From positions 62,001-126,000 of the forward strand of contig JAKAGV010000001.1 of assembly GCA_021815405.1 (NCBI GenBank): a stretch of 64,000 nucleotides of DNA, given 5' to 3'. Made by a program: the position numbers and the translations under genes. The notes below the pieces were generated by a model, which ran no database searches, was not told the origin of the DNA, and was given only the letters and a program-made list of their open reading frames with translations. Positions 1-64,000 of the stretch are shown here, one piece after another (within the stretch, counting starts at the first letter, position 1; each line of letters opens with the position of its first letter). The DNA comes from Bacteroidota bacterium (GTDB taxonomy: Bacteria > Bacteroidota > Ignavibacteria > Ignavibacteriales > Ignavibacteriaceae).

Positions 1-809
1 TCAAGAACCGGATTTTGCATTGCACGAAGCGGCAGATAAGAATACAACAATGCAAGAACAGGAATAAAAACTACGAACATCAGCGCAATTCTTTGGAAGC
101 TTTTTTTGTTAAATCCATATTTAGTGAAATACAGATATGCAACACCGGGAATTACATAAAGTGTTGTCATGTGGTTGGAAAATCCAAGCGCGAGGAAAAA
201 AGCAAACACCATCCATGGATTGAAGAATTTAATTTTTGCCGGATTGTCTTTACTAAGATATGCCTTGATTAGGAAAAGAATAATCAGACAAAACAAAAAT
301 AACTGGAGCGAATAAACTTCAACAGACGTACCTTGCATCCAGAAAGTTTTATCGAAGGCTAAAATCAATCCGCCAAAAACGGCTCCGAGATATTTTTTTA
401 ATTCAGGAATTTCAAATTTACCATTGTCAGGCTTAGGTATTTCTGTTTTCTTCTTACCTTTAGATTGCGGCTTGGATTGGAGATGAAGTTTTTCGGTCTC
501 AAATTCTTTGATATTATCAAGAACTAATTTTGCCGTATAAACAAAAATCATAACGGCTAAAGAACACCAGATAGCCGTAAGTAAATTCAACTGATAAATT
601 TTTGAAAGCGGCAATGGAATCAAATAGAATAAATGTCCCAGCATTGTAAACAGCGGATAACCTGTCGGATGCGCAATTCCCAAAGTTGCCTGGACAGTTG
701 ATAACTCTCCCGCATCGATCTCCACAACCGACGGTGCCAGAGTGGTGAGATAAATTAAAAAGACAAATATTCCGGTTAGAACAGCATAATACTTTTTTAG
801 AAACTTCAA
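1..809 (-). CDS. DUF2723-family multispanning membrane protein, partial (C-terminus outside window)
   Basis: Reading the minus strand from a TTG at 807-809 gives an open frame of 269 codons that runs off the window edge. AAGG lies about 7 nt before the TTG, and the start is 2 bp after the glnE stop, so the two are probably co-transcribed. The protein begins with a hydrophobic segment followed by APSVVEIDAGELSTVQATLG and AHPTGYPLFTMLGHLF, the N-terminal pattern of DUF2723 (glycosyltransferase-like, GT-C fold) proteins of Bacteroidota, which are thought to act on lipid-linked sugars in the inner membrane. Several more membrane segments follow, separated by a Lys-rich loop near residue 115. No ATG start is available near the N-terminus. 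The family call is good; the substrate is unknown. Confidence 0.75.
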   Translation of the reverse strand, partial: MKFLKKYYAVLTGIFVFLIYLTTLAPSVVEIDAGELSTVQATLGIAHPTGYPLFTMLGHLFYLIPLPLSKIYQLNLLTAIWCSLAVMIFVYTAKLVLDNIKEFETEKLHLQSKPQSKGKKKTEIPKPDNGKFEIPELKKYLGAVFGGLILAFDKTFWMQGTSVEVYSLQLFLFCLIILFLIKAYLSKDNPAKIKFFNPWMVFAFFLALGFSNHMTTLYVIPGVAYLYFTKYGFNKKSFQRIALMFVVFIPVLALLYSYLPLRAMQNPVL

Positions 810-811
810 CT

Positions 812-3631
812 TTAACCTTCAAGATATTTTATGAAAGCAGCCTGATTAGATTTGATAACTTCCGATAATTTTTTTTGGAATAATCCTACAGATTTGTATC
901 CTATTTTTTTTGCAATTGGCAGCAGCCTTTCTTCGCTCAATGGAATTGAGATTGATGAACTGTTAAAAATGTTTTGATTCGTCATTTCAAAATTTTTAAG
1001 AAAATTAAAATTATCCTTAAGTCCTTGCAAATCGTCAAATATTCTGTCCTGCATAGTCAACCTGGAAATAATATCGTCAATTCGTTTACCTCTAAAACTC
1101 AAAAATAAACTTTTGTTCGATAAAAGAATAAACTGGATAATAAATTCAATGTCACTCAGACCGCCCCGGCTCTTTTTTATACTGAAGCTTTTGATTGTAG
1201 TAGGAGAAACTTGAGGATAAAGTTTTATTCTCATCTCCTTGATGTCAGTTTGTAATTTCTTTGGATCCGAAATTGAAATTCTATTTCTAATAGATTTATT
1301 CAATTTGTTAAATATTTTCTTATCTCCGGTAATAAAATTTAACTTGGTAAAAGCCTGCAGTTCCCAGGTTCTAGCGCGATGTAAAATGTAATCATTATAA
1401 TTTTCAGTATCCCAGGATAGATTGCTGCTCTTGCCTTCCGGACGGAGCCTGCAATCAACTTCAAACGGCTTAAGTTCTTCTTTAAGTTTCAGAAGAAGCT
1501 TCTGGAAATATTTTTGAACATCAGGAATTGAGTTGATATTATTCACTACAAAAATCAAATCGATGTCTGACTTAAATGTTAATTCGCCTGAACCGAAACT
1601 TCCCATTGCGGCAATCATGTAACCGAATTTATTTAATTTAGCCGGCAGCACTTTTTCTGCTAATCGTTTTATAGAACTGGAAAAATAATTTTTTAAGAAT
1701 TTTGACACTGTCTTTGAAGTAATTAAATCAAGAGTAAATTGCATTGCAGTAATAAATAAAATAGTCTTCGTTTGCAGCTTTTCGAGGCTTTTGCTATTTA
1801 GCTTTTCAAAGGCTTTTTGTGTTAGGAAGTATTCTCTCAAATCATGATCTTCCGCAAAGAGATCAATTGATAGTTGAGAGAACTCCGAAAGTTTTAAGAA
1901 AGCATTAAACAATTTCTTGTCCTGAAATTCTTTGTACCAGACAGATGGCAGTGAAGAATTACGGATTACTCTAACAAAGTTCTGAAGTACTTGATCCGAA
2001 TTTGTAGATTCTCTCAAATAGTCCATCATGAGCGGTTCAATTTTAGCAAAACTATCTGAGCATGATTTATCGAATTGTTTTTGTCCCAGCAGCCCTTTCC
2101 CTTCACGCAGGAATTGTAAATTAGATGCGGCTTTTGTCTTGTTTTTAAATTTAATTTCGGCAGTGGTTTCCAGCTTTTTAGCAGAAGAAGATTTTGTCCC
2201 CATAATAGAGTTATAAATTTTCAAGACAGACTTTCGATATTCAAATACTTTCTGCCTAAACTCAGATGGATTTTTAAAACCTAAATAGGCACTTAGTTTT
2301 TCCAACATCTCACCTTCGAAAGGAATAGTATGTGTCTGCGAATCGTTCATCAATTGGAGGAAGTGTTCAATTCGACGGTAAAAAATGTACGAATCTGTGA
2401 GTATAGAATATTCTAAATCAGAAATTAATCCGGTGCCGTATAATTTTCCAATTGCCTCGAGAGTATTCGGTGTTCTTAAAGAATGATTCCTGCCCCCATT
2501 TATTAGTTGTAATGCTTGTATTGAAAATTCGATATCGCGGATACCGCCGGGTTTTAATTTAATATTTTCTTCATCGCTAAGATTTTTTTCTATGTTAGCT
2601 TTCAGCTTATTAATTTGTTCTACCGGCGAAACGGCAAAAGAAAGCGGATAGACAAATGATTTGATGTAGCTTTCAAAACTATCGTACAGCGATTTACAGC
2701 CGGCACAAAAATTCATTTTGATAAGCATCTGCCGTTCCCAATCTTCGCCTCGGCTTTCGTAATAATTCAGATATTCCGGAAGCGACCTGCACAATGGAGA
2801 ATTCCTTCCGTCAGGTCTAAGCCGAAAATCAACACGGTAAATATATCCCGCGCTAGAAATTGAAGAAGCGCTTTCAATGAATAGATATATTACTTCAGTT
2901 AGAAATTCGCTGTAAAGCTTTTTATTTGGAAGAACTTTTTCTTCATTAAAAAAAATGATCAGGTCTATGTCGGAGCTGTAGTTCAATTCGTTTCCTCCGA
3001 GTTTACCAAGGGATATTAAACAATATTTACAGTCCAAATTTTTTAATGAATATTTTTCAGAAACTTCCGTGTAGCTAATTAAAAAAAGCTCAGCAGTAAT
3101 AGCATTTGCCAATGCAGACAACTCAGCGGTTATTTCGGTTAAGGATGATTTTCCTAAAATGTCTTTGACGCCAATTCTTAACATCTCTTTACGTTTTAGG
3201 ATTCTCAGAGAATTTACTTTTGCAGAGTATGATTTGAAGTTAGAAATTGTATCATTAAGCTTAAGTGCAAGCTTATCTTGATCAATCTTTGCATCAAGCG
3301 TGGATGGATTTACAATCCAATAAAAATATTCCGGATTTCTCACAAGGATATCTGAAAGATAGTTGCTGTTAGAAGCTATTGAAACCAGTATTTCAACATA
3401 ATGAGGAAATTTAAGACATTCATTTAGGAAAGTTGCTTTATCAAACATACCAAGAATTATTCTAAGCAAATTCGATTCGGAGCTGAAGGAGAAAAACCTC
3501 CCGGATATTTCAGATTCGAACAGGCGGATAACCTCATCAAAGGTTTCGGGCAAAATGTATCCCGCAGTTTGCTCGAAAATTTTTCGGATAAATTCCTGAG
3601 AAAGCTTATAATTTTTCTTTAAGTGAACCAC
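812..3631 (-). CDS. glnE: Glutamine synthetase adenylyltransferase / adenylyl-removing enzyme
   Basis: Bifunctional enzyme that adds or removes AMP on glutamine synthetase in response to PII. The 939-residue length matches GlnE (about 946 in E. coli). It has the expected two nucleotidyltransferase halves: GKLGGNELNYSSDIDL at about 209-224, followed by RLRPDG and WERQMLIKM, and a second copy, MGSFGSGELTFKSDIDLIFV, at about 676-695 followed by CRLRPEGKSS. Each half also has its helical GGIRDIEF or GGLSDIEF signature. The start is GTG at 3629-3631 with no clear Shine-Dalgarno. It is divergent from secA, and the PII gene lies just beyond secA, so both parts of the glutamine synthetase control circuit are close together. 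No GlnD uridylyltransferase is seen in the window. Confidence 0.93.
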   Translation of the reverse strand: MVHLKKNYKLSQEFIRKIFEQTAGYILPETFDEVIRLFESEISGRFFSFSSESNLLRIILGMFDKATFLNECLKFPHYVEILVSIASNSNYLSDILVRNPEYFYWIVNPSTLDAKIDQDKLALKLNDTISNFKSYSAKVNSLRILKRKEMLRIGVKDILGKSSLTEITAELSALANAITAELFLISYTEVSEKYSLKNLDCKYCLISLGKLGGNELNYSSDIDLIIFFNEEKVLPNKKLYSEFLTEVIYLFIESASSISSAGYIYRVDFRLRPDGRNSPLCRSLPEYLNYYESRGEDWERQMLIKMNFCAGCKSLYDSFESYIKSFVYPLSFAVSPVEQINKLKANIEKNLSDEENIKLKPGGIRDIEFSIQALQLINGGRNHSLRTPNTLEAIGKLYGTGLISDLEYSILTDSYIFYRRIEHFLQLMNDSQTHTIPFEGEMLEKLSAYLGFKNPSEFRQKVFEYRKSVLKIYNSIMGTKSSSAKKLETTAEIKFKNKTKAASNLQFLREGKGLLGQKQFDKSCSDSFAKIEPLMMDYLRESTNSDQVLQNFVRVIRNSSLPSVWYKEFQDKKLFNAFLKLSEFSQLSIDLFAEDHDLREYFLTQKAFEKLNSKSLEKLQTKTILFITAMQFTLDLITSKTVSKFLKNYFSSSIKRLAEKVLPAKLNKFGYMIAAMGSFGSGELTFKSDIDLIFVVNNINSIPDVQKYFQKLLLKLKEELKPFEVDCRLRPEGKSSNLSWDTENYNDYILHRARTWELQAFTKLNFITGDKKIFNKLNKSIRNRISISDPKKLQTDIKEMRIKLYPQVSPTTIKSFSIKKSRGGLSDIEFIIQFILLSNKSLFLSFRGKRIDDIISRLTMQDRIFDDLQGLKDNFNFLKNFEMTNQNIFNSSSISIPLSEERLLPIAKKIGYKSVGLFQKKLSEVIKSNQAAFIKYLEG

Positions 3632-3782
3632 AACAGTTAAAATTTTAATTTCCGAACTTTAAACTAACATTAAATGACTGTAAATGGAAAATATAAAATT
3701 TGATGCCAATCTTCTTAAATTGCATTTCAGAGCTTCAATGGTTAATTTTGAACTCAATTATTCCAATGGAGATTCATTTTTA

Positions 3783-7186
<3,404 letters not shown>

Positions 7187-7231
7187 AATATTTTACCTTT
7201 AAATTATTTACAATCTTTAATAGCTTCTGTT

Positions 7232-9628
7232 ATGCAAATTAAATTTAATTTGATTTTAAGAAGGTTAATCGTTCTTGCCGTTCCTGCACTCTTGCTTTAC
7301 GGATGCGGTATATGGAATAACTTTACTACCTATTTTAATCTGTATTATGATACTACTGATTTATTCGGTCAAGTTCAGAAATCAATCGACGCACAAAAGC
7401 GGGATTTATTTTCTATTGAACCTGTAACACTTCCGCCTAGCTCTTCCGGACAGGTAACTAAAGTAATCGAAAAATGTTCTCAGATACTTCAGTTTCATGC
7501 ACAAAGCAGCTATGTTGATGATGCACTGTTTATAATTGGCAAGTGCTTTTATTATCAGACCGATTATCCGAAAGCGCTAAGAAAATTTGAAGAACTAATC
7601 GCTACTCAACCGAAGAGCAGCTTAGTGCTGGAAACAAAGTTTTGGATTGGCAAAACGCAGATGAGGATGAAAGAATATACTAACGCTTTGGCAACTCTTG
7701 AAGATGTTAGAGCAACTGCGGAGAAAGAAAATAAAAAGTCCATTCAACAAGATGTTCTAATCCAGGAAATAAAATATAGAATTTCGCAAAAAGATTATAA
7801 TAGAGCCATAACTCTTGCAGACAACTTATTAAAGGTGTCGGATGATAATACCATAAAAGCCGAAGTTGCCTATGAAATGGGAAAGCTTTATAATCTTGTC
7901 GGCGATCCCGATAACGCAATAAAATCTTTTGAAAAGGTAACCGATTATTCTCCGACTTACGGTACAGAATTTAATTCCTTAACTGAACTTGGAAAAACCT
8001 TACGGCAGAACAATGAAAACCAAAAGGCACTGGATATTTTTAACTCCATGAGCAGACAGCAAAAAAATCTTGACTCAATGGACGTTATTGATCTTCAAAA
8101 AGGATTAACACTGTTGAAAATGGACAAGACTAAAGATGCTCTCGATCAGTTCTTTTATGTAGATTCCTCCTTTGCAAGAACACCAAGTCAAGGATTGGCA
8201 AGCTATGAACTTGGAAGAGTTTTTCTTGACAAATACCGAAACTTTGATACAGCATATTACTATTATAACCGAGCGTCTTCTTCTGCCGCACCTCAACAAT
8301 ATCTTGATGATGCAAGAACAAAGGTCGGACTACTGACTAAGTATAAAGTATTATCTGGTGAGCTTCAAGATAATCGAAAAGAACTTAGTTATGCTCTCAA
8401 TCCGGATTTGTTTGTTAAAGATTCAATTGCTTTTGCAAATGAGGTTGCGCAGGAATTAGAACGTGCCAAGTACCAGGCTTATTTTGATTCGCTAAAAAGC
8501 GCCTTTGGCAAACAAAATTTTGATTCGCTTAAGGCATTAAGTGAAATACAGAAAGCGGACTCATTAAAGAAACTAGATTCTACACTTACTGCGGATTCGT
8601 TGAAAAGCCTGAATCCAAACCAACTTCAGAATCCGAATCAGACTCAGTTAAATAATCCGAATCAAAATCAACTTAATAATCCAAATCAACTGCTTAGACC
8701 AGGGCAAAACTTTCGTGGCAATAGTCTTCAAAATCGATACGCACAAAATGCTCCTCCGCCAACGGTTACTATGAAACCTCCGCAGCGCCCAACTCAACCG
8801 ATTGATACTCTGCAGAATTATGTGGTCAGATCAGAATTTGAACTTGGAAATTTACTATTTACGGAATTTAATTTACCAGACTCTGCATATAATTATTATA
8901 CCGACATATTAACTAATTATGCGGCAAGTCCGTACGAAGCGCGGGTTCTGTATGCTCTTGGAAGCTACTATCTCACAATGAATGATTCTGTGAAAGCAGA
9001 TAGTATTTTCAATGTTGTTTATAACAATTACAGGAATGAAAGCATTGTTAACGCAGCTGCAAACAAACTGCATAAACCGTTAGTGAATTTTGATTATGAT
9101 ACTGCACAGGTCATTTATTCTCAGGCAGAAGAGCAAATGATGAGGGCATCATACGACTCTTCGCTAACAGGTATGTATTCGATTTATAAAAATCATCCCA
9201 AATCAATTTACGCTGCTAAAGCTTTGTATGCTGCAGGCTGGATACTTGAGAATAACAAAAACATGAACGACTCTGCGGCAGTTGTTTACGATACTTTGAT
9301 AAAAGAATATCCACGTTCAATTTATGCGATGAATATTTCTCCGAAAATAAGTTATTATAATTCTGAAATTGAGCGTTTGAAACTAGCAAGGAAAGATTCA
9401 ATGCTTGCTATGTCAAAAACGAATCGCGATTCTTTGGCTGCTGATTCGCTTCAAAATATCCAAAAGAAATTAGCTAGCCTTGAAAACAGTATGCCCAATA
9501 AAATAAATCCAAACCAAGATGCCGGAAATAAACCCGGTGAAACAAATCCGGTTGCAATTACTAACAATACTGCAAGTGCGGATACTTTAATAAGGGTACG
9601 CAGGAAAGGTATGAACCTTATTAGATAA
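7232..9628 (+). CDS. Large TPR-repeat outer-membrane lipoprotein
   Basis: The 798-residue protein begins with a lipoprotein signal peptide whose lipobox is LLLYGC (Cys at about 25), followed by FTTYFNLYYDTTDLFGQVQ. Tandem TPR helices run from about 80 to 370 (for example YVDDALFIIGKCFYYQTDYP) and again from about 530 to 720. Between them is a low-complexity Asn/Pro/Gln linker around 465-500 made of NPNQ repeats, then a Pro-rich stretch. The N-terminus and DDALFIIGK pattern recall the SprE/PorW lipoproteins associated with type IX secretion in Bacteroidota; that assignment is inference, supported only by the sorting-domain protein at 59912-61042. It stands alone, 45 bp after glnB. Confidence 0.7.
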   Translation: MQIKFNLILRRLIVLAVPALLLYGCGIWNNFTTYFNLYYDTTDLFGQVQKSIDAQKRDLFSIEPVTLPPSSSGQVTKVIEKCSQILQFHAQSSYVDDALFIIGKCFYYQTDYPKALRKFEELIATQPKSSLVLETKFWIGKTQMRMKEYTNALATLEDVRATAEKENKKSIQQDVLIQEIKYRISQKDYNRAITLADNLLKVSDDNTIKAEVAYEMGKLYNLVGDPDNAIKSFEKVTDYSPTYGTEFNSLTELGKTLRQNNENQKALDIFNSMSRQQKNLDSMDVIDLQKGLTLLKMDKTKDALDQFFYVDSSFARTPSQGLASYELGRVFLDKYRNFDTAYYYYNRASSSAAPQQYLDDARTKVGLLTKYKVLSGELQDNRKELSYALNPDLFVKDSIAFANEVAQELERAKYQAYFDSLKSAFGKQNFDSLKALSEIQKADSLKKLDSTLTADSLKSLNPNQLQNPNQTQLNNPNQNQLNNPNQLLRPGQNFRGNSLQNRYAQNAPPPTVTMKPPQRPTQPIDTLQNYVVRSEFELGNLLFTEFNLPDSAYNYYTDILTNYAASPYEARVLYALGSYYLTMNDSVKADSIFNVVYNNYRNESIVNAAANKLHKPLVNFDYDTAQVIYSQAEEQMMRASYDSSLTGMYSIYKNHPKSIYAAKALYAAGWILENNKNMNDSAAVVYDTLIKEYPRSIYAMNISPKISYYNSEIERLKLARKDSMLAMSKTNRDSLAADSLQNIQKKLASLENSMPNKINPNQDAGNKPGETNPVAITNNTASADTLIRVRRKGMNLIR

Positions 9629-9695
9629 CTCAACCGATTCTCTTAAAGAGATAAGTTAAACTTTATTAGCAGATATTTGGTTATTTTCTTATTAA

Positions 9696-9817
9696 CTTAC
9701 GTTACGCACAATTAAAGATCTAATTTACTTTGTCATTCCGAACTTGATTCGGAATCTCATTTTTCAGCATTTTTGGGATGCTGAATCAAGTTCAGCATGA
9801 CATAGGCGTAACGTGAG
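9696..9817. mobile_element. MITE-like palindromic element with 7-bp flanking repeat
   Basis: A 122-bp non-coding element. Its ends are CTTACGTTACGC and GCGTAACGTGAG, inverted repeats matching at 11 of 12 positions. TTATTAA flanks it directly on both sides (9689-9695 and 9818-9824), as expected for a target-site duplication. Inside, 9731-9759 and 9777-9802 form a second, longer inverted repeat whose arms are themselves palindromes (TTCCGAACTTGATTCGGAA and GCTGAATCAAGTTCAGC). No transposase is encoded, so it would depend on one elsewhere. The GTCATTCC core resembles the one at 47620-47690. Confidence 0.65.
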
Positions 9818-9873
9818 TTATTAAATATTTTAGGATGTTATCAGTTAAAAAGTTTTTTAAGGTGATAATATAA

Positions 9874-10626
9874 ATGTCGATTTCACAGCTCCGGGAAAAT
9901 GAATTAGCCTGGATTGCAGACAAGGTTATTTCTTATACAAAACAAAGAAAACTACAGAGCCTACTTTTATATATAATATTCATCGTTTATTTCTCTATTC
10001 CATCTTTTGAAATCCCGTTACTTCAATATAATCATACCAGAATAACTTCATTAATGGAGGAGCGTGCAATAGAGCATGACTTGATTTACTATCCCAGAGA
10101 ATCTTGGATAAACATTGATAAAGTAAATCCAAATTTACTCAGGGCTATCTTGTCGATGGAAGATGATGCATTTTTCTTTCACAAAGGAATAGATTGGAGA
10201 CAGCTCGATATTTCGCTTAAAGAGAATAAAAGAAGAAAGAAAATAATGCGTGGCGGCAGCACTATCACAATGCAGCTTGCAAAAAACCTTTATTTTACAA
10301 CTGAGAGAAATATAATCAGAAAAGCAAAAGAGATACTTGTAACGTTCCGGCTTGAAAAGGAGCTTCCGAAGAAAGCAATATTGGAAAATTATGTTAACCT
10401 GATTGAATGGGGTAACGGTATCTTCGGAATTAAGGATGCAGCGGAAGCATACTTCAAAACAAGCCCGTTAAAACTTACTACACCGGAATGTGCCAGGCTT
10501 GCAGCGGTTATTCCTTCACCGCTTGAGCATAAGCCGAATACAAATTCCGGTTATGTTATAAGGCGTTCGGGCATAGCGCTTGCAAGATTGAACAATGTAA
10601 TTTTATTCCCTAAACAAGAACCATGA
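9874..10626 (+). CDS. mtgA: Monofunctional biosynthetic peptidoglycan transglycosylase
   Basis: GT51 glycosyltransferase that polymerises lipid II into glycan strands. The 250-residue protein has one N-terminal membrane anchor (about 28-47) and the GT51 motifs in order: MEDDAFFFHKG with the catalytic Glu, RGGSTITMQLAKNL, the RKAKEILVTFRLE helix and ILENYVN. There is no transpeptidase domain, which separates it from bifunctional PBP1-type enzymes. The next gene starts inside its stop codon (ATGA at 10623), so the pair is translationally coupled. The gene lies just downstream of the MITE-like element, which may have affected its promoter. Confidence 0.9.
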   Translation: MSISQLRENELAWIADKVISYTKQRKLQSLLLYIIFIVYFSIPSFEIPLLQYNHTRITSLMEERAIEHDLIYYPRESWINIDKVNPNLLRAILSMEDDAFFFHKGIDWRQLDISLKENKRRKKIMRGGSTITMQLAKNLYFTTERNIIRKAKEILVTFRLEKELPKKAILENYVNLIEWGNGIFGIKDAAEAYFKTSPLKLTTPECARLAAVIPSPLEHKPNTNSGYVIRRSGIALARLNNVILFPKQEP

Positions 10627-11279
10627 AACGAAATGATCTTAAAGAATTAATTGAAGATGGGGAAAATGTTCACTGCGAATTTAAAAGGAAATTTTCTTCA
10701 CATGAAAAGATTGCGCGTGAGATGATTGCATTTGCAAATACAAAAGGCGGATACCTTCTTATCGGTGTGGATGACAATAAAGATATTGTTGGTGTTGAAA
10801 GCGAGAAATCAGAATCGGAGCTGATTAAGGATGTAGCCCAAAATTTTTGCGAACCGCCTCTTGATTTCAGTATTGATTACATGGATATGCACGGCAAAGA
10901 AGTTGTTATTGTTGAAGTCCCGGAATCGAATAAGAAGCCGCACCGTCTTCAAGATTATAAGAATGAATTCGATATCAACAATGCCGTTGTTACAATCAGA
11001 GTGAAGGATAAGAGTGTTCAGGCGAGTAAAGAAATGGTTAGAATATTACGGGCTCAGACAAATAATCTTCAATTAAAAAATTACTCGCCGGGACCGGAAG
11101 AAAAATTTGTCTTCAATTATCTTGCAAACCATGAATTTATAACTGTGAAAGAATTAAGCAAAGCTATTAACATTTCTGATAGAAGAGCTTCGCGAACGCT
11201 GGTAAAGCTTGTTCGCGCCAACCTGCTGATGATTCATGTTAAAGACAACGGAGAAGAGTATTTTACCGGCATAGAATAA
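10623..11279 (+). CDS. AlbA_2 (Schlafen-type) domain protein with C-terminal winged helix
   Basis: A 218-residue putative nucleic-acid-binding regulator. Residues 5-125 form the AlbA_2/divergent AAA-4 domain, with ENVHCEFKRKFSSHEKI followed by AFANTKGGYLLIGVDD, the family hallmark. Residues 150-215 look like a winged helix (VKELSKAINISDRRASRTLV). Proteins of this layout are common as transcription regulators, but their targets are rarely known. It overlaps mtgA by 4 bp and is likely co-expressed with it. The long 21-bp repeat array begins 18 bp after its stop. The domain call is firm; the role is not. Confidence 0.8.
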   Translation: MKRNDLKELIEDGENVHCEFKRKFSSHEKIAREMIAFANTKGGYLLIGVDDNKDIVGVESEKSESELIKDVAQNFCEPPLDFSIDYMDMHGKEVVIVEVPESNKKPHRLQDYKNEFDINNAVVTIRVKDKSVQASKEMVRILRAQTNNLQLKNYSPGPEEKFVFNYLANHEFITVKELSKAINISDRRASRTLVKLVRANLLMIHVKDNGEEYFTGIE

Positions 11280-11297
11280 TTTTTATCATTTTTTCAG

Positions 11298-11801
11298 TGT
11301 TTGCACTTTCCGGTAATCCATTTAATTTGAAAGAATGGACAATCAAATTGAAAGGAAACTCATTTAATCTTGATAAAAACCCATCGAAGATTACTGAATG
11401 ACGATCGGGTTTTACCCGACGCACATCCGATGTTAATAGACGCACATCTGGTTTTTATGGAAATTCATCGGAAATTGCCGGAAACCCATCCGGTTTGATC
11501 AAATGCACATCCGGTTTGACCAGACGTACATCCGTTCTCGCTAAAATTCCATTTCGTTTTGATAGAAATCCATCTGTTTTGATCGGATGCACATCCAAAG
11601 TAAATAAACGCACATCCGATCTTAATGGAAAATTATCCGGAATAGCTGGAAACCGATCCCGTTTGATTAAATGAACATCCGTCTTGATCAAATACACATC
11701 TGTACTTATGGGAAATCAATCCGGTCTTACCGGATGTTCATTTCATCTTAAAGGAAGTCCACCCAGAGAACATGGAAGTCCGTTTAATATCAATTGAAAA
11801 A
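11298..11801. repeat. Array of 24 degenerate 21-bp units in perfect phase
   Basis: The stretch between the AlbA_2 gene and the SpoU gene divides exactly into 24 units of 21 bp with no insertion or deletion. Units diverge widely, but fixed columns recur: unit position 17 is A and position 16 a purine in all of the 23 units from 11319 on, position 10 is T in 22, position 2 is A in 22 and position 3 is T in 21. The rough consensus is CATCYGRTYTTANTRRAANNM. Read on the plus strand from unit position 3, the units give heptapeptides of the form (S/F)-x-L-x-(G/K/R)-N-(P/T/S), such as FALSGNP and SGLTRRT, interrupted by TGA codons in the units starting at 11382, 11655 and 11781. No start codon or ribosome site is evident. 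It may be a decayed repeat gene or a phased non-coding array. Confidence 0.85.
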
Positions 11802-11810
11802 GAATTAACA

Positions 11811-12368
11811 TTATCCTAAATCAAATATCTTTCTGAGTTCAAAGATTGCAATTCCGTATGCAACGGCAACATTAAGCGACTGCTTAATTCCATATTGAGG
11901 AATTTCGATTGAGAAGTCACAAAGATCTATCAGATCCTGGGAAACACCTGTAATCTCATTGCCGACAATTAAACAGAGAGGAAAGTCTTTAGGAGAAACA
12001 TCATAATAATTTTTACTTTTATTTGTAAGCTCAAGTGCGCATATTTTCATCCCATGTTCTTTCAATTTTAAGATAACTTCTTTAGGATCTTTTGCATATT
12101 CCCATTTAACGCTTTCAGTTGAGCCGAGTGCAGTCTTAAGAATTTCTTTTCTTCCATTACCCGAAGTATTATCGGGAGGATGCGGTGTATAACCGCAAAG
12201 ATAAAGCTTCTCTATCATGGCGCCGTCAGAAGTCCTAAAGATAGAACCAACATTATAATTACTTCTGATACTGTTTAGTAAAACCGTGACAGGAAGCTTT
12301 TTTACATTGTGGAGTGTATCGAGCGTACTTCTATTTAAAGCTATTTCATCATGAGAAAGCTTTTTCAT
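11811..12368 (-). CDS. SpoU/TrmH-family RNA 2'-O-methyltransferase
   Basis: A SPOUT-fold methyltransferase of 185 residues, the short form without an N-terminal substrate-binding domain. The three SpoU motifs are present: NYNVGSIFRTSDG, CLIVGNEITGVS and IPQYGIKQSLNVAVAYGIAI, which form the SAM knot and dimer interface. The target is most likely the ribose of a tRNA or rRNA nucleotide; length and sequence do not tell which. It is followed after 22 bp on the same strand by sequence leading from rlmN, so rlmN and this gene probably form a small RNA-modification operon, with rlmN first. Confidence 0.85.
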   Translation of the reverse strand: MKKLSHDEIALNRSTLDTLHNVKKLPVTVLLNSIRSNYNVGSIFRTSDGAMIEKLYLCGYTPHPPDNTSGNGRKEILKTALGSTESVKWEYAKDPKEVILKLKEHGMKICALELTNKSKNYYDVSPKDFPLCLIVGNEITGVSQDLIDLCDFSIEIPQYGIKQSLNVAVAYGIAIFELRKIFDLG

Positions 12369-12390
12369 GAAAATAAAACAGCAAGAAATA

Positions 12391-13491
12391 TTATTCGGTA
12401 AACTTAATCGCTAACTGACCGCATGAGGCAGTAATGTCGTCGCCTTGAGTATCTCTTACTCGAACATTAATGTTTTTATTCCTCAACTTCTCAACAAATT
12501 CATCAATCCTGTACAAGGGTGTCGATTCGAGATCAGCAGCCAATCCAGTCGGATCCATATGTTTCAATGAATTGAAAGGAATAATGTTAATCTTTGAAGG
12601 AAGCTCGCTGCATAAAGCAATCAAGGCAGTAATATCTTCATCTCTGTCGTTGATTTCATTTAGCATTACGTATTCAAAAGTAATGCGAGTACCTGTCCGC
12701 CTTGCATAATATTTTACCGCTTCTATGTTTTGTTTTAGATTATACTTGTTGTTGATAGGCATAATCTTCGAACGAACATCTTCAAAGCAGGAATGTAAAG
12801 AAAAAGCAAGCTTAACTTTCAAATTAGTATCAGCCAATTCTCTAATCTTAGGTGCTATGCCCGCTGTTGAGACAGTAATTTTTTTAGGACCAATTGCTTT
12901 GTTCAAATCTTCGGCAAGTATTTTGAGTGATTTAACTGTACTGTTATAATTAAGAAGCGGCTCACCCATACCCATATATACAATATTTGTAATTTGGTCT
13001 TTGCCGTAGTCTCTTGCTGCCAATAAATATTGGTCAAAGATTTCACCCGGAGTCAAATTTCGTTTATAACCCATCAATGCAGTTGCGCAGAATGTGCAAT
13101 CAAGCGGACAGCCCACCTGAGTAGACACACAAAGTGTGGTTCTTTCAACTTCAGGAATAATTACCGACTCAATTTTAAACTTATCCTTAGTTTCAAAAAT
13201 GTATTTTTTGGTACCCGTAATAGGTGATACTTCGGAAGTAACATAATCAAGCGTTTGCAATTCACATAACTCCCGAAGCTCATTCCGCAATACTTTCGGT
13301 ACGTTGGACATCTCATCAAAATCGGTAGCCAGGTGATAGTAGAGCCAATTAAAAATCTGTTCTCCTCTAAACCTCGGTTTACCGATACTTGTGAAAAAGT
13401 TTTTCAACTCTTCCAGTGTTAAACCCTTTAACTGGGTTTTCTTTTTTTCTTGTACTGTTGTTTTATTCTCGTCGCCCATTTTCTCATCCAT
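12391..13491 (-). CDS. rlmN: 23S rRNA/tRNA adenine C2-methyltransferase (radical SAM)
   Basis: RlmN methylates C2 of A2503 in 23S rRNA and A37 in some tRNAs. The 366-residue protein has the radical-SAM cluster motif Cys128-x3-Cys132-x2-Cys135 in GCPLDCTFC, the family-specific ATALMGYKRNLTPGEI, the GMGEPLLNY motif, and the catalytic C-terminal Cys in ASCGQLAIK. The N-terminal HhH-like accessory domain is present (about 20-75). An in-frame ATG at codon 5 is an alternative start. A TATATTTG element on the minus strand at 13506-13513 lies 14 nt before the chosen start and would give a very short leader. Confidence 0.95.
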   Translation of the reverse strand: MDEKMGDENKTTVQEKKKTQLKGLTLEELKNFFTSIGKPRFRGEQIFNWLYYHLATDFDEMSNVPKVLRNELRELCELQTLDYVTSEVSPITGTKKYIFETKDKFKIESVIIPEVERTTLCVSTQVGCPLDCTFCATALMGYKRNLTPGEIFDQYLLAARDYGKDQITNIVYMGMGEPLLNYNSTVKSLKILAEDLNKAIGPKKITVSTAGIAPKIRELADTNLKVKLAFSLHSCFEDVRSKIMPINNKYNLKQNIEAVKYYARRTGTRITFEYVMLNEINDRDEDITALIALCSELPSKINIIPFNSLKHMDPTGLAADLESTPLYRIDEFVEKLRNKNINVRVRDTQGDDITASCGQLAIKFTE

Positions 13492-13505
13492 GTTTTTCTT
13501 TTTAG

Positions 13506-13513
13506 CAAATATA
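13506..13513 (-). promoter_or_regulatory. Candidate -7 promoter element (TATATTTG) before rlmN
   Basis: On the minus strand the sequence reads TATATTTGC, matching the TAnnTTTG element of Bacteroidota primary-sigma promoters. No convincing TTTG -33 element sits 19 bp upstream; a TTTTTAC lies slightly nearer. The same octamer precedes three other genes in this window. Confidence 0.35.
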
Positions 13514-13730
13514 AGAATTTGAATGATTGTAAAAAATTAATTTTCAACGGAAGTGATGCAGATAATTTTTTTCATTAAATCATTGCGGAAAATCAAATAT
13601 TACATTATTTTGAACATGAAGAATTAGTTCATAAAAAATCATCGAACCTAACCAAAAGTTGTGGTCGTTTTTATTAATCCCTGCGTTTGCCTTACCAAAA
13701 GTAATACAAATAAAAGAAAAAGGGAATATC

Positions 13731-14876
13731 ATGAATTTTGAATTAACAGAAGAACAGTTGATGATTAAAGAATCGGCTAGAGATTTTGCTCAAGCCGAAA
13801 TTGCACCTTCCTCCATTGAGCGGGATATCAAGGGTGAATTCCCCTCAGACATTATTAAAAAATTAGGCGAGTTAGGATTTATGGGAATGATGGTTCCCCA
13901 GGAATACGGAGGCGCCGGATTGGATACCATAAGTTATGTGCTTGCAATGATTGAGGTATCAAAGGTTGATGCGAGTGTTGGTGTTATAATGTCCGTTAAT
14001 AATTCTCTTGTTTGTTATGGACTTGAGAAATACGGTACTGATTTCATCAAAGAAAAATATTTAACTCCGCTTGCCAAGGGAGAAAAGCTTGGCGCATTTG
14101 CACTCTCAGAACCTGAAGCTGGCAGCGATGCAACACATCAAAAAACAACTGCCGATAAAGAAGGCGATTGCTATTCAATCAACGGAATTAAAAATTGGAT
14201 AACAAACGGACAATCGGCTGATTATGTTTTGGTAATGGCAACGACTGATAAGTCGAAAGGTCATCACGGAATTTCAACAATATTAGTTGAAAAAGGAACG
14301 CCGGGATTTGGTTACGGAAAAAAAGAAGACAAGCTTGGAATTAGAAGTTCTGATACATCATCTTTAACATTTACAAACTGCTGTGTACCTCTTTCAAATT
14401 TAGTTTGGGAAGAAGGCAAGGGCTTTAATTTTGCTATGAACACTTTGAACGGTGGACGAATTGGAATTGCTGCGCAAGCAGTTGGAATTGCCGAAGCTTC
14501 ACTTGATGCTGCACTTAAATATTCAAAAGAAAGAAAAGCTTTCGGTCAGCATATTTCGGATTTCCAGGCAATACAATTTAAGCTTGCAGATATGTCTGTT
14601 AAAGTAGATGCTGCAAAGCTTCTAACATTAAAAGCTGCCGCATTGAAAGATGCTGGTAAAAAATATTTTAAAGAAGCGGCGATGGCAAAGCTTTATGCTT
14701 CTAAAATTGCAGTTGAATGTGCTCTTGAAGCAGTTCAAATTCACGGCGGCTACGGATACGTTAGAGAATATCTTGTTGAGCGTTATCTGCGCGACGCAAA
14801 AATAACTGAGATTTATGAAGGCACCAACGAGATACAGAGAATTGTAATCGCACGTGCGATGATGGATGGATATTAG
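13731..14876 (+). CDS. Short-chain/butyryl-CoA-type acyl-CoA dehydrogenase
   Basis: FAD enzyme that oxidises acyl-CoA to trans-2-enoyl-CoA. The ATG at 13731 follows AGGG by 7 nt and gives 381 residues, the family norm; an ATG at 13659 adds an unrelated 24-residue tail. Motifs are FALSEPEAGSDATH, WITNGQSADYVLV, RKAFGQHISDFQAIQ and the C-terminal IHGGYGYVREYLVERYLRDA and EIYEGTNEIQR, where the Glu of YEGT is the catalytic base in short-chain enzymes. It stands apart from the beta-oxidation operon at 33295-41964, which has its own longer dehydrogenase. The exact chain length is inferred from family resemblance only. Confidence 0.9.
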   Translation: MNFELTEEQLMIKESARDFAQAEIAPSSIERDIKGEFPSDIIKKLGELGFMGMMVPQEYGGAGLDTISYVLAMIEVSKVDASVGVIMSVNNSLVCYGLEKYGTDFIKEKYLTPLAKGEKLGAFALSEPEAGSDATHQKTTADKEGDCYSINGIKNWITNGQSADYVLVMATTDKSKGHHGISTILVEKGTPGFGYGKKEDKLGIRSSDTSSLTFTNCCVPLSNLVWEEGKGFNFAMNTLNGGRIGIAAQAVGIAEASLDAALKYSKERKAFGQHISDFQAIQFKLADMSVKVDAAKLLTLKAAALKDAGKKYFKEAAMAKLYASKIAVECALEAVQIHGGYGYVREYLVERYLRDAKITEIYEGTNEIQRIVIARAMMDGY

Positions 14877-14959
14877 GTATCAAGGGTATAACGGTATAGA
14901 GGTATAATGGTTTGCTTCCATATACTTTTATACCATTATACCCATATAGCTTTACCTAA
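14873..14959. repeat. Large imperfect hairpin with repeated GGTAT motif
   Basis: The left arm has four GGTAT motifs starting at 14876, 14885, 14893 and 14901. The right arm carries the complement, including CCATTATACC at 14933-14942 against GGTATAATGG at 14901-14910, and TACCTAA near 14953 against TTAGGTA at 14873. The outer arm includes the acyl-CoA dehydrogenase stop codon. It could end transcription, though no T-run follows, or be a small palindromic repeat element. Confidence 0.5.
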
Positions 14960-14981
14960 AATATTATTTATAAATTTTTAA

Positions 14982-15434
14982 ATGAAGATAATTTTTATAA
15001 TTCTGATTTTATCATCAACATATCTCTGGGCGCAAACTGATTGGGTAAGATGGGGAAAGGCAGATTATTCTTATCAGCAGAAAGACCCTTCTTTTGAAAG
15101 GAATTATTCGATTGATTCCCAAAACCTTGGAAGAGCAGCATTAAAATCTTTTGCCGATGCGTACTGGATTTTAATTTCCGATGTAGACGGCGACAATTGT
15201 TCATTCAGCCCTACTTGCTCAAACTTTTTTGTACAGTCAGTAGAAAAGACCAACATCGTTCAAGGGACACTAATGTTCTTCGATAGGTTTACGAGAGATA
15301 TGGATATTTTCGGCAAACTTGGTCAATATCCCCGTGTTCCTGACGGGCATTATTATGATCCTATTTCTCTTTACACTTTAAATCCTCGGAAGATTAAGTA
15401 CATTCCTCCACCAGCAGTTATAAATAATGAATGA
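14982..15434 (+). CDS. Secreted YidD-like domain protein
   Basis: The 150-residue protein starts with a cleavable signal peptide (about 1-17, ending in WAQ) and contains a YidD-type core: YWILISDVDG, then NCSFSPTCSNFF with Cys73 and Cys79, GTLMFFDRFTRD and a late DPISL. Ordinary YidD is a 70-90-residue cytoplasmic protein that helps YidC insert membrane proteins. A signal-peptide version with extensions at both ends must act on the other side of the inner membrane, so its function is not assured. It overlaps the next gene by 4 bp and begins a three-gene operon with two paralogous membrane proteins. Confidence 0.7.
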   Translation: MKIIFIILILSSTYLWAQTDWVRWGKADYSYQQKDPSFERNYSIDSQNLGRAALKSFADAYWILISDVDGDNCSFSPTCSNFFVQSVEKTNIVQGTLMFFDRFTRDMDIFGKLGQYPRVPDGHYYDPISLYTLNPRKIKYIPPPAVINNE

Positions 15435-16297
15435 AGAATTTAATTATTTATTTGTTCCTGTTGACTTCATTCTCCTTTTCACAAAACAAAATTCCAGTCA
15501 GGAATATCAATTTATTTTCTCCATTAAACATAAAAATATTCGGTGACTATCTTTTTTGCCAGAAAGATTATCTGCGAGCTATTGGAGAATACCAACACTA
15601 TCTTACCATGGCTTCAAATGATACAGTTGAGTTCAAGATTGCACTTGCATATTCCGAAATGAGCGACTTTAGTAAAGCTGCTGAAAAGTTTGCAGCAATA
15701 AGATCTAATTCTCCTTTTTATTCTGATGCGGAGATGGAATTGATGAAGTCACTATTTCAAGCAGGAGATTTTTTTGAATTCAGAAAGAATTTTCAAAACG
15801 TTATAGGAAAAAATTCGACCGCATTTAGCAAAACAATTTCTTTGTATAATTTTTCATTTCTTCTTACTAATAATCCCCTTCCAGCGGAACAAGAATTTTT
15901 AGGGGCTTTCCCAAAAGAAGATTTAGCCAAAGTCAAAAATTTTTATGAGTGGAAAGAGAATCCGCCGGAAAAGAGTCCGGTAACAGCAGCAATCTTATCA
16001 GCAATAATACCCGGAGCTGGAAAGTTTTATACTCATAAATATGCCGATGGAATCTGGGCATTTATTGCATCAGTTGGTTTTGCTTATTTATCTTATGATA
16101 ATTTTCATGCAAAACATTATTTCCGCGGCTGGCTTTTCGGCGGATTGGCTGCAGGCTTTTATGCTGGTAATGTTTACGGAGCAGCGGCTTCGGCTCAAAT
16201 TTACAATGCTAAGATTCATTTTGATTTTGTAAGTGACTTAAAATCTTTTTTGGATGCCCGGAATTATTTCCTTCCTAAATTTAAATTCTGCAAGTAA
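15431..16297 (+). CDS. Signal-peptide protein with TPR-like helices and C-terminal IPGAG membrane domain
   Basis: A 288-residue protein with a signal peptide ending near SFSQ. Residues 30-155 look like TPR or other helical repeats (YLRAIGEYQHYL, FKIALAYSEMSDFSKAAEKF). The C-terminal third carries two or three hydrophobic segments after IPGAGKFYTHKYADG, a pattern shared with the next gene and reminiscent of DUF5683/TM2-like membrane proteins. Start and stop overlap the neighbours (4 bp with the YidD-like gene, direct abutment with the next), so translation is coupled. No specific function is recognised. Confidence 0.65.
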   Translation: MKNLIIYLFLLTSFSFSQNKIPVRNINLFSPLNIKIFGDYLFCQKDYLRAIGEYQHYLTMASNDTVEFKIALAYSEMSDFSKAAEKFAAIRSNSPFYSDAEMELMKSLFQAGDFFEFRKNFQNVIGKNSTAFSKTISLYNFSFLLTNNPLPAEQEFLGAFPKEDLAKVKNFYEWKENPPEKSPVTAAILSAIIPGAGKFYTHKYADGIWAFIASVGFAYLSYDNFHAKHYFRGWLFGGLAAGFYAGNVYGAAASAQIYNAKIHFDFVSDLKSFLDARNYFLPKFKFCK

Positions 16298-17143
16298 ATG
16301 AAATCTAAACTGGAAAATATTTTTTTACTTTTTATCTTCATTCTCTTAACCAGAAATTCTTTCGCTCAAGACTATCTAAAGAAGCAATTTGAATATGCAG
16401 ACAGCCTCTATAAAAATCAGAATTACTATGATGCAATAACTGAGTTTAAACGACTTTTATTCTTTGACAAATACGGTGAGTATAAATATCAAGCTAATGA
16501 AATGATAGGTTTATCATACAAACAAGGCGCAAAATTTTCCGATGCAATTTTGTATTTCACCATAGCCGAAATGAATGCTCGGAACAATGATGAGCTTTTG
16601 GAGTCTAAATTGCTAATAATACGCTGCAATATACTTAGGCGGACAACTTCTCATGCAATAGATTTGCTCACTTTGCTTGGAAATGACAAAAGATTTGCAG
16701 ATGAAGAAAAAGAAATATTTTATTGGAAAGGCTGGACATATATCTTTGCAGATGAATGGAATAAGGCTTCTCAAGAATTCAGTAAAACGGATACCAATGA
16801 AACGCTAAGCAGTTTGTGTAAAAAGGTTGATGAAGATAAATATTCGGTTGCATTTGCGGATGCAATTTCACATTTTATACCAGGCGCTGGACAAATTTAT
16901 ACTGGACATTATTTAAGCGGGCTCTTATCGTTAGGCTGGAATATTTTGTGGGGTTATGTTACGGTAAATGCATTTGAAGCTAACCGGGTTTTTGATGGAT
17001 TAGTTGTAGGAAATTTTCTTTGGCTTCGTTTTTATAATGGTAATCTGCAGAATGCTAAAAAGTTTGCGGAAGAAGAAAATTTGAAGATTACAAATAAAGC
17101 CATGCAGTTTCTGCAATTTAATTATGCCGGGCTAAAACCCTAA
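16298..17143 (+). CDS. Paralogue of the preceding IPGAG membrane protein
   Basis: The 281-residue protein starts immediately after the previous stop codon. It has a signal peptide (about 1-23, ending SFAQ), a helical repeat region with YDAITEFKRLLFFDKYGEY and a C-terminal membrane segment after IPGAGQIYTGHYLSG, aligning in layout with the upstream gene. The two probably arose by tandem duplication and then diverged. With the secreted YidD-like protein they form a compact envelope module, possibly for outer-membrane or periplasmic assembly; that is inference from context only. The stop codon is in the stem of a small hairpin at 17139-17159. Confidence 0.65.
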   Translation: MKSKLENIFLLFIFILLTRNSFAQDYLKKQFEYADSLYKNQNYYDAITEFKRLLFFDKYGEYKYQANEMIGLSYKQGAKFSDAILYFTIAEMNARNNDELLESKLLIIRCNILRRTTSHAIDLLTLLGNDKRFADEEKEIFYWKGWTYIFADEWNKASQEFSKTDTNETLSSLCKKVDEDKYSVAFADAISHFIPGAGQIYTGHYLSGLLSLGWNILWGYVTVNAFEANRVFDGLVVGNFLWLRFYNGNLQNAKKFAEEENLKITNKAMQFLQFNYAGLKP

Positions 17144-17159
17144 TTCAATCCGAATTAGG
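17139..17159 (+). terminator. Weak hairpin at the end of the YidD-like operon
   Basis: CCTAATTC and GAATTAGG form an 8-bp stem with a 5-nt loop and include the stop codon. An AT-rich stretch follows but no strong T-run, so termination is only possible. Confidence 0.35.
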
Positions 17160-17314
17160 TTAAAATATTTCTAAAAAAACTTTTTCTTTAGGTTTAAATT
17201 CCTAAAAAATATTATATTCTTAAGTAAAAATAATTCCTTTTGTATTTTATGATTTCAAGAGGGATAAATTTAGGAGCACTCAATAAAAAGTAATCAGTAA
17301 ATTCTGGAGGCTAC

Positions 17315-17920
17315 ATGAAAAAAGGAATGATCGTTGGTTGTTCCATTGCTGGGGGAATCTTATTGATCATTGCAATATTTGTAATTTGGGGTATTGGTAC
17401 TTATAACGGCTTGGTAAGCAAAAATCAGGAAGTTGATAAAGCCTGGAGCAATGTCGAGAGTCAATATCAAAGAAGATACGATCTTATTCCGAATTTAGTT
17501 AATACCGTAAAGGGTTACGCAAATTTTGAAAAAAGCGTTTTAATCCAGGTGACGGATGCTCGTGCAAGCGTTGGAAGTGTTAAAGTTACCAAAGACATTT
17601 TAAATGATCCGGCAGCTTTTCAAAAATTCGAAGCTGCTCAAGGACAATTAAGCGGGGCTCTCTCAAGGCTGCTTGTAACAGTTGAAAATTATCCTGACTT
17701 AAAAGCGAACGAGAACTTCTTAGAATTACAGGCGCAGCTAGAGGGTACAGAAAACAGAATTAATATAGCCAGAATCCGATTTAATTCGGCTGTTCAAGGT
17801 TATAATACAATGATAAAGGTATTTCCAGGGGTTATTATTGCCAATTCGTTTGGTTTCAGAGAGAAGCAATATTTCAAAGCAGTTGCAGGCGCAGAAAACG
17901 TACCAAAGGTTGAGTTTTAA
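17315..17920 (+). CDS. LemA family protein
   Basis: The 201-residue protein has one N-terminal membrane helix (about 7-27) and a coiled helical body with the LemA signatures NGLVSKNQEVDKAWSNVESQ, QRRYDLIPNLVNTVKGYA and the late NTMIKVFPGVIIANSFGF. GGAGG precedes the ATG at a normal distance. LemA proteins are membrane-anchored helical bundles whose biochemical role is unsettled. The TPM-domain gene follows after 5 bp, the usual LemA partner in many genomes, supporting a shared envelope function. Confidence 0.9.
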   Translation: MKKGMIVGCSIAGGILLIIAIFVIWGIGTYNGLVSKNQEVDKAWSNVESQYQRRYDLIPNLVNTVKGYANFEKSVLIQVTDARASVGSVKVTKDILNDPAAFQKFEAAQGQLSGALSRLLVTVENYPDLKANENFLELQAQLEGTENRINIARIRFNSAVQGYNTMIKVFPGVIIANSFGFREKQYFKAVAGAENVPKVEF

Positions 17921-17925
17921 CACTG

Positions 17926-18660
17926 ATGAAAAAAATATTTCTATTCTTATTTTTTATTTCGATTGGTTTTGCACAGCAGGATAATCTTCCGATTTTAAAA
18001 AATTACGCTAATGATTTTACAGGAACTTTGACCCAGGATCAATTAAATGAATTAGACTACCGGCTAAAAACATTTGACGATTCAACATCCAACCAACTTG
18101 TCTTCCTGATGATTCCTACACTAAACGGCTATCCACTTGAACAATTTTCATTTGAGACGGCGCAGAAAAATAAAATAGGTTCAAAGAAAAATGATAACGG
18201 CGTCCTTCTACTTGTAGTTAAGGATGATCACAGAGCAAGAATTGAAGTCGGCTACGGACTTGAAGGTGCGCTTACTGATGCTCTTTCCAGCTCGATTGTT
18301 AGGAATGTAATGATTCCCTATTTCAAGCAGAATGATTATTTCGATGGAGTATCTGCCGGAATAAACGCTATCATTCTTGCTACCAAAGGTGAATATAAAG
18401 CTGATAAAAAAGCGAGTTCGAGAGATTCATATTCAGGAATATTCACGCTTCTTTTTGTTTTATTTTTTGTAATTTCATTTTTCTTAAGAGGCGGTGGTAG
18501 AAGAGGCGGCGGTTTCTTTTATTATGGCGGCGGTTTAGGCGGCTTTGGAGGCGGAGGTTTTGGAGGAGGAGGAGGATTCAGCAGCGGCGGTTTTGGCGGC
18601 GGAGGCTTTTCCGGTGGAGGAGGAAGTTTCGGCGGCGGTGGTGCCAGCGGAGGCTGGTAA
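17926..18660 (+). CDS. TPM-domain (YgcG-like) membrane protein with Gly-rich tail
   Basis: A 244-residue protein with signal peptide (ending GFAQQ), an extracytoplasmic TPM domain (about 25-150) including NYANDFTGTLTQDQL, NDNGVLLLVVKDDHRARIEV and GYGLEGALTDALSS, one membrane helix (about 170-187), and a C-terminal tail of almost only Gly, Phe and Ser. That tail is typical of YgcG/TPM proteins and probably faces the cytoplasm. Plant and bacterial TPM domains have been linked to phosphatase activity or photosystem repair, but that function is not certain here. The gene sits directly after lemA. Confidence 0.88.
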   Translation: MKKIFLFLFFISIGFAQQDNLPILKNYANDFTGTLTQDQLNELDYRLKTFDDSTSNQLVFLMIPTLNGYPLEQFSFETAQKNKIGSKKNDNGVLLLVVKDDHRARIEVGYGLEGALTDALSSSIVRNVMIPYFKQNDYFDGVSAGINAIILATKGEYKADKKASSRDSYSGIFTLLFVLFFVISFFLRGGGRRGGGFFYYGGGLGGFGGGGFGGGGGFSSGGFGGGGFSGGGGSFGGGGASGGW

Positions 18661-18798
18661 GGATTGATTCAATTTTTTAACTTTTGCGAAAAAAAATAGT
18701 TCTGATGGTTGAAAATAATTTACTCTTTACTAAATTACCAGCATCAATGAAAATTTTTTCGTCAGCAAAAAATAAATTACTGGGAAATGAAATTATAT

Positions 18799-18815
18799 AT
18801 TCTGGTTTCCAGAAT
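18799..18815 (+). promoter_or_regulatory. Hairpin in the leader of the first ferredoxin gene
   Basis: ATTCTGG and CCAGAAT form a 7-bp perfect inverted repeat with a 3-nt loop, about 33 nt before the ATG. It could be an operator or an mRNA hairpin; no copy is seen before the second ferredoxin gene. Confidence 0.3.
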
Positions 18816-18847
18816 TTCATAATCAATGATATGAGGAGAAAACTGAC

Positions 18848-19180
18848 ATGGCATTAATGATTACTCAAGAATGTATAAACTGCGGCGCCTGCGAGCCCGA
18901 ATGTCCTAACACTGCAATTTATGAAGGCGGTGTAAGTTGGGATTTAGCCGGAAAAACTTACAGCGAAAATGATACGGCTCCTTCGGGTGCACAAGGTTTT
19001 TACTCAACGGATTTCTTTTACATCGTTCCGGATAAATGTACAGAATGCAAAGGTTTTCACGATGAACCGCAATGCGCAGCGGTTTGTCCTGTTGATTGCT
19101 GCATACCTGATCCAAATCATGTTGAAGATGAAGCAACTCTTCTTTCAAGAAAAGAATATCTTGATGGTATAGGAAGATAA
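18848..19180 (+). CDS. 2[4Fe-4S] ferredoxin, Chlorobium-like, copy 1
   Basis: The 110-residue protein has ten cysteines. The first cluster motif is Cys9-x2-Cys12-x2-Cys15-x3-Cys19-Pro; the second, [18 protein letters not shown], has eight residues between its second and third Cys, as in green-sulfur-bacterial and Allochromatium-type low-potential ferredoxins. About 45 residues separate the clusters, longer than in Chlorobium, including a GKTY segment, and an acidic tail follows. Such proteins carry electrons to pyruvate or 2-oxoglutarate:ferredoxin oxidoreductases. GAGG precedes the ATG. The gene is a tandem paralogue of 19502-19834. Confidence 0.9.
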   Translation: MALMITQECINCGACEPECPNTAIYEGGVSWDLAGKTYSENDTAPSGAQGFYSTDFFYIVPDKCTECKGFHDEPQCAAVCPVDCCIPDPNHVEDEATLLSRKEYLDGIGR

Positions 19181-19501
19181 TTCTAATTGCTCGATTCTTG
19201 ATACTATTTTCCTCCATCCTTTGCTTTTCAGAATGTAAATATCTTTGGCGAATATTGAGCATCTGTAATTGGGTATTCAGTATCAAGAATGAGATTTCCG
19301 CAAATTCTCACAATTGAAAAAATCCAGATTATACTTTTAACTTTTTTTAGTGCCTTCCCTTAATTTTTAATTCTTAATCCTTTTTCTACTTGAATGTTCA
19401 GGATTTCAGTTTGGCATAAAATTAGCCATTGTTATCTAAAATTTAGCATAGAATAATAAATCATTTAATCATTTTATAACGAAACTAAGGAGAAATAAGT
19501 A
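19181..19501. other. Intergenic region between tandem ferredoxin genes, with inverted repeat
   Basis: No gene is seen. ATTCTTGATACT (19194-19205) and AGTATCAAGAAT (19279-19290) form a perfect 12-bp inverted repeat 73 nt apart, which might be a terminator-like fold or a small element. The rest is AT-rich, ending with GGAG 9 nt before the second ferredoxin ATG, so the second copy probably has its own promoter in here. Confidence 0.5.
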
Positions 19502-19834
19502 ATGGCTATTAAGATAACCGAGGAGTGCATCAATTGTGGTGCATGCGAGCCTGAATGTCCAAACAATGCAATTTATGAAGGTGGTAACAGCTGGGAATTT
19601 GCCGGTAAAACATACGGCGACGGCGACGCAGCTCCTTCCGGTGCAACTGGATTTTTTTCAAATGACTATTTTTATGTGGTACCTGATAAATGTACCGAAT
19701 GCAAGGGCTTCCATGATTCACCCCAGTGTCAGGAAGTTTGCCCTGTTGACTGCTGCATTCCGGATCCAGATCATGCAGAAGATGAAGCTGCTTTACTTCA
19801 GAAAAAAGAATATCTTGACGGTATTGGCAGATAA
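19502..19834 (+). CDS. 2[4Fe-4S] ferredoxin, Chlorobium-like, copy 2
   Basis: Same length (110) and same cysteine pattern as the gene at 18848-19180, with most residues identical, including the acidic C-terminus ending [10 protein letters not shown]. Differences are concentrated in the loop between the clusters (for example [13 protein letters not shown] against ENDTAPSGAQGFY). GGAG lies at a good distance before the ATG. A strong terminator follows at 19846-19888. Two separately promoted copies suggest expression under different conditions or different redox partners; this is inference. Confidence 0.9.
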
Positions 19835-19845
19835 ATTTTAATAAA

Positions 19846-19888
19846 GATACCCGATCTTGATTTAACCAGGATTGGGTATTCTTTTTTT
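19846..19888 (+). terminator. Rho-independent terminator after ferredoxin 2
   Basis: GATACCCGATCTTG pairs with CAGGATTGGGTATT (a long stem with G-U pairs and a 7-nt loop) and is followed directly by CTTTTTTT. Confidence 0.85.
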
Positions 19889-19934
19889 AATCAACATTAG
19901 ATCACCTTTATTTTTACTTACCGGTTAATATTTT

Positions 19935-19942
19935 TATCTTTG
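19935..19942 (+). promoter_or_regulatory. Candidate -7 promoter element (TATCTTTG) before the MBL gene
   Basis: TATCTTTGC matches TAnnTTTG and lies 43 nt before the ATG at 19986. TTTTTAC sits 17 bp upstream in place of a clear TTTG -33 element. Confidence 0.4.
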
Positions 19943-19985
19943 CGCATAGGTTACTCAATCTAATCATCGCACAATAAAAACCAAA

Positions 19986-20831
19986 ATGAAAATCGGAAAG
20001 TATCAAATTTATCTTCTTAACTCTGGCTACTTTGCGCTTGACGGAGGCGCAATGTTCGGAATAATCCCAAAACCGCTCTGGGAAAAAACTAATCCTACCG
20101 ATACTTCTAATAGAATTAAGCTTGCTACTAGAAATCTTTTGCTGGTTGCCGGGAAAAGAAAAATCCTCGTCGATACCGGCATGGGCGAGAAGTGGGATGA
20201 AAAATCAAATTCAATTTATGATATCCATCAGGAAAGCTTTTCAATAAAATCCGAATTAAAAAAATTAGATTTGAACGAATCTGAAATAACAGATGTTCTG
20301 CTTACTCATCTTCATTTTGATCATACAGGAGGTTCAACCAAACTGGAAAATGGTAAACTGGTCCCTGCATTTCCAAATGCTAAATATTTTGTTCAGAAAA
20401 AAAATTATGATTGGGCAATCAGTCCTTCAGAGAAAGACCGAGGCAGTTACATTAAAGATAATTTTATCCCTTTAATGAATGAAGGCGTCCTTAACTTTGT
20501 TGAGGGCGAAACTTTTTTTGATGATGAAATTCAGTTTTCGATTGTCAACGGACATACGTTTTCTCAGCAGCTGATTAAGCTATCGGATTCCTCAAATACA
20601 TTTTTGTTTTGCGGCGATTTATTCCCGACGACATCCCACATCCCAATCCCTTATGTTATGGGTTACGACCTTCAACCGCTGGTAACTATAGATGAGAGGA
20701 AGAAAATTTTGAATAAAGCCGTTGAAGAGAATTGGAAATTAATTTTTGAACACGATCCGGTAACGTCATTTGGTACGGCGACCAAAACGGAAAAGGGATT
20801 TAAAATAAATGAAAAATTTTCCGGATTCTGA
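19986..20831 (+). CDS. Metallo-beta-lactamase-fold hydrolase
   Basis: A 281-residue hydrolase with the binuclear zinc motif THLHFDHTGG (His108, His110, Asp112, His113), a following CGDLFPT with the bridging Asp, and a late FEHDP. The fold and FDTGMG-like N-terminal region (ILVDTGMGEKW) resemble the AttM/quorum-lactonase-like and other small-molecule MBL hydrolases, but the substrate cannot be read from sequence. The Rieske gene follows directly or overlaps by 23 bp, so both are likely one transcript. Confidence 0.85.
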   Translation: MKIGKYQIYLLNSGYFALDGGAMFGIIPKPLWEKTNPTDTSNRIKLATRNLLLVAGKRKILVDTGMGEKWDEKSNSIYDIHQESFSIKSELKKLDLNESEITDVLLTHLHFDHTGGSTKLENGKLVPAFPNAKYFVQKKNYDWAISPSEKDRGSYIKDNFIPLMNEGVLNFVEGETFFDDEIQFSIVNGHTFSQQLIKLSDSSNTFLFCGDLFPTTSHIPIPYVMGYDLQPLVTIDERKKILNKAVEENWKLIFEHDPVTSFGTATKTEKGFKINEKFSGF

Positions 20832-20832
20832 A

Positions 20833-21189
20833 ATGACGGATACTCAATTTTCATTGTCTGATATAGACTGCTTTCAAAAAATTTGCACCAACAGCAGCAT
20901 TAAAGACCGCGAAGGTAAAAGATTTATTATCGATGATGTAGAAGTAGCCGTTTTTAAAGTTGATGGAGAAATTTTTGCATTGAGTAATGTCTGCCCTCAT
21001 CAGCATACTACGGTAATTTATGATGGTTATATTGAAAATGGTTGCGTAGTTTGTCCAGTGCACGGGTGGATGTTCGACTTAAAGACCGGAAAGATGCCTT
21101 CATGTAACGCCGGATTAGATTCTTATCCGGTTAAAATAATCAATGAACAAGTTTATGTTAAAGTCATCAAAAAAGAATTGAAGTGGTAG
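20833..21189 (+). CDS. Rieske [2Fe-2S] ferredoxin
   Basis: A small soluble Rieske protein of 118 residues, similar to NirD-type or biphenyl-dioxygenase-type ferredoxins. The cluster ligands are visible as Cys54-Pro-His56 (CPHQH) and Cys74-x2-His77 (CPVHGWMFD). The ATG at 20833 starts 1 bp after the MBL stop; an upstream in-frame ATG at 20809 would overlap the MBL gene and add eight residues, and is nearer a weak AAGGG. There is no oxygenase or nitrite reductase gene beside it, so the redox partner is unknown. Confidence 0.85.
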   Translation: MTDTQFSLSDIDCFQKICTNSSIKDREGKRFIIDDVEVAVFKVDGEIFALSNVCPHQHTTVIYDGYIENGCVVCPVHGWMFDLKTGKMPSCNAGLDSYPVKIINEQVYVKVIKKELKW

Positions 21190-21217
21190 CAATTAAAGTT
21201 TCTTTGGTCTGTTTCCG

Positions 21218-22144
21218 ATGAAGATTACAAATGAAATAGTTATTAGAAAAGCTAAGGGACTTGGATTCGATTTAATAGGATTTTCCAGAGCAGATGTTCT
21301 GAGAGAAGAAATAAACAATCTTGAAGAATGGCTGTCGAAAGGTTATAACGCCGGCATGGCATACATGGAAAGAAACATTGAGAAAAGACAGGACTTAAAA
21401 AACATTCTGCCGGAAGCTAAAAGCGTGATCTCATTAGCAGTAAATTATTATTCAAACAAAAAACATTCAAACAATGTTTCTAAAGGAAAAGTATCCAGAT
21501 ATTCTTGGGGAACGGATTACCATTTAATAATCTGGGAAAAGCTGGCAAAGCTTGAAAAAGAGTTGAAAGAGTTAGATGAAAACTTCGAATCCAAATCTTA
21601 TGTTGATACCGGACCAGTTATGGATAAAGTTTGGGCTGTAAAATCAGGGCTTGGTTGGATAGGTAAGCATTCAAATGTAATAAATAAATATTTCGGAAGT
21701 TGGATTTTTCTATCGACCATCATTACAAATTATGAATTTGGATATTCGCAACAGATGCCTGATTTTTGCGGTACCTGCACTGCCTGCATAGATGCTTGCC
21801 CGACTAATGCAATTGTTCAAGAATATTTAGTTGACGCAAATAAGTGCATTTCATATTTAACAATAGAAAATAAAAATGAAATACCAGAAAAATTTCTGGG
21901 AAAATTTGACGGTTGGATTTTCGGCTGCGACATTTGTCAGGATGTTTGTCCGTGGAATGTCAAATTTTCGCAGGTTACTGAAAAAAAAGAGTTTTATCCT
22001 TCCCACAATAATGATGAATTAGATTTAAGAGAAGTAATTGATATGACTACTGAAGAATTCAACTTGCGGTTTGAGAGAAGTCCGGTAAAACGGACAAAGT
22101 TAAAGGGATTGAAGCGAAATGCGGAATTCTTGCTAGAAAAGTAA
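21218..22144 (+). CDS. queG: Epoxyqueuosine reductase
   Basis: Last enzyme of queuosine synthesis, using cobalamin and two [4Fe-4S] clusters to reduce epoxyqueuosine in tRNA. The 308-residue protein has the QueG N-terminus (KAKGLGFDLIGFSRAD), the central VDTGPVMDKVWAVKSGLGW, and two cluster motifs: CGTCTACIDACPTNAI and GCDICQDVCPWN with an isolated Cys before it. It starts 28 bp after the Rieske gene. The C-terminal HEAT-like region found in some QueG proteins is absent, giving the shorter form. Confidence 0.93.
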   Translation: MKITNEIVIRKAKGLGFDLIGFSRADVLREEINNLEEWLSKGYNAGMAYMERNIEKRQDLKNILPEAKSVISLAVNYYSNKKHSNNVSKGKVSRYSWGTDYHLIIWEKLAKLEKELKELDENFESKSYVDTGPVMDKVWAVKSGLGWIGKHSNVINKYFGSWIFLSTIITNYEFGYSQQMPDFCGTCTACIDACPTNAIVQEYLVDANKCISYLTIENKNEIPEKFLGKFDGWIFGCDICQDVCPWNVKFSQVTEKKEFYPSHNNDELDLREVIDMTTEEFNLRFERSPVKRTKLKGLKRNAEFLLEK

Positions 22145-22227
22145 AAATTTGAAACTTTCATCTTATAATTGAATCAAATACTTTTGAAATTAAATTATTG
22201 AAAATTTTTAGTACAAATGGAGATGGT

Positions 22228-23175
22228 ATGGCAAATGAAAATCATCATAAAGTAATTGTAATCGGAAGTGGACCGGCAGGTTTTACGGCAGCACTATACA
22301 CCGCGCGTGCAAATTTAAATCCGGTTGTATTTGAAGGAATGCAGCCAGGCGGTCAGCTTACAATTACAACTGAAGTGGAAAATTATCCTGGATTTGAAAA
22401 CGGCATAATGGGTCCCGAATTAATGGATGTTATGCGTAAACAAGCTCAAAGATTTGGTGCAAAATGTATTTACGAAGAGGTGACAGAAATTGATTTTTCA
22501 AAGAGACCGTTCGTTGTGAAGACGTACAATGAAACTCATACTGCGGATGCTGTGATTGTTTCAACTGGAGCTTCAGCAAGACTACTTGGAATCGAGAGCG
22601 AAAATAAATATATGGGATACGGTGTTTCGGCTTGTGCAACTTGTGATGGTTTCTTTTTTAAGGATCAAAAAATACTTGTAGTAGGTGGCGGTGATACAGC
22701 GATGGAAGAAGCTAACTATCTTACCAGGTTTGCCTCCGAAGTTACAATTGTTCATCGCAGGGCTGAGTTCCGTGCGTCCAAAATTATGCTTGAAAGAGCG
22801 AAGAGAAATCCAAAGATAAAATTTTTAACTAGCAAAGTCATAAAAGAAGTTCTTGGTAAAGAAGAGAACGGAAGAAAGACAATGACTGGCGTTATTTTGG
22901 AAGATACCAAAGATCATTCAACTTCAAAAATTGATATAGATGGTTTGTTTATTGCAATTGGTCATAAACCAAATACGGAATTATTTAAAGGGGTTTTGGA
23001 TATGGATGAAAATGGATATCTGAAAGTAAAGCCAGGCTCAACATACACGAATATACCCGGTGTATTTGCTGCAGGAGACGTCGCCGATAAAAATTATCGT
23101 CAGGCTGTAACTGCTGCCGGTACAGGCTGTATGGCAGCAATTGATGTAGAAAGATGGCTTGCGGCGCAGGAATAG
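22228..23175 (+). CDS. trxB: Thioredoxin reductase
   Basis: NADPH-dependent flavoenzyme that reduces thioredoxin. The frame opens at a TTG (22198), but the ATG at 22228 has GGAG 5 nt before it and gives 315 residues with FAD-binding VIGSGPAGFTAALYTARA at the N-terminus. The redox pair is Cys136/Cys139 in ACATCDG, the NADPH motif is VGGGDTAMEEA, and the C-terminal FAD motif is GVFAAGDVADKNYRQAVTAA. A bidirectional terminator immediately follows the stop. Confidence 0.95.
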   Translation: MANENHHKVIVIGSGPAGFTAALYTARANLNPVVFEGMQPGGQLTITTEVENYPGFENGIMGPELMDVMRKQAQRFGAKCIYEEVTEIDFSKRPFVVKTYNETHTADAVIVSTGASARLLGIESENKYMGYGVSACATCDGFFFKDQKILVVGGGDTAMEEANYLTRFASEVTIVHRRAEFRASKIMLERAKRNPKIKFLTSKVIKEVLGKEENGRKTMTGVILEDTKDHSTSKIDIDGLFIAIGHKPNTELFKGVLDMDENGYLKVKPGSTYTNIPGVFAAGDVADKNYRQAVTAAGTGCMAAIDVERWLAAQE

Positions 23176-23179
23176 AAAG

Positions 23180-23217
23180 TTGAAGGCTGGTATTACCAGC
23201 CTTCAATTATTGTTTTT
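23180..23217. terminator. Bidirectional terminator between trxB and the DUF6249 gene
   Basis: TTGAAGGCTGGT and ACCAGCCTTCAA form a perfect 12-bp stem with a 3-nt loop, touching both converging stop codons. A T-rich stretch follows on the plus strand. Confidence 0.85.
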
Positions 23218-23557
23218 TAGATTCTAATTTATTCGCTATAAAATTAGCGGTAACGAAACCCAGACCAGTAAATGTAAAAAGTAAAAATGGTACCCAGAAT
23301 TCCTGATCGGTGTATTCTTTAAGCATTAATCCAATTCCTAAGCCGATTCCAAAGCCGAACGAAATGATGCCAATCTTCATTAACACATAGGGATCTTTCT
23401 TGTTTTCAAAAAATTCCTTCATGGATTGAGCATCCAAACCCTTTTCAATCAGCATTTGACGTTCTCTTGAACGAAAGTAAACGCTAACCACTATAACTAA
23501 ACCGATAACTAAAAAAAGTATTATCGGTACAAAAACTCCAACTACAGCGGCATTCAT
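23207..23557 (-). CDS. DUF6249-like small membrane protein
   Basis: A 116-residue protein with three hydrophobic segments (about 4-28, 60-79 and 86-107) and a charged loop with SRERQMLIEKGLD, the pattern of DUF6249 proteins in Bacteroidota. GGAG precedes the ATG on the minus strand (AAAGGAGACTTACAATG). It is transcribed away from the ECF sigma-factor gene, with a 285-bp intergenic region between. That arrangement suggests it may be a target or modulator of that sigma factor, but this is inferred from position only. Confidence 0.65.
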   Translation of the reverse strand: MNAAVVGVFVPIILFLVIGLVIVVSVYFRSRERQMLIEKGLDAQSMKEFFENKKDPYVLMKIGIISFGFGIGLGIGLMLKEYTDQEFWVPFLLFTFTGLGFVTANFIANKLESKKQ

Positions 23558-23803
23558 TGTAAGTCTCCTTTCGGAATATTTTTTAATTTTAAATAATTAT
23601 TTTCTTTCTCAAAGCAACCCAAAATCTATTTTCAGTCACTTCAATATGTTTCTCAATACTTAAGACTTAATAACTCTTCTACAGGTTACATCTTTTCTAA
23701 GATTGATTTTAAAGCTTAGTGTATCTAAGTTTATGATAAAGAATTTGATAGTTTCGCTAGAGTTCTGATAGACCGGGATATGTTTAATGGGGTTTAATAA
23801 ATT

Positions 23804-23830
23804 TGTAACCATTCAGCGAAAGGGGAAGTC
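23804..23830 (+). promoter_or_regulatory. Possible ECF-type promoter (TGTAACC-N17-GTC)
   Basis: TGTAACC at 23804-23810 resembles the AAC -35 element of ECF promoters, with GTC 17 bp later. The sigma-factor ATG at 23843 is very close, which would give a nearly leaderless mRNA, so the call is tentative. Confidence 0.25.
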
Positions 23831-23842
23831 AAAAAGGATAAA

Positions 23843-24409
23843 ATGAAAAACCTTACTGATTTAGAAATTATTGAATCTGTAAAAAAAGGCAACCATTCTG
23901 ATTTTGCTTTGCTCGTTGATAGATATAGAAACAAAGCTTTTTCTATGCTTAAGCGCATGCTTAAAAACGAAATGGAAGCCGAAGAGGTTCTTCAAGATTG
24001 TTTTTTGAAAGCATTTAAATCACTTCAAAACTTCAGACTGGAAGCGAAATTTTCGACATGGTTCTATCGAATTGTTTACAATACTGCTCTTACGAAAATT
24101 TCAGGCAAAAAGAGAAAAATCGAAAGTGAAATGTCTTCAATTGACGACCATCTGAATTTAAGAAGCAATTATGATTATCAAGTTACGGAACGTGAAGATT
24201 TCTCAAAGTTTATTCACATGTTAATTGAGAAACTTCCGGCAAAATATTCGTCGGTAATAAATCTTTTTTATCTTGAAAATATGACGTGTGAAGAGATTAG
24301 TGAAGTAATGGAAACTTCAGTTACTAATATTAAAGTGATGCTTTATCGTTCAAGGAATGCACTGAGAGATGAACTGATGAAAACAAATTATGAAAAGGAA
24401 TTGTTATGA
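23843..24409 (+). CDS. ECF-family RNA polymerase sigma factor
   Basis: A 188-residue group-IV sigma factor. Region 2 is at about 20-90 (DFALLVDRYRNKAFSMLKRM, EAEEVLQDCFLKAFKSL and the FSTWFYRIVYNTAL promoter-melting segment) and region 4 at about 130-180 (LPAKYSSVINLFYLENMTCE and EISEVMETSVTNIKVMLYRS). There is no C-terminal extension. AAAGG precedes the ATG. The next gene, an anti-sigma candidate, overlaps by 4 bp, the usual arrangement for a sigma factor held inactive at the membrane. Confidence 0.93.
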   Translation: MKNLTDLEIIESVKKGNHSDFALLVDRYRNKAFSMLKRMLKNEMEAEEVLQDCFLKAFKSLQNFRLEAKFSTWFYRIVYNTALTKISGKKRKIESEMSSIDDHLNLRSNYDYQVTEREDFSKFIHMLIEKLPAKYSSVINLFYLENMTCEEISEVMETSVTNIKVMLYRSRNALRDELMKTNYEKELL

Positions 24410-24933
24410 TTCAGCTAAACGATGAAATATTGAATCAGTATATTGATGGCGAGCTTAACCAAGCCGCTCTAATCGAAGTAAAAGAACTTCTGAAGAAATC
24501 AGACGACGGTAGAAGAAGATTGGCTGCTCTTCAGCGTGTGCATGGCGAGCTTGGCAAAATAAAAATTTATGAAACAGGTGCAGACTTTACTTCGCTGCTG
24601 ATGGCTAAGATTCGGAAAAATGCCATCTCAATTAAAAAGGACAGATATTTTGTCTTTTCAATATCAACAATTTTTATGATAATAAGTCTGGCTATAATCG
24701 GATACGTATTTACTATTGCTGTAGGCAGTTCAAGTTCGGGTTCCATGTCAACCAATTCTATCGACTATTACATAAATTATTTTACAAACGCACTTGAGAC
24801 GGTAAGAAATATTCTATCTGCAAAGAACATCTCAATCATTGGTTCTATATTTTCATTTGGCATAATTATCACCGGATACATATTCTTCGAGAATCTTCGC
24901 CATGCTAAACGAAGATTAAGCAGGCTGCAATAA
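24406..24933 (+). CDS. Membrane anti-sigma factor (non-zinc)
   Basis: The 175-residue protein starts inside the sigma-factor stop (ATGA). The N-terminal 70 residues (LNDEILNQYIDGELNQAALIE) match the anti-sigma fold that begins with a short acidic 'YIDGEL' helix, but no His-x3-Cys-x2-Cys zinc motif is present. Two membrane helices follow (about 83-107 and 142-163), with a loop between them outside the cytoplasm. It most likely sequesters the ECF factor and releases it on an envelope signal. Regulated proteolysis cannot be judged from sequence. Confidence 0.75.
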   Translation: MIQLNDEILNQYIDGELNQAALIEVKELLKKSDDGRRRLAALQRVHGELGKIKIYETGADFTSLLMAKIRKNAISIKKDRYFVFSISTIFMIISLAIIGYVFTIAVGSSSSGSMSTNSIDYYINYFTNALETVRNILSAKNISIIGSIFSFGIIITGYIFFENLRHAKRRLSRLQ

Positions 24934-25125
24934 TTAATTTGCTTGAATTCTATCTTTATATTAGTAAAATAAACCGCCAGGTAAATTGTCCCAACTTTAT
25001 CCTCTTAATGGCTGCCCAACAACTTTCTAAAATTTGTTATTCTACTTTATGAAATCTAATTTTAAAAATAAATTTTTAATTTCATTTATTTTACAAAAAA
25101 AATATTTAGACAATTTCACAACTCA

Positions 25126-26046
25126 ATGGCAAAAGATATTTCAACTAAATCCGGTTATGTAGCAATACTTGGCAAGCCTAACGCCGGCAAGTCTACATTA
25201 ATGAATGCATTGCTTGGTCAAAAGCTTTCAATTGTTACGAGCAAGCCGCAAACTACACGAAAAAGAATTTTGGGAATTCTTTCAGAAGAAGATTTTCAGG
25301 TAATTTTTTTAGATACTCCCGGCATTATGGAACCGGCATATCTTCTTCAAGAGAAAATGATGGATGATGTGGAACTCTCAATACGAGATGCGGATGTAAT
25401 CATCATATTGCTGGATGTTGAAGCTGATTCTACGGGTGAATCTACACTAAAAGATAAAACCATTTCAAGTGTTATATTGAAGAATAAAAAGCCTAAACTG
25501 ATGATCATTAATAAGGTTGATTTGTCTTCTCAGGAACATATTAAGGCATTGATTAAAAAATTTGAATCGGATAAAAATTTTGAAAATATAATTCCAATCT
25601 CAGCAACTTTGGGTTACAATATTAGCTCAGTGTTAAGTGCCATTGTTGAGTTGTTGCCATTCCATCCTAAATATTTCCCGGATGACATTGTTGCTCAGGA
25701 TGATGAAAGATTCTTTGTTAGTGAAATAATCCGTGAAAAAATCTTTGAACTTTATAAAGAAGAAATACCGTACAGCTGCGAAGTTTTAATTGCTGACTTC
25801 AAAGAAAGAGAAGAGAAAAAAAATTACATCAGCGCGGAGATTGTTATAGAGAAGGAAAGTCAGAAAGGAATTTTAATTGGGAAGCAGGGTACCGCAATAA
25901 AAAAGCTTGGACAAGCTGCCCGAGAAGCTGTGGAAGACTTTCTCCAAAAGCCGGTTTACCTTGAACTGAGAGTTAAGGTAAGGAATAAATGGAGGTCGGA
26001 TGAGAAAATGCTCAAGTCATTCGGCTATATTAGGAATAAAGAATGA
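25126..26046 (+). CDS. era: GTPase Era
   Basis: Ribosome-associated GTPase needed for 30S subunit maturation. In 306 residues it has G1 GKPNAGKST (16-24), the switch region QTTRKRILGI, G3 DTPGIM, G4 NKVD, and a C-terminal KH domain with GILIGKQGTAIKKLG for 16S rRNA binding. Length matches the family. It starts a run of closely spaced genes (to 30031) covering housekeeping functions. No ribosome-binding site is evident. Confidence 0.95.
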   Translation: MAKDISTKSGYVAILGKPNAGKSTLMNALLGQKLSIVTSKPQTTRKRILGILSEEDFQVIFLDTPGIMEPAYLLQEKMMDDVELSIRDADVIIILLDVEADSTGESTLKDKTISSVILKNKKPKLMIINKVDLSSQEHIKALIKKFESDKNFENIIPISATLGYNISSVLSAIVELLPFHPKYFPDDIVAQDDERFFVSEIIREKIFELYKEEIPYSCEVLIADFKEREEKKNYISAEIVIEKESQKGILIGKQGTAIKKLGQAAREAVEDFLQKPVYLELRVKVRNKWRSDEKMLKSFGYIRNKE

Positions 26047-26058
26047 ATTACTCTTTGC

Positions 26059-26973
26059 ATGAAAAAATATACCGCTGAGGCTGTACTAATTTTTATTACG
26101 GTAATATGGGGTGCTACTTTCGTCATAATTAAAGTTGCATTGAACGATATTTCACCTCTTGCTTTTGTAGCAACAAGATTCGTACTTGCGGCTATAATTC
26201 TTTTCCCTTTTTATCTCAAAATTAGAGACAGATTCAATAAAATTCTAACGTTAAGCGGGATATTGCTGGGTGTTATGTTCTTTCTTGGATTTGCCACTCA
26301 GACAATCGGATTAAAATATACTTCGGCAACAAAGTCTGGATTTATTACAGGGACGTTTGTTCTCTTCACACCAGTCTTTCAATTATTATTTGAAAGGAAA
26401 AAACCTTCGAAAGGAAATTTGCTCGGTGTTCTATTTGTAATTTCGGGTTTAATTCTTTTATCGAGTAAAGGGAATTCAATCTTTGAAATATTTCATGAGA
26501 TTGGCAGGGGTTTTAATATCGGAGATTTTTTCACTTTACTTTGTGCAATTTTCTTTGCCATGTATCTGGTTTACCTAGACATTCTTACTAAGAAATATGA
26601 ATTCTTTCCGCTTGTTATTTTGCAAGTCGGAACTACAGCGGTACTCGGAGTTATTTTTGCATTCAGTCTTTCTATTTATAACCTAGAATCATTCAAGATT
26701 GTAATTACTGGAAACGTAATTTTTGCATTACTTTATACTTCAATTTTAGCTACAGTGCTTTCAACTACTCTTCAAACGAAGTATCAAAAATTTTTAACGC
26801 CTACAAAAGTTGGCATCATTTTATCATTCGAACCGATTTTTTCCGCAGTTACTGCATATATGATTTTAAGTGAAATAATTTCACGCTTTAGCCTGATAGG
26901 CGGAATTCTTATATTTGCTGGACTTTTAGTTACAGAATTATTCGACAAACTTAAGTTCAACCATGAGCAATAA
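26059..26973 (+). CDS. EamA/DMT-family transporter
   Basis: A 304-residue integral membrane protein with about ten hydrophobic helices arranged as two EamA repeats. The first begins FITVIWGATFVIIKVALND and the second near GDFFTLLCAIFFAMYLVYLD. DMT transporters export or import metabolites such as amino acids or drugs; the substrate is not predictable. It starts 12 bp after era and its 3' end overlaps acyP by 11 bp. Confidence 0.85.
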   Translation: MKKYTAEAVLIFITVIWGATFVIIKVALNDISPLAFVATRFVLAAIILFPFYLKIRDRFNKILTLSGILLGVMFFLGFATQTIGLKYTSATKSGFITGTFVLFTPVFQLLFERKKPSKGNLLGVLFVISGLILLSSKGNSIFEIFHEIGRGFNIGDFFTLLCAIFFAMYLVYLDILTKKYEFFPLVILQVGTTAVLGVIFAFSLSIYNLESFKIVITGNVIFALLYTSILATVLSTTLQTKYQKFLTPTKVGIILSFEPIFSAVTAYMILSEIISRFSLIGGILIFAGLLVTELFDKLKFNHEQ

Positions 26974-27247
26974 TTTATTAAGAGCTGAAATAATTGCGTC
27001 TGGAGTTGTGCAGGGAGTCGGCTTCAGATTTTTTGTGGTACGCAAGGCACAAGCACTTGGCTTAAAAGGCTACGTTGAAAATTTATATTCCGGCGATGTA
27101 CTAACTGTGGTTGAAGGTAAAAAAGAATTGATTGAGGAATTGTACAAAGAAATCCGAGTCGGACCGTCGCATGCCTCTGTTACCAAATGTGTAATTGAAT
27201 GGCGCCAATTCAAAAATGAATTTAAAAATTTCGAGGTAAAATTTTGA
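26963..27247 (+). CDS. acyP: Acylphosphatase
   Basis: Small enzyme hydrolysing acyl phosphates. The 94 residues include the phosphate-binding loop with catalytic Arg, [12 protein letters not shown], and [11 protein letters not shown] with the catalytic Asn, followed by a VEG strand. It overlaps the transporter gene by 11 bp and ispF starts within its stop codon (TTGA), so translation of the three is coupled. Confidence 0.92.
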
Positions 27248-27729
27248 ACCTGCTATATAGAACCGGGATTGGCATTGACGTTCATGCTTTTGTAGAAAAC
27301 AGAAAATTAATCATCGGAGGAATTGAAATACCTTTCGAAAAAGGTTTGCAAGGTCATTCTGATGCCGATGTCCTTCTTCATGCAATATGCGATGCACTGT
27401 TGGGTGCTGCAGCGTTGGGAGATATTGGTCAACATTTTCCGGATACTGACCCGAAGTTTAAAAATGCCGACAGCAAAATTCTTCTCCAAAAAGTTTATGA
27501 GCTCGTGGTCCATAAAGGATATGAACTTGGCAATGTTGACGCAGTTATTGCAATGCAGAAACCGAAGCTTTCAACTCATATTTTTAAGATGAGAGTAAAA
27601 ATTGCAGAAATATTAAAATCTGATATCGAACAAATATCAATTAAAGCAACTACAACAGAGAAGCTTGGATTCATTGGTCGGGAAGAGGGGGTATCAGCCT
27701 TTGCGACTGTATTGATCCTCAAAAAATAA
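27244..27729 (+). CDS. ispF: 2-C-methyl-D-erythritol 2,4-cyclodiphosphate synthase
   Basis: Fifth enzyme of the MEP isoprenoid pathway. The 161-residue protein has the IspF zinc motif GIGIDVHAF (Asp12, His14), [31 protein letters not shown] and the C-terminal [16 protein letters not shown]. The start is TTG at 27244, overlapping the acyP stop codon; no ATG occurs before the conserved GIGIDVH. Length matches the family. Confidence 0.95.
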
Positions 27730-27734
27730 TTTTT

Positions 27735-28346
27735 ATGATTGAGCAAATTCTTGAATTTATTTCTTCACAAAGTCCTTTTTGGATTTACGTAACCCTTTTC
27801 TTTTTTTCTTATATCGAAAATGTCTTTCCGCCGTCGCCAAGCGACTTAGTTATTGTTGTAGGAGGCACTTTAATAGTTTCGCATTCTATCCACTTTGTTC
27901 CGACTCTATTGCTTACAACCGCAGGCAGCGTGCTTGGTTTTATGACATTGTTCTTTTTAGGTTCACAGCTGGATAAAAAAGTTGTCCGCTCGGGGAAAAT
28001 AAAATTCATTTCAGTTTCTTCTCTGGAAAAAGCTGAAAAGTGGTTCATGAAATATGGGTATTTGATTATTCTTGGAAATAGATTTTTACCCGGGATGAGA
28101 TCGATTATTTCTTTCTTTGCCGGCTTAAGTGAGCTAGAAATTACGAGGACGGCATTGTATGCATCAATTAGTTCACTCATGTGGAACGCAGTAATTATCT
28201 TTTTGGGAATTGAATTTGGAAGAAATGTTGATAGGGTGGATAGATTACTGTCAACTTACAGCAGTATTGTTTTAATTATAATTGCTTTAATAATTTTATT
28301 TTATCTTTTACGTTTTTTGCTCAGAAGGAAGAAAGCCGTTAAGTGA
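27735..28346 (+). CDS. DedA/SNARE-associated family membrane protein
   Basis: A 203-residue membrane protein with the DedA core: YIENVFPPSPSDLVIVVGG, FLGSQLDKK, and GNRFLPGMRSIISFFAGLSE with the conserved Arg-x-x-Pro-Gly-x-Arg. Recent work on the family implicates it in lipid carrier (undecaprenyl phosphate or phospholipid) translocation; applying that here is inference. It overlaps lnt by 4 bp, which fits an envelope-related operon. Confidence 0.88.
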   Translation: MIEQILEFISSQSPFWIYVTLFFFSYIENVFPPSPSDLVIVVGGTLIVSHSIHFVPTLLLTTAGSVLGFMTLFFLGSQLDKKVVRSGKIKFISVSSLEKAEKWFMKYGYLIILGNRFLPGMRSIISFFAGLSELEITRTALYASISSLMWNAVIIFLGIEFGRNVDRVDRLLSTYSSIVLIIIALIILFYLLRFLLRRKKAVK

Positions 28347-30031
28347 AATTATTTTTTGGGAAAAAACATCTTCAGCTATCGAAAGAAGAAAAGACTAAAA
28401 AAAGAAACGAACATCTTTTGCTAATACTTAGCGGTATTTTAATGGGGATAGGTTTTCCGCCGTTTCCTTTTCCATTAACGCTTCTACTTTTTGTAGGGTT
28501 AGTTCCGTATTTCTATGTAATTGAAAAACGAAAGACCCTTGGCGAAATTAATCGTGCAACCTATCTTACTTTTTTTGTATTTAGTGTCATCACTCTCTAT
28601 TGGGTTGGAAGCTGGCAAAAGCAGGCAGACACTTTTTTGATGATTGCCGGCGGAACTTTGCTCTTTGTTAATCCTTTGTTCTTTCTGATTCCATCAACTC
28701 TTCTATATTTCGCAAGAAAAATTTTCCCAACGCGGCTGGTAATCTTTCTTTTCCCGTTTTTCTGGGTCTGCTACGAGTATCTTTACATGCTAACCGATTT
28801 AAGCTTTCCATGGCTGACGCTAGGAAACGGATTGGCAAAGTTTACCATTTTTATTCAGGCTGCTGATATTATTGGTGCAGTTGGATTATCGATTGTAGTT
28901 ATTTATATAAATATTTTTCTTTATAGAAGCTTAGTCAATTTTAAGGCATCAAAGAAAAAATTTATTTTTGCTCTCTCTGCAGCTATTGTAATTTTTCTTG
29001 TGCTGGTGTCTTATGGCTGGTTTAAGCTCTCAACATTTAAAGTTTCAAATGCAAAAATCAAAGTCGGATTAATTCAACCCAATTTAGATCCGTGGGATAA
29101 ATGGGACGTCAGTAAGCTCGACAATCTTACAAACTTGTACTTGAATCTCTCTCAAGAAGCTGTTAACAAAGGTGCTAAGTTAATAATATGGCCTGAGACT
29201 GCTTTGCCTGTTTTTTTAATGGATGGTTCTTACAGTCATACGTTAAGTCAGATTTATAGTTTTCTTCAGAAGAATCATGTCTATCTATTAACTGGCATGC
29301 CGGATGTTAGATATTATTTTAAAGGAGATAACATTCCTTCAGACGCAGTCAAAGGCGGAAACGGAAATTTTTATTATACAATGTACAACGGCATATTGCT
29401 GCTTTCACCAAACTCATATGCAGTTCAAAGATACGGCAAAATGAAACTGGTTCCATTTGGCGAAAGAACTCCTTTTGTGGACGAATTTCCATTTCTGGGC
29501 AAGCTGATAAAATGGGGAGTTGGGATTTCGGGATGGAATGTAGGAAGAGATACAACTAACTTTTCTTTGCCGGCTTCAATTTCTGATTCTGCTAGCAAAA
29601 AAATTTTTTCAAGCGATTCAATTCACATCGACGGACTTGTTTGTTATGAATCTATTTTCCCTTACTTCATAACAAATTTTGTTCAACGTGGTGCTGAAAT
29701 GCTGGCAGTGGTAACAAACGATAGCTGGTATGGAAAGTCAAGCGGTCCATATCAGCATGAGGATATTTCAATCCTTCGCGCTGTTGAAAATAGACGTACT
29801 GTTGTAAGAGCAGCTAATGGTGGGATTAGCTGCGTAATAAATCCGCTTGGGGAAGTTAAGACTCAATCCAAGCTATTCACCAAGACATTTATTGTTGGCG
29901 ATGTTCCGCTTGAAAATGTTGAAACATTTTTTACAAAATATTCGCTTATAATTCCGGTCATCTCGTCTGGTATTTCACTTTGGGTATTCGGATTTTATTT
30001 TCTTTTAAAATTGAAGAGAAATATATCGTGA
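28343..30031 (+). CDS. lnt: Apolipoprotein N-acyltransferase
   Basis: Adds the third acyl chain to lipoproteins in the inner membrane. The 562 residues start at a GTG that overlaps the preceding stop (GTGA). About seven N-terminal helices (LLILSGILMGIGFPPFPFPL onward) precede a carbon-nitrogen-hydrolase domain with catalytic Glu285 (WPETALPVF), Lys368 (KMKLVPFGERTPF) and Cys434 (GLVCYESIFP), plus NDSWYGKSSGPYQHED. Lgt (58201) and a lipoprotein (7232) in the same window show that the lipoprotein pathway is present. Confidence 0.95.
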   Translation: MKLFFGKKHLQLSKEEKTKKRNEHLLLILSGILMGIGFPPFPFPLTLLLFVGLVPYFYVIEKRKTLGEINRATYLTFFVFSVITLYWVGSWQKQADTFLMIAGGTLLFVNPLFFLIPSTLLYFARKIFPTRLVIFLFPFFWVCYEYLYMLTDLSFPWLTLGNGLAKFTIFIQAADIIGAVGLSIVVIYINIFLYRSLVNFKASKKKFIFALSAAIVIFLVLVSYGWFKLSTFKVSNAKIKVGLIQPNLDPWDKWDVSKLDNLTNLYLNLSQEAVNKGAKLIIWPETALPVFLMDGSYSHTLSQIYSFLQKNHVYLLTGMPDVRYYFKGDNIPSDAVKGGNGNFYYTMYNGILLLSPNSYAVQRYGKMKLVPFGERTPFVDEFPFLGKLIKWGVGISGWNVGRDTTNFSLPASISDSASKKIFSSDSIHIDGLVCYESIFPYFITNFVQRGAEMLAVVTNDSWYGKSSGPYQHEDISILRAVENRRTVVRAANGGISCVINPLGEVKTQSKLFTKTFIVGDVPLENVETFFTKYSLIIPVISSGISLWVFGFYFLLKLKRNIS

Positions 30032-30126
30032 TAGGTGAATGAATAATTAAAAAAAATTATTTTAAATTGTTAAAGTAATTTTGAATTTATAATTAATTTG
30101 AAAAAAGTTGAAAGTAAAAATTAAAT

Positions 30127-31167
30127 ATGATTACAAAACCAATTGACTTACGCAGTGACACTGTAACTAGACCATCTCAGGAAATGCGCAAAGTAATGTA
30201 CGAAGCTGAGGTCGGTGACGACGTGTTTCAGGAAGACCCAACAGTTAATGAGCTTCAGGAATATGCTGCAGAGCTCCTTGGAAAAGAAGACGCTCTTTTT
30301 GTTTCAAGCGGAGTAATGGGAAACCAGATTTGTTTAAGGGTTCTTACTTCTCCGGGCGATGAAGTGATTTGCGAAAGGGATGCGCACATTTTTCAATACG
30401 AATCGGGGTCTCCGGCTGTATTAAGCGGCATTCAGCTTATGCCCATTGAGGGCAAAGCAGGGGTAATAACTCCTGAACAAATTGAACCTTACATAAGACC
30501 AATCGAAGCATACTATATGCCGCGGACAAAAGTAATTGAATTGGAAAATACTCACAACCGTGCCGGTGGTACGATTCATCCAATAGAAAATATTCTTCGC
30601 GTTGAAAAGCTCGCGAAAAAATATAAATTAATGCTTCATCTTGACGGCGCTAGAATATGGAATGCATCGGTTGCTGCAAAGATTTCGGTCAAGGAGTATG
30701 CTTCACATTTTGATTCGGTTTCGTGCTGTTTATCGAAAGGACTTGGTGCGCCAATAGGCTCAATAATAGGCGGGACGAAAGAATTTATTAAAGAAGCTTT
30801 TAGAGTCCGAAAATCTTGGGGCGGCGGTATGCGGCAGATTGGAATAATTGCCGCAGCCGGTTTGTACGCTTTAAAAAACAATATCAATCGTCTTGAAGAA
30901 GACCATCGCAAAGCGAGAATGCTTGCCGAATCAATTGCAGAAATAACTTCTTGTGAGATTGATTTGAGTTCTGTTCAAACAAACATCGTCATTTTTAAAT
31001 CAAAAAATCTCAGCGTGTTTGAATCGATTGAGAGATGCAAAGAAGAAGGATTATTAATTTCGGAAGGCAAACCTGGATATTTAAGAATGATTACTCATCT
31101 TGATGTAAGCTTTGATGAGCTTGATAAAGCTAGAAAAATCCTAAATAATGTTTTCAACAAGAAATGA
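30127..31167 (+). CDS. ltaE: Low-specificity L-threonine aldolase
   Basis: PLP enzyme splitting threonine or allo-threonine to glycine and acetaldehyde. The 346-residue protein opens with DLRSDTVTRPSQEMR and contains GDDVFQEDPTVNELQ, the ENTHNRAGG loop, HLDGARIWNA and the PLP-binding Lys204 in SKGLGAPIGS. Length and motifs fit the fold-type I aldolase family. The thioesterase gene follows 9 bp downstream. Confidence 0.93.
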   Translation: MITKPIDLRSDTVTRPSQEMRKVMYEAEVGDDVFQEDPTVNELQEYAAELLGKEDALFVSSGVMGNQICLRVLTSPGDEVICERDAHIFQYESGSPAVLSGIQLMPIEGKAGVITPEQIEPYIRPIEAYYMPRTKVIELENTHNRAGGTIHPIENILRVEKLAKKYKLMLHLDGARIWNASVAAKISVKEYASHFDSVSCCLSKGLGAPIGSIIGGTKEFIKEAFRVRKSWGGGMRQIGIIAAAGLYALKNNINRLEEDHRKARMLAESIAEITSCEIDLSSVQTNIVIFKSKNLSVFESIERCKEEGLLISEGKPGYLRMITHLDVSFDELDKARKILNNVFNKK

Positions 31168-31176
31168 TAATTTAGA

Positions 31177-31605
31177 ATGAAAAGAGATATCCAATTATTT
31201 AAACATAAAATTAACGTCGAAGTAAGATTTTCTGACCTTGATGCGATGCGGCATGTTAATAATGCAAGATATTTAACTTACATAGAAGAAGCCCGCATAG
31301 CCTATTTCAACGATGTTCTTAACAGAGAAAGAAGTAGCCTAAAATACTCTGCAATTGTCGCCAAGATTGAAATAGATTATCTACAGCCGATAAACCTTGG
31401 AGATAAAGTCGAAGTATTTACGCGGGTGTCAAGGCTTGGCAATAAAAGTTCAGATGTTGAAAATTTAATTATGATTGAAAGAGACGGCAATAAATATGCG
31501 GCTGCATCAGCATTAACAAAATTGGTAGCGTACGATTATAAACAGCTTCAATCCATTCCGATACCGGAGGACCTAAGGTTTATGATTGAAGAGTTTGAAA
31601 AATAA
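31177..31605 (+). CDS. 4HBT-type acyl-CoA thioesterase
   Basis: A hot-dog-fold thioesterase of 142 residues with RFSDLDAMRHVNNARYLTYI, in which the Asp is the catalytic residue of the YbgC/4-hydroxybenzoyl-CoA class, then EIDYLQPINLGD. It converges on the ScfR-like regulator with 10 bp between stops. A second thioesterase closes the beta-oxidation operon at 41509. Its substrate is not predictable, but location suggests an acyl-CoA. Confidence 0.85.
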   Translation: MKRDIQLFKHKINVEVRFSDLDAMRHVNNARYLTYIEEARIAYFNDVLNRERSSLKYSAIVAKIEIDYLQPINLGDKVEVFTRVSRLGNKSSDVENLIMIERDGNKYAAASALTKLVAYDYKQLQSIPIPEDLRFMIEEFEK

Positions 31606-31615
31606 TTTCTTCGGA

Positions 31616-33118
31616 TTAGATCGTAAGTTTTTCTTTCAATTCCTGCAAGGCAGCTTCAAGTTTCTTTTCATGTTCAATTTTTAATGCACGGGTAGGAGGT
31701 GCTGCTCTCTCTTTACAATCGGTAATTGTACATCTTTCACAAGTATCATTGACAATTTTTATCGGAATCAATGAGTCGGATAAAAATTTTATTTTGTTGG
31801 TTAAGGAATCATCAATCTGAAAGCCGATAGTTAAGCTGGACACATAATTCTTAAACAGTGTCTCTCTTTGTGCAACTGAAATTGATAAATATTCATCTCC
31901 TGATCCAAAGAATTTTGAATGTAAAATACCGGCAGTCCTTTCCTTGAAGTTTTTATTTCTTTTAATTGCAGAGGTCATTCTTTGCAGTGTTTCAAAGGAG
32001 ACCCACCTTCTGCAATAATGTTCATCAGAATGGAGCTCATTAAAATTTCTTTGTGAATTCAGCCTTAGTTCACTAGACAAATTATATGTCTTTCTGTCAA
32101 TGTCATGATTAAGGCGAAAGAAGAAAAATTTATTTAGCCCAAAATATTTCGGAGTAAGGTTAGCAACCCGCTGGAAGAACATTTCTGTGGTTGAATTGTA
32201 AGAATTTATAATTGTTAAAAGTTTATTTTCATCCCATTTTGGCATTTTGAAAAATTTTTCTAAATCCTCAACAAGAAAATCTGAGTTAACCAGTAATGCA
32301 GTTGAAAAGTAAGACACCTTAAAATAATTAAGAAGATGATCAAAGGTATTAAGCTTTAATCCGGGATAGATTAGACTTCTGTCTTTTATTCCTAAAAAAT
32401 TATAAGCCAGTTCTTTGCAGATAATAAAAGTTCTTTGTGCTTCGGAAAGTTTATTATTCAACAGTAACTTATTCTTTTTTCCCTTCAAAACAACTGCTCT
32501 AATCTCATCCAACCCCGGATTATCATTCATGGATGATTCATTTATTTCGTAAAAATATTTTTTTTCAAGAATTGATTTTACCTGTTCATATCCAATCCGC
32601 CTTGTATGTTTAATTTTATTTTCCTTAATGAAATTGTCAACAGCGGCCTCAATATCTTCGAAATAATTTTCATTGAACTCTTTGAAGTTTCTCAATGCAT
32701 TTCTGCTAAAACTATTTTGGCTTAATTCCGATGATTGCGCGGTTTCAATAAAAGTGGCAATCAAGGCGCTAAGCTGCATTGAGGAGTTGGACATCAAAAA
32801 AATTAATTTGTTAATATCGATACCGTAATGGTCAAGTGGCAGCTGCTCTAGAATATTAGATTCCAAAAGTTCTTCAATTGGTGCAAGATTTCTTGCAAGC
32901 TTCAACGAGACCAGCTTATCGAACGAAGTTCCGAGTGTTTCGGCTAGTGATGCAATTTTGTCTTCCTTCGGATATTTTTTGCCGGATTCAATTTCATTTA
33001 AATATGAAATTGATAAACCGCTTTTATCAGACAAATCGGACAATGATAACTTCTTATCCTGTCTTAATTGCTTCAATTTCAATCCAAAAATCAACCGGAT
33101 GTATTTCTTTTTTATCAT
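31616..33118 (-). CDS. ScfR/RamB-type XRE regulator with degenerate IrrE-like domain
   Basis: A 500-residue regulator. Residues about 14-72 are an XRE helix-turn-helix (LSDKSGLSISYLNEIESGKK). The middle (about 200-300) resembles the IrrE/M78 domain, but the zinc-protease HExxH is replaced by CKELAYNF, so it is likely a sensor and not a protease. The C-terminus has CERCTITDCKERAAPP, the hallmark of short-chain acyl-CoA-responsive regulators (ScfR, RamB, PrpR families). It is divergent from the acyl-CoA synthetase operon across 176 bp that contain a perfect 14-bp palindrome, so it probably controls that operon and itself through an acyl-CoA signal. Confidence 0.8.
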   Translation of the reverse strand: MIKKKYIRLIFGLKLKQLRQDKKLSLSDLSDKSGLSISYLNEIESGKKYPKEDKIASLAETLGTSFDKLVSLKLARNLAPIEELLESNILEQLPLDHYGIDINKLIFLMSNSSMQLSALIATFIETAQSSELSQNSFSRNALRNFKEFNENYFEDIEAAVDNFIKENKIKHTRRIGYEQVKSILEKKYFYEINESSMNDNPGLDEIRAVVLKGKKNKLLLNNKLSEAQRTFIICKELAYNFLGIKDRSLIYPGLKLNTFDHLLNYFKVSYFSTALLVNSDFLVEDLEKFFKMPKWDENKLLTIINSYNSTTEMFFQRVANLTPKYFGLNKFFFFRLNHDIDRKTYNLSSELRLNSQRNFNELHSDEHYCRRWVSFETLQRMTSAIKRNKNFKERTAGILHSKFFGSGDEYLSISVAQRETLFKNYVSSLTIGFQIDDSLTNKIKFLSDSLIPIKIVNDTCERCTITDCKERAAPPTRALKIEHEKKLEAALQELKEKLTI

Positions 33119-33147
33119 ATCTGCTAAAAGGTGTAATATTTTTGTGC

Positions 33148-33155
33148 CAAATATA
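33148..33155 (-). promoter_or_regulatory. Candidate -7 promoter element (TATATTTG) for the regulator gene
   Basis: On the minus strand TATATTTGG lies 30 nt before the regulator start and matches TAnnTTTG; no consensus -33 box is clear. Confidence 0.4.
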
Positions 33156-33191
33156 TCAAATTAAATTTTAAATTGGTAAAAATTCATTATT

Positions 33192-33205
33192 AGCGAAATT
33201 TCGCT
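33192..33205. promoter_or_regulatory. Perfect 14-bp palindrome, candidate regulator operator
   Basis: AGCGAAATTTCGCT is fully self-complementary and stands in the intergenic region between the ScfR-like gene and the beta-oxidation operon, about 37 bp upstream of the minus-strand TATATTTG. No second copy was noticed in the window. Confidence 0.55.
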
Positions 33206-33294
33206 TGTGTTTTAAATTTTCGATTTTTATATTGGTGTAAGGTTATCATGAATTAAAGGAATCATTTCGGGAAAACAGAGAATAAGGAAAATTA

Positions 33295-35076
33295 GTGGCT
33301 GAAATTAAAAGATTGATAGACATTCTGCCTTATCAAATAGAACACTTCCCGAGGATGGATTCTATTAGTGATAAGAAGAACGGAATATGGCAAAAGCATA
33401 GTTCGATTGAAGTCAAGGAAATTGTCGATAGATTTAGCCTGGGTTTATTGAAAATGGGATTTAAACCAGGCGACAAATTTGCAATTATTTCGAATAACCG
33501 TTCTGAGTGGAACTTTGTTGATCTGGGAATTCTTCAAATGGGAGGCATTGATGTCCCAATATACCCCACGATGAGTGAAAAGGAATTCAATTATATTTTT
33601 AACGATTCGCAGGTTAAACTGGTTTTTGTATCGGATACGGATTTATATAATAAGGTTGAACGAGTAATTCCTAAAGCGAAATCAATTCAGGGTGTTTATA
33701 CATTTGATGAAGTTGACGGTGCTAAGAATTGGACAAATATTTTATCACTTGCTGATAATTCATTTAAGGATGAATTGTCTTCTATTCAAGCTTCAATAAA
33801 ATCGGAAGACCTTGCAACGATTATATATACCTCGGGTACAACTGGCGTTCCGAAAGGTGTAATGCTTTCACATAAAAATATTATCAGCAATATTCAGTCT
33901 TTAACCCAGATCATGCCGATGAGCTTTGAACATAGGATGATCAGTTTCCTTCCCATTTGTCACATATTTGAAAGAACGGCAATTTATTTTTATTTGTCAA
34001 TTGGTGCAGCAATTTATTATGCCGAAAGTCTGGAGAAGGTAGTTGAAAATTTCCAGGAAGTTAAGCCGAATTATTTTACAACAGTACCCAGGCTTCTTGA
34101 AAAAATTTATGAAAAGATAATGGAAAAGGGCAGAAGCCTAACCGGTCTTAAAAAATACATTTTTGGTTGGGCAGTTAATTTGGCAAATCATTATGATCCT
34201 GAAGGTAAGAATGATTGGTTTTACAATCTAAGGCTTGCTGTCGCACGGAAATTAGTCTTTAGCAAATGGATTGATGCACTTGGCAGTGAAGTAAAAGGAA
34301 TTATATGCGGGGCTGCCGTATTGCAGCCTAGGCTTGCAAGAATTTTTACTGCCGCCGGTATTCATATTTGTGAAGGATACGGACTTACCGAAACCTCACC
34401 TGTACTAACTTGTAATCTATTTGAAAAAGGTATGTATTGTTTAGGAACTGCAGGGTTATCAATTCCTGGAGTTAAAATTAGAATCGATGAAGATGGACAG
34501 ATATTAGCCAAGGGCGAAAATATTTTTAGCGGGTATTATAACAAGCCTGAGTTGACCGAACAAGCTTTCGATGAAGAGGGCTGGTTTCGAACCGGTGACA
34601 TTGGCGAATTAATTGACGGAAGATTTTTGAAAATTACCGATAGGATGAATGAAGTATTTAAAACTTCCGGAGGAAAATTTGTTGCCCCACTCCCAATTGA
34701 AAATAAAATGAAAGAGTCATGGTTCATCAAAAATATTATGGTAATTGGAAAAGATAAAAAATTCGCCGCGGCGTTAGTTGTGCCTGATACCGTCTTTATT
34801 TTTAACTGGTGCAAGAAAAAAGGATTGGATAATTTATCCTTAAACGGCATGCTTCAATCGCCAATTGTGAAAGATAGAATCTGGAAGGACATTCAAAAAT
34901 ACAATAAAAGATTTTCCCACATCGAGCAGATAAAGAAGTTTGAGATTTTATCTGATGACTGGACCATTGAAACCGGCGAATTGACGCCGACTCTAAAATT
35001 GAAAAGAAAAATAATTTTAGAAAAGTATAAAGACATTATCGAAAAAATTTATAGTGAAGAAGAAACAAAAAATTAA
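33295..35076 (+). CDS. Long-chain acyl-CoA synthetase (AMP-binding)
   Basis: Activates fatty acids to acyl-CoA through an acyl-adenylate. The 593 residues have the AMP-binding loop TIIYTSGTTGVPKGVMLSHK, YGLTETSPV, and WFRTGDIGELIDGRFL with the late catalytic Lys in KTSGGKFVAP. The start is GTG with AAGGA 8 nt upstream. It is the first gene of the run to 41964, 14 bp before the hydroxyacyl-CoA dehydrogenase, so fatty-acid activation and oxidation are co-transcribed. Confidence 0.93.
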   Translation: MAEIKRLIDILPYQIEHFPRMDSISDKKNGIWQKHSSIEVKEIVDRFSLGLLKMGFKPGDKFAIISNNRSEWNFVDLGILQMGGIDVPIYPTMSEKEFNYIFNDSQVKLVFVSDTDLYNKVERVIPKAKSIQGVYTFDEVDGAKNWTNILSLADNSFKDELSSIQASIKSEDLATIIYTSGTTGVPKGVMLSHKNIISNIQSLTQIMPMSFEHRMISFLPICHIFERTAIYFYLSIGAAIYYAESLEKVVENFQEVKPNYFTTVPRLLEKIYEKIMEKGRSLTGLKKYIFGWAVNLANHYDPEGKNDWFYNLRLAVARKLVFSKWIDALGSEVKGIICGAAVLQPRLARIFTAAGIHICEGYGLTETSPVLTCNLFEKGMYCLGTAGLSIPGVKIRIDEDGQILAKGENIFSGYYNKPELTEQAFDEEGWFRTGDIGELIDGRFLKITDRMNEVFKTSGGKFVAPLPIENKMKESWFIKNIMVIGKDKKFAAALVVPDTVFIFNWCKKKGLDNLSLNGMLQSPIVKDRIWKDIQKYNKRFSHIEQIKKFEILSDDWTIETGELTPTLKLKRKIILEKYKDIIEKIYSEEETKN

Positions 35077-35090
35077 AACAAGAAATAATC

Positions 35091-37496
35091 ATGAAAAAAA
35101 TTATAAAAGAAGTAGCAGTTTTAGGTTCCGGTGTTATGGGCTCTCGGATCGCCGCACATTTTGCGAATATCGGCTGTAAAGTATATCTCCTTGATATTGT
35201 TCCGAAAGAACTGACTGAAAAAGAAAAGAAAGAAGGTCTTTCTTTAAACGACAAAAAATTTCGAAATAGAATAGTAAATGAGAATCTGAAAAACGTTCTC
35301 GTTGCAAAGCCTTCACCAATTTATCTCCAATCACTCGCTTCAAGAATTGTTGCCGGAAACTTTGAAGATGATTTGAATGTTTTAAAAAATGTTGATTGGA
35401 CAATCGAAGCCGTTGTAGAAAACTTGGAGATCAAAAAAAGTATTTTTGACAAGATCGAAAAATTCCGCAAACCTGGTTCGCTTATTACAACCAACACTTC
35501 GGGTATTCCGGTTCATTTGATGACTGAAGGACGAAGCGAAGATTTTCAAAATAATTTTTGTGGCGCTCACTTCTTTAATCCGCCAAGATACCTTCAGCTT
35601 TTGGAAGTTATTCCAACTCCAAAAACCAGTCAAGATGTAATTGACTTTTTGATGAGTTACGGAAGTTTATTCCTTGGTAAGACAACAGTTCTTTGCAAAG
35701 ATACGCCAGCGTTTATTGCAAACAGAATCGGTGTATTCAGCATGATGGCAGTATTTAAGCTGATGGATGAATTGAAGCTTTCAATAAAAGAAATTGATAC
35801 TCTAACAGGACCATTGACAGGCAAACCAAAGTCGGCAACTTTTAGAACTTGCGATGTAGTTGGAATAGATACGCTGGTTAAAGTTGCAAACAATGTTTAT
35901 AAAGATTGTCCAGAAGATGAAATGCGCCAGTTGTTTTCAATTCCGGATTATGTAAATAAGATGGTTGAGAAAAATTGGCTAGGCGATAAAACGGGCCAAG
36001 GATTTTACAAAAAATCGAAAAATGAAAAAGGCGAAAAAGAAATTCTTGAACTGGATGTAAACTCATTTGAATATAAACCTAGCGGCAAATCTAAGTTTGC
36101 ATCGGTTACGGCAGCTAAGCCGATCGAAAACTTGCGCGACAGATTGAAAGCTTTACATGCTGCACAGGATAAAGCCGGAGAATTTTTACGGCTGCTTTCA
36201 TTCAATATTTTTAGTTATGCTTCGTATCGTGTTCCGGAAATTGCAGATGAAATTTATAAAATTGATGATGCAATGCGTGCTGGCTTTGGATGGGAGCTTG
36301 GTCCTTTTGAAACTTGGGATGTTCTCGGTGTAGAAAAAATGAGCAAGCTTATGGAAGAAGCGAAGCTTCCACCTTCAAACTGGGTAAAAGAAATGCTAGC
36401 GAAGGGATTCAAAACTTTTTACCAGGTTGAAAACGGCAAGAGAAAATTTTATGATCAAAATACTTTTACTTATAAAGAAATTCCTGGCAAAGATAATTTT
36501 ATAATTCTTGATAACTACCGTTCGAATAAACCGGTCTGGCAGAATTCCGGTGCTACTCTTCACGATATTGGCAATGGCGTGCTTGATCTTGAATTCCAAA
36601 CAAAGATGAATACTATTGGAACGGAAATTCTTGAAGCGATAAATAAATCAATTGAGATTGCGGAGAAAGATTTTGCCGGTTTGGTAATTGCAAACAATGG
36701 ACAAAATTTTTCTGCCGGTGCAAATTTAGCAATGATGTTCATGCTTGCAACTGAACAAGAGTATGATGAAATTGATTTAGCAGTTAGAACTTTTCAAAAT
36801 GCATCGATGCGGATACGTTATTCAAGCATACCAGTTGTTGTTGCACCTCATAATCTTGTACTTGGCGGCGGATGCGAGTTCTGTTTACATGCAGATAAAA
36901 TCCAAGCTTCTGCTGAAACTTATATCGGGTTGGTTGAAGTTGGAGTTGGAATTATTCCTGCGGGCGGAGGCACTAAAGAAATGACTCTGCGGGCTTCAGA
37001 TAATTACGCAGAAGGTGAAGTAGAATTTCCAGAGCTTCAAAAAAGATTTATGAACATTGCAACTGCAAAAGTTGCTACATCGGCTTTAGAAGCTTTTGAG
37101 ATGGACATTTTCAAAAAAGGAAGAGATGAAATAACAATCAATCCTAACAAAGTAATTATGGATGCGAAGCAATCGGTTCTTGCTTTGGCAGAAAAAGGTT
37201 ACTCGCAGCCAATTCAAAGAGAAGATATAAAAGTCCTCGGCAGAGAAGCGTTAGCAACATTGTTATTAGGTGCATATTCATTCAGGATGGGAAATTATAT
37301 CTCAGATCATGACAAGAAGATAGTCGAGAAGCTGGCTTACATAATGAGCGGAGGCGATTTAACTCAAGGTTCTTTTGTATCTGAAAAATATTTACTTGAT
37401 CTCGAAAGAGAAGCGTTTCTGAGCCTGATTGGAGAAAAGAAAACTTTGGAAAGAATTCAGAGTATTTTAACGACTGGTAAACCGTTACGGAACTAG
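35091..37496 (+). CDS. fadN: 3-hydroxyacyl-CoA dehydrogenase / enoyl-CoA hydratase fusion (FadN-like)
   Basis: Two beta-oxidation steps in one 801-residue protein. The N-terminal half is the NAD-dependent dehydrogenase (VAVLGSGVMGSRIAAHFAN at about 8, GAHFFNPPRYLQLLEVIP, and the C-terminal dehydrogenase helices). From about 495 to 680 is a crotonase fold (NGQNFSAGANLAMMF, NLVLGGGCEFCLHADKIQ, EVGVGIIPAGGGTKEM). Order dehydrogenase-then-hydratase is that of Bacillus FadN and not of E. coli FadB. The thiolase follows after 60 bp, completing the cycle. Confidence 0.92.
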   Translation: MKKIIKEVAVLGSGVMGSRIAAHFANIGCKVYLLDIVPKELTEKEKKEGLSLNDKKFRNRIVNENLKNVLVAKPSPIYLQSLASRIVAGNFEDDLNVLKNVDWTIEAVVENLEIKKSIFDKIEKFRKPGSLITTNTSGIPVHLMTEGRSEDFQNNFCGAHFFNPPRYLQLLEVIPTPKTSQDVIDFLMSYGSLFLGKTTVLCKDTPAFIANRIGVFSMMAVFKLMDELKLSIKEIDTLTGPLTGKPKSATFRTCDVVGIDTLVKVANNVYKDCPEDEMRQLFSIPDYVNKMVEKNWLGDKTGQGFYKKSKNEKGEKEILELDVNSFEYKPSGKSKFASVTAAKPIENLRDRLKALHAAQDKAGEFLRLLSFNIFSYASYRVPEIADEIYKIDDAMRAGFGWELGPFETWDVLGVEKMSKLMEEAKLPPSNWVKEMLAKGFKTFYQVENGKRKFYDQNTFTYKEIPGKDNFIILDNYRSNKPVWQNSGATLHDIGNGVLDLEFQTKMNTIGTEILEAINKSIEIAEKDFAGLVIANNGQNFSAGANLAMMFMLATEQEYDEIDLAVRTFQNASMRIRYSSIPVVVAPHNLVLGGGCEFCLHADKIQASAETYIGLVEVGVGIIPAGGGTKEMTLRASDNYAEGEVEFPELQKRFMNIATAKVATSALEAFEMDIFKKGRDEITINPNKVIMDAKQSVLALAEKGYSQPIQREDIKVLGREALATLLLGAYSFRMGNYISDHDKKIVEKLAYIMSGGDLTQGSFVSEKYLLDLEREAFLSLIGEKKTLERIQSILTTGKPLRN

Positions 37497-37556
37497 TCTA
37501 CGTAATTAATTTTAATAAGAATAAAATGAATTTAAAAATTAAATAAAAGAATAATT

Positions 37557-38732
37557 ATGAGAGAAGCATATATAGTTGCGGGATATAGGTCAGCAGTCGG
37601 CAAAGCTAAAAAAGGCGGCTTTAGATTTTTTAGACCGGATGACCTTGCCGCTGAAGTTATTAAACATTTGTTGAAATCCGTTCCTCAATTAGATCCTCAT
37701 CGAGTTGATGATTTGATTGTAGGTAACGCGGTACCGGAAGCAGAACAAGGTTTGCAGGTGGGAAGAATGATTGCACTCCAATGTCTGCCAATTGAAGTCC
37801 CCGGCGAGACGATTAATAGATATTGTGCATCGGGGGTTGATACAATTGCAACCGCTGTTGCACGTATCCGTTCTGGAATGATGGATTGTGTTATTGCTGG
37901 AGGAACTGAATCAATGTCGATGGTTCCGGTTACCGGATGGAAGCTTTCTCCAAATTATAAGTTTGCAGTTGAACATCCGGAATACTATCTCGGCATGGGA
38001 TTAACGGCGGAAGAGGTTGCAAAGGATTATAAAATTTCTCGTGAAGCGCAAGATGAATTTTCTTATCGCTCTCACATGAAAGCAGTAAGCGCAATTAAGA
38101 ATGGTTTCTTTAAAGATGAAATTGTTCCGATTGAAGTTGAAGAAGTTTATCTTGACAACGGAAAGAAAAAATCTAAAAAATTTGTCGTCGATACTGATGA
38201 AGGCCCAAGACCCGATACAACTTTGGAAGCGCTGGCAAAATTAAAACCAGTGTTCGCAGCAAATGGAACAGTTACTGCAGGAAATTCATCGCAGACCTCG
38301 GATGGTGCGGCATTCGTAGTTGTTATGTCGGAAGAAATGGTAAAAGAATTAAATCTTAAACCGATTGCTCGTCTGGTTTCTTATGCGCTTGCCGGAGTTG
38401 ATCCGAGGGTAATGGGAATCGGTCCGGTTGAAGCTGTTCCTAAAGCATTGAAGAAAGCAGGGATGAAATTGAACGACATTGATTTGATAGAGTTGAACGA
38501 AGCTTTTGCAGCGCAATCGCTTGCTGTAATTCAGGAACTAGGATTCAACCAAGAAGTAACAAATGTGAACGGCGGCGCAATAGCGTTAGGGCATCCGCTT
38601 GGCTGTACCGGCGCAAAGCTTACGGTTCAAATTTTAAATGAATTAAGAAGAAGACAAAAGAAATACGGACTTGTTACTGCTTGCGTAGGCGGTGGTCAAG
38701 GCGTTGCAGCAATTTATGAATTACTGAATTAA
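37557..38732 (+). CDS. fadA: Acetyl-CoA C-acyltransferase (3-ketoacyl-CoA thiolase)
   Basis: Cleaves 3-ketoacyl-CoA to acetyl-CoA and a shortened acyl-CoA. In 391 residues, the nucleophile is Cys90 in [10 protein letters not shown], the His motif is [19 protein letters not shown] and the second catalytic Cys lies in [10 protein letters not shown]. Length is the family standard. Between fadN and the dehydrogenase genes, it is the thiolase of this operon. Confidence 0.94.
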
Positions 38733-38761
38733 ACAATTTGAAATTAAAAAAAGGTGACTGA

Positions 38762-40555
38762 ATGTCTGTAGAAACAAAAAATTTAAGTTTATTGAAGGGT
38801 GGAGAATTTTTAATTAAAGATTCGGATCCGCAATCTATTTTTATTCCGGAAGATATTTCTGAAGAACAAAAACTGATGGCAGATTCTGCAAGAGAATTTG
38901 TTGAGAAAGAAATTTTACCGAAAGTAGATGCAATTGATCATCAAGAGCCGGGTCTGGTTGTAAGTCTACTTGAAAAAGCTGGCGAACTAGGATTGCTAAG
39001 CACTTCAGTTCCGGAAGAATACGGTGGACTCGGAGAAGACTTTAATACAAATACATTTATTTCAATGGAAATGGGTGCAAGTCATTCATTCGGAGTTTCA
39101 TTTGCCGCACACACTGGTATCGGCACACTTCCGATTCTTTATTACGGTACCGATGAGCAAAAAACAAAATATCTTTCTAAGCTCGCTTCCGGTGAAATGA
39201 AAGCAGCTTACTGTTTGACCGAACCAACATCAGGCTCGGATGCGCTTTCGGCAAAGACAACTGCAAAACTATCAGATGATGGGAAATATTATATTCTGAA
39301 TGGACAGAAGATGTGGATTACTAATGGTGGTTTTGCAGATATACTTATTACATTTGCCCAGGTTGATGGCGATAAGTTTACTTGCTTTATCATCGATACA
39401 AAGTCCGAAGGCTTTACGCGCGGTAAGGAAGAAGATAAGATGGGAATCAAAGGCTCATCAACTCGAGCGTTGTTTTTAGATAACGTGAAAGTTCCAAAGG
39501 AAAATATTCTTGGCGAAATTGGTAAGGGGCATTACATCGCATTCAATATTTTGAATATCGGAAGATTTAAATTATGTGCGATGACTACAGGCGGAGCGAA
39601 GCGAATTATGTCCAACGCAGTTGAATATGCTAACGGTAGAAAACAATTTGGTCAGCCTATTTCAAATTTTGGTGCAATCAAATATAAACTTGCAGAACAG
39701 GCTATAAGAATTTTCGTTTCTGAATCTGCAACACTGAGAACTAGTGGATTGATCAGTAACAAAGTTAAAGAATTAGTTGCGGCAGGTTCGACTTATAATC
39801 AGGCTTTAATAGCGGCTGCTGAAGAGTATGCAATTGAGTCTGCAATGCTGAAAGTGTTTGGTTCGGAGATGCTTAATTATGTTGTTGATGAAACAGTGCA
39901 GATATTCGGCGGCTACGGCTATTCGGAAGAATATCCAGCTGCAAGAGCATACCGCGATTCTAGAATCAACAGAATTTTTGAAGGCACGAATGAAATTAAC
40001 CGATTGCTGACTGTTGATATGCTTGTTAAGCGTTCGATGAAAGGGCGATTAGATTTAATGGGCCCGGCGATGGCAATTCAAAAAGATTTAATGTCAGTTC
40101 CTTCATTCGGTGAGAAGCCGGAAGGACTTCTTGCAAAAGAATTGGCAGCGATAAGAGAAGCTAAAAAAGCAATTCTGATGATTGCTGGTTCGGCTGTTCA
40201 AAAATTTATGATGAAGCTTGCCGATGAGCAGGAAATCATAATGAATGTCACGGATATGCTGATAGAAGTTTATACATCGGAGTCAGCAATTTTAAGAACG
40301 CTTAAACTTGCATCAACCAAAGGTGAAGAAACAGTTTTGCCTTATTCTGAAATGACACAAGTTTACGTTAGTGATTCTTTGGAAAGAGTAAATATTTACG
40401 GTAAACATGCAATTGCTGCATTCGCTGAAGGCGACGAGCTGAAAATGCTCTTGCTCGGTCTGAAGAGATACACTAAGTTTGATCCGGTAAATACGACTAA
40501 ACTCAGAAGAAATATTGCCGCAAGACTTATTGAAGCAGGCAAGTATTGTTTCTGA
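38762..40555 (+). CDS. fadE: Acyl-CoA dehydrogenase, long form with C-terminal extension
   Basis: First oxidative step of beta-oxidation. At 597 residues it is about 200 longer than classical enzymes and matches the Bacillus FadE class. Motifs include YCLTEPTSGSDALSAKTTAK, WITNGGFADILITFAQ, RKQFGQPISNFGAIKYK and QIFGGYGYSEEYPAARAYRD with RIFEGTNEINR. The extra C-terminal helical region (about 410-597) may interact with a partner such as an electron-transfer flavoprotein. GGTGA lies 3 nt before the ATG. Confidence 0.93.
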   Translation: MSVETKNLSLLKGGEFLIKDSDPQSIFIPEDISEEQKLMADSAREFVEKEILPKVDAIDHQEPGLVVSLLEKAGELGLLSTSVPEEYGGLGEDFNTNTFISMEMGASHSFGVSFAAHTGIGTLPILYYGTDEQKTKYLSKLASGEMKAAYCLTEPTSGSDALSAKTTAKLSDDGKYYILNGQKMWITNGGFADILITFAQVDGDKFTCFIIDTKSEGFTRGKEEDKMGIKGSSTRALFLDNVKVPKENILGEIGKGHYIAFNILNIGRFKLCAMTTGGAKRIMSNAVEYANGRKQFGQPISNFGAIKYKLAEQAIRIFVSESATLRTSGLISNKVKELVAAGSTYNQALIAAAEEYAIESAMLKVFGSEMLNYVVDETVQIFGGYGYSEEYPAARAYRDSRINRIFEGTNEINRLLTVDMLVKRSMKGRLDLMGPAMAIQKDLMSVPSFGEKPEGLLAKELAAIREAKKAILMIAGSAVQKFMMKLADEQEIIMNVTDMLIEVYTSESAILRTLKLASTKGEETVLPYSEMTQVYVSDSLERVNIYGKHAIAAFAEGDELKMLLLGLKRYTKFDPVNTTKLRRNIAARLIEAGKYCF

Positions 40556-40590
40556 GATTTTAAATTTTTGAAAAACTATTGAAAGAAACT

Positions 40591-41478
40591 ATGTCGGATA
40601 AAGTTTTTGCTCAGCCTATGCTGAAGGAAGATTCACTTAAGGGAAAAGTAATTTTAATTACCGGCGGAGGAACAGGGCTTGGCAAAGCGATGGGAAAATA
40701 TTTTACACAGCTTGGTGCTGATTTAATTATTGCTAGCCGGAAACTCGATGTTCTTGAAAAAACTGCGGTTGAAATAGAAAAGGGAACCAGCAGAAAAGTT
40801 TTACCGGTTCAATGTGATATTACTAATTATGATCAAGTTGAAAATTTATTGAAACTTTCTTTGGAAAAATTTGGTAAAGTTGATTCTCTAGTTAATAATG
40901 CTGCTGGAAATTTCATTAGCCCAACGGAGAGATTATCCCACCGTGCATTCGACATAATTGTAAATATTGTTTTGAAGGGAACTTATTATTCTACTTTAAC
41001 TTTTGGCAAGCATTGGATAAAAGAAAAACAACCAGCTTCAGTTTTGAATATAGTTACGACGTATGCTTGGACCGGCTCTGCATACGTCGTTCCTTCAGCA
41101 GTTGCAAAAGCCGGAGTATTAGCATTGACACGCTCTCTTGCTGTTGAATGGGCAAAGTATGGAATTCGATTTAATGCAATTGCGCCAGGTTTATTCCCAA
41201 CAAAAGGAGCTTGGGAGAGATTACTTCCCGGAAATATTTCTGAAAAATTTAATCCAGTAATAAAAATACCGGTTGGTAGAACCGGTGAGCACCAGGAATT
41301 AGCAAACTTAGCCGCTTATCTTGTTTCGGATTTCTCTTCTTTTATCAATGGTGAAGTTGTTACGATTGACGGCGGAGAATGGCTGAAAGGTGCTGGACAG
41401 TTTAATATGCTTGAATTGGTTCCAACTGAAATGTGGGATGAAATTGAAAAAGCAGTAAGAAACGTGAAAGGCAGATAG
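40591..41478 (+). CDS. SDR, 2,4-dienoyl-CoA reductase-like
   Basis: Short-chain dehydrogenase of about 295 residues. The ATG at 40591 is chosen; a TTG at 40579 would add four residues. It has the Rossmann motif ITGGGTGLGKAMG and NNAAGNFISPTE. The classical Tyr-x3-Lys is replaced by the DECR-type pattern TYAWTGSAYVVPSAVAKAG, in which the Tyr and Lys are farther apart, as in 2,4-dienoyl-CoA reductases that handle polyunsaturated chains. Its place inside the beta-oxidation operon supports that role. Confidence 0.83.
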   Translation: MSDKVFAQPMLKEDSLKGKVILITGGGTGLGKAMGKYFTQLGADLIIASRKLDVLEKTAVEIEKGTSRKVLPVQCDITNYDQVENLLKLSLEKFGKVDSLVNNAAGNFISPTERLSHRAFDIIVNIVLKGTYYSTLTFGKHWIKEKQPASVLNIVTTYAWTGSAYVVPSAVAKAGVLALTRSLAVEWAKYGIRFNAIAPGLFPTKGAWERLLPGNISEKFNPVIKIPVGRTGEHQELANLAAYLVSDFSSFINGEVVTIDGGEWLKGAGQFNMLELVPTEMWDEIEKAVRNVKGR

Positions 41479-41508
41479 TAACTGCAATTATTTAATGGAG
41501 AAAAATTT

Positions 41509-41964
41509 TTGAAACCAATTAAGAATAAAAAGCTATTCAAACATACTTATGACGTCGTTGTAAATTTTAATGAAGTCGATATGCTTCATATTCTTAACAA
41601 TGCTGTATATTTCAGCTATTTCGAACAGGCAAGAATTAAATATGCTAAAGATTTGGGAATCCTTCCTAAAGAAGGAATCGCAGAAAATGGATCGGCGTTC
41701 TACATGGCAAGGAACGAAATCGATTATTTGAAAGTAGCCCTATTCGAAGACAGGTTGCGAATATACACTCGAGTTCCGTATATTAAGCACAGCAGTTTTG
41801 GATTCGAGCATATAATTGAAAATATTTCGACGAAGAAAATAATTGCTGAAGGTGCCGGTGTGCTTGTGCATGTAAATCCGGTGACAAAAAAATCTATTCC
41901 GCTTTCGGAAGAGTTTAAGAAGGCGGTCTTAAAATTTGAAAAGAGAGTCAAAATAATTCGATAA
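41509..41964 (+). CDS. 4HBT-type acyl-CoA thioesterase, second copy
   Basis: A 151-residue hot-dog thioesterase with VNFNEVDMLHILNNAVYFSYF (the Asp is the predicted catalytic residue) and NEIDYLKVALFED. The start is TTG at 41509 with GGAG 8 nt before it; no ATG is nearby. It closes the fatty-acid operon and could release blocked or surplus acyl-CoA. It is a distant relative of 31177-31605, not a recent duplicate. Confidence 0.85.
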   Translation: MKPIKNKKLFKHTYDVVVNFNEVDMLHILNNAVYFSYFEQARIKYAKDLGILPKEGIAENGSAFYMARNEIDYLKVALFEDRLRIYTRVPYIKHSSFGFEHIIENISTKKIIAEGAGVLVHVNPVTKKSIPLSEEFKKAVLKFEKRVKIIR

Positions 41965-41984
41965 CAATTTGTCGAGGGGACAAA

Positions 41985-42674
41985 ATGAGAAAAATAGTTT
42001 TTGACATTGAAACTTGTGCCTTTCAATTTGAATCACTTTCCGAAAGCCAGAGGGAATATTTATTGCGCTACGCAGAGAGAGAAAAAGATGAAATTTCCAA
42101 AGATGAAAAGATTGACGAAGCTATTCGTTTCCTCAGTTTGTATCCGCTAACAGCTAAAGTAATAGCAATTGGCTTACATGACGTCCAGAAAGAAAAATCA
42201 TTTGTTTATTTTGAAAGTGAATCAGAAGATGAATGGACATCGGAGTCAAAAGACATTCAATATAAAGGCGCTTCCGAAGCCGAAATGCTGAAATCGTTTT
42301 GGAGAATTGCGGAGAAAACCGACCAGTTTATTTCTTTCAACGGAAGAAATTTTGATATCCCTTTTCTCATGGTGCGTTCAGCTTTGAATAAAATAAAGCC
42401 GACAAAAAATTTAATGTCAAACCGCTACGATACTTCACACCACATAGATTTACTAGATCAGTTTACCTTTTACGGAATTACAAAAAAATTCAATCTGGAT
42501 TTTTATTGTCATTCTTTCGGAATTGAATCGCCGAAATCAAAAGGTATTTCCGGAATGGAAGTGAAAACGCTTTACGAAGCTGGACGTATAAAAGATATTG
42601 CTGTTTATTGTGGACAAGATATTCTAGCTACCGCCGAGCTTTATAGAATTTGGGAAGAGTATCTGCACTTTTAG
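41985..42674 (+). CDS. Predicted 3'-5' exonuclease related to DNA polymerase B
   Basis: A 229-residue DEDD-type exonuclease: exo I VFDIETCAFQF, exo II SFNGRNFDIPFL, and a late exo III region with YCGQDILATAELYRIW. The family (DNA_pol_B_exo2) is stand-alone in several bacteria and likely acts on single-stranded DNA, but its process is not known. It starts 20 bp after the thioesterase and probably shares the transcript. Its TAG stop overlaps the TAA stop of the converging amidotransferase gene. Confidence 0.85.
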   Translation: MRKIVFDIETCAFQFESLSESQREYLLRYAEREKDEISKDEKIDEAIRFLSLYPLTAKVIAIGLHDVQKEKSFVYFESESEDEWTSESKDIQYKGASEAEMLKSFWRIAEKTDQFISFNGRNFDIPFLMVRSALNKIKPTKNLMSNRYDTSHHIDLLDQFTFYGITKKFNLDFYCHSFGIESPKSKGISGMEVKTLYEAGRIKDIAVYCGQDILATAELYRIWEEYLHF

Positions 42675-43369
42675 TGATATAATTTTTCCAGTTTGTCCAG
42701 AAGCGTTAGCATTATTTTGTTATTGCTTGGTATTAAATATTTTTGAGATAAGATTTCTTTAGCAATCTGAACATACTTTTCGTTCTTCAATTCATTCTCG
42801 CCAGATTCAAGCATTTCAATTAAAGAACTTTTGGTAACTTCGCAGTGGAACTGGAGTGCAAGTACTCTGTCCTTAATAATGAATGCCTGGTTCTTGCAAG
42901 CCTCGCTTTCTGCAAGATGAACGGCACCGGCAGGTAAATCAAAAGTATCGCCATGCCATTGAAATACTTTCAACTTTTTCGGTAAAGAAGAAAATAGAAA
43001 ATTATCCTTTGAGCTATCGGTAAGTCCTACATCCATCCATCCAATTTCCTTGAACTTATTTGGATATACTTTTGCACCTAATGATGCAGCAATCAACTGA
43101 GAGCCTAAACAAATTCCCAAAACGATTTTATTGTTTTCAATAGACTGCCTGATAAATTCCTTCTCTGATTTTAGCCATGGAAATTTATCTTCGTCATAAA
43201 CTCCCATTGGTCCGCCCATAATAATCAGCCAGTCGAAATCATTTATTCCTGGAAGCTTATCACTTTTATAAAATTTAGTGGAAGTAAGATTATAATTTTT
43301 CTCTTTAATCCATTCTACAATAATGCCGGGACTTTCAAAACTCTCGTGTTGGAGTATGTGTATTCTCAT
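42671..43369 (-). CDS. Class-I glutamine amidotransferase-like protein
   Basis: A 232-residue protein of the GMP synthase-like amidotransferase class. It has GPMGVYDEDKFPWL, the nucleophile elbow GICLGSQLIAASLGAK and the His of the triad in LALQFHCEVT. It lacks a synthetase partner domain, so it may be an ammonia donor or peptide/gamma-glutamyl hydrolase. Divergent from purL by 155 bp and converging on the exonuclease with overlapping stop codons. Confidence 0.85.
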   Translation of the reverse strand: MRIHILQHESFESPGIIVEWIKEKNYNLTSTKFYKSDKLPGINDFDWLIIMGGPMGVYDEDKFPWLKSEKEFIRQSIENNKIVLGICLGSQLIAASLGAKVYPNKFKEIGWMDVGLTDSSKDNFLFSSLPKKLKVFQWHGDTFDLPAGAVHLAESEACKNQAFIIKDRVLALQFHCEVTKSSLIEMLESGENELKNEKYVQIAKEILSQKYLIPSNNKIMLTLLDKLEKLYH

Positions 43370-43470
43370 TTATGTTTTGACTATAAATTCTTTGCGAAAT
43401 TAAACAAAAAATTATCAAGTTGGTGTGTTTGTATAGTTTAACTGTATTTCTTCACCAAAATTTTAATACG

Positions 43471-43478
43471 TATATTTG
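43471..43478 (+). promoter_or_regulatory. Candidate -7 promoter element (TATATTTG) for purL
   Basis: TATATTTGC lies 46 nt before the ATG at 43525. It is inside the extended frame from 43420, which argues for the downstream start. Confidence 0.45.
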
Positions 43479-43524
43479 CAACAAAATTTCATTTCAATTT
43501 GAATATTCAGATGGATACGATTTG

Positions 43525-45747
43525 ATGCAAGAACAAAGAGTAACTTTAGATTTAGCTTTAGAACACGGATTAACTAAAGAAGAATTTGAAAGAATAAAAA
43601 TTATTTTAGGACGAGTTCCAACTTTTACGGAGCTTGGAATCTTCAGTGTAATGTGGAGCGAGCATTGTAGTTATAAGAATTCCATTGCGCTGCTTAAAAC
43701 TCTTCCGAGAAGCGGAGGAAGACTCTTAGTCGGTGCGGGAGAAGAGAATGCAGGATTGGTTGATATTGGCGATGACCTTGCTGTTGCTTTTAAAATTGAA
43801 AGCCACAATCATCCGTCAGCGGTAGAGCCTTATCAAGGTGCTGCAACCGGAGTTGGCGGAATTATGAGAGACATTTTTACCATGGGCGCCAGACCGATTG
43901 CATCTTTGAATTCACTTCGCTTTGGTACTTTGGAAGACGCACGAACAAGATTTTTATTTGATGGAGTTGTCCGCGGAATTGGGGATTACGGAAACAGCTT
44001 TGGGGTTCCAACCGTTGCGGGCGAAGTTTATTTTGATGAATCGTATCAAGGTAATCCATTAGTAAATGCAATGGCAGTTGGAATTGTAAAAAAAGGACAG
44101 CATGCAAGCGCAACTGCAAGTGGCGTTGGTAATCCCGTAATGATTGTGGGTTCTTCAACCGGAAGAGACGGAATTCACGGAGCTACTTTCGCATCGGAGG
44201 AAATCTCGGAAAAATCTGAATCGAAACGACCATCCGTTCAAGTTGGCGATCCGTTTACAGAAAAACTTTTACTTGAGGCTTCGCTTGAGATTATCAAGAA
44301 TGGATGGTTAATTGGAATTCAAGACATGGGTGCTGCCGGAATTTCATGCTCAACAAGCGAGATGAGCGCAAAAGGAAATTCCGGAATGAAGATTAACTTG
44401 AATAAAGTTCCTTTAAGAGAAAAAGGAATGACGGCTTATGAAATTATGCTTTCCGAGAGTCAAGAGAGAATGCTTTGTGTAGTCAAAAAAGGCTTCGAAG
44501 ATGATGTGAAAAAAGTTTTTGAAAAGTGGGATCTGCATTGCGAGATAATCGGCTTCGTAACGAACGATGGTTTGCTTGATATCGATTATGAAGGAGAGAA
44601 GAAGGCGATTATTCCAGCTTATGAATTAGTACTCGGGGGAGGCGCACCAGTTTATATTCGTGAGACAAGGAAACCAGGCTATCTTGAAGAAGTTAGAAAA
44701 ATTGATTTTGCTTCACTCCCTCAGCCTGAAAATATTTCTGAGACTTTCTTAAAAGTTTTTTCTTCTCCCAACATTGTCTCAAAGCGCTGGGTCTATGAAC
44801 AATATGATTCGATGGTTAGAACAAATACAATCGTCGGTCCCGGATGCGATGCAGCGGTTATTTATATCAAAGGTACCAATAAAGCCCTGGCGATGAAGAC
44901 TGACTGCAACTCGCGGTATGTTTATTTAAATCCAAAAGAAGGAACTAAGTTAGCAGTGGCAGAATCTGCAAGGAACATTGTTTGTTCCGGCGGGGTTCCA
45001 CTTGCAATTACGAACTGCTTAAATTTCGGAAATCCATACAAGCCTGAAATGTACTGGCAATTCAAAGAAGCGATTGAGGGAATGGGAGAAGCATGTAAAT
45101 TTTTCAATACACCAGTTACAGGCGGCAATGTAAGCTTCTACAATGAATCCCCCAACACCGCAGTTTATCCGACTCCAACAATTGGTATGGTTGGTTTAGT
45201 AGAAAAATTGGAAAACGTAACTACATCATTCTTTAAAGAAGAAGATGATTTAATTTACATTCTAGGTGAAGATTTCGAGGAACTTGGCGGCAGCGAGTAT
45301 TTAAAAATCGTTCACGGTAAGGTTGCCGGAGATTCACCAAAAATTGATTTGGAAGTTGAAAAGAAATTGCATGACTCTGTGCTCTCGCTAATTGGAAAGA
45401 AATTAATTAAATCTGCTCACGATGTTTCTGAAGGCGGCATTGTTGCAGCACTGGCAGAATGCTGCATTATGAATAGAGAAATTTTAGTTGGTGCATCGGT
45501 GAACATTTCAATTAAGACAAGAGAAGATTTTTCATTATTCTCTGAAAGCCAATCAAGAATAATTGTGTCAATTTCGAAAGAAAAGAAAGCAGTATTTGAA
45601 AAAACTTTAGATGAAGCAAAGCAGCCGTATTATTATCTCGGCATAACCGGCGGAAGAGTTCTCTCTGTTAACGATAAATATAATTTTGATTTGGAAAACT
45701 TATCAGATATTTATTATAACACCATTTCAAGAATAATGAATGCCTAA
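43525..45747 (+). CDS. purL: Phosphoribosylformylglycinamidine synthase subunit PurL
   Basis: Fourth step of purine synthesis, converting FGAR to FGAM with ammonia supplied by PurQ. The ATG at 43525 gives 740 residues (B. subtilis PurL is 742); the open frame from 43420 adds a tail without homology that covers the likely promoter. Motifs are [43 protein letters not shown], and the second half with GPGCDAAVI and [14 protein letters not shown]. It is the small-PurL type that needs PurS and PurQ, neither visible here. It overlaps the next gene by 8 bp. Confidence 0.95.
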
Positions 45748-46723
45748 ATCAAAATCTAAAAGAAAATATTCTTATGCTAGCAAAAAAGGTGGTGTGAATA
45801 AAAAACATGCAATTTTGAAATCTGCTGATCCGCTGCTGCAATATAAACCGTCATACAAGAAGACGAAGATTATTTTTAAACACTATATCGGTGGCTTGAT
45901 AAAAAGAATGGATGAGCACCATGGATTTCTTCTTGCCGGAGGGTTGGCTTTCTCGTTGTTTGTCTGCATTATTCCTTTTCTGTTAATTCTGTTCTATATA
46001 TTAGGTAATTTCCTTAATTCGCAAAGCGTGCAATCCCAGGTGGACATTGCGATAAATACAATAATACCTTATCCGAAATACGCTAATTATGTTAATGAAG
46101 TAATTTTTAAGCGGATAAACGAAGTGATTGAATATAAAAACGTCGCCGGTATTATTGGAGTTTTTGGTTTATTGTTTGCTGCCAGCGGGTTGTTCAGCAG
46201 CATGAGAACTATTTTGAACCGTATTTTTGGAGTGGAAACTAATGTTCACTTTCTTCTTGGAAAGCTCCGCGACTTTGCTTTGGTACTTATGGTTATTTTG
46301 ATTTTCTTCGTAACTACAATGCTCTCGCCGGTACTTGATTTATTTATTCAAGCGGCTCAGCAGATTAAGAGCTTAAGCTTTTTCAGGAGTCCTATCTTTG
46401 AACATTTTCTGCTATCAGTAATTTCACTCATCTTAATTTTTATATTGTTTCTGATTTTGTACTCCACGGTACCGGTAAGAAAATTAGGAAAGAATTCTAC
46501 TTTCATAAGTGCGCTCTGGGCTGCAATTCTTTGGGAAGTTGCCAAACAAGGATTTGGATTCTATATTCATCATTTCACGACCTTCGGCAGAATATACGGA
46601 ACATATGCTTTGGTGGTAGTAGTCGCTTTCTGGATTTATTACTCTTCGATTGTCTTTATTGTTGGCGCTGAAATCGGGAGGCTTTATTCCGAGAGGAAAT
46701 ATTTAAACAATGAAGTTTTCTAA
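45740..46723 (+). CDS. YihY/BrkB-family membrane protein
   Basis: A 327-residue protein with a Lys-rich N-terminus and about six membrane helices. Signatures are [40 protein letters not shown] and [20 protein letters not shown] followed by GAEIGRLY. The family was once called ribonuclease BN by mistake; its true role is unknown, with suggestions of transport or envelope function. It starts within the end of purL and is followed by a 100-bp gap before the converging fmdB gene. Confidence 0.85.
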
Positions 46724-46823
46724 TACACGACTGTAAATTTCATGCATTTACTTCATGCCGTCATGCAGCAATGTTTCCAAATAAACTCAATCTCGCTGAA
46801 TTAATTTAGTTTACTTGTCAAGA

Positions 46824-47072
46824 CTAGTCTAATCCGCAGGTACCGGAGCCGCAACCGCACGTTCCGGTTGAGCATGATGAACCGCTGCTGTAATCACTGC
46901 TTGAAAAATCTGAGCCACCACCGGCGAATGAAGCGCTAAAGGTAGATAGCAGCTTTTTGTTTTTCGTTGAGTTACACTTCGGGCAAACTACTTCTTCGTT
47001 AGTTGCACTTGATTTATGCAGTACTTCAAATTTGTTGTTGCATTCACTGCATCTGTATTCGAATATCGGCAT
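46824..47072 (-). CDS. FmdB-family zinc-ribbon protein
   Basis: An 82-residue protein opening MPIFEYRCSECNNKFEVLH with a CxxC, then CPKC at about 34-37, the FmdB zinc ribbon. The C-terminal half is rich in Ser, Gly, Asp and Cys (SSSDYSSGSSCSTGTCGCGS) and may bind metal. The family is a putative regulatory protein class with no proven activity. The OsmC-like gene is 10 bp upstream on the same strand. Confidence 0.88.
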   Translation of the reverse strand: MPIFEYRCSECNNKFEVLHKSSATNEEVVCPKCNSTKNKKLLSTFSASFAGGGSDFSSSDYSSGSSCSTGTCGCGSGTCGLD

Positions 47073-47082
47073 TTAAGCTCCT

Positions 47083-47520
47083 TTAATTTTGAATATTGAT
47101 TTCCGGTTTTAAAATAATTTCTGATTTCATCGAACGGGATATTAAGCAAGCTTTTTCAGACTTTTCAATTATCCTCAACGCCTTTTCTTTATCACACTCA
47201 TTGGCAACAAGAATTTTTGGCGAGAGTTCAATCTGTGTTACAAAAAATCTGCCTTCAACCCGTTCTACTTTCCCTTTCCCTCCAGATGAATAAGAAATAA
47301 AATTCAATTTTGAATTTTCAGCAATCGCGAGAAAAGTTGTCATTAAGCAGATGTTTGCCGAAGCCACAAACAAATGTTCCGGCGACCAAATGTTCGGTAC
47401 TCCGCCAGGAAACTCCGGGGGAGTGGCAATAGTAATATCTTCCATTCCTTCGGAAGATAGTTTTCCAGTTCTTCCTTCCCGCCAATTTACTTCGGTATTG
47501 TAAAAAAATGTCTCTTCCAT
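47083..47520 (-). CDS. OsmC/Ohr-family protein
   Basis: A 145-residue peroxiredoxin-like thiol protein. The two family cysteines are present in SANICLMTTFLAIAE and KACLISRSMKSEI, with WSPEHLFVAS before the first. OsmC proteins reduce organic hydroperoxides. It starts a two-gene operon with fmdB. It lies near the nitrite/NO cluster, so a stress connection is possible but not shown. Confidence 0.88.
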   Translation of the reverse strand: MEETFFYNTEVNWREGRTGKLSSEGMEDITIATPPEFPGGVPNIWSPEHLFVASANICLMTTFLAIAENSKLNFISYSSGGKGKVERVEGRFFVTQIELSPKILVANECDKEKALRIIEKSEKACLISRSMKSEIILKPEINIQN

Positions 47521-47601
47521 AATCCATTAAATTTTAATCTGATTTGATGATTGAGTTCTTAAAAAGATTCTAAAATTAAACGAAAATTTTCATTTTAAAA
47601 A

Positions 47602-47724
47602 TGAGTTCACTCTAAAAAGGTCATTCTCGTGGAAACGCGTATCTAAAAAGTTTTGATTATCGAATAGATTCTCACTTTCGTGGGAATGACATTTCGTTTT
47701 TTTTAGCTTTTTAGAGACAACTCA
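47602..47724. mobile_element. MITE-like element with nested inverted repeats
   Basis: A 123-bp element with ends TGAGTTCACTCTAAAAAG and CTTTTTAGAGACAACTCA, matching at 16 of 18 positions as inverted repeats. Within is a second inverted repeat starting GTCATTCTCGTGG (47620) and ending CGTGGGAATGAC (47690). The nested layout and GTCATTC/GAATGAC core parallel the element at 9696-9817, but the outer ends are a different family. A target duplication is unclear (only A-rich flanks). It ends 20 bp before the NsrR-like promoter. Confidence 0.6.
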
Positions 47725-47743
47725 AAAATAATTATTTATAAAC

Positions 47744-47772
47744 TTGACAAAAAAAAAAAATGTAACTATCTT
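47744..47772 (+). promoter_or_regulatory. Sigma-70-like promoter of the Rrf2 gene
   Basis: TTGACA (47744-47749), a 17-bp spacer made almost half of A, and TATCTT (47767-47772). The predicted start falls on the downstream operator. The -35 lies 20 bp past the MITE-like element. Confidence 0.6.
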
Positions 47773-47776
47773 TAAT

Positions 47777-47792
47777 CAGACAAAAAAATCTG
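47777..47792. promoter_or_regulatory. Candidate Rrf2 operator, copy 1
   Basis: CAGACAAAAAAATCTG, with CAGA and TCTG arms around an A-rich centre, at the presumed transcription start of the Rrf2 gene. It aligns at 17 of 23 positions with the site at 48260 when flanks are included (AATCAGAYAAAAAWATCYG). Confidence 0.6.
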
Positions 47793-47802
47793 TTTATAGA
47801 AA

Positions 47803-48240
47803 ATGACAGTTATATTTTCAAAAAAATGCGAATACGGTTTACAAGCGGTTTTATATCTTTCCGCAAAAGGGATTGGTGAAATCGTATCTGCTGACGAGAT
47901 TGCCAAGAAGCTGAATATTCCCAAAGAGTTTGTCTCTAAAATTCTGCAAAGCCTAACGGAGAGCGGATTGGTTAATTCCAAGAAGGGAAAGGCTGGCGGC
48001 TTTTCTCTTGCAAAGGAGCCGTCAAAAATCAGATTGATTGATATTGTAGCAGCCATTGACGGATTGGGAATGTTCAATACTTGCGTGCTTGGTTTTCCAA
48101 GTTGTTCACCTGACCATCCGTGCCCCCTTCATGAGAAGTGGGGATCACTTAGAAGCAGTACTTATAATATGCTGACTGAACAAACACTGGATGAACTTAA
48201 AGAAAAGACTTTAAACAAAATTGCTCACTTAGAGGCTTAA
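47803..48240 (+). CDS. Rrf2-family Fe-S regulator, NsrR-like
   Basis: A 145-residue winged-helix regulator with FSKKCEYGLQAVLYLSAKG, the recognition region LNIPKEFVSKILQSLTESGL and the wing SKKGKAGGFSLAK. Three C-terminal cysteines, Cys94, Cys101 and Cys107, in FNTCVLGFPSCSPDHPCP have the spacing of Fe-S-binding Rrf2 proteins such as NsrR and IscR. The genes that follow (nitrite reductase, RIC, hemerythrin) point to NO sensing, so NsrR is the best guess; no isc genes are nearby. Matching sites precede this gene and the next, suggesting repression of both until NO damages the cluster. Confidence 0.85.
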   Translation: MTVIFSKKCEYGLQAVLYLSAKGIGEIVSADEIAKKLNIPKEFVSKILQSLTESGLVNSKKGKAGGFSLAKEPSKIRLIDIVAAIDGLGMFNTCVLGFPSCSPDHPCPLHEKWGSLRSSTYNMLTEQTLDELKEKTLNKIAHLEA

Positions 48241-48259
48241 AAATTTTTTATCTATAAAT

Positions 48260-48275
48260 CAGATAAAAATATCCG
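48260..48275. promoter_or_regulatory. Candidate Rrf2 operator, copy 2
   Basis: CAGATAAAAATATCCG, an imperfect palindrome (CAGATA/TATCCG) 2 bp before the polyferredoxin ATG. It resembles the site at 47777 and leaves no room for a Shine-Dalgarno sequence. Confidence 0.55.
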
Positions 48276-48277
48276 AT

Positions 48278-49441
48278 ATGAAAGCAAAGAAGAAAATAGT
48301 AAGAAACTTAGAAAAGCCGATTCAAAAATACCGGTTTTTAATTCAGTCTTGCTTTGCCGCATTGTGCCTTTGGATAGGATATGATTTTTACCGCTTCGTT
48401 CATTTTTTGGAATCGAATGGAAGTGCAGAATATTTTAGAAGACCGTCGGGAGTCGATGGATTTTTGCCAATCAGTTCGCTGATGAGCACCTATTATTTTA
48501 TTTCCACCGGGATAATTAACCCAGCGCATCCGGCAGGGATGTTCATCTTTCTTGCCATTGTGCTGGTGTCGATTGTGTTTGGAAAATCATTCTGCTCGTG
48601 GCTGTGCCCAATTGGATTTATTTCAGAATTAGTCGGCGACTTCGGCGAGAAGATTTTTAAAAGAAAATTGAAACTTCCAAAATGGATTGATATACCGCTG
48701 AGAAGCCTAAAATATATTCTGCTTGGATTTTTTGTTTATGCAATTTTTGTTTTGATGAACTTGGTTGCAGTCAAAGCATTCTTAGACAGTCCATACAATC
48801 AGGTTGCTGATTTAAAGATGTATTATTTCTTTGCAGACATCTCAAAGACTGCGCTGATAGTCATCGGTTCTTTGCTTGTGCTGTCGATTTTCATCAGAAA
48901 TTTCTGGTGCAGATTTCTTTGCCCGTACGGCGCACTTCTCGGGATTTTTTCTTTCTTGAGTCCCCACAAAATTAAGCGGAATCCGGTAAGCTGCATTGAC
49001 TGCGGCTTATGTGCAAAAGCTTGTCCTTCTTCAATTAAAGTTGACAAAGTTTTGACGGTATATTCAGACGAATGTAACACGTGTTTAAGCTGCGTTGATG
49101 CATGTCCGGTTGAAGATACTCTTGATTTAAAATCTGTTTTTACCAAGAAAAGAATTTCAAAAAAATATGTAGCCATCGGAGTAGTATCGATTTATATGTT
49201 AGTTATTGGTTTTGCGATGATTACAGGACACTGGAAAAATAATATTACAAGAGATGAATACTTAGTCCATTATAAATTAATGGATACTTACGGACATCCG
49301 ACCGGCACTGCTGCGATAAAAGAGTTTGATGAAAAAGCAGCCGAAAAAGAATTACAAGATGAAAATAGCATCAGTAAAAAAGATGAGAAGTCAGATAAAG
49401 ACAAAATCAGCAACACAATCCGCCAGAAGCGGATTAATTGA
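48278..49441 (+). CDS. NapH/NosR-like membrane polyferredoxin
   Basis: A 387-residue electron-transfer protein. About five membrane helices carry two CxxxCP motifs, SFCSWLCPIGF and NFWCRFLCPYGA, typical of NapH/NosR/CcoG proteins, followed by two [4Fe-4S] motifs, CIDCGLCAKACPSSI and CNTCLSCVDACP. There is no N-terminal FMN domain, so it is the NapH form and not full NosR. It probably passes quinol electrons across the membrane to the nitrite reductase encoded 14 bp downstream. The C-terminus after residue 355 is a charged periplasmic or cytoplasmic tail. Confidence 0.85.
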   Translation: MKAKKKIVRNLEKPIQKYRFLIQSCFAALCLWIGYDFYRFVHFLESNGSAEYFRRPSGVDGFLPISSLMSTYYFISTGIINPAHPAGMFIFLAIVLVSIVFGKSFCSWLCPIGFISELVGDFGEKIFKRKLKLPKWIDIPLRSLKYILLGFFVYAIFVLMNLVAVKAFLDSPYNQVADLKMYYFFADISKTALIVIGSLLVLSIFIRNFWCRFLCPYGALLGIFSFLSPHKIKRNPVSCIDCGLCAKACPSSIKVDKVLTVYSDECNTCLSCVDACPVEDTLDLKSVFTKKRISKKYVAIGVVSIYMLVIGFAMITGHWKNNITRDEYLVHYKLMDTYGHPTGTAAIKEFDEKAAEKELQDENSISKKDEKSDKDKISNTIRQKRIN

Positions 49442-49455
49442 GTGAAGGAGATGTA

Positions 49456-50928
49456 ATGAATATTTTAAAAAATAAAAAAGCGATAATTGGCGTATCAACA
49501 GCAGTGGTTTTAATTGTTGCTGCAGTTATTCTAATGTTTGGTTTTGAAGGCGCAGATTCTAACCGAATTGAAGGGATTGAATATGCACAGCTTACTTATG
49601 CACCTGAAGTACCTCGTCCAATTACCCGGGACTATCCTACAAAAGTAATCGTTAAGCTTGAAGCAATTCAAGTAACAGGAAGATTGGCGGATGGAGTTCA
49701 ATATAACTTTTGGACGTTCGGTGGAAAAGTTCCTGGTGAATTTATCCGTGTGCGTGAAGGAGATGAAGTTGAATTCCACCTTGAGAACAGCCCGTTCTGC
49801 AATGTTCCGCATAGCATTGATTTGCATGCAGTAAGCGGACCGGGCGGTGGTGCGGTTGCTTCACAAACTGTTCCAGGGCATTCTTCAGTATTTACTTTTA
49901 AAGCCGAACATGCCGGGCTTTATATTTACCATTGTGCAACTCAGCCGGTACCTCTTCATATAGCAAACGGTATGTATGGATTGATTTACGTTCAGCCCAA
50001 AAAAGATTTGCCAAAGGTTGATCACGAATTTTACATTATGCAAAGTGAATTTTATACTAACGGCAATTACGGCGATCCGGGTTTGCAGGCTTTCTCTCTG
50101 GATAAAGCTCTTGCCGAAGATCCAACCTACGTTGTTTTCAATGGCTCTGTCGGAGCCTTGACCGGTGATAACGCAATTCATGCAAAGGTAGGACAAACGG
50201 TTAGACTTTTCGTCGGTAACATAGGTCCAAATTTAACATCTTCATTTCACGTTATCGGAGTAATTTTCAACAAAGTTTATTTATTCGGCGGAACAAACGT
50301 AACTCAAAAGGATGTTCAGACGGTAAACATTCCAGCAGGAGGTGCCGCAGTTGTAGAGTTCAAAGTTGATGTGCCAGGAACATATACAATTGTCGACCAT
50401 TCAATCTTTAGAGCCTTTAATAAAGGTGCAGTCGGTTCACTTGTGGTTACTGGTAAGCCAAACAAAGAAATTTTCTCCGGCAAACAACAGGATAATTTAT
50501 TTTATGGTTCGGATCTCGACAAACAAGTTCAAGCAAGCAACAATCAAAGTGTCTCCGATAATTCAACTGTTGGAAATAGTATTGAAGATATTGTTGCTGC
50601 AGGTAAGAAAGTATTTTCAACAACTTGCTTTGCATGTCATCAGCCGGATGCGAAAGGCATTGCCGGAGTTTTTCCACCACTTGCGGGATCTGATTTCTTA
50701 AATGCAAATAAAGATCGTGCAATCGAAATAGTACTTCACGGAAAAACAGGACCTGTTACAGTTAACGGAAAGCAGTTCAACAATACAATGCCGCCACAGC
50801 CGTTAAATGATGAACAGATTGCATCTGTGTTGACTTACGTTTACTATTCTTTCGGCAACTCAGGTAAAATAGTAACTAAAGACGAAGTAGCAAAGATACG
50901 CGCTGAAAAACAAGTCACTTTAAAATGA
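49456..50928 (+). CDS. nirK: Copper nitrite reductase fused to cytochrome c
   Basis: Reduces nitrite to NO. The ATG at 49456 follows AAGGAG; 490 residues start with one membrane anchor or signal segment (about 9-29). Two cupredoxin domains are present. The type-1 copper ligands are His119, Cys160, His168 and Met173 (IYHCATQPVPLHIANGM); type-2 ligands are His124, His159 and His315; the catalytic Asp122 and His265 are present. The C-terminal 110 residues are a cytochrome c domain with Cys391-x2-Cys394-His395 (CFACH) and a Met445 ligand. Fusion gives a built-in electron donor, as known in some Ralstonia-type enzymes. Confidence 0.93.
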   Translation: MNILKNKKAIIGVSTAVVLIVAAVILMFGFEGADSNRIEGIEYAQLTYAPEVPRPITRDYPTKVIVKLEAIQVTGRLADGVQYNFWTFGGKVPGEFIRVREGDEVEFHLENSPFCNVPHSIDLHAVSGPGGGAVASQTVPGHSSVFTFKAEHAGLYIYHCATQPVPLHIANGMYGLIYVQPKKDLPKVDHEFYIMQSEFYTNGNYGDPGLQAFSLDKALAEDPTYVVFNGSVGALTGDNAIHAKVGQTVRLFVGNIGPNLTSSFHVIGVIFNKVYLFGGTNVTQKDVQTVNIPAGGAAVVEFKVDVPGTYTIVDHSIFRAFNKGAVGSLVVTGKPNKEIFSGKQQDNLFYGSDLDKQVQASNNQSVSDNSTVGNSIEDIVAAGKKVFSTTCFACHQPDAKGIAGVFPPLAGSDFLNANKDRAIEIVLHGKTGPVTVNGKQFNNTMPPQPLNDEQIASVLTYVYYSFGNSGKIVTKDEVAKIRAEKQVTLK

Positions 50929-51626
50929 AATTAAGCGCATTAAATATTACGTTATTGATAATAGCACTAACAGCCGGATTATTAGCCAATTCTAAATCCG
51001 CATCAAAATTCCTTCCAAAAATGATTCTAATTTCCGGCGGCTATTATCTTCCTCTTTTTAAAGATGATGGAGAAACGGCGAAAGAGTTTGTTAAATCTTT
51101 TTATTTGGACTCTCATCCGATAACCAATGCTGAATATTTAGAATTTGTTAAGGCAAATTCGCAATGGCGGAAATCCAAAGTGAAAAGAATATTTGCAGAT
51201 GCAAACTATTTAAGGGAATGGAAAGGCGATTTAGAATTAGGTAAAAATGTTAAAGCTAACGATCCCGTATGTAATGTATCATGGTTTGCTGCAAACGCTT
51301 ACTCTAGGTGGGCTGGTAAGCGTTTGCCAACCGTGTCTGAGTGGGAATTTGCTTTTAGTAAAAATCTGATAGACAAAATAGAAAAATTAAATTCCGCAAA
51401 AACTTTTTATGAATGGACTTTCGATTTTAACGAATCGAACTTTCAAGCAAGTTCCGCTTGCGGCGGTGCTGGTTCAAGTGCTAACGATCCAACTAATTAT
51501 GCGGCATTTCTGAGGTTTAGTTTCAGAAATTCATTGAAGCCGAATTATTGTCTTGAAGATTTGGGATTTAGATGCGCTTCTGGCATTCACGTAAATATTC
51601 ATGATAAAATTTTATCTGAGAGATAA
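50925..51626 (+). CDS. nirV: NirV-like formylglycine-generating-enzyme-fold protein
   Basis: A 233-residue exported protein (hydrophobic N-terminus to about 22) with a sulfatase-modifying-factor (FGE) fold: KSFYLDSHPITNAEYLEFV, NVSWFAANAYSRWAGKRLPT and EWEFAF, ending with YCLEDLGFRCAS. Proteins of this type beside nirK are known as NirV; their role is unproven. It overlaps nirK by 4 bp. It is shorter than real FGE and lacks an obvious sulfatase partner. Confidence 0.8.
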   Translation: MKLSALNITLLIIALTAGLLANSKSASKFLPKMILISGGYYLPLFKDDGETAKEFVKSFYLDSHPITNAEYLEFVKANSQWRKSKVKRIFADANYLREWKGDLELGKNVKANDPVCNVSWFAANAYSRWAGKRLPTVSEWEFAFSKNLIDKIEKLNSAKTFYEWTFDFNESNFQASSACGGAGSSANDPTNYAAFLRFSFRNSLKPNYCLEDLGFRCASGIHVNIHDKILSER

Positions 51627-51641
51627 TTCAGTGAGGTAATT

Positions 51642-52310
51642 ATGAAAAATTATTTGATAGCATTTATTCCGGCAGCACTTTTGGCTCTTGCTGCATTTAC
51701 TTATGTTGATGTAGTGAATGGAAATTCAAGTAAGCAAGGAAACCAAATCCAGTCTTTACAAACTAGAAGTACAGCAGGAGATAAGGAAGATGCTTGCTGT
51801 AAGGTAGAGGAAGGAACCGGTAATCATTCAGATAAATCTATTTACCAGTTAAAGTCTGTCTGGAAAGATCAAGATGGAAATTCAGTAGAGTTAAAAATTT
51901 TTGCCGGCAAGAAAATTGTATTAGCTATGATCTATACAAGCTGTCCGACTGCTTGTCCGGTTATCGTAAATAATATGCAGAAGCTTGAAGCTGTAATTCC
52001 ACAAAAAGAGCTAAAAAAGTGTCACTTCGTTCTCATTTCAATTGATCCTCAAAGAGATACGCCGAGTCGGTTGAAGCAGTATGCTGTTGAAAAGCAACTC
52101 GATATGAGAAGATGGACTTTACTTACTGGTTCTAAAAATAATGTCGCAGAGCTTGCGGAGTTAATTGGATTTAGGTATAAGAAAAATTCCAATGGAAATT
52201 TTATTCATTCGAATTTGATAACCTTCTTGGATGAAGATGGTGTTATTAAAAATCAAAGCGAAGGATTAGGACAGAGCAGCAATGTTCTATTGTCAATACT
52301 TAATAAGTAA
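51642..52310 (+). CDS. SCO1/SenC-family copper chaperone
   Basis: A 222-residue thioredoxin-fold protein anchored by an N-terminal helix (about 5-25). The copper site is Cys101-x3-Cys105 in YTSCPTACPVIVNNMQKLE with His189 in FIHSNLITFLDEDG. SCO proteins load copper into cytochrome oxidase, or here more likely into NirK, since the gene is in the nirK operon. Two extra cysteines near residue 52 (ACCKVEE) are an unusual addition. Confidence 0.88.
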   Translation: MKNYLIAFIPAALLALAAFTYVDVVNGNSSKQGNQIQSLQTRSTAGDKEDACCKVEEGTGNHSDKSIYQLKSVWKDQDGNSVELKIFAGKKIVLAMIYTSCPTACPVIVNNMQKLEAVIPQKELKKCHFVLISIDPQRDTPSRLKQYAVEKQLDMRRWTLLTGSKNNVAELAELIGFRYKKNSNGNFIHSNLITFLDEDGVIKNQSEGLGQSSNVLLSILNK

Positions 52311-52346
52311 AAAAGAAATTGTTTAATAAATTTTATGGAGATAAAC

Positions 52347-53114
52347 ATGAATAACGAAAATATTTTTTTAACCGAACAGGAAGCCTTTCAGCAGTTAACA
52401 CTTTCACAGATAGTTACAAAGGACCATCGAGCAGCAAGTGTATTTGAAAGATACAATCTTGATTTCTGCTGTAAAGGGAATAAATCTTTCAATGATGCTT
52501 GCAAAGAAAAGGGGCTTAATGCAGAAGTAATTTTTTCTGAACTTCAAAACTCCAACTTCATCTCAAATGAGAATGCTTTGCGTTTCAACGAATGGGAGCT
52601 GGATTTTCTTGTCGACTATATTATCAACAACCATCATCAATATGTTAGAAATTCCATCCCGGTTATTTCTGCTCACGCTGAGAAGGTCGCACAAGTGCAT
52701 GGAAAACATCATCCGGAAACAATTGAAATCAATAAAATCTTTTCCATTGTCTACAAAGATTTAAAGCAGCATTTAATGAAGGAAGAAGAAATCCTATTTC
52801 CTTACATTAAGTATCTTGTAAAGGTGAAGAACAACGGTTCAAAGCCGGAGCGTCCGTATTTTGGAACGATAAAGAATCCGATAAACATGATGGAATCAGA
52901 GCATACTTCAACCGGGGATAATTTGTTCAACATCAGGAATATGACAAATAATTATTCGCTGCCCGCAGATGCATGCACAACATATTCTACTTATTACAAA
53001 GAACTGAAAGAATTTGAGGAGGATCTGCACAAGCATGTCTATCTTGAAAATTCTATTTTATTCCCGAAGGCAATAAAGGTAGAAGAGAAGATATTTCAGG
53101 AACTCGAAAATTGA
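52347..53114 (+). CDS. ric: RIC/ScdA-type di-iron Fe-S cluster repair protein
   Basis: Repairs iron-sulfur clusters damaged by NO or peroxide. The ATG at 52347 with GGAG 6 nt upstream is preferred over 52335. The N-terminal ScdA domain includes DHRAASVFERYNLDFCCKGN with the adjacent Cys pair, and the rest is a hemerythrin-like bundle with NHHQYVRNSIP, HPETIEI, LKQHLMKEEEILFPY, MESEHTSTGDN and LHKHVYLENSILFP as the iron ligands. It is 255 residues. It follows the SCO gene by 36 bp. Confidence 0.92.
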   Translation: MNNENIFLTEQEAFQQLTLSQIVTKDHRAASVFERYNLDFCCKGNKSFNDACKEKGLNAEVIFSELQNSNFISNENALRFNEWELDFLVDYIINNHHQYVRNSIPVISAHAEKVAQVHGKHHPETIEINKIFSIVYKDLKQHLMKEEEILFPYIKYLVKVKNNGSKPERPYFGTIKNPINMMESEHTSTGDNLFNIRNMTNNYSLPADACTTYSTYYKELKEFEEDLHKHVYLENSILFPKAIKVEEKIFQELEN

Positions 53115-53140
53115 TTTTTCTAATCAAAATTTTGTTCAAT

Positions 53141-53186
53141 AAATACTCCTCCATATTTTGGTTTAATCCTTAGGAGGAGTATTTTG
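53141..53186 (+). terminator. Strong terminator after ric
   Basis: AAATACTCCTCC and GGAGGAGTATTT form a perfect 12-bp stem around a 20-nt loop, followed by TT. It separates the ric gene from the hemerythrin gene. Confidence 0.75.
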
Positions 53187-53393
53187 AATAGATTATAGAA
53201 CAGAAACGGTGAAATCCTCCCAACCGGAATCCTTTCTTATAACAAATTAATCAACAAAGATATTTTGATAGATAATTTGTCTTCTATTATCTTGAAAGAT
53301 TTCATTATTCTTGTTTAATCACATTAGACAATCCAGCGATTAATTATATTTATCCCAGTTATTATGAATTAATTTTGATCCTTGTTTCTTAAA

Positions 53394-53861
53394 ATGACTA
53401 AACGAAAAAGTTTATTCTCAATTGCTCACGACCATTTTCATGGTTTGATGCTGGCTCAGATGATAAAAAAAGGCGGACAAGTTTTAGAAGGCATGCCTTC
53501 TACCGTTGATGAAAAAGTCAGGTTCACTATTCATTTTTATGAACAGGAATTGGTCAATCATTTTTATATAGAAGAAAATATTCTCCTGCCAATTGTAAAG
53601 AGTTATACGCATAAAGTCGATAAACATTTAGACAAGATGTTGGAGGAGCATAAAGAAATAAATGAGTTGGTTAGTTCTCTACAGGGGAAAGAAAATCTTA
53701 ATGAAAAGCTTGATAAAATTGGCAGAAAGCTTGAAGCCCATGTCCAAATGGAAGAATGGATCATGTTTCCTGCAATTCAGGATGCACTCGATGAAGAAGA
53801 ATTGAAAAAGCTTGCTAAGGAATTAAAAGAAAACGGGTATGAGAATGTTTATAGATATTAG
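53394..53861 (+). CDS. Hemerythrin-domain protein
   Basis: A 155-residue four-helix di-iron protein. The frame opens at TTG 53382, but the ATG at 53394 is the natural start. Ligand motifs are IAHDHFHGLMLAQM, HFYEQELVNHFYIEENILL, EHKEINEL and HVQMEEWIMFPAI. It lies 279 bp past ric behind a terminator, so it is regulated separately, yet its neighbourhood links it to NO or oxygen stress. It lacks the N-terminal ScdA domain. Confidence 0.85.
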   Translation: MTKRKSLFSIAHDHFHGLMLAQMIKKGGQVLEGMPSTVDEKVRFTIHFYEQELVNHFYIEENILLPIVKSYTHKVDKHLDKMLEEHKEINELVSSLQGKENLNEKLDKIGRKLEAHVQMEEWIMFPAIQDALDEEELKKLAKELKENGYENVYRY

Positions 53862-53866
53862 ATTTA

Positions 53867-53894
53867 TAAAAAAGCCTCATCCCGGAGATGAGGC
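53867..53894 (-). terminator. Terminator for the minus-strand gene at 53909
   Basis: GCCTCATC and GATGAGGC form an 8-bp stem with a 5-nt loop; on the minus strand it is followed by TTTTTTAT. It may serve the hemerythrin gene as well. Confidence 0.85.
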
Positions 53895-53908
53895 TCGATG
53901 ATTCTATC

Positions 53909-55609
53909 TTAAGCTTTCATTCTTGTTCCATGTTCTTCATGAATAAAAAGCCAGCTGCAAATCTTGCCGATATTTATTTCTTCAAAATTATTCCAGTAAG
54001 CTTTTGTTCTTACATGATGCGAGCTGGTATCTGTATCTGGAATACTTTCAGCTTCAGCGATTAGATCTTTTAGCCGTTCCTGCCACTTAAGCATATTTGA
54101 TGGACGCAGATCAACCCATCCTTCATTAGACCATTTGTTGATGTTTTTTTCTGTAATTTCCAAAATATTTTCTCCGCGGAATGCCGGAATTTTTATCATA
54201 CTGCCGCGAAGTAATGATTTTCCATCAGGCAGAAGAATTGGAATGCCGATTGAAATTATCTCGCGTCTTAATTTTGAATTGCTATCAATTTTATCTAAAC
54301 ACTTTCTAGAAAGTTCATCAGGGTTGCTGTTTACAATATCTCTTATAGTATTGCAGTTTAAGCTAATCAAATAAATTTCGTAAAGCAGCTTTGATAACCT
54401 TGGCGGACCGAGAAGCTCGAAAGCAACGCTTGTAACGCTGTGTTCTTTTTCAAGTTGCGCTAACTTTTTAACTGCCATATGCTGCATATACCCGGCACGG
54501 TATGTCGGTTCCATAGTAGCATGGTCGAGTGAGCTTACAATATCGTGTCCGGTATTTCCACCTTTAATTTCATAAAGAACCACTTCGGCAATCTCTTCGG
54601 GTGTTACAAACTCCATTTGTTTATGAGCAGTAATTGTTTCAAATTCACCGCGGGAAAAGATTCCGTTTTCACCTGTATCGATGAAAACAGATTTCAAAGT
54701 TTCACCGGTTGTCTTGTATTGTTTGTTAGAGTTTATCTCAAAATTACCTGTTAGCGGTACAGCTTCGGAAACTTGAACATCCAAAAGTTCAATTGGTTTA
54801 CCGCGTTTTTTAATTTCGCCAAACTCAATCCTTTTCCAGGCTATTGCTGCCGTTGGTTTTATTTCCTTTGTTATTGGACCATCCGGTGTCCTTGCCATTA
54901 AAAAAAGAAGAAGAGTATGTGCACCTGCAATCGACGACTTGCTTAGCAAAACTCTTGAGGGCTTCTCTTCACTGTGAGTGTATGGAATATTCAGACCCAT
55001 ACCACCCGTGCCGCTTGTTCCAATCTTTATATAAATTTCAGTTTTTATGATACTCATGCTAGCATAAAGCAATTGCACATGGCGAATTAGCTGAGGAATA
55101 TAAAGTGTGGATAAAAGTTTTTCCATCTCTTCAACAAGTTTGTCATAACTTGTTTTAGTTTTAATTGCTTGAGCAACAGTGCGGTAGGACGAATAAATAT
55201 CCTGATAAGCAATTGCTGTTGCCGTGTTAATACAATCGATTATTATTTCAGGTTTGTACTCAACCAGCAAATTATATACTGATGAACTTTTGAGAATTTC
55301 GTCCGAAAGTTCATCCATAATATCGCTAATAAGCAAGTGTCTTTTACTTGCGTCGCTTAGGACATCAATACGGTTTTCATTTTTGAATTCATTTCTCACA
55401 AAAAGATCTCCGCCCCATGGAATGAAATAATTTTTTCCTGTCTGCGGAAATTCTTTTTCAAGTAATTCGACAGCATCTTTTGCTTCGGAAAATTTTAGCG
55501 AGGTGATTATAATCCTTTTGGGTTTATCTTCAACAAGCTTATGGGCAACTGCGCTTCCGACAAGCCCCCAGCCGCCTAAAACCAGAACAGTTTTATTTTG
55601 AATGTTCAT
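53909..55609 (-). CDS. Large NAD(P)-binding Rossmann protein of unknown function
   Basis: A 566-residue protein. The N-terminus has a Rossmann motif VLVLGGWGLVGSAVAHKLV and later IIDCINTATAIAYQ, as in extended SDR/epimerase proteins, but the remaining 400 residues show no motif I recognise. GTSGTGGMGLNIPYTHSE near 210 and DHATMEPTYRAGYMQHMAV near 375 look conserved. It is monocistronic with a terminator downstream and a 216-bp upstream gap. It could be a nucleotide-sugar or lipid-modifying enzyme; that is a guess. Confidence 0.55.
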   Translation of the reverse strand: MNIQNKTVLVLGGWGLVGSAVAHKLVEDKPKRIIITSLKFSEAKDAVELLEKEFPQTGKNYFIPWGGDLFVRNEFKNENRIDVLSDASKRHLLISDIMDELSDEILKSSSVYNLLVEYKPEIIIDCINTATAIAYQDIYSSYRTVAQAIKTKTSYDKLVEEMEKLLSTLYIPQLIRHVQLLYASMSIIKTEIYIKIGTSGTGGMGLNIPYTHSEEKPSRVLLSKSSIAGAHTLLLFLMARTPDGPITKEIKPTAAIAWKRIEFGEIKKRGKPIELLDVQVSEAVPLTGNFEINSNKQYKTTGETLKSVFIDTGENGIFSRGEFETITAHKQMEFVTPEEIAEVVLYEIKGGNTGHDIVSSLDHATMEPTYRAGYMQHMAVKKLAQLEKEHSVTSVAFELLGPPRLSKLLYEIYLISLNCNTIRDIVNSNPDELSRKCLDKIDSNSKLRREIISIGIPILLPDGKSLLRGSMIKIPAFRGENILEITEKNINKWSNEGWVDLRPSNMLKWQERLKDLIAEAESIPDTDTSSHHVRTKAYWNNFEEINIGKICSWLFIHEEHGTRMKA

Positions 55610-55825
55610 TTTTATAATCTCGTTTTGTGAACTAATTATTTGTACTCAAAATTAAGGGAAAGACGAAAAGAAGGCAATTAAATTTCATCGAATTATGCTG
55701 CAATTATTAGGTTAAAATCAACCTTTTATCGAACAAGAATTGAAATAAGTATTAATTGTAGTTAATTACCTTGTGTAAATTTTTTGTAGTTATCTATTTT
55801 CTATAACTTAAAGTCGAAAAATTAA

Positions 55826-56311
55826 ATGTTGGAGAGTGAAAATATAGCAATCGCTTCAGAGTATTTTGATAGGGCGTACAAAATGCATCTTGACGGTAAG
55901 ATTGAGAGCGCAATTAAAGAGTATCAAGCTTCTATCCAAATTTTCCCAACCGCTAAAGCGTATGCTTTCCTTGGATGGGCTTACAGCCTTCAAGGAAATT
56001 TTGATCTTGCAATTGATGAATGCAAAAAAGCTATAGAACTAGAGCCGGACTTCGACAGCGCCTACAAAGATATTGGGATCTATTTGATGAACCTAGATAA
56101 ACTTGATGAAGCTTTATCCTGGTTAGAAAAAGCAGTTAACTTTCCCGATAATGATTCCAAACATCTTTCATATTTTAATATCGGCAAAATTTACGATAAG
56201 AAAGGAGATTGGCTGAAAGCCTCGAAATATTATAATATATCTCTTCTTTTGAAGCCCGAATATGAGCCCGCACAGATTGCCTTAATCCGTATATCTACTT
56301 TGTTTAATTAG
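55826..56311 (+). CDS. TPR-repeat protein
   Basis: A 161-residue soluble protein with three or four TPR units, for example AKAYAFLGWAYSLQGNFDLA, EPDFDSAYKDIGIYLMNLDK and SYFNIGKIYDKKGDWLKAS. No signal peptide, so probably cytoplasmic. It may be a scaffold for protein contacts. It stands 117 bp before the PTS IIA gene; a functional link is not evident. Confidence 0.8.
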   Translation: MLESENIAIASEYFDRAYKMHLDGKIESAIKEYQASIQIFPTAKAYAFLGWAYSLQGNFDLAIDECKKAIELEPDFDSAYKDIGIYLMNLDKLDEALSWLEKAVNFPDNDSKHLSYFNIGKIYDKKGDWLKASKYYNISLLLKPEYEPAQIALIRISTLFN

Positions 56312-56428
56312 ACCTACAGCAAAGTAGTACTGAAAATTTCTTTTTTAAATTGCTAAACTTAGGCGAGAGTATTAAATTACACTCTGAAAAATTTTAATTT
56401 CTGCTGAAAGGAAGATGAGCGTTTAAGG

Positions 56429-56899
56429 ATGAAAGTTTTAGATTTATTAAGCGACAAATATGTTATTCCAGATCTAAAGGGTCAAACAAAGGATGAGGTA
56501 ATAAATGAGCTTATCGATTTATTCAAAGACGATCCTAGAGTAATCGACCTGGAAAAAGTGCGTGAAGCCGTACTGGAAAGAGAAAAAATAATGTCTACCG
56601 GTGTTGGAAAAGGTTTTGCTATCCCTCATGGAAAGACAAATACTGTAAATGATATACTCGCAGCATTCGGAAAAACAAGTCATGCAATCGAATATGATTC
56701 ACTTGATGGTCATCCGGTTTATCTTGTTTTCCTTCTGGTTGGAAAAGATAACCTGGTAAGTAAACATATTAAGCTTTTAAGCCGCATCTCCCGCATGATG
56801 AACAAAGACGATTTTAGAGCAAACCTTTTTAAAGCAAAAACTTCCGAGGAGATTTTGAACATATTTAAAAAAGAAGAAGAAAACTATTTTGAAGTTTAA
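56429..56899 (+). CDS. PTS system EIIA, PtsN-type
   Basis: A 156-residue phosphocarrier domain. The phosphorylated His is His67 in GFAIPHGKTNTV, and the fold signature STGVGKGFAIPH and the late VFLLVGKDNLVSKHIKLLS match EIIA-Ntr/fructose type. No EIIB or EIIC genes lie nearby, so a regulatory rather than transport role is more likely. It is followed after 14 bp by hisS and is likely read with it. Confidence 0.85.
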   Translation: MKVLDLLSDKYVIPDLKGQTKDEVINELIDLFKDDPRVIDLEKVREAVLEREKIMSTGVGKGFAIPHGKTNTVNDILAAFGKTSHAIEYDSLDGHPVYLVFLLVGKDNLVSKHIKLLSRISRMMNKDDFRANLFKAKTSEEILNIFKKEEENYFEV

Positions 56900-56913
56900 A
56901 AGCTTCCTTCATT

Positions 56914-58200
56914 ATGATTAAAGCGATCACCGGGACTAAGGATATCCTGCCAAACGAAATATCGGACTGGAAGCATCTTGAGTCAATTGTTAACACTATA
57001 TTTACTAGCTTCAACTACAAAGAAATACGAACACCAATTTTTGAAGAGACTTCGCTTTTTGCCCGCGGAATAGGAGAAGAGACCGACATCGTGGGAAAAG
57101 AGATGTACACTTTCATCGATAGAAGCGGTACCAGTGTAACATTAAAACCTGAAATGACCGCTTCGGTTGTACGTGCATTTATTGAGCATTCATTAGGCAA
57201 ACTTCAGCCGCTCAATAAATTCTTTTATATTTCTCCTATGTTCAGGCAGGAAAGACCGCAAGCCGGCAGGCAGCGCCAGTTCCATCAATTCGGTGGAGAG
57301 GCACTTGGAAGCACTTCTCCATTGCTTGATGCTGAACTTATTATTATTGCTTATCAGATTTTAATTTCGCTTGGATTGAAAGATCTTACAGTAAAGATTA
57401 ATTCGCTTGGCATTCCTGCTTCAAGAGAAAATTATAAGAAGCTTCTCCGTGATTATCTAAAAGATAAAAAGCACAAACTTTCTGAAGACAGCAGGAAAAG
57501 GTATGACATGAACGTCTTAAGAATATTCGATAGTAAGGTTGAATCGGATCAGGAAATTCTTAAGGATGCTCCTTTAATAATCGATCATATTGATGAAGAA
57601 AGCAAAAGAGATTTTGAAATTGTTAAAGAAATTCTTGACAAGTCCAATATTCCTTATGAAATTGATCCGAAGCTTGTCAGAGGCTTAGATTATTATAGCA
57701 AAACTACTTTTGAAATAATCAGTGGAAAGGTCGGTTCACAGAGTGCTCTTTGCGGCGGCGGCAGATATGATTTGTTGGTTGAGCAGCTTGGCGGAACCGC
57801 TACTCCTGGTGTCGGTTTTGCTGCCGGGATAGAAAGAATTTTGCTTGCATGCGAGAATGAAAAATCTTTGAATATTCCCGCAGAAAATATAGACCTCTAC
57901 GTTGTTAAGCTTGATGAAAATCTCTCCTCCGAAGTTTTTGATCTCGGACTTAAATTCAGGAAAGAAAATCTTGCTGTTGAGTTTGATTATCTAAACAGAA
58001 GTGTAAAAGCCCAAATGCGCGAAGCAAACAAGCTTAAAGCTAGATTTGTTTTGTTTGTCGGCGGTGATGAGTATAAATCCGGCAAGCTTAACTTGAAAAA
58101 CATGTCAACTGGAGACCAGCAATTGATTCAAATTCCGGATGCCGGGATAATAAGTGAAATAATAAATTCACATATACATTCAGATTCTAAGGAAAAATAA
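56914..58200 (+). CDS. hisS: Histidyl-tRNA synthetase
   Basis: Class II aminoacyl-tRNA synthetase of 428 residues. It has motif 1 (PIFEETSLFARGIGEETDIV), motif 2 MFRQERPQAGRQRQFHQFG, the histidine-binding RGLDYYSKTTFEI and motif 3 GVGFAAGIERILLA, then the C-terminal anticodon-binding domain. Its stop codon abuts the lgt start (58201). Confidence 0.96.
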   Translation: MIKAITGTKDILPNEISDWKHLESIVNTIFTSFNYKEIRTPIFEETSLFARGIGEETDIVGKEMYTFIDRSGTSVTLKPEMTASVVRAFIEHSLGKLQPLNKFFYISPMFRQERPQAGRQRQFHQFGGEALGSTSPLLDAELIIIAYQILISLGLKDLTVKINSLGIPASRENYKKLLRDYLKDKKHKLSEDSRKRYDMNVLRIFDSKVESDQEILKDAPLIIDHIDEESKRDFEIVKEILDKSNIPYEIDPKLVRGLDYYSKTTFEIISGKVGSQSALCGGGRYDLLVEQLGGTATPGVGFAAGIERILLACENEKSLNIPAENIDLYVVKLDENLSSEVFDLGLKFRKENLAVEFDYLNRSVKAQMREANKLKARFVLFVGGDEYKSGKLNLKNMSTGDQQLIQIPDAGIISEIINSHIHSDSKEK

Positions 58201-59127
58201 ATGTATCCAGAGCTATTCAAGATAGGTCCGTTTACTGTTTACAGCTACGGTCTAATGATGGGCATTGCTTTCATCGTTGCAAGCTATATTCTTACTAAGG
58301 AATTTGAAAGGCGAAAAATGAATCCGGCAATTGCAACCGAGATTACCTTGCTTGCAATTATTTTCGGAATAGTAGGCAGCAAAGCGCTGGACTTAATTGA
58401 AAACTGGGATTCATTTATTGCAAATCCTTTGAGCGCTTTTAATCCTGGTGGTTTAACTTTTTACGGCGGATTAATCTTAGCTACTGCTGCAATTGCAATT
58501 TATATTAGGAAGAAAAAAATTCCATTCCTTGTTGTGGCTGATGCAACTGCACCATCATTAATTTTAGCTTATGGTATCGGACGTATTGGATGTCAGCTTT
58601 CCGGTGACGGCGATTACGGTATTCCAACAAACCTTCCCTGGGGAATGAATTATGCTAACGGCACTATTAAGCCGCATTATGCGCTCTCTCAATACTATTT
58701 AGAACATCCGGCGCAGGCAATAAAAGACCATTATTACCAGCTTAGTTCTCAGGTAATTAGAACAGATGATTATGGACATGTAACAAAGTTCGATGAGGTT
58801 ATTCGTCTTCATCCGGCGCCGATTTATGAGTTTATTGCTTGCTTAATAATTTTTTATATACTTTGGCGCTTAAGGAATAAAGATTGGGCAGACGGCAAGT
58901 TATTCATGTTGTACTTAATGTTCGCTGGTGCAGAAAGATTTTTGATTGAAACAATCCGCCTTAATCCAAGGCTGCTTTTCAATATGTCTGAAGCTCAATT
59001 GATCTCGATACCTTTGTTTATAATTGGTGCCGCTGGATATTATTATCTTACAAAGAATAAAGAAAAGTTTCCAAAGTTTATTCCGCCGCCGTTTAAATCA
59101 GAAGCAAAGACACAAGCTAAAGCATGA
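58201..59127 (+). CDS. lgt: Prolipoprotein diacylglyceryl transferase
   Basis: Transfers diacylglycerol to the lipobox Cys of prolipoproteins. The 308-residue membrane protein has LTFYGGLILA, the family signature YGIGRIGCQLSGDGDYG and HPAPIYEFIAC. It overlaps rlmB by 4 bp and follows hisS directly. Lnt is at 28343. The insertion around 155-185 is longer than in E. coli. Confidence 0.94.
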   Translation: MYPELFKIGPFTVYSYGLMMGIAFIVASYILTKEFERRKMNPAIATEITLLAIIFGIVGSKALDLIENWDSFIANPLSAFNPGGLTFYGGLILATAAIAIYIRKKKIPFLVVADATAPSLILAYGIGRIGCQLSGDGDYGIPTNLPWGMNYANGTIKPHYALSQYYLEHPAQAIKDHYYQLSSQVIRTDDYGHVTKFDEVIRLHPAPIYEFIACLIIFYILWRLRNKDWADGKLFMLYLMFAGAERFLIETIRLNPRLLFNMSEAQLISIPLFIIGAAGYYYLTKNKEKFPKFIPPPFKSEAKTQAKA

Positions 59128-59852
59128 ACTTAATTATCGGGCGTAAACCAGTTCTAGAGGCATTAAACTCCGGCGAGGAAATTCAACAAGTTTATATTCT
59201 TCACGGGCAAAAAGGAAGCATACTTGATGCAATAAGAATTGCCTCAAAGAAGAGAGGGATTAAATGTTCTGAAGCTTCTACAGAAAAGTTTAAATCGATT
59301 ACAAAGAATGATAACGCGCAAGGTGTTGCTGCAATAAAATCGGAACAGAAATATTTTCCTCTTGAAGAAATAATTTCTTCTTCAAAAAATTCACCATTGC
59401 CGTTACTTCTTATATTAGATTCAATTCAGGATACTCATAACCTTGGCGCCATTCTCCGCACTGCCGAATGCAGCGGCGTTGATGGAGTGATTTTAACAAA
59501 GCACAACAGTGCGCAAGTAAATGAAACCGTTATTAAAACTTCAGCCGGTGCAGCAGAACATTTAAAGATTTGCCAGGTAAATAATCTTGTCCAGACATTA
59601 AAGGGATTAAAAGAAAATGGATTCTGGATTGCAGGTTCTTCATTAGAAAATTACAAAAATTACATTCAAGTTGATTACAAAGTTCCGTTGGCATTAGTGC
59701 TTGGCAATGAAGAAAAAGGAATTAGAAGACTAACTGCTGAAAGTTGCGACTTTCTCATCGGCATTCCGATGAAAGGGAAAATCCAGTCGCTTAACGTTTC
59801 CGTTGCTGCCGGTGTTCTTCTATTTGAAATTCTCCGCCAGAGAGGAAATTGA
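59124..59852 (+). CDS. rlmB: 23S rRNA 2'-O-methyltransferase RlmB
   Basis: SpoU-family enzyme methylating G2251 of 23S rRNA. In 242 residues the N-terminal L30-like substrate-binding domain (LIIGRKPVLEALNSGEEIQQ) precedes the SPOUT domain with DTHNLGAILRTAE, LVLGNEEKGIRRL and IPMKGKIQSLNVSVAAGV. It has the N-terminal domain that the SpoU protein at 11811 lacks. It overlaps lgt by 4 bp. Confidence 0.92.
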   Translation: MNLIIGRKPVLEALNSGEEIQQVYILHGQKGSILDAIRIASKKRGIKCSEASTEKFKSITKNDNAQGVAAIKSEQKYFPLEEIISSSKNSPLPLLLILDSIQDTHNLGAILRTAECSGVDGVILTKHNSAQVNETVIKTSAGAAEHLKICQVNNLVQTLKGLKENGFWIAGSSLENYKNYIQVDYKVPLALVLGNEEKGIRRLTAESCDFLIGIPMKGKIQSLNVSVAAGVLLFEILRQRGN

Positions 59853-59911
59853 TTTAAATATTTTATCTTTACTTGTAAAGAAAATTCTTTTTTGAATTAA
59901 CAGGGACATAA

Positions 59912-61042
59912 ATGAAAATTAAGACAAAGTACAGTACGGCAATTATATTGCTGCTTTCAATAATCTTTGTGGGCTGGGGATCGACCGCGCATAAAATTAT
60001 AAACCAAAACACAACTCTTTCTTTTCCTCCGCAGATGAGCGAATTCTTAAATTGGTCAAGTATTTTGGCACAGCATGCATCGGATGCAGATAATAGAAAG
60101 AGCAGCGATCCGACAGAATATCCTAAACATTTTATTGACATAGACAGCTATCCTGAATTTATTTCCACAGGTAGGATTAGTCAGAGTTACGATTCCGTTG
60201 TTACGCTACACGGTTCTTCTTTTGTTTTAGATGAAGGAATTCTTCCGTGGGCTACTGTTGCCGCTTATGATACTCTTAAAAATTGTTTTATAAGAAGAGA
60301 TTGGAACAAGGCTGTTTTAACTGCTGCCGATCTTGGTCATTATGTTGCAGATGCTAATCAGCCGCTGCACCTTACTTTGAAATATAATCCAGGCGGTCTT
60401 CATTCAAGGTATGAAACTACAATGATTAACACTTACCAGAATCAAATTCAAATTAAGGGAGACAGCGTTCAGTTCATCTCAAACATTCCTGATTTTGTCT
60501 TCGGCTATATTTACAAAAATTATATTTATGTTGATTCGGTTATAAATGACGATGCTGCCGCAAAAGCGTATAACAGCGATACGAAAAGCTCACAGTACTA
60601 TCAAAAGCTCTGGGAGTTAACAGGAAACTTTACAATTAAATTGCTTAATAAGGCTTCGTGGAATTTAGCCAGTTTAATTTATACAGCGTGGAAAGATGCT
60701 GGTAGTCCGATTCCTTCCGCAACAGATATTTCAGGAATCAAAAATGTTATTAATACTTTTATACTTTATCAGAACTATCCTAATCCCTTCAATCCATCTA
60801 CCACAATTAAATATCAAATTCCAAAATCCGGGATGGTGCAGTTAAAGGTTTATAATATTCTTGGAAGAGAAGTTGCGACGATAGTAAACGAGTTTCAAAC
60901 TGCAGGAGAGCATTCGGTTCAATTTTCATCAGACAACATGCTGCAAACAAGGAACCACCAACAATTATCCAGCGGAGTGTATTTCTATCAATTGAAATCT
61001 AGTGAATTTATCGAAACGAAAAAGCTGCTGTTGTTGAAGTAA
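59912..61042 (+). CDS. Secreted S1/P1-type nuclease or phospholipase C with type IX sorting domain
   Basis: A 376-residue exported protein. After the signal peptide the mature end begins near WGSTAHKIINQNT, typical of the zinc S1/P1 nuclease-phospholipase C fold where the first Trp and His bind zinc; DLGHYVADANQPLHLT gives further ligands. The last 85 residues are a Por-secretion C-terminal domain, YQNYPNPFNPSTTIKYQIPK then GEHSVQFSSDN and SSGVYFYQLKS, ending with the KLLLLK tail. It is likely a surface or secreted nuclease exported by a type IX system. A weak TATCTTTA lies upstream. Confidence 0.85.
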   Translation: MKIKTKYSTAIILLLSIIFVGWGSTAHKIINQNTTLSFPPQMSEFLNWSSILAQHASDADNRKSSDPTEYPKHFIDIDSYPEFISTGRISQSYDSVVTLHGSSFVLDEGILPWATVAAYDTLKNCFIRRDWNKAVLTAADLGHYVADANQPLHLTLKYNPGGLHSRYETTMINTYQNQIQIKGDSVQFISNIPDFVFGYIYKNYIYVDSVINDDAAAKAYNSDTKSSQYYQKLWELTGNFTIKLLNKASWNLASLIYTAWKDAGSPIPSATDISGIKNVINTFILYQNYPNPFNPSTTIKYQIPKSGMVQLKVYNILGREVATIVNEFQTAGEHSVQFSSDNMLQTRNHQQLSSGVYFYQLKSSEFIETKKLLLLK

Positions 61043-61047
61043 TGACT

Positions 61048-62055
61048 TCAAAATTGAAATGATAAATTTATGCCAATAGGATTTACTTCCGGCATAACAT
61101 TTACCCGCTGAGAATTTGGATTTGCAGAGACTGCATTATTGTAAACACTTCTATAATACTTACCGACAGTTGAACCAACTGCATAAGACATTAAAGCCGC
61201 AGCAATGGCATCTGAGAACCAATGCATTCCTCCACGGTTAACGGAAGAGACACCGAAGATAGTGTATGCAACCCAGGTGTATCCAACAATTTTTAGCCAG
61301 GTAATGTCCGGATAATAATTTGTTAATGCCGAAACAACAGCCATAGTAGCTGATGTATGCCCTGATGGCCATCCCCAAAAAATTCCTCCACGAAGGAAAC
61401 CAAACCGGAAAGTTTTGCTTAACGATTCCATATCTGAATGATGCCGCCAATCCGGACCAGGTCTGCCTGTAATTGCTTTTAATGTTGAGTTGTAAAGGAA
61501 CTCGATTAAGCTTGCCTGAAGTACTGCGAATGAAGCACCGACAAATTCATCGTTACGGTCTAGCTTTCCATAAGCATAAAGTCCGCCGCCAACAATAAAA
61601 GGCAGAAATTGTCCGGTTATAAGAATTGGTCTTGCCCATTGCCCATAATCCGGGTTCTGATTAAAGAAGTGCTCAACTTTATAATCCACATCCTGAGTAA
61701 CTAATAAAGACGTTAAGGCAATACCTGTTAGGTGAAGGTATAGATTGTTTCCTTTGAAACTATCAAGAATATTATTTCCGAAATTACCGAATAGATTGAA
61801 GTTGACGTTAGATTGGCTTTGATTAACTGTAGTACTTGCCGGAGCGGGAAAATTCCTTTGAAAAGATAAATTATATTTAGAGCCTAATGCGTGATAGGTT
61901 TGTTTAAATCCAGAAAAGTACTTTCCATATTCAACATTGCTGATTTCTTGAGCATGAAGCATTGCGGGTGAATAAATCAATACAAGATAAGTAAGGAGAT
62001 TAGACATTAAGAAAAGTTTTACTGGTAAAAGTTTACTGATTTTTCGCATTGTCAT
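61048..62055 (-). CDS. PAP2-family phosphatase
   Basis: A 335-residue protein with a hydrophobic N-terminus ending HAQ and several membrane helices from residue 110. PAP2 motifs are in order: KAITGRPGPDW, GWPSGHTSATMAV with the catalytic His, and SSVNRGGMHWFSDAIAAAL. It likely removes phosphate from a lipid or lipid-carrier pyrophosphate outside the cytoplasm. It converges on the nuclease gene with 5 bp between stops. Confidence 0.88.
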   Translation of the reverse strand: MTMRKISKLLPVKLFLMSNLLTYLVLIYSPAMLHAQEISNVEYGKYFSGFKQTYHALGSKYNLSFQRNFPAPASTTVNQSQSNVNFNLFGNFGNNILDSFKGNNLYLHLTGIALTSLLVTQDVDYKVEHFFNQNPDYGQWARPILITGQFLPFIVGGGLYAYGKLDRNDEFVGASFAVLQASLIEFLYNSTLKAITGRPGPDWRHHSDMESLSKTFRFGFLRGGIFWGWPSGHTSATMAVVSALTNYYPDITWLKIVGYTWVAYTIFGVSSVNRGGMHWFSDAIAAALMSYAVGSTVGKYYRSVYNNAVSANPNSQRVNVMPEVNPIGINLSFQF

Positions 62056-62160
62056 TTATTAAATGCTTGTTTTTATTTAATCCAAAACTAACTTGTTTTA
62101 ATCTATCAGACAAAGAATTCTACGGCAAAGTTGACAAGAATAACAGTCGAATTTTATTAG

Positions 62161-62247
62161 GCACAAACTTCTTACATCCAATCTCTTTATGATTATCAGA
62201 TCGCCTACGAACAACTCAAACGGGCAATGAGAAAATTAAATAATTAA
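62161..62247 (+). pseudogene. Possible remnant of a TolC-family outer-membrane efflux gene (3' end)
   Basis: Plus-strand codons from 62161 to the TAA at 62245-62247 read AQTSYIQSLYDYQIAYEQLK then RAMRKLNN, which resembles the end of TolC/OEP efflux proteins (a tyrosine-rich helix with ALYDYxIAxAQLxRA). A TAG at 62158-62160 lies just upstream in the same frame and no start is near. It would be a short leftover of a deleted gene. The match is by eye and short. Confidence 0.4.
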
Positions 62248-62271
62248 GCCGCTGAATAATATTCGACGGCT
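62247..62271 (-). terminator. Terminator after the nitroreductase gene
   Basis: On the minus strand AGCCGTCGAAT and ATTCAGCGGCT pair over 11 positions with one mismatch, and TTAATTATTTAATTTT follows. Confidence 0.7.
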
Positions 62272-62280
62272 CAATATTAT

Positions 62281-62790
62281 TTACCAGCGGTTAAGATGAA
62301 TTTTTTCTTTATGAAATCTATCCTCGTTTTCTTTTACTTCATCCGGGTAGCCAAGAGCAATTGCCGAAATGGGGATAATGTTTTCTGGTAAGCCATAATA
62401 TTTTTTTATCCCATCAATAATGTCCTTATTTGGATATACACTTACCCACACTCCGCCAAGTCCTAATTCATGGATTGTAAGCAGTGCATTCTGTGTTGCA
62501 GCAGAACAGCCCTGTACTAGGTAATCAATATTTATTTCCGACTTTGAATCTCCGCAAATAATTATTGCGAGAGGTGCCTGCAGCATCATTTCCGCATGAG
62601 GATTTATTTTATTTATCTGATCAATGTCTTTCCTTTCTTCAAGTACAATGAAATGCCAAGGCTGGTAATTCATTGCCGATGGTGCATACATTGCAGCTTT
62701 CAGAATAGTTTCAATTTTATCTCCGGAAATTTTTTGAGAAGTAAATTTCCGTATGCTTCTTCTTGTTTGGATTGATTGTAAAGTCTCCAT
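62281..62790 (-). CDS. Nitroreductase-family flavoprotein
   Basis: A 169-residue FMN oxidoreductase with METLQSIQTRRSIRKF, MYAPSAMNYQPWHFIVLE and a late GLGGVWVSVYP, all typical of the family. It reduces nitro compounds, quinones or similar substrates with NAD(P)H. GGAAGG precedes the start. A TTGACA box overlaps the end of the upstream oxidoreductase gene, so it has its own promoter. Confidence 0.9.
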   Translation of the reverse strand: METLQSIQTRRSIRKFTSQKISGDKIETILKAAMYAPSAMNYQPWHFIVLEERKDIDQINKINPHAEMMLQAPLAIIICGDSKSEINIDYLVQGCSAATQNALLTIHELGLGGVWVSVYPNKDIIDGIKKYYGLPENIIPISAIALGYPDEVKENEDRFHKEKIHLNRW

Positions 62791-62814
62791 TAGTCCTTCC
62801 TATTTAATTGTTAA

Positions 62815-62844
62815 AATTTAGTGTATTACAAAACTTATTGTCAA
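62815..62844 (-). promoter_or_regulatory. Sigma-70-like promoter of the nitroreductase gene
   Basis: On the minus strand TTGACA (62844-62839), an 18-bp spacer and TAAATT (62820-62815). The -35 box overlaps the stop codon of the oxidoreductase gene. Confidence 0.5.
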
Positions 62845-63836
62845 GGTTTATCGTGCTTCGGATAAACTAATCCACATTTTTTTCTAATTGCATCAAGAGC
62901 ATCGATTAACTCAAGGCTGGCATCCCAGCTCATTAAATCACTCTGAATTTTTCCGGCTCGAATGCATTTTATGACTTCATCTGCTTCATAATTATAACCG
63001 TTACCCTTGAAGTCAAAGTTAAATAATTTTTCATTCCCTTTTGAATCGGTTAATCTGATATTGGTAGGGCAGAACCATTTATCTTCTAAAAAGATTTTTC
63101 CATTCTCTCCATGAACTTCAGCAATGATTGGGGTGTCCGCCAGGAATGATGAAAAAGTGACTGCGAGTGCTTCGTTATCATATTTAAAAGTTACGCTGCA
63201 GCTTCCGTCAACCTCTGTCTTGGTAAATCCTGCTGAAGAAAAAATTTCTTTTGGCTTTCCAAGAAGGAACATTGAAAGAAAAATATTGTAGATTCCGATA
63301 TCAAGCAGAGAACCGCCGCATAAATCTTTATTGAATTGCCTGTGTTCCGGTCCGTGAATAGATTTGAAAGAGAAGTAAGCAGTAAGAAGATTAACCTTTC
63401 CGATTTCACCGGAGTCGATGATTTCTTTTGTCTTAAGAATATTAGGCAGAAAGCGCGACCACAAAGCTTCCATCAAAAATAAATTTTTCTCCTTAGCCTT
63501 CGAAATCATTTGACGCACTTCGTTACCGTTTACGCCGAACGGCTTTTCACATAAAACATGCTTTCCATTTTCAAGGCACATCAAGGTATTTTCTAAATGG
63601 AGATTGTGCGGTGTTGCTACATAAATTACGTCAACGTCTTTGTCTTTTGCAGCGTCTTCGTAACTGCCGTATGCTTTTGATATTCCGAATTCAGACGCAA
63701 ACTTTCGGGCAGATTCAACCTTCCTTGAACCTACTGCGTATAATTCTGCTCCCTCAACAAACTTTAATGCATCGGCTAATTTGTGGGCTATGTTGCCGGT
63801 ACCTAAAATTCCCCATCTGATTTTTTCTTTATTCAT
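62841..63836 (-). CDS. Gfo/Idh/MocA-family oxidoreductase
   Basis: A 331-residue NAD(P)-dependent dehydrogenase of sugars or cyclitols. The Rossmann motif is WGILGTGNIAHKLADAL, with VIYVATPHNLHLEN and the catalytic Lys in VLCEKPFGVNGNEV. The C-terminal domain has GSLLDIGIYNIFL. The 80-bp gap to the divergent MFS gene holds both promoters. Substrate unknown. Confidence 0.9.
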   Translation of the reverse strand: MNKEKIRWGILGTGNIAHKLADALKFVEGAELYAVGSRKVESARKFASEFGISKAYGSYEDAAKDKDVDVIYVATPHNLHLENTLMCLENGKHVLCEKPFGVNGNEVRQMISKAKEKNLFLMEALWSRFLPNILKTKEIIDSGEIGKVNLLTAYFSFKSIHGPEHRQFNKDLCGGSLLDIGIYNIFLSMFLLGKPKEIFSSAGFTKTEVDGSCSVTFKYDNEALAVTFSSFLADTPIIAEVHGENGKIFLEDKWFCPTNIRLTDSKGNEKLFNFDFKGNGYNYEADEVIKCIRAGKIQSDLMSWDASLELIDALDAIRKKCGLVYPKHDKP

Positions 63837-63888
63837 AAATTTACCTTAAAATTTTACTCGGCAAAATTAATAAAAAATGTTTTTAACT

Positions 63889-63896
63889 TATATTTG
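63889..63896 (+). promoter_or_regulatory. Candidate -7 promoter element (TATATTTG) for the MFS gene
   Basis: TATATTTG lies 20 nt before the ATG at 63917, matching TAnnTTTG. Confidence 0.4.
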
Positions 63897-63916
63897 TCTC
63901 CGTAATTTTTGATTTT

Positions 63917-64000
63917 ATGGAAACGAATCTTAATAGTACAGACGCATACGCATCGCTCAAGATAAAAGACTTTAAGTGGTTCGAGATTGCCAGGTTCCTT
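63917..64000 (+). CDS. Start of a major-facilitator transporter (partial)
   Basis: The last 84 bp encode 28 residues open to the window edge: a short polar start then SLKIKDFKWFEIARFL. The KDFxWFxxARFL pattern opens many MFS exporters of the EntS/MdfA-like class in Bacteroidota. Nothing more can be said from 28 residues. A TATATTTG element precedes it by 20 nt. Confidence 0.55.
   Translation, partial: METNLNSTDAYASLKIKDFKWFEIARFL

Follow-up and report, generated by a model that had tools for sequence, protein, structure and literature searches.

The regulator encoded on the minus strand at 31616-33118 of the window (the whole stretch of DNA analysed, 64 kb) is best explained as a divergent acyl-CoA-responsive protein of the ScfR/IsaR type, which works like PrpR, RamB and PccR and switches the neighbouring fad operon via a two-box operator. 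We assign this reading, in which we infer DNA binding, ligand, sign of control and iron dependence, a probability of roughly 0.7. Dimers or a tetramer of the regulator would bind the boxes at 33175-33188 and 33192-33205, and the DNA-bound protein would then switch a single promoter for the genes of activation, oxidation, dienoyl reduction and thioester release. The same regulator-operator unit would serve the glyoxylate shunt in most of the other Bacteroidota examined. Judged by sequence, the putative two-box operator in the shared regulator-fadD promoter region is new here; a literature search found no paper on the regulator-fad pairing or the palindrome motif, which does not establish priority.

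Gene arrangement and properties of the regulator

The open reading frames place the regulator gene divergently from a six-gene operon on the plus strand (33295-41964), whose genes are separated by gaps of at most 60 bp each; a scan of these gaps found no terminator-like site on the plus strand. According to Pfam and NCBIfam matches the operon encodes a FadD-type acyl-CoA ligase (AMP-binding, 33295-35076), a FadB/FadN-type 3-hydroxyacyl-CoA dehydrogenase plus enoyl-CoA hydratase (3HCDH and hydratase models, 35091-37496), a FadA thiolase (37557-38732), a FadE-type acyl-CoA dehydrogenase (38762-40555), a short-chain dehydrogenase (SDR) nearest to 2,4-dienoyl-CoA reductase (40579-41478; 276 bits, below the cut-off of 318 for that model) and a hotdog acyl-CoA thioesterase (4HBT_2, 41509-41964). 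Positions and matches agree with the initial annotation, which had described a regulator back to back with a full beta-oxidation operon. The order FadB/FadN-FadA-FadE is that of the Bacillus fadNAE genes, and the FadE protein exceeds the cut-off of a Bacillus-type FadE model (832 bits against 600); the Bacillus genes are controlled by FadR, a TetR-type protein and thus a member of a different regulator superfamily.

The regulator begins with an XRE-type helix-turn-helix (HTH) domain (residues about 12-72; HTH_3, 48.4 bits, cut-off 23), followed by IrrE-like DIII and GAF-like domains, as assigned by fold, and a C-terminal CxxCx4C motif. Its fold is that of Mycobacterium tuberculosis PrpR (MtPrpR; Z 24.8-25.1 over 300-302 residues for 6cyj, 6cz6 and 6cyy, 21.1 for 6d2s; Foldseek E 1e-10), while the best match of another kind over the same region is PprI with Z 13.9. 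Sequence searches of the PDB returned HTH domains and a few weak matches, with IrrE at E 1.4, and did not find PrpR. The C-terminal CxxC-x4-C-x2-RA hallmark noted previously is real and comprises C460, C463, C468, R471 and A472. Its three cysteines, together with C369 and H367, are invariant in all 42 aligned relatives. L011 and L017 were left out of alignment A1. The four cysteines match the [4Fe4S] ligands of MtPrpR, if C369 is equated by its position with PrpR C363, and this fourth residue probably completes the cluster site.

At the position of the HExxH zinc motif the regulator reads KELAY (residues 235-239). None of the 42 relatives contains HExxH, which is replaced by [KR]Exx[YFRH] in every one of them, and MtPrpR likewise lacks the motif according to PMC6765138. 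Since this holds for the relatives and for MtPrpR, the absence is a family trait and no special sign of this regulator; the motif is indeed missing, as the initial annotation stated, but not as a particular loss. IrrE/PprI and other HTH-M78 proteases share the DIII-GAF core fold (Z 12.4-13.9 for IrrE/PprI) but carry HExxH. Due to its replacement in 42/42 sequences no protease is expected, and we rejected that reading.

Fold and invariant Fe-S ligands make an acyl-CoA signal plausible. The studied relatives respond to short CoA esters, as far as the consulted parts of the literature describe them, and one should therefore not take it that a long-chain fatty-acyl-CoA is the signal here. The invariance of the four cysteines would also suit a protein that senses iron or redox state via its cluster and whose CoA binding is vestigial, and iron sensing was proposed by the authors of PrpR (PMC6765138, available text). 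We consider this very unlikely, as most named neighbours belong to acyl- or acetyl-CoA metabolism and the cluster of PrpR serves CoA retention.

Relation to known ScfR/IsaR regulators

The protein is best read as a relative, though a divergent one, of the ScfR/IsaR regulators PrpR, RamB and PccR. It scores 15 bits with the Pfam family ScfRs (PF09856), under the cut-off of 24, and 13 of the 42 relatives match that family at E <= 0.1. This shortfall reflects the detection threshold and is not a trait, yet the formal filing stays open. A PF09856 profile search of the source genome had no match, because the regulator scores below threshold, and the M78 profile did not match the regulator at E <= 1. 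At 37.6 bits, where the cut-off is 700, the protein is not the RamB equivalog of NCBIfam (NF038139), a model that all 42 relatives match at E <= 1e-5. Several traits of the family are present, namely the XRE-type HTH, the PrpR-like DIII-GAF fold, C-x2-C-x4-C plus a cysteine in the GAF-like domain and, by sequence, a pair of similar boxes in the promoter of the target (box 2 in 27/27, box 1 degenerate).

MtPrpR (Rv1129c), itself of the IsaR/ScfR type, resembles the regulator in fold, cysteine pattern and lack of HExxH, and diverges from its own target genes (PMC6765138, PMC3420887, in the parts available). However, it shares only about 15% identity and, according to the same partial sources, controls methylcitrate cycle genes through the site TTTGCAAA, in contrast to beta-oxidation and AGCGAAWWTTCGCT here. 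The mycobacterial site is absent from the intergenic region (33119-33294), and box 2 differs from it. RamB of Paracoccus denitrificans (a class 2 RamB) is also of the ScfR type. The accessible sections of PMC10370305 describe it as an activator with two nearly identical boxes, an Fe-S cluster and a response to CoA esters. Like the Bacteroidota orthologues of our regulator, it diverges from malate synthase/icl, and its operator consists of two 14-bp boxes, computed from an 80-bp fragment (PMC10370305, same sections). The spacing between boxes is 18 bp in Paracoccus and 3 bp here, a comparison of layout and not of letters; Paracoccus RamB differs further in its glyoxylate cycle target and its proposed ligand methylmalyl-CoA (PMC10370305, same sections).

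Conserved pairing with the fad operon

Among 59 genomes the regulator was found in 17 (counted at E < 1e-50, with the three HTH-only matches G041, G052 and G057 dropped) and an operon-type FadB (>=70% identity) in 18, which include all 17. This co-occurrence exceeds chance, but the Fisher p of 6e-14 is indicative only, as the genomes are related. The divergent pairing was present at 15 of 16 loci in a first set and at 24 of 25 in a second, with 12 testable loci common to both. The lone exception in each is the same contig end, and this genome (L031 = L050) was left out of the pairing count. Pairing outlasts flanking synteny, as five loci lack ltaE/lnt nearby (L044, L045, L049, L053, L060). Gene-neighbour conservation in relatives thus agrees with the proposed control, which, given the pairing, the conserved operator at the predicted fadD promoter and its absence in genomes that lack the regulator, is well supported on comparative grounds.

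Putative operator and predicted promoters

Box 2 of the putative operator is a perfect palindrome (AGCGAAATTTCGCT, 33192-33205, plus strand) and the sole exact match to AGCGAAWWTTCGCT in the source genome. The degenerate box 1 (GGTAAAAATTCATT, consensus AGCAAAaaTTCaTt; 33175-33188, plus strand) starts 17 bp upstream of it. The operator occurs in 27/27 regulator-fadD intergenic regions and in 0/56,000 mononucleotide shuffles. It is absent from the sole close relative that carries the operon but not the regulator, and from all nine regulator-less fad operons examined, of which one is from this close genome and eight are only about 50% alike (in L099 the region upstream of fadD is cut by a contig end). 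Of 294 genomes of the class, 24/27 regulator-bearing genomes contain exact AGCGAAWWTTCGCT vs 11/267 others. When NN is allowed in the middle of the motif, 26 of the 27 have a site less than 200 bp from the regulator start, the last one being at a contig end. Five of the 11 sites in those others were inspected, and all lie inside ORFs; f25 genomes have sites near unrelated genes. With two mismatches allowed, the window contains one operator match vs 1.9 expected by shuffling, so that the site is distinguished by conservation and place and not by rarity. A wider regulon in the source genome was rejected, since 50 sites carry two or fewer mismatches vs 52 for the reversed pattern, which is the chance level; the only site with one mismatch falls within an ORF.

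The idea that the palindrome acts as a terminator or forms an RNA structure instead of a protein site is hardly credible, and we rejected it, even though a terminator scan flags 33192-33205. The stem has five pairs only and a weak tail, it lies upstream of the predicted -10 and would thus be untranscribed from that start, Rfam has no match in 31000-42700, and the palindrome accompanies the regulator across phyla.

We predict a fadD promoter at 33205-33233 (plus strand, TTGTGT - 17 nt - TATATT), which a consensus promoter scan did not flag. The last base of box 2 is the first base of its -35, and the spacer to the chosen -10 measures 17 nt in 22/27 fadD promoters, ties having been broken towards 17 nt. 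A possible regulator promoter (TTACCA - 18 nt - TATATT; 33150-33179, minus strand) overlaps box 1 with its -35, although the scan finds matches no more often than in shuffles.

As to the sign of control, we lean towards activation and also considered repression or dual action. Three points favour activation: box 2 has class II geometry, with its centre near -41.5, the fadD -35 is mostly non-consensus, and PrpR, PccR and Paracoccus RamB activate (PMC6765138 and PMC10370305 for PrpR and RamB, as far as available). A less probable but serious alternative is a repressor that, bound at box 2, keeps sigma from the -35 until acyl-CoA releases it. The TetR-type FadR of Bacillus is a repressor released by acyl-CoA, and corynebacterial RamB is also repressive. 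For the mycobacterial RamB, repression is described in PMC6765138 (available text). In addition, box 2 touches the predicted -35, and this reads TTGACA in 6/27 fadD promoters as well as in L067, L088 and L090, whose promoters face the glyoxylate shunt. However, a centre near -41.5 keeps most of the -35 and -10 uncovered, and most fadD -35s are TTGTTT, TTGTGT or TTGCAT. The regulator-less L086 promoter as a gain of consensus -35 was dropped, being a single case with ambiguous alignment.

Proposed change of target between glyoxylate shunt and beta-oxidation

In a phylum-wide sample, 30 of the 39 orthologues outside the fad-facing group lie opposite malate synthase/isocitrate lyase, and most of these loci share the palindrome. 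Nine lack an adjacent gene of either kind, and eight lack the palindrome core. A search for isocitrate lyase in the source genome found none (positive controls matched in 8/14). Regulator and operator persist in L076 and L080, in which malate synthase survives as a remnant or was not found, and in L173, L174 and L178, which have neither neighbour. This, together with the overlap of box 1 with the possible regulator -35, could indicate that the operator is conserved for autoregulation and that the operon is a mere passenger of the divergent promoter. We regard such a local autoregulator as unlikely, given the fixed geometry to the fadD promoter, the strict regulator-operon pairing and the Opitutia, where the site lies next to fad genes.

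In all six Opitutia loci the palindrome, with one changed end base, lies upstream, some 1.5 kb away from the regulator gene and before the gene group of the regulator. The approximately 300 bp before the regulator contain no palindrome, and it was found by a scan of the whole locus. At the one locus read closely it adjoins a non-orthologous beta-oxidation set. A regulator-operator unit that kept its operator while its target changed between glyoxylate shunt and beta-oxidation is the best reading of these sequence comparisons. Since a plasmid search gave two Persicobacter matches and no ScfR outgroup, the tree is unrooted and the direction of this change is not given.

In the consulted parts of the literature, the ScfR-type PrpR, RamB and PccR handle short-chain assimilation, i.e. 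the methylcitrate cycle, the glyoxylate shunt and the methylmalonyl pathway. Control of a whole beta-oxidation operon by one clade, via a conserved operator, would add upstream fat catabolism to the reach of the family. It would also be a clean example from nature of how a regulator can keep its DNA site while the target operon changes. We tentatively propose, at slightly less than even odds, that an Fe-S acyl-CoA sensor and its palindrome were transferred, with hardly any change, between promoters of the glyoxylate shunt and of beta-oxidation on two or more occasions (in Ignavibacteria, and in Opitutia with non-orthologous enzymes). In these bacteria a short CoA ester and the capacity for [4Fe4S] assembly would then gate the whole of fatty-acid oxidation, in place of a long-chain acyl-CoA sensor of the TetR or GntR type.

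The fourth cysteine, the operator and the glyoxylate-shunt facing of most orthologues examined elsewhere had been overlooked in the initial annotation.

The regulator–fad pair in the window and its relatives

The divergent pairing of the ScfR/IsaR-type regulator with the fad operon is real and well supported. The ORF map of the window bore out the gene positions proposed in the initial annotation: the regulator, a protein of 500 amino acids with an XRE-type HTH, is encoded on the minus strand (31616-33118), and 176 bp of intergenic DNA separate it from the divergent operon (33295-41964, plus strand), ordered FadD, FadB/FadN-type, FadA, FadE, SDR and hotdog thioesterase according to Pfam and NCBIfam. 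Gaps inside the operon are at most 60 bp, and no terminator-like sites were found in them on the plus strand. Pfam and NCBIfam also back the enzyme steps assigned initially, except for the dienoyl-reductase label, which is taken from the top-scoring model although the score is under its cut-off. FadB also carries 3-hydroxyacyl-CoA dehydrogenase, a step that had gone unmentioned. A second 4HBT_2 thioesterase (31177-31605) is convergent with the regulator and adjoins it in many related loci. By eye, an exonuclease-like ORF (41985-42674) lies 20 bp past the operon's thioesterase, and several relatives also keep it close to their fad genes. Another ORF that by eye resembles an acyl-CoA dehydrogenase (13659-14876) is far from the operon and has no operator nearby.

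The gene-neighbour check put forward initially showed that the divergent arrangement is kept, with FadD adjoining the regulator in 15/16 loci and in 24/25 named loci; the two sets have 12 testable loci in common, and one shared contig end accounts for the exception in each. The named near relatives belong to Melioribacteraceae, Ignavibacteria and unplaced 'Bacteroidetes' MAGs. The pair is also retained in five loci where the flanking genes ltaE and lnt were not found nearby (L044, L045, L049, L053, L060). Counted at E < 1e-50 and excluding three HTH-only matches, the regulator is present in 17 of 59 close genomes. FadB of the window operon occurs at >=70% identity in 18 of them, namely all 17 with the regulator plus G024, in which the fad operon adjoins the thioesterase gene TE1 with no regulator between (locus L086); the homologue of G044 reaches 52%. 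Across the class, 27 of 294 genomes carry the regulator and 19 a close FadB (>=70%), 18 of the latter with the regulator, and 29 further genomes have FadB at 43-56%. The remaining nine genomes with the regulator come from families f14 and f25. Our literature search, from which the ScfR classification paper was missing, found no publications on the pairing or the operator motif; both are unreported in the literature searched, and priority is not established.

Operator and proposed fadD promoter

All 27 regulator–fadD intergenic regions contain the palindrome [AG]GCGAAWWTTCGCT followed by TG (33192-33205 in the window). A second, degenerate copy with the consensus AGCAAAaaTTCaTt begins 17 bp upstream of it (33175-33188). 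When these regions and the regulator-less one were shuffled by mononucleotide, 56,000 shuffles gave no match to the operator pattern. The T that ends the palindrome also opens a TTGnnn hexamer, and 22/27 regions have a −10-like hexamer with at most two mismatches from TATATT 17 nt downstream (spacers of 13-22 were permitted and ties resolved to 17); a generic promoter scan did not flag this proposed fadD promoter. If it is correct, the palindrome would be centred at −41.5, the position of a class II activator. Lambda CI, whose HTH belongs to the regulator's type, activates PRM when bound near −42. Paracoccus RamB is described as an Fe–S protein that responds to CoA esters and as an activator requiring two nearly identical boxes (PMC10370305); the window locus shares the two-box operator, with a degenerate second copy. 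For the window regulator activation is a proposal, and the TTGACA of 6/27 fadD promoters would be compatible with repression as well.

In the window's own genome the only exact operator site is that at 33192-33205. With up to two mismatches there is no excess (50 sites versus 52 for the reversed pattern), and the window alone has 1 match versus 1.9 expected by chance. Within the class, exact AGCGAAWWTTCGCT occurs in 24/27 regulator-bearing versus 11/267 other genomes (Fisher p 1e-23, no more than indicative given the relatedness of the genomes), and the reversed control pattern in 22/294. In 22/27 regulator-bearing genomes an exact site is found no more than 200 bp from where the regulator starts, and four more (G079, G190, G211, G300) have AGCGAANNTTCGCT in that range, thus a site is near the regulator in 26/26 testable genomes, G009 being cut by a contig end. 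Five of the 11 sites of regulator-less genomes were inspected, and 5/5 are inside ORFs. No operator was found in nine regulator-less fad operon stretches, of which eight are distant homologues and L099 has its fadD upstream region cut off. The ninth, that of the close relative G024, is missing the operator along with the regulator, a joint absence that is suggestive as a single case.

Five f25 genomes (G190, G196, G270, G300, G306) have 1-6 exact operator-like palindromes each, and 12 of the 15 fetched (L116-L130) lie outside ORFs. By eye, some precede an ORF resembling glutamate synthase (L118, L122, L128) or aspartokinase (L123, L127), others small exported-looking proteins, possibly a wider regulon. 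Neither fad nor ace genes adjoin the regulator in L089, L091 and L100.

Regulator fold and cysteines

Pfam matches the regulator to HTH_3 (48.4 bits) and to ScfRs at 15 bits versus a cut-off of 24, whereas M78 gave nothing at E <= 1. In NCBIfam, the regulator aligns at 1e-9 with the RamB model over that model's N-terminal half, far below the equivalog cut-off. An AlphaFold model from 42 sequences (mean pLDDT 84.6, pTM 0.72) has Mycobacterium tuberculosis PrpR (MtPrpR) as its best solved-structure matches (Foldseek E 1e-10; VIA-align Z 24.8-25.1 over 300-302 residues, 21.1 for 6d2s), and the next structure over the same region is PprI (Z 13.9). In MtPrpR, a [4Fe4S] cluster is described as bound by Cys447, 450 and 455 (C-x2-C-x4-C) together with Cys363 from the GAF-like domain, and CoA or short acyl-CoA as held between DIII and that domain (PMC6765138). 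The regulator shares with MtPrpR the fold, this cysteine motif and a GAF-like-domain cysteine; C369, C460, C463 and C468 are invariant in 42/42 relatives, and C369 is by position the probable counterpart of Cys363. HExxH is missing from the regulator as first noted, but its loss is no peculiarity of this protein: 0/42 relatives have it, the equivalent stretch being [KR]Exx[YFRH], and MtPrpR is reported without it (PMC6765138), so that its absence is a family trait.

We infer the DNA binding, ligand, sign of action and iron dependence of the regulator. It would bind both operator boxes, a CoA ester and an Fe–S cluster would set its state, and this state would then set the single fad promoter. 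If PrpR and RamB are a guide, the ligand is more likely a short CoA ester than a long one.

The same operator on the glyoxylate shunt

The operator is common to two pathways. In 16 of the 24 non-ignavibacterial loci (L062-L085) the regulator faces malate synthase and isocitrate lyase, each confirmed by Pfam in four selected loci. AGCGAACGTTCGCT is present in 11/16, is one base longer in two Chitinophaga loci and has one mismatch in a Calditrichota locus; L082 has AGCGAAATTTCGCC at greater distance from the regulator, and no palindrome was found in L074. Regulator and exact site are both present in L076 and L080, even though malate synthase there is a remnant or was not found. In a phylum-wide sample, 46/247 genomes have the regulator, and seven of these face fad genes. 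Of the remaining 39 (L142-L180), 30 have malate synthase or isocitrate lyase next to the regulator (22/23 and 8/16), 24 have AGCGAA-2/3 nt-TTCGCT (15 + 9) and 31 have the core GCGAA-1/4 nt-TTCGC. In the nine where neither gene adjoins it, the regulator has other or unnamed genes opposite. By eye, the regulator faces an aconitase-like ORF in L165 and an adenylate kinase-like ORF in L173 and L178, and each of these loci has a palindrome core in between or close by. In two ignavibacterial f14 genomes (L088, L090) the regulator likewise faces isocitrate lyase and malate synthase; no isocitrate lyase was found in the window's genome. HTH stretch 34-48 is nearly identical between fad-facing and glyoxylate-facing groups, as expected if both recognise the same site.

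All six Opitutia-type loci (L062-L065, L077, L084) have fad-like genes near the regulator, and the enzymes these encode are far from those of the window and non-orthologous. L063 (2206-11482), the locus read closely, has on one side an AMP-ligase gene (Pfam), thiolase, FadB-like and EtfA (by eye); leading away from these are a hotdog gene (by eye), an SDR gene and the regulator gene. The palindrome here, AGCGAAWWTTCGCC, differs by one end base and lies some 1.5-1.7 kb before the regulator in 6/6 loci, in L063 between ligase and hotdog gene, and is followed after 17 bp by a second copy, [AG]ACGAA (6/6, by eye). An unrooted regulator tree (44 rows) sets the 20 fad-facing proteins of Ignavibacteria on one side of a branch (support 100/100); in it the 17 glyoxylate-facing proteins require three changes, and the five Opitutia rows are placed among the glyoxylate-facing ones (98/97 with L142). 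On this unrooted tree, two independent moves from glyoxylate shunt to beta-oxidation are the simpler reading.

Elsewhere in the window, 47803-53861 may hold a nitrite/NO cluster; by eye its ORFs resemble an Rrf2-type regulator, a polyferredoxin, a copper nitrite reductase with cytochrome, and SCO-like and hemerythrin/RIC-type proteins.
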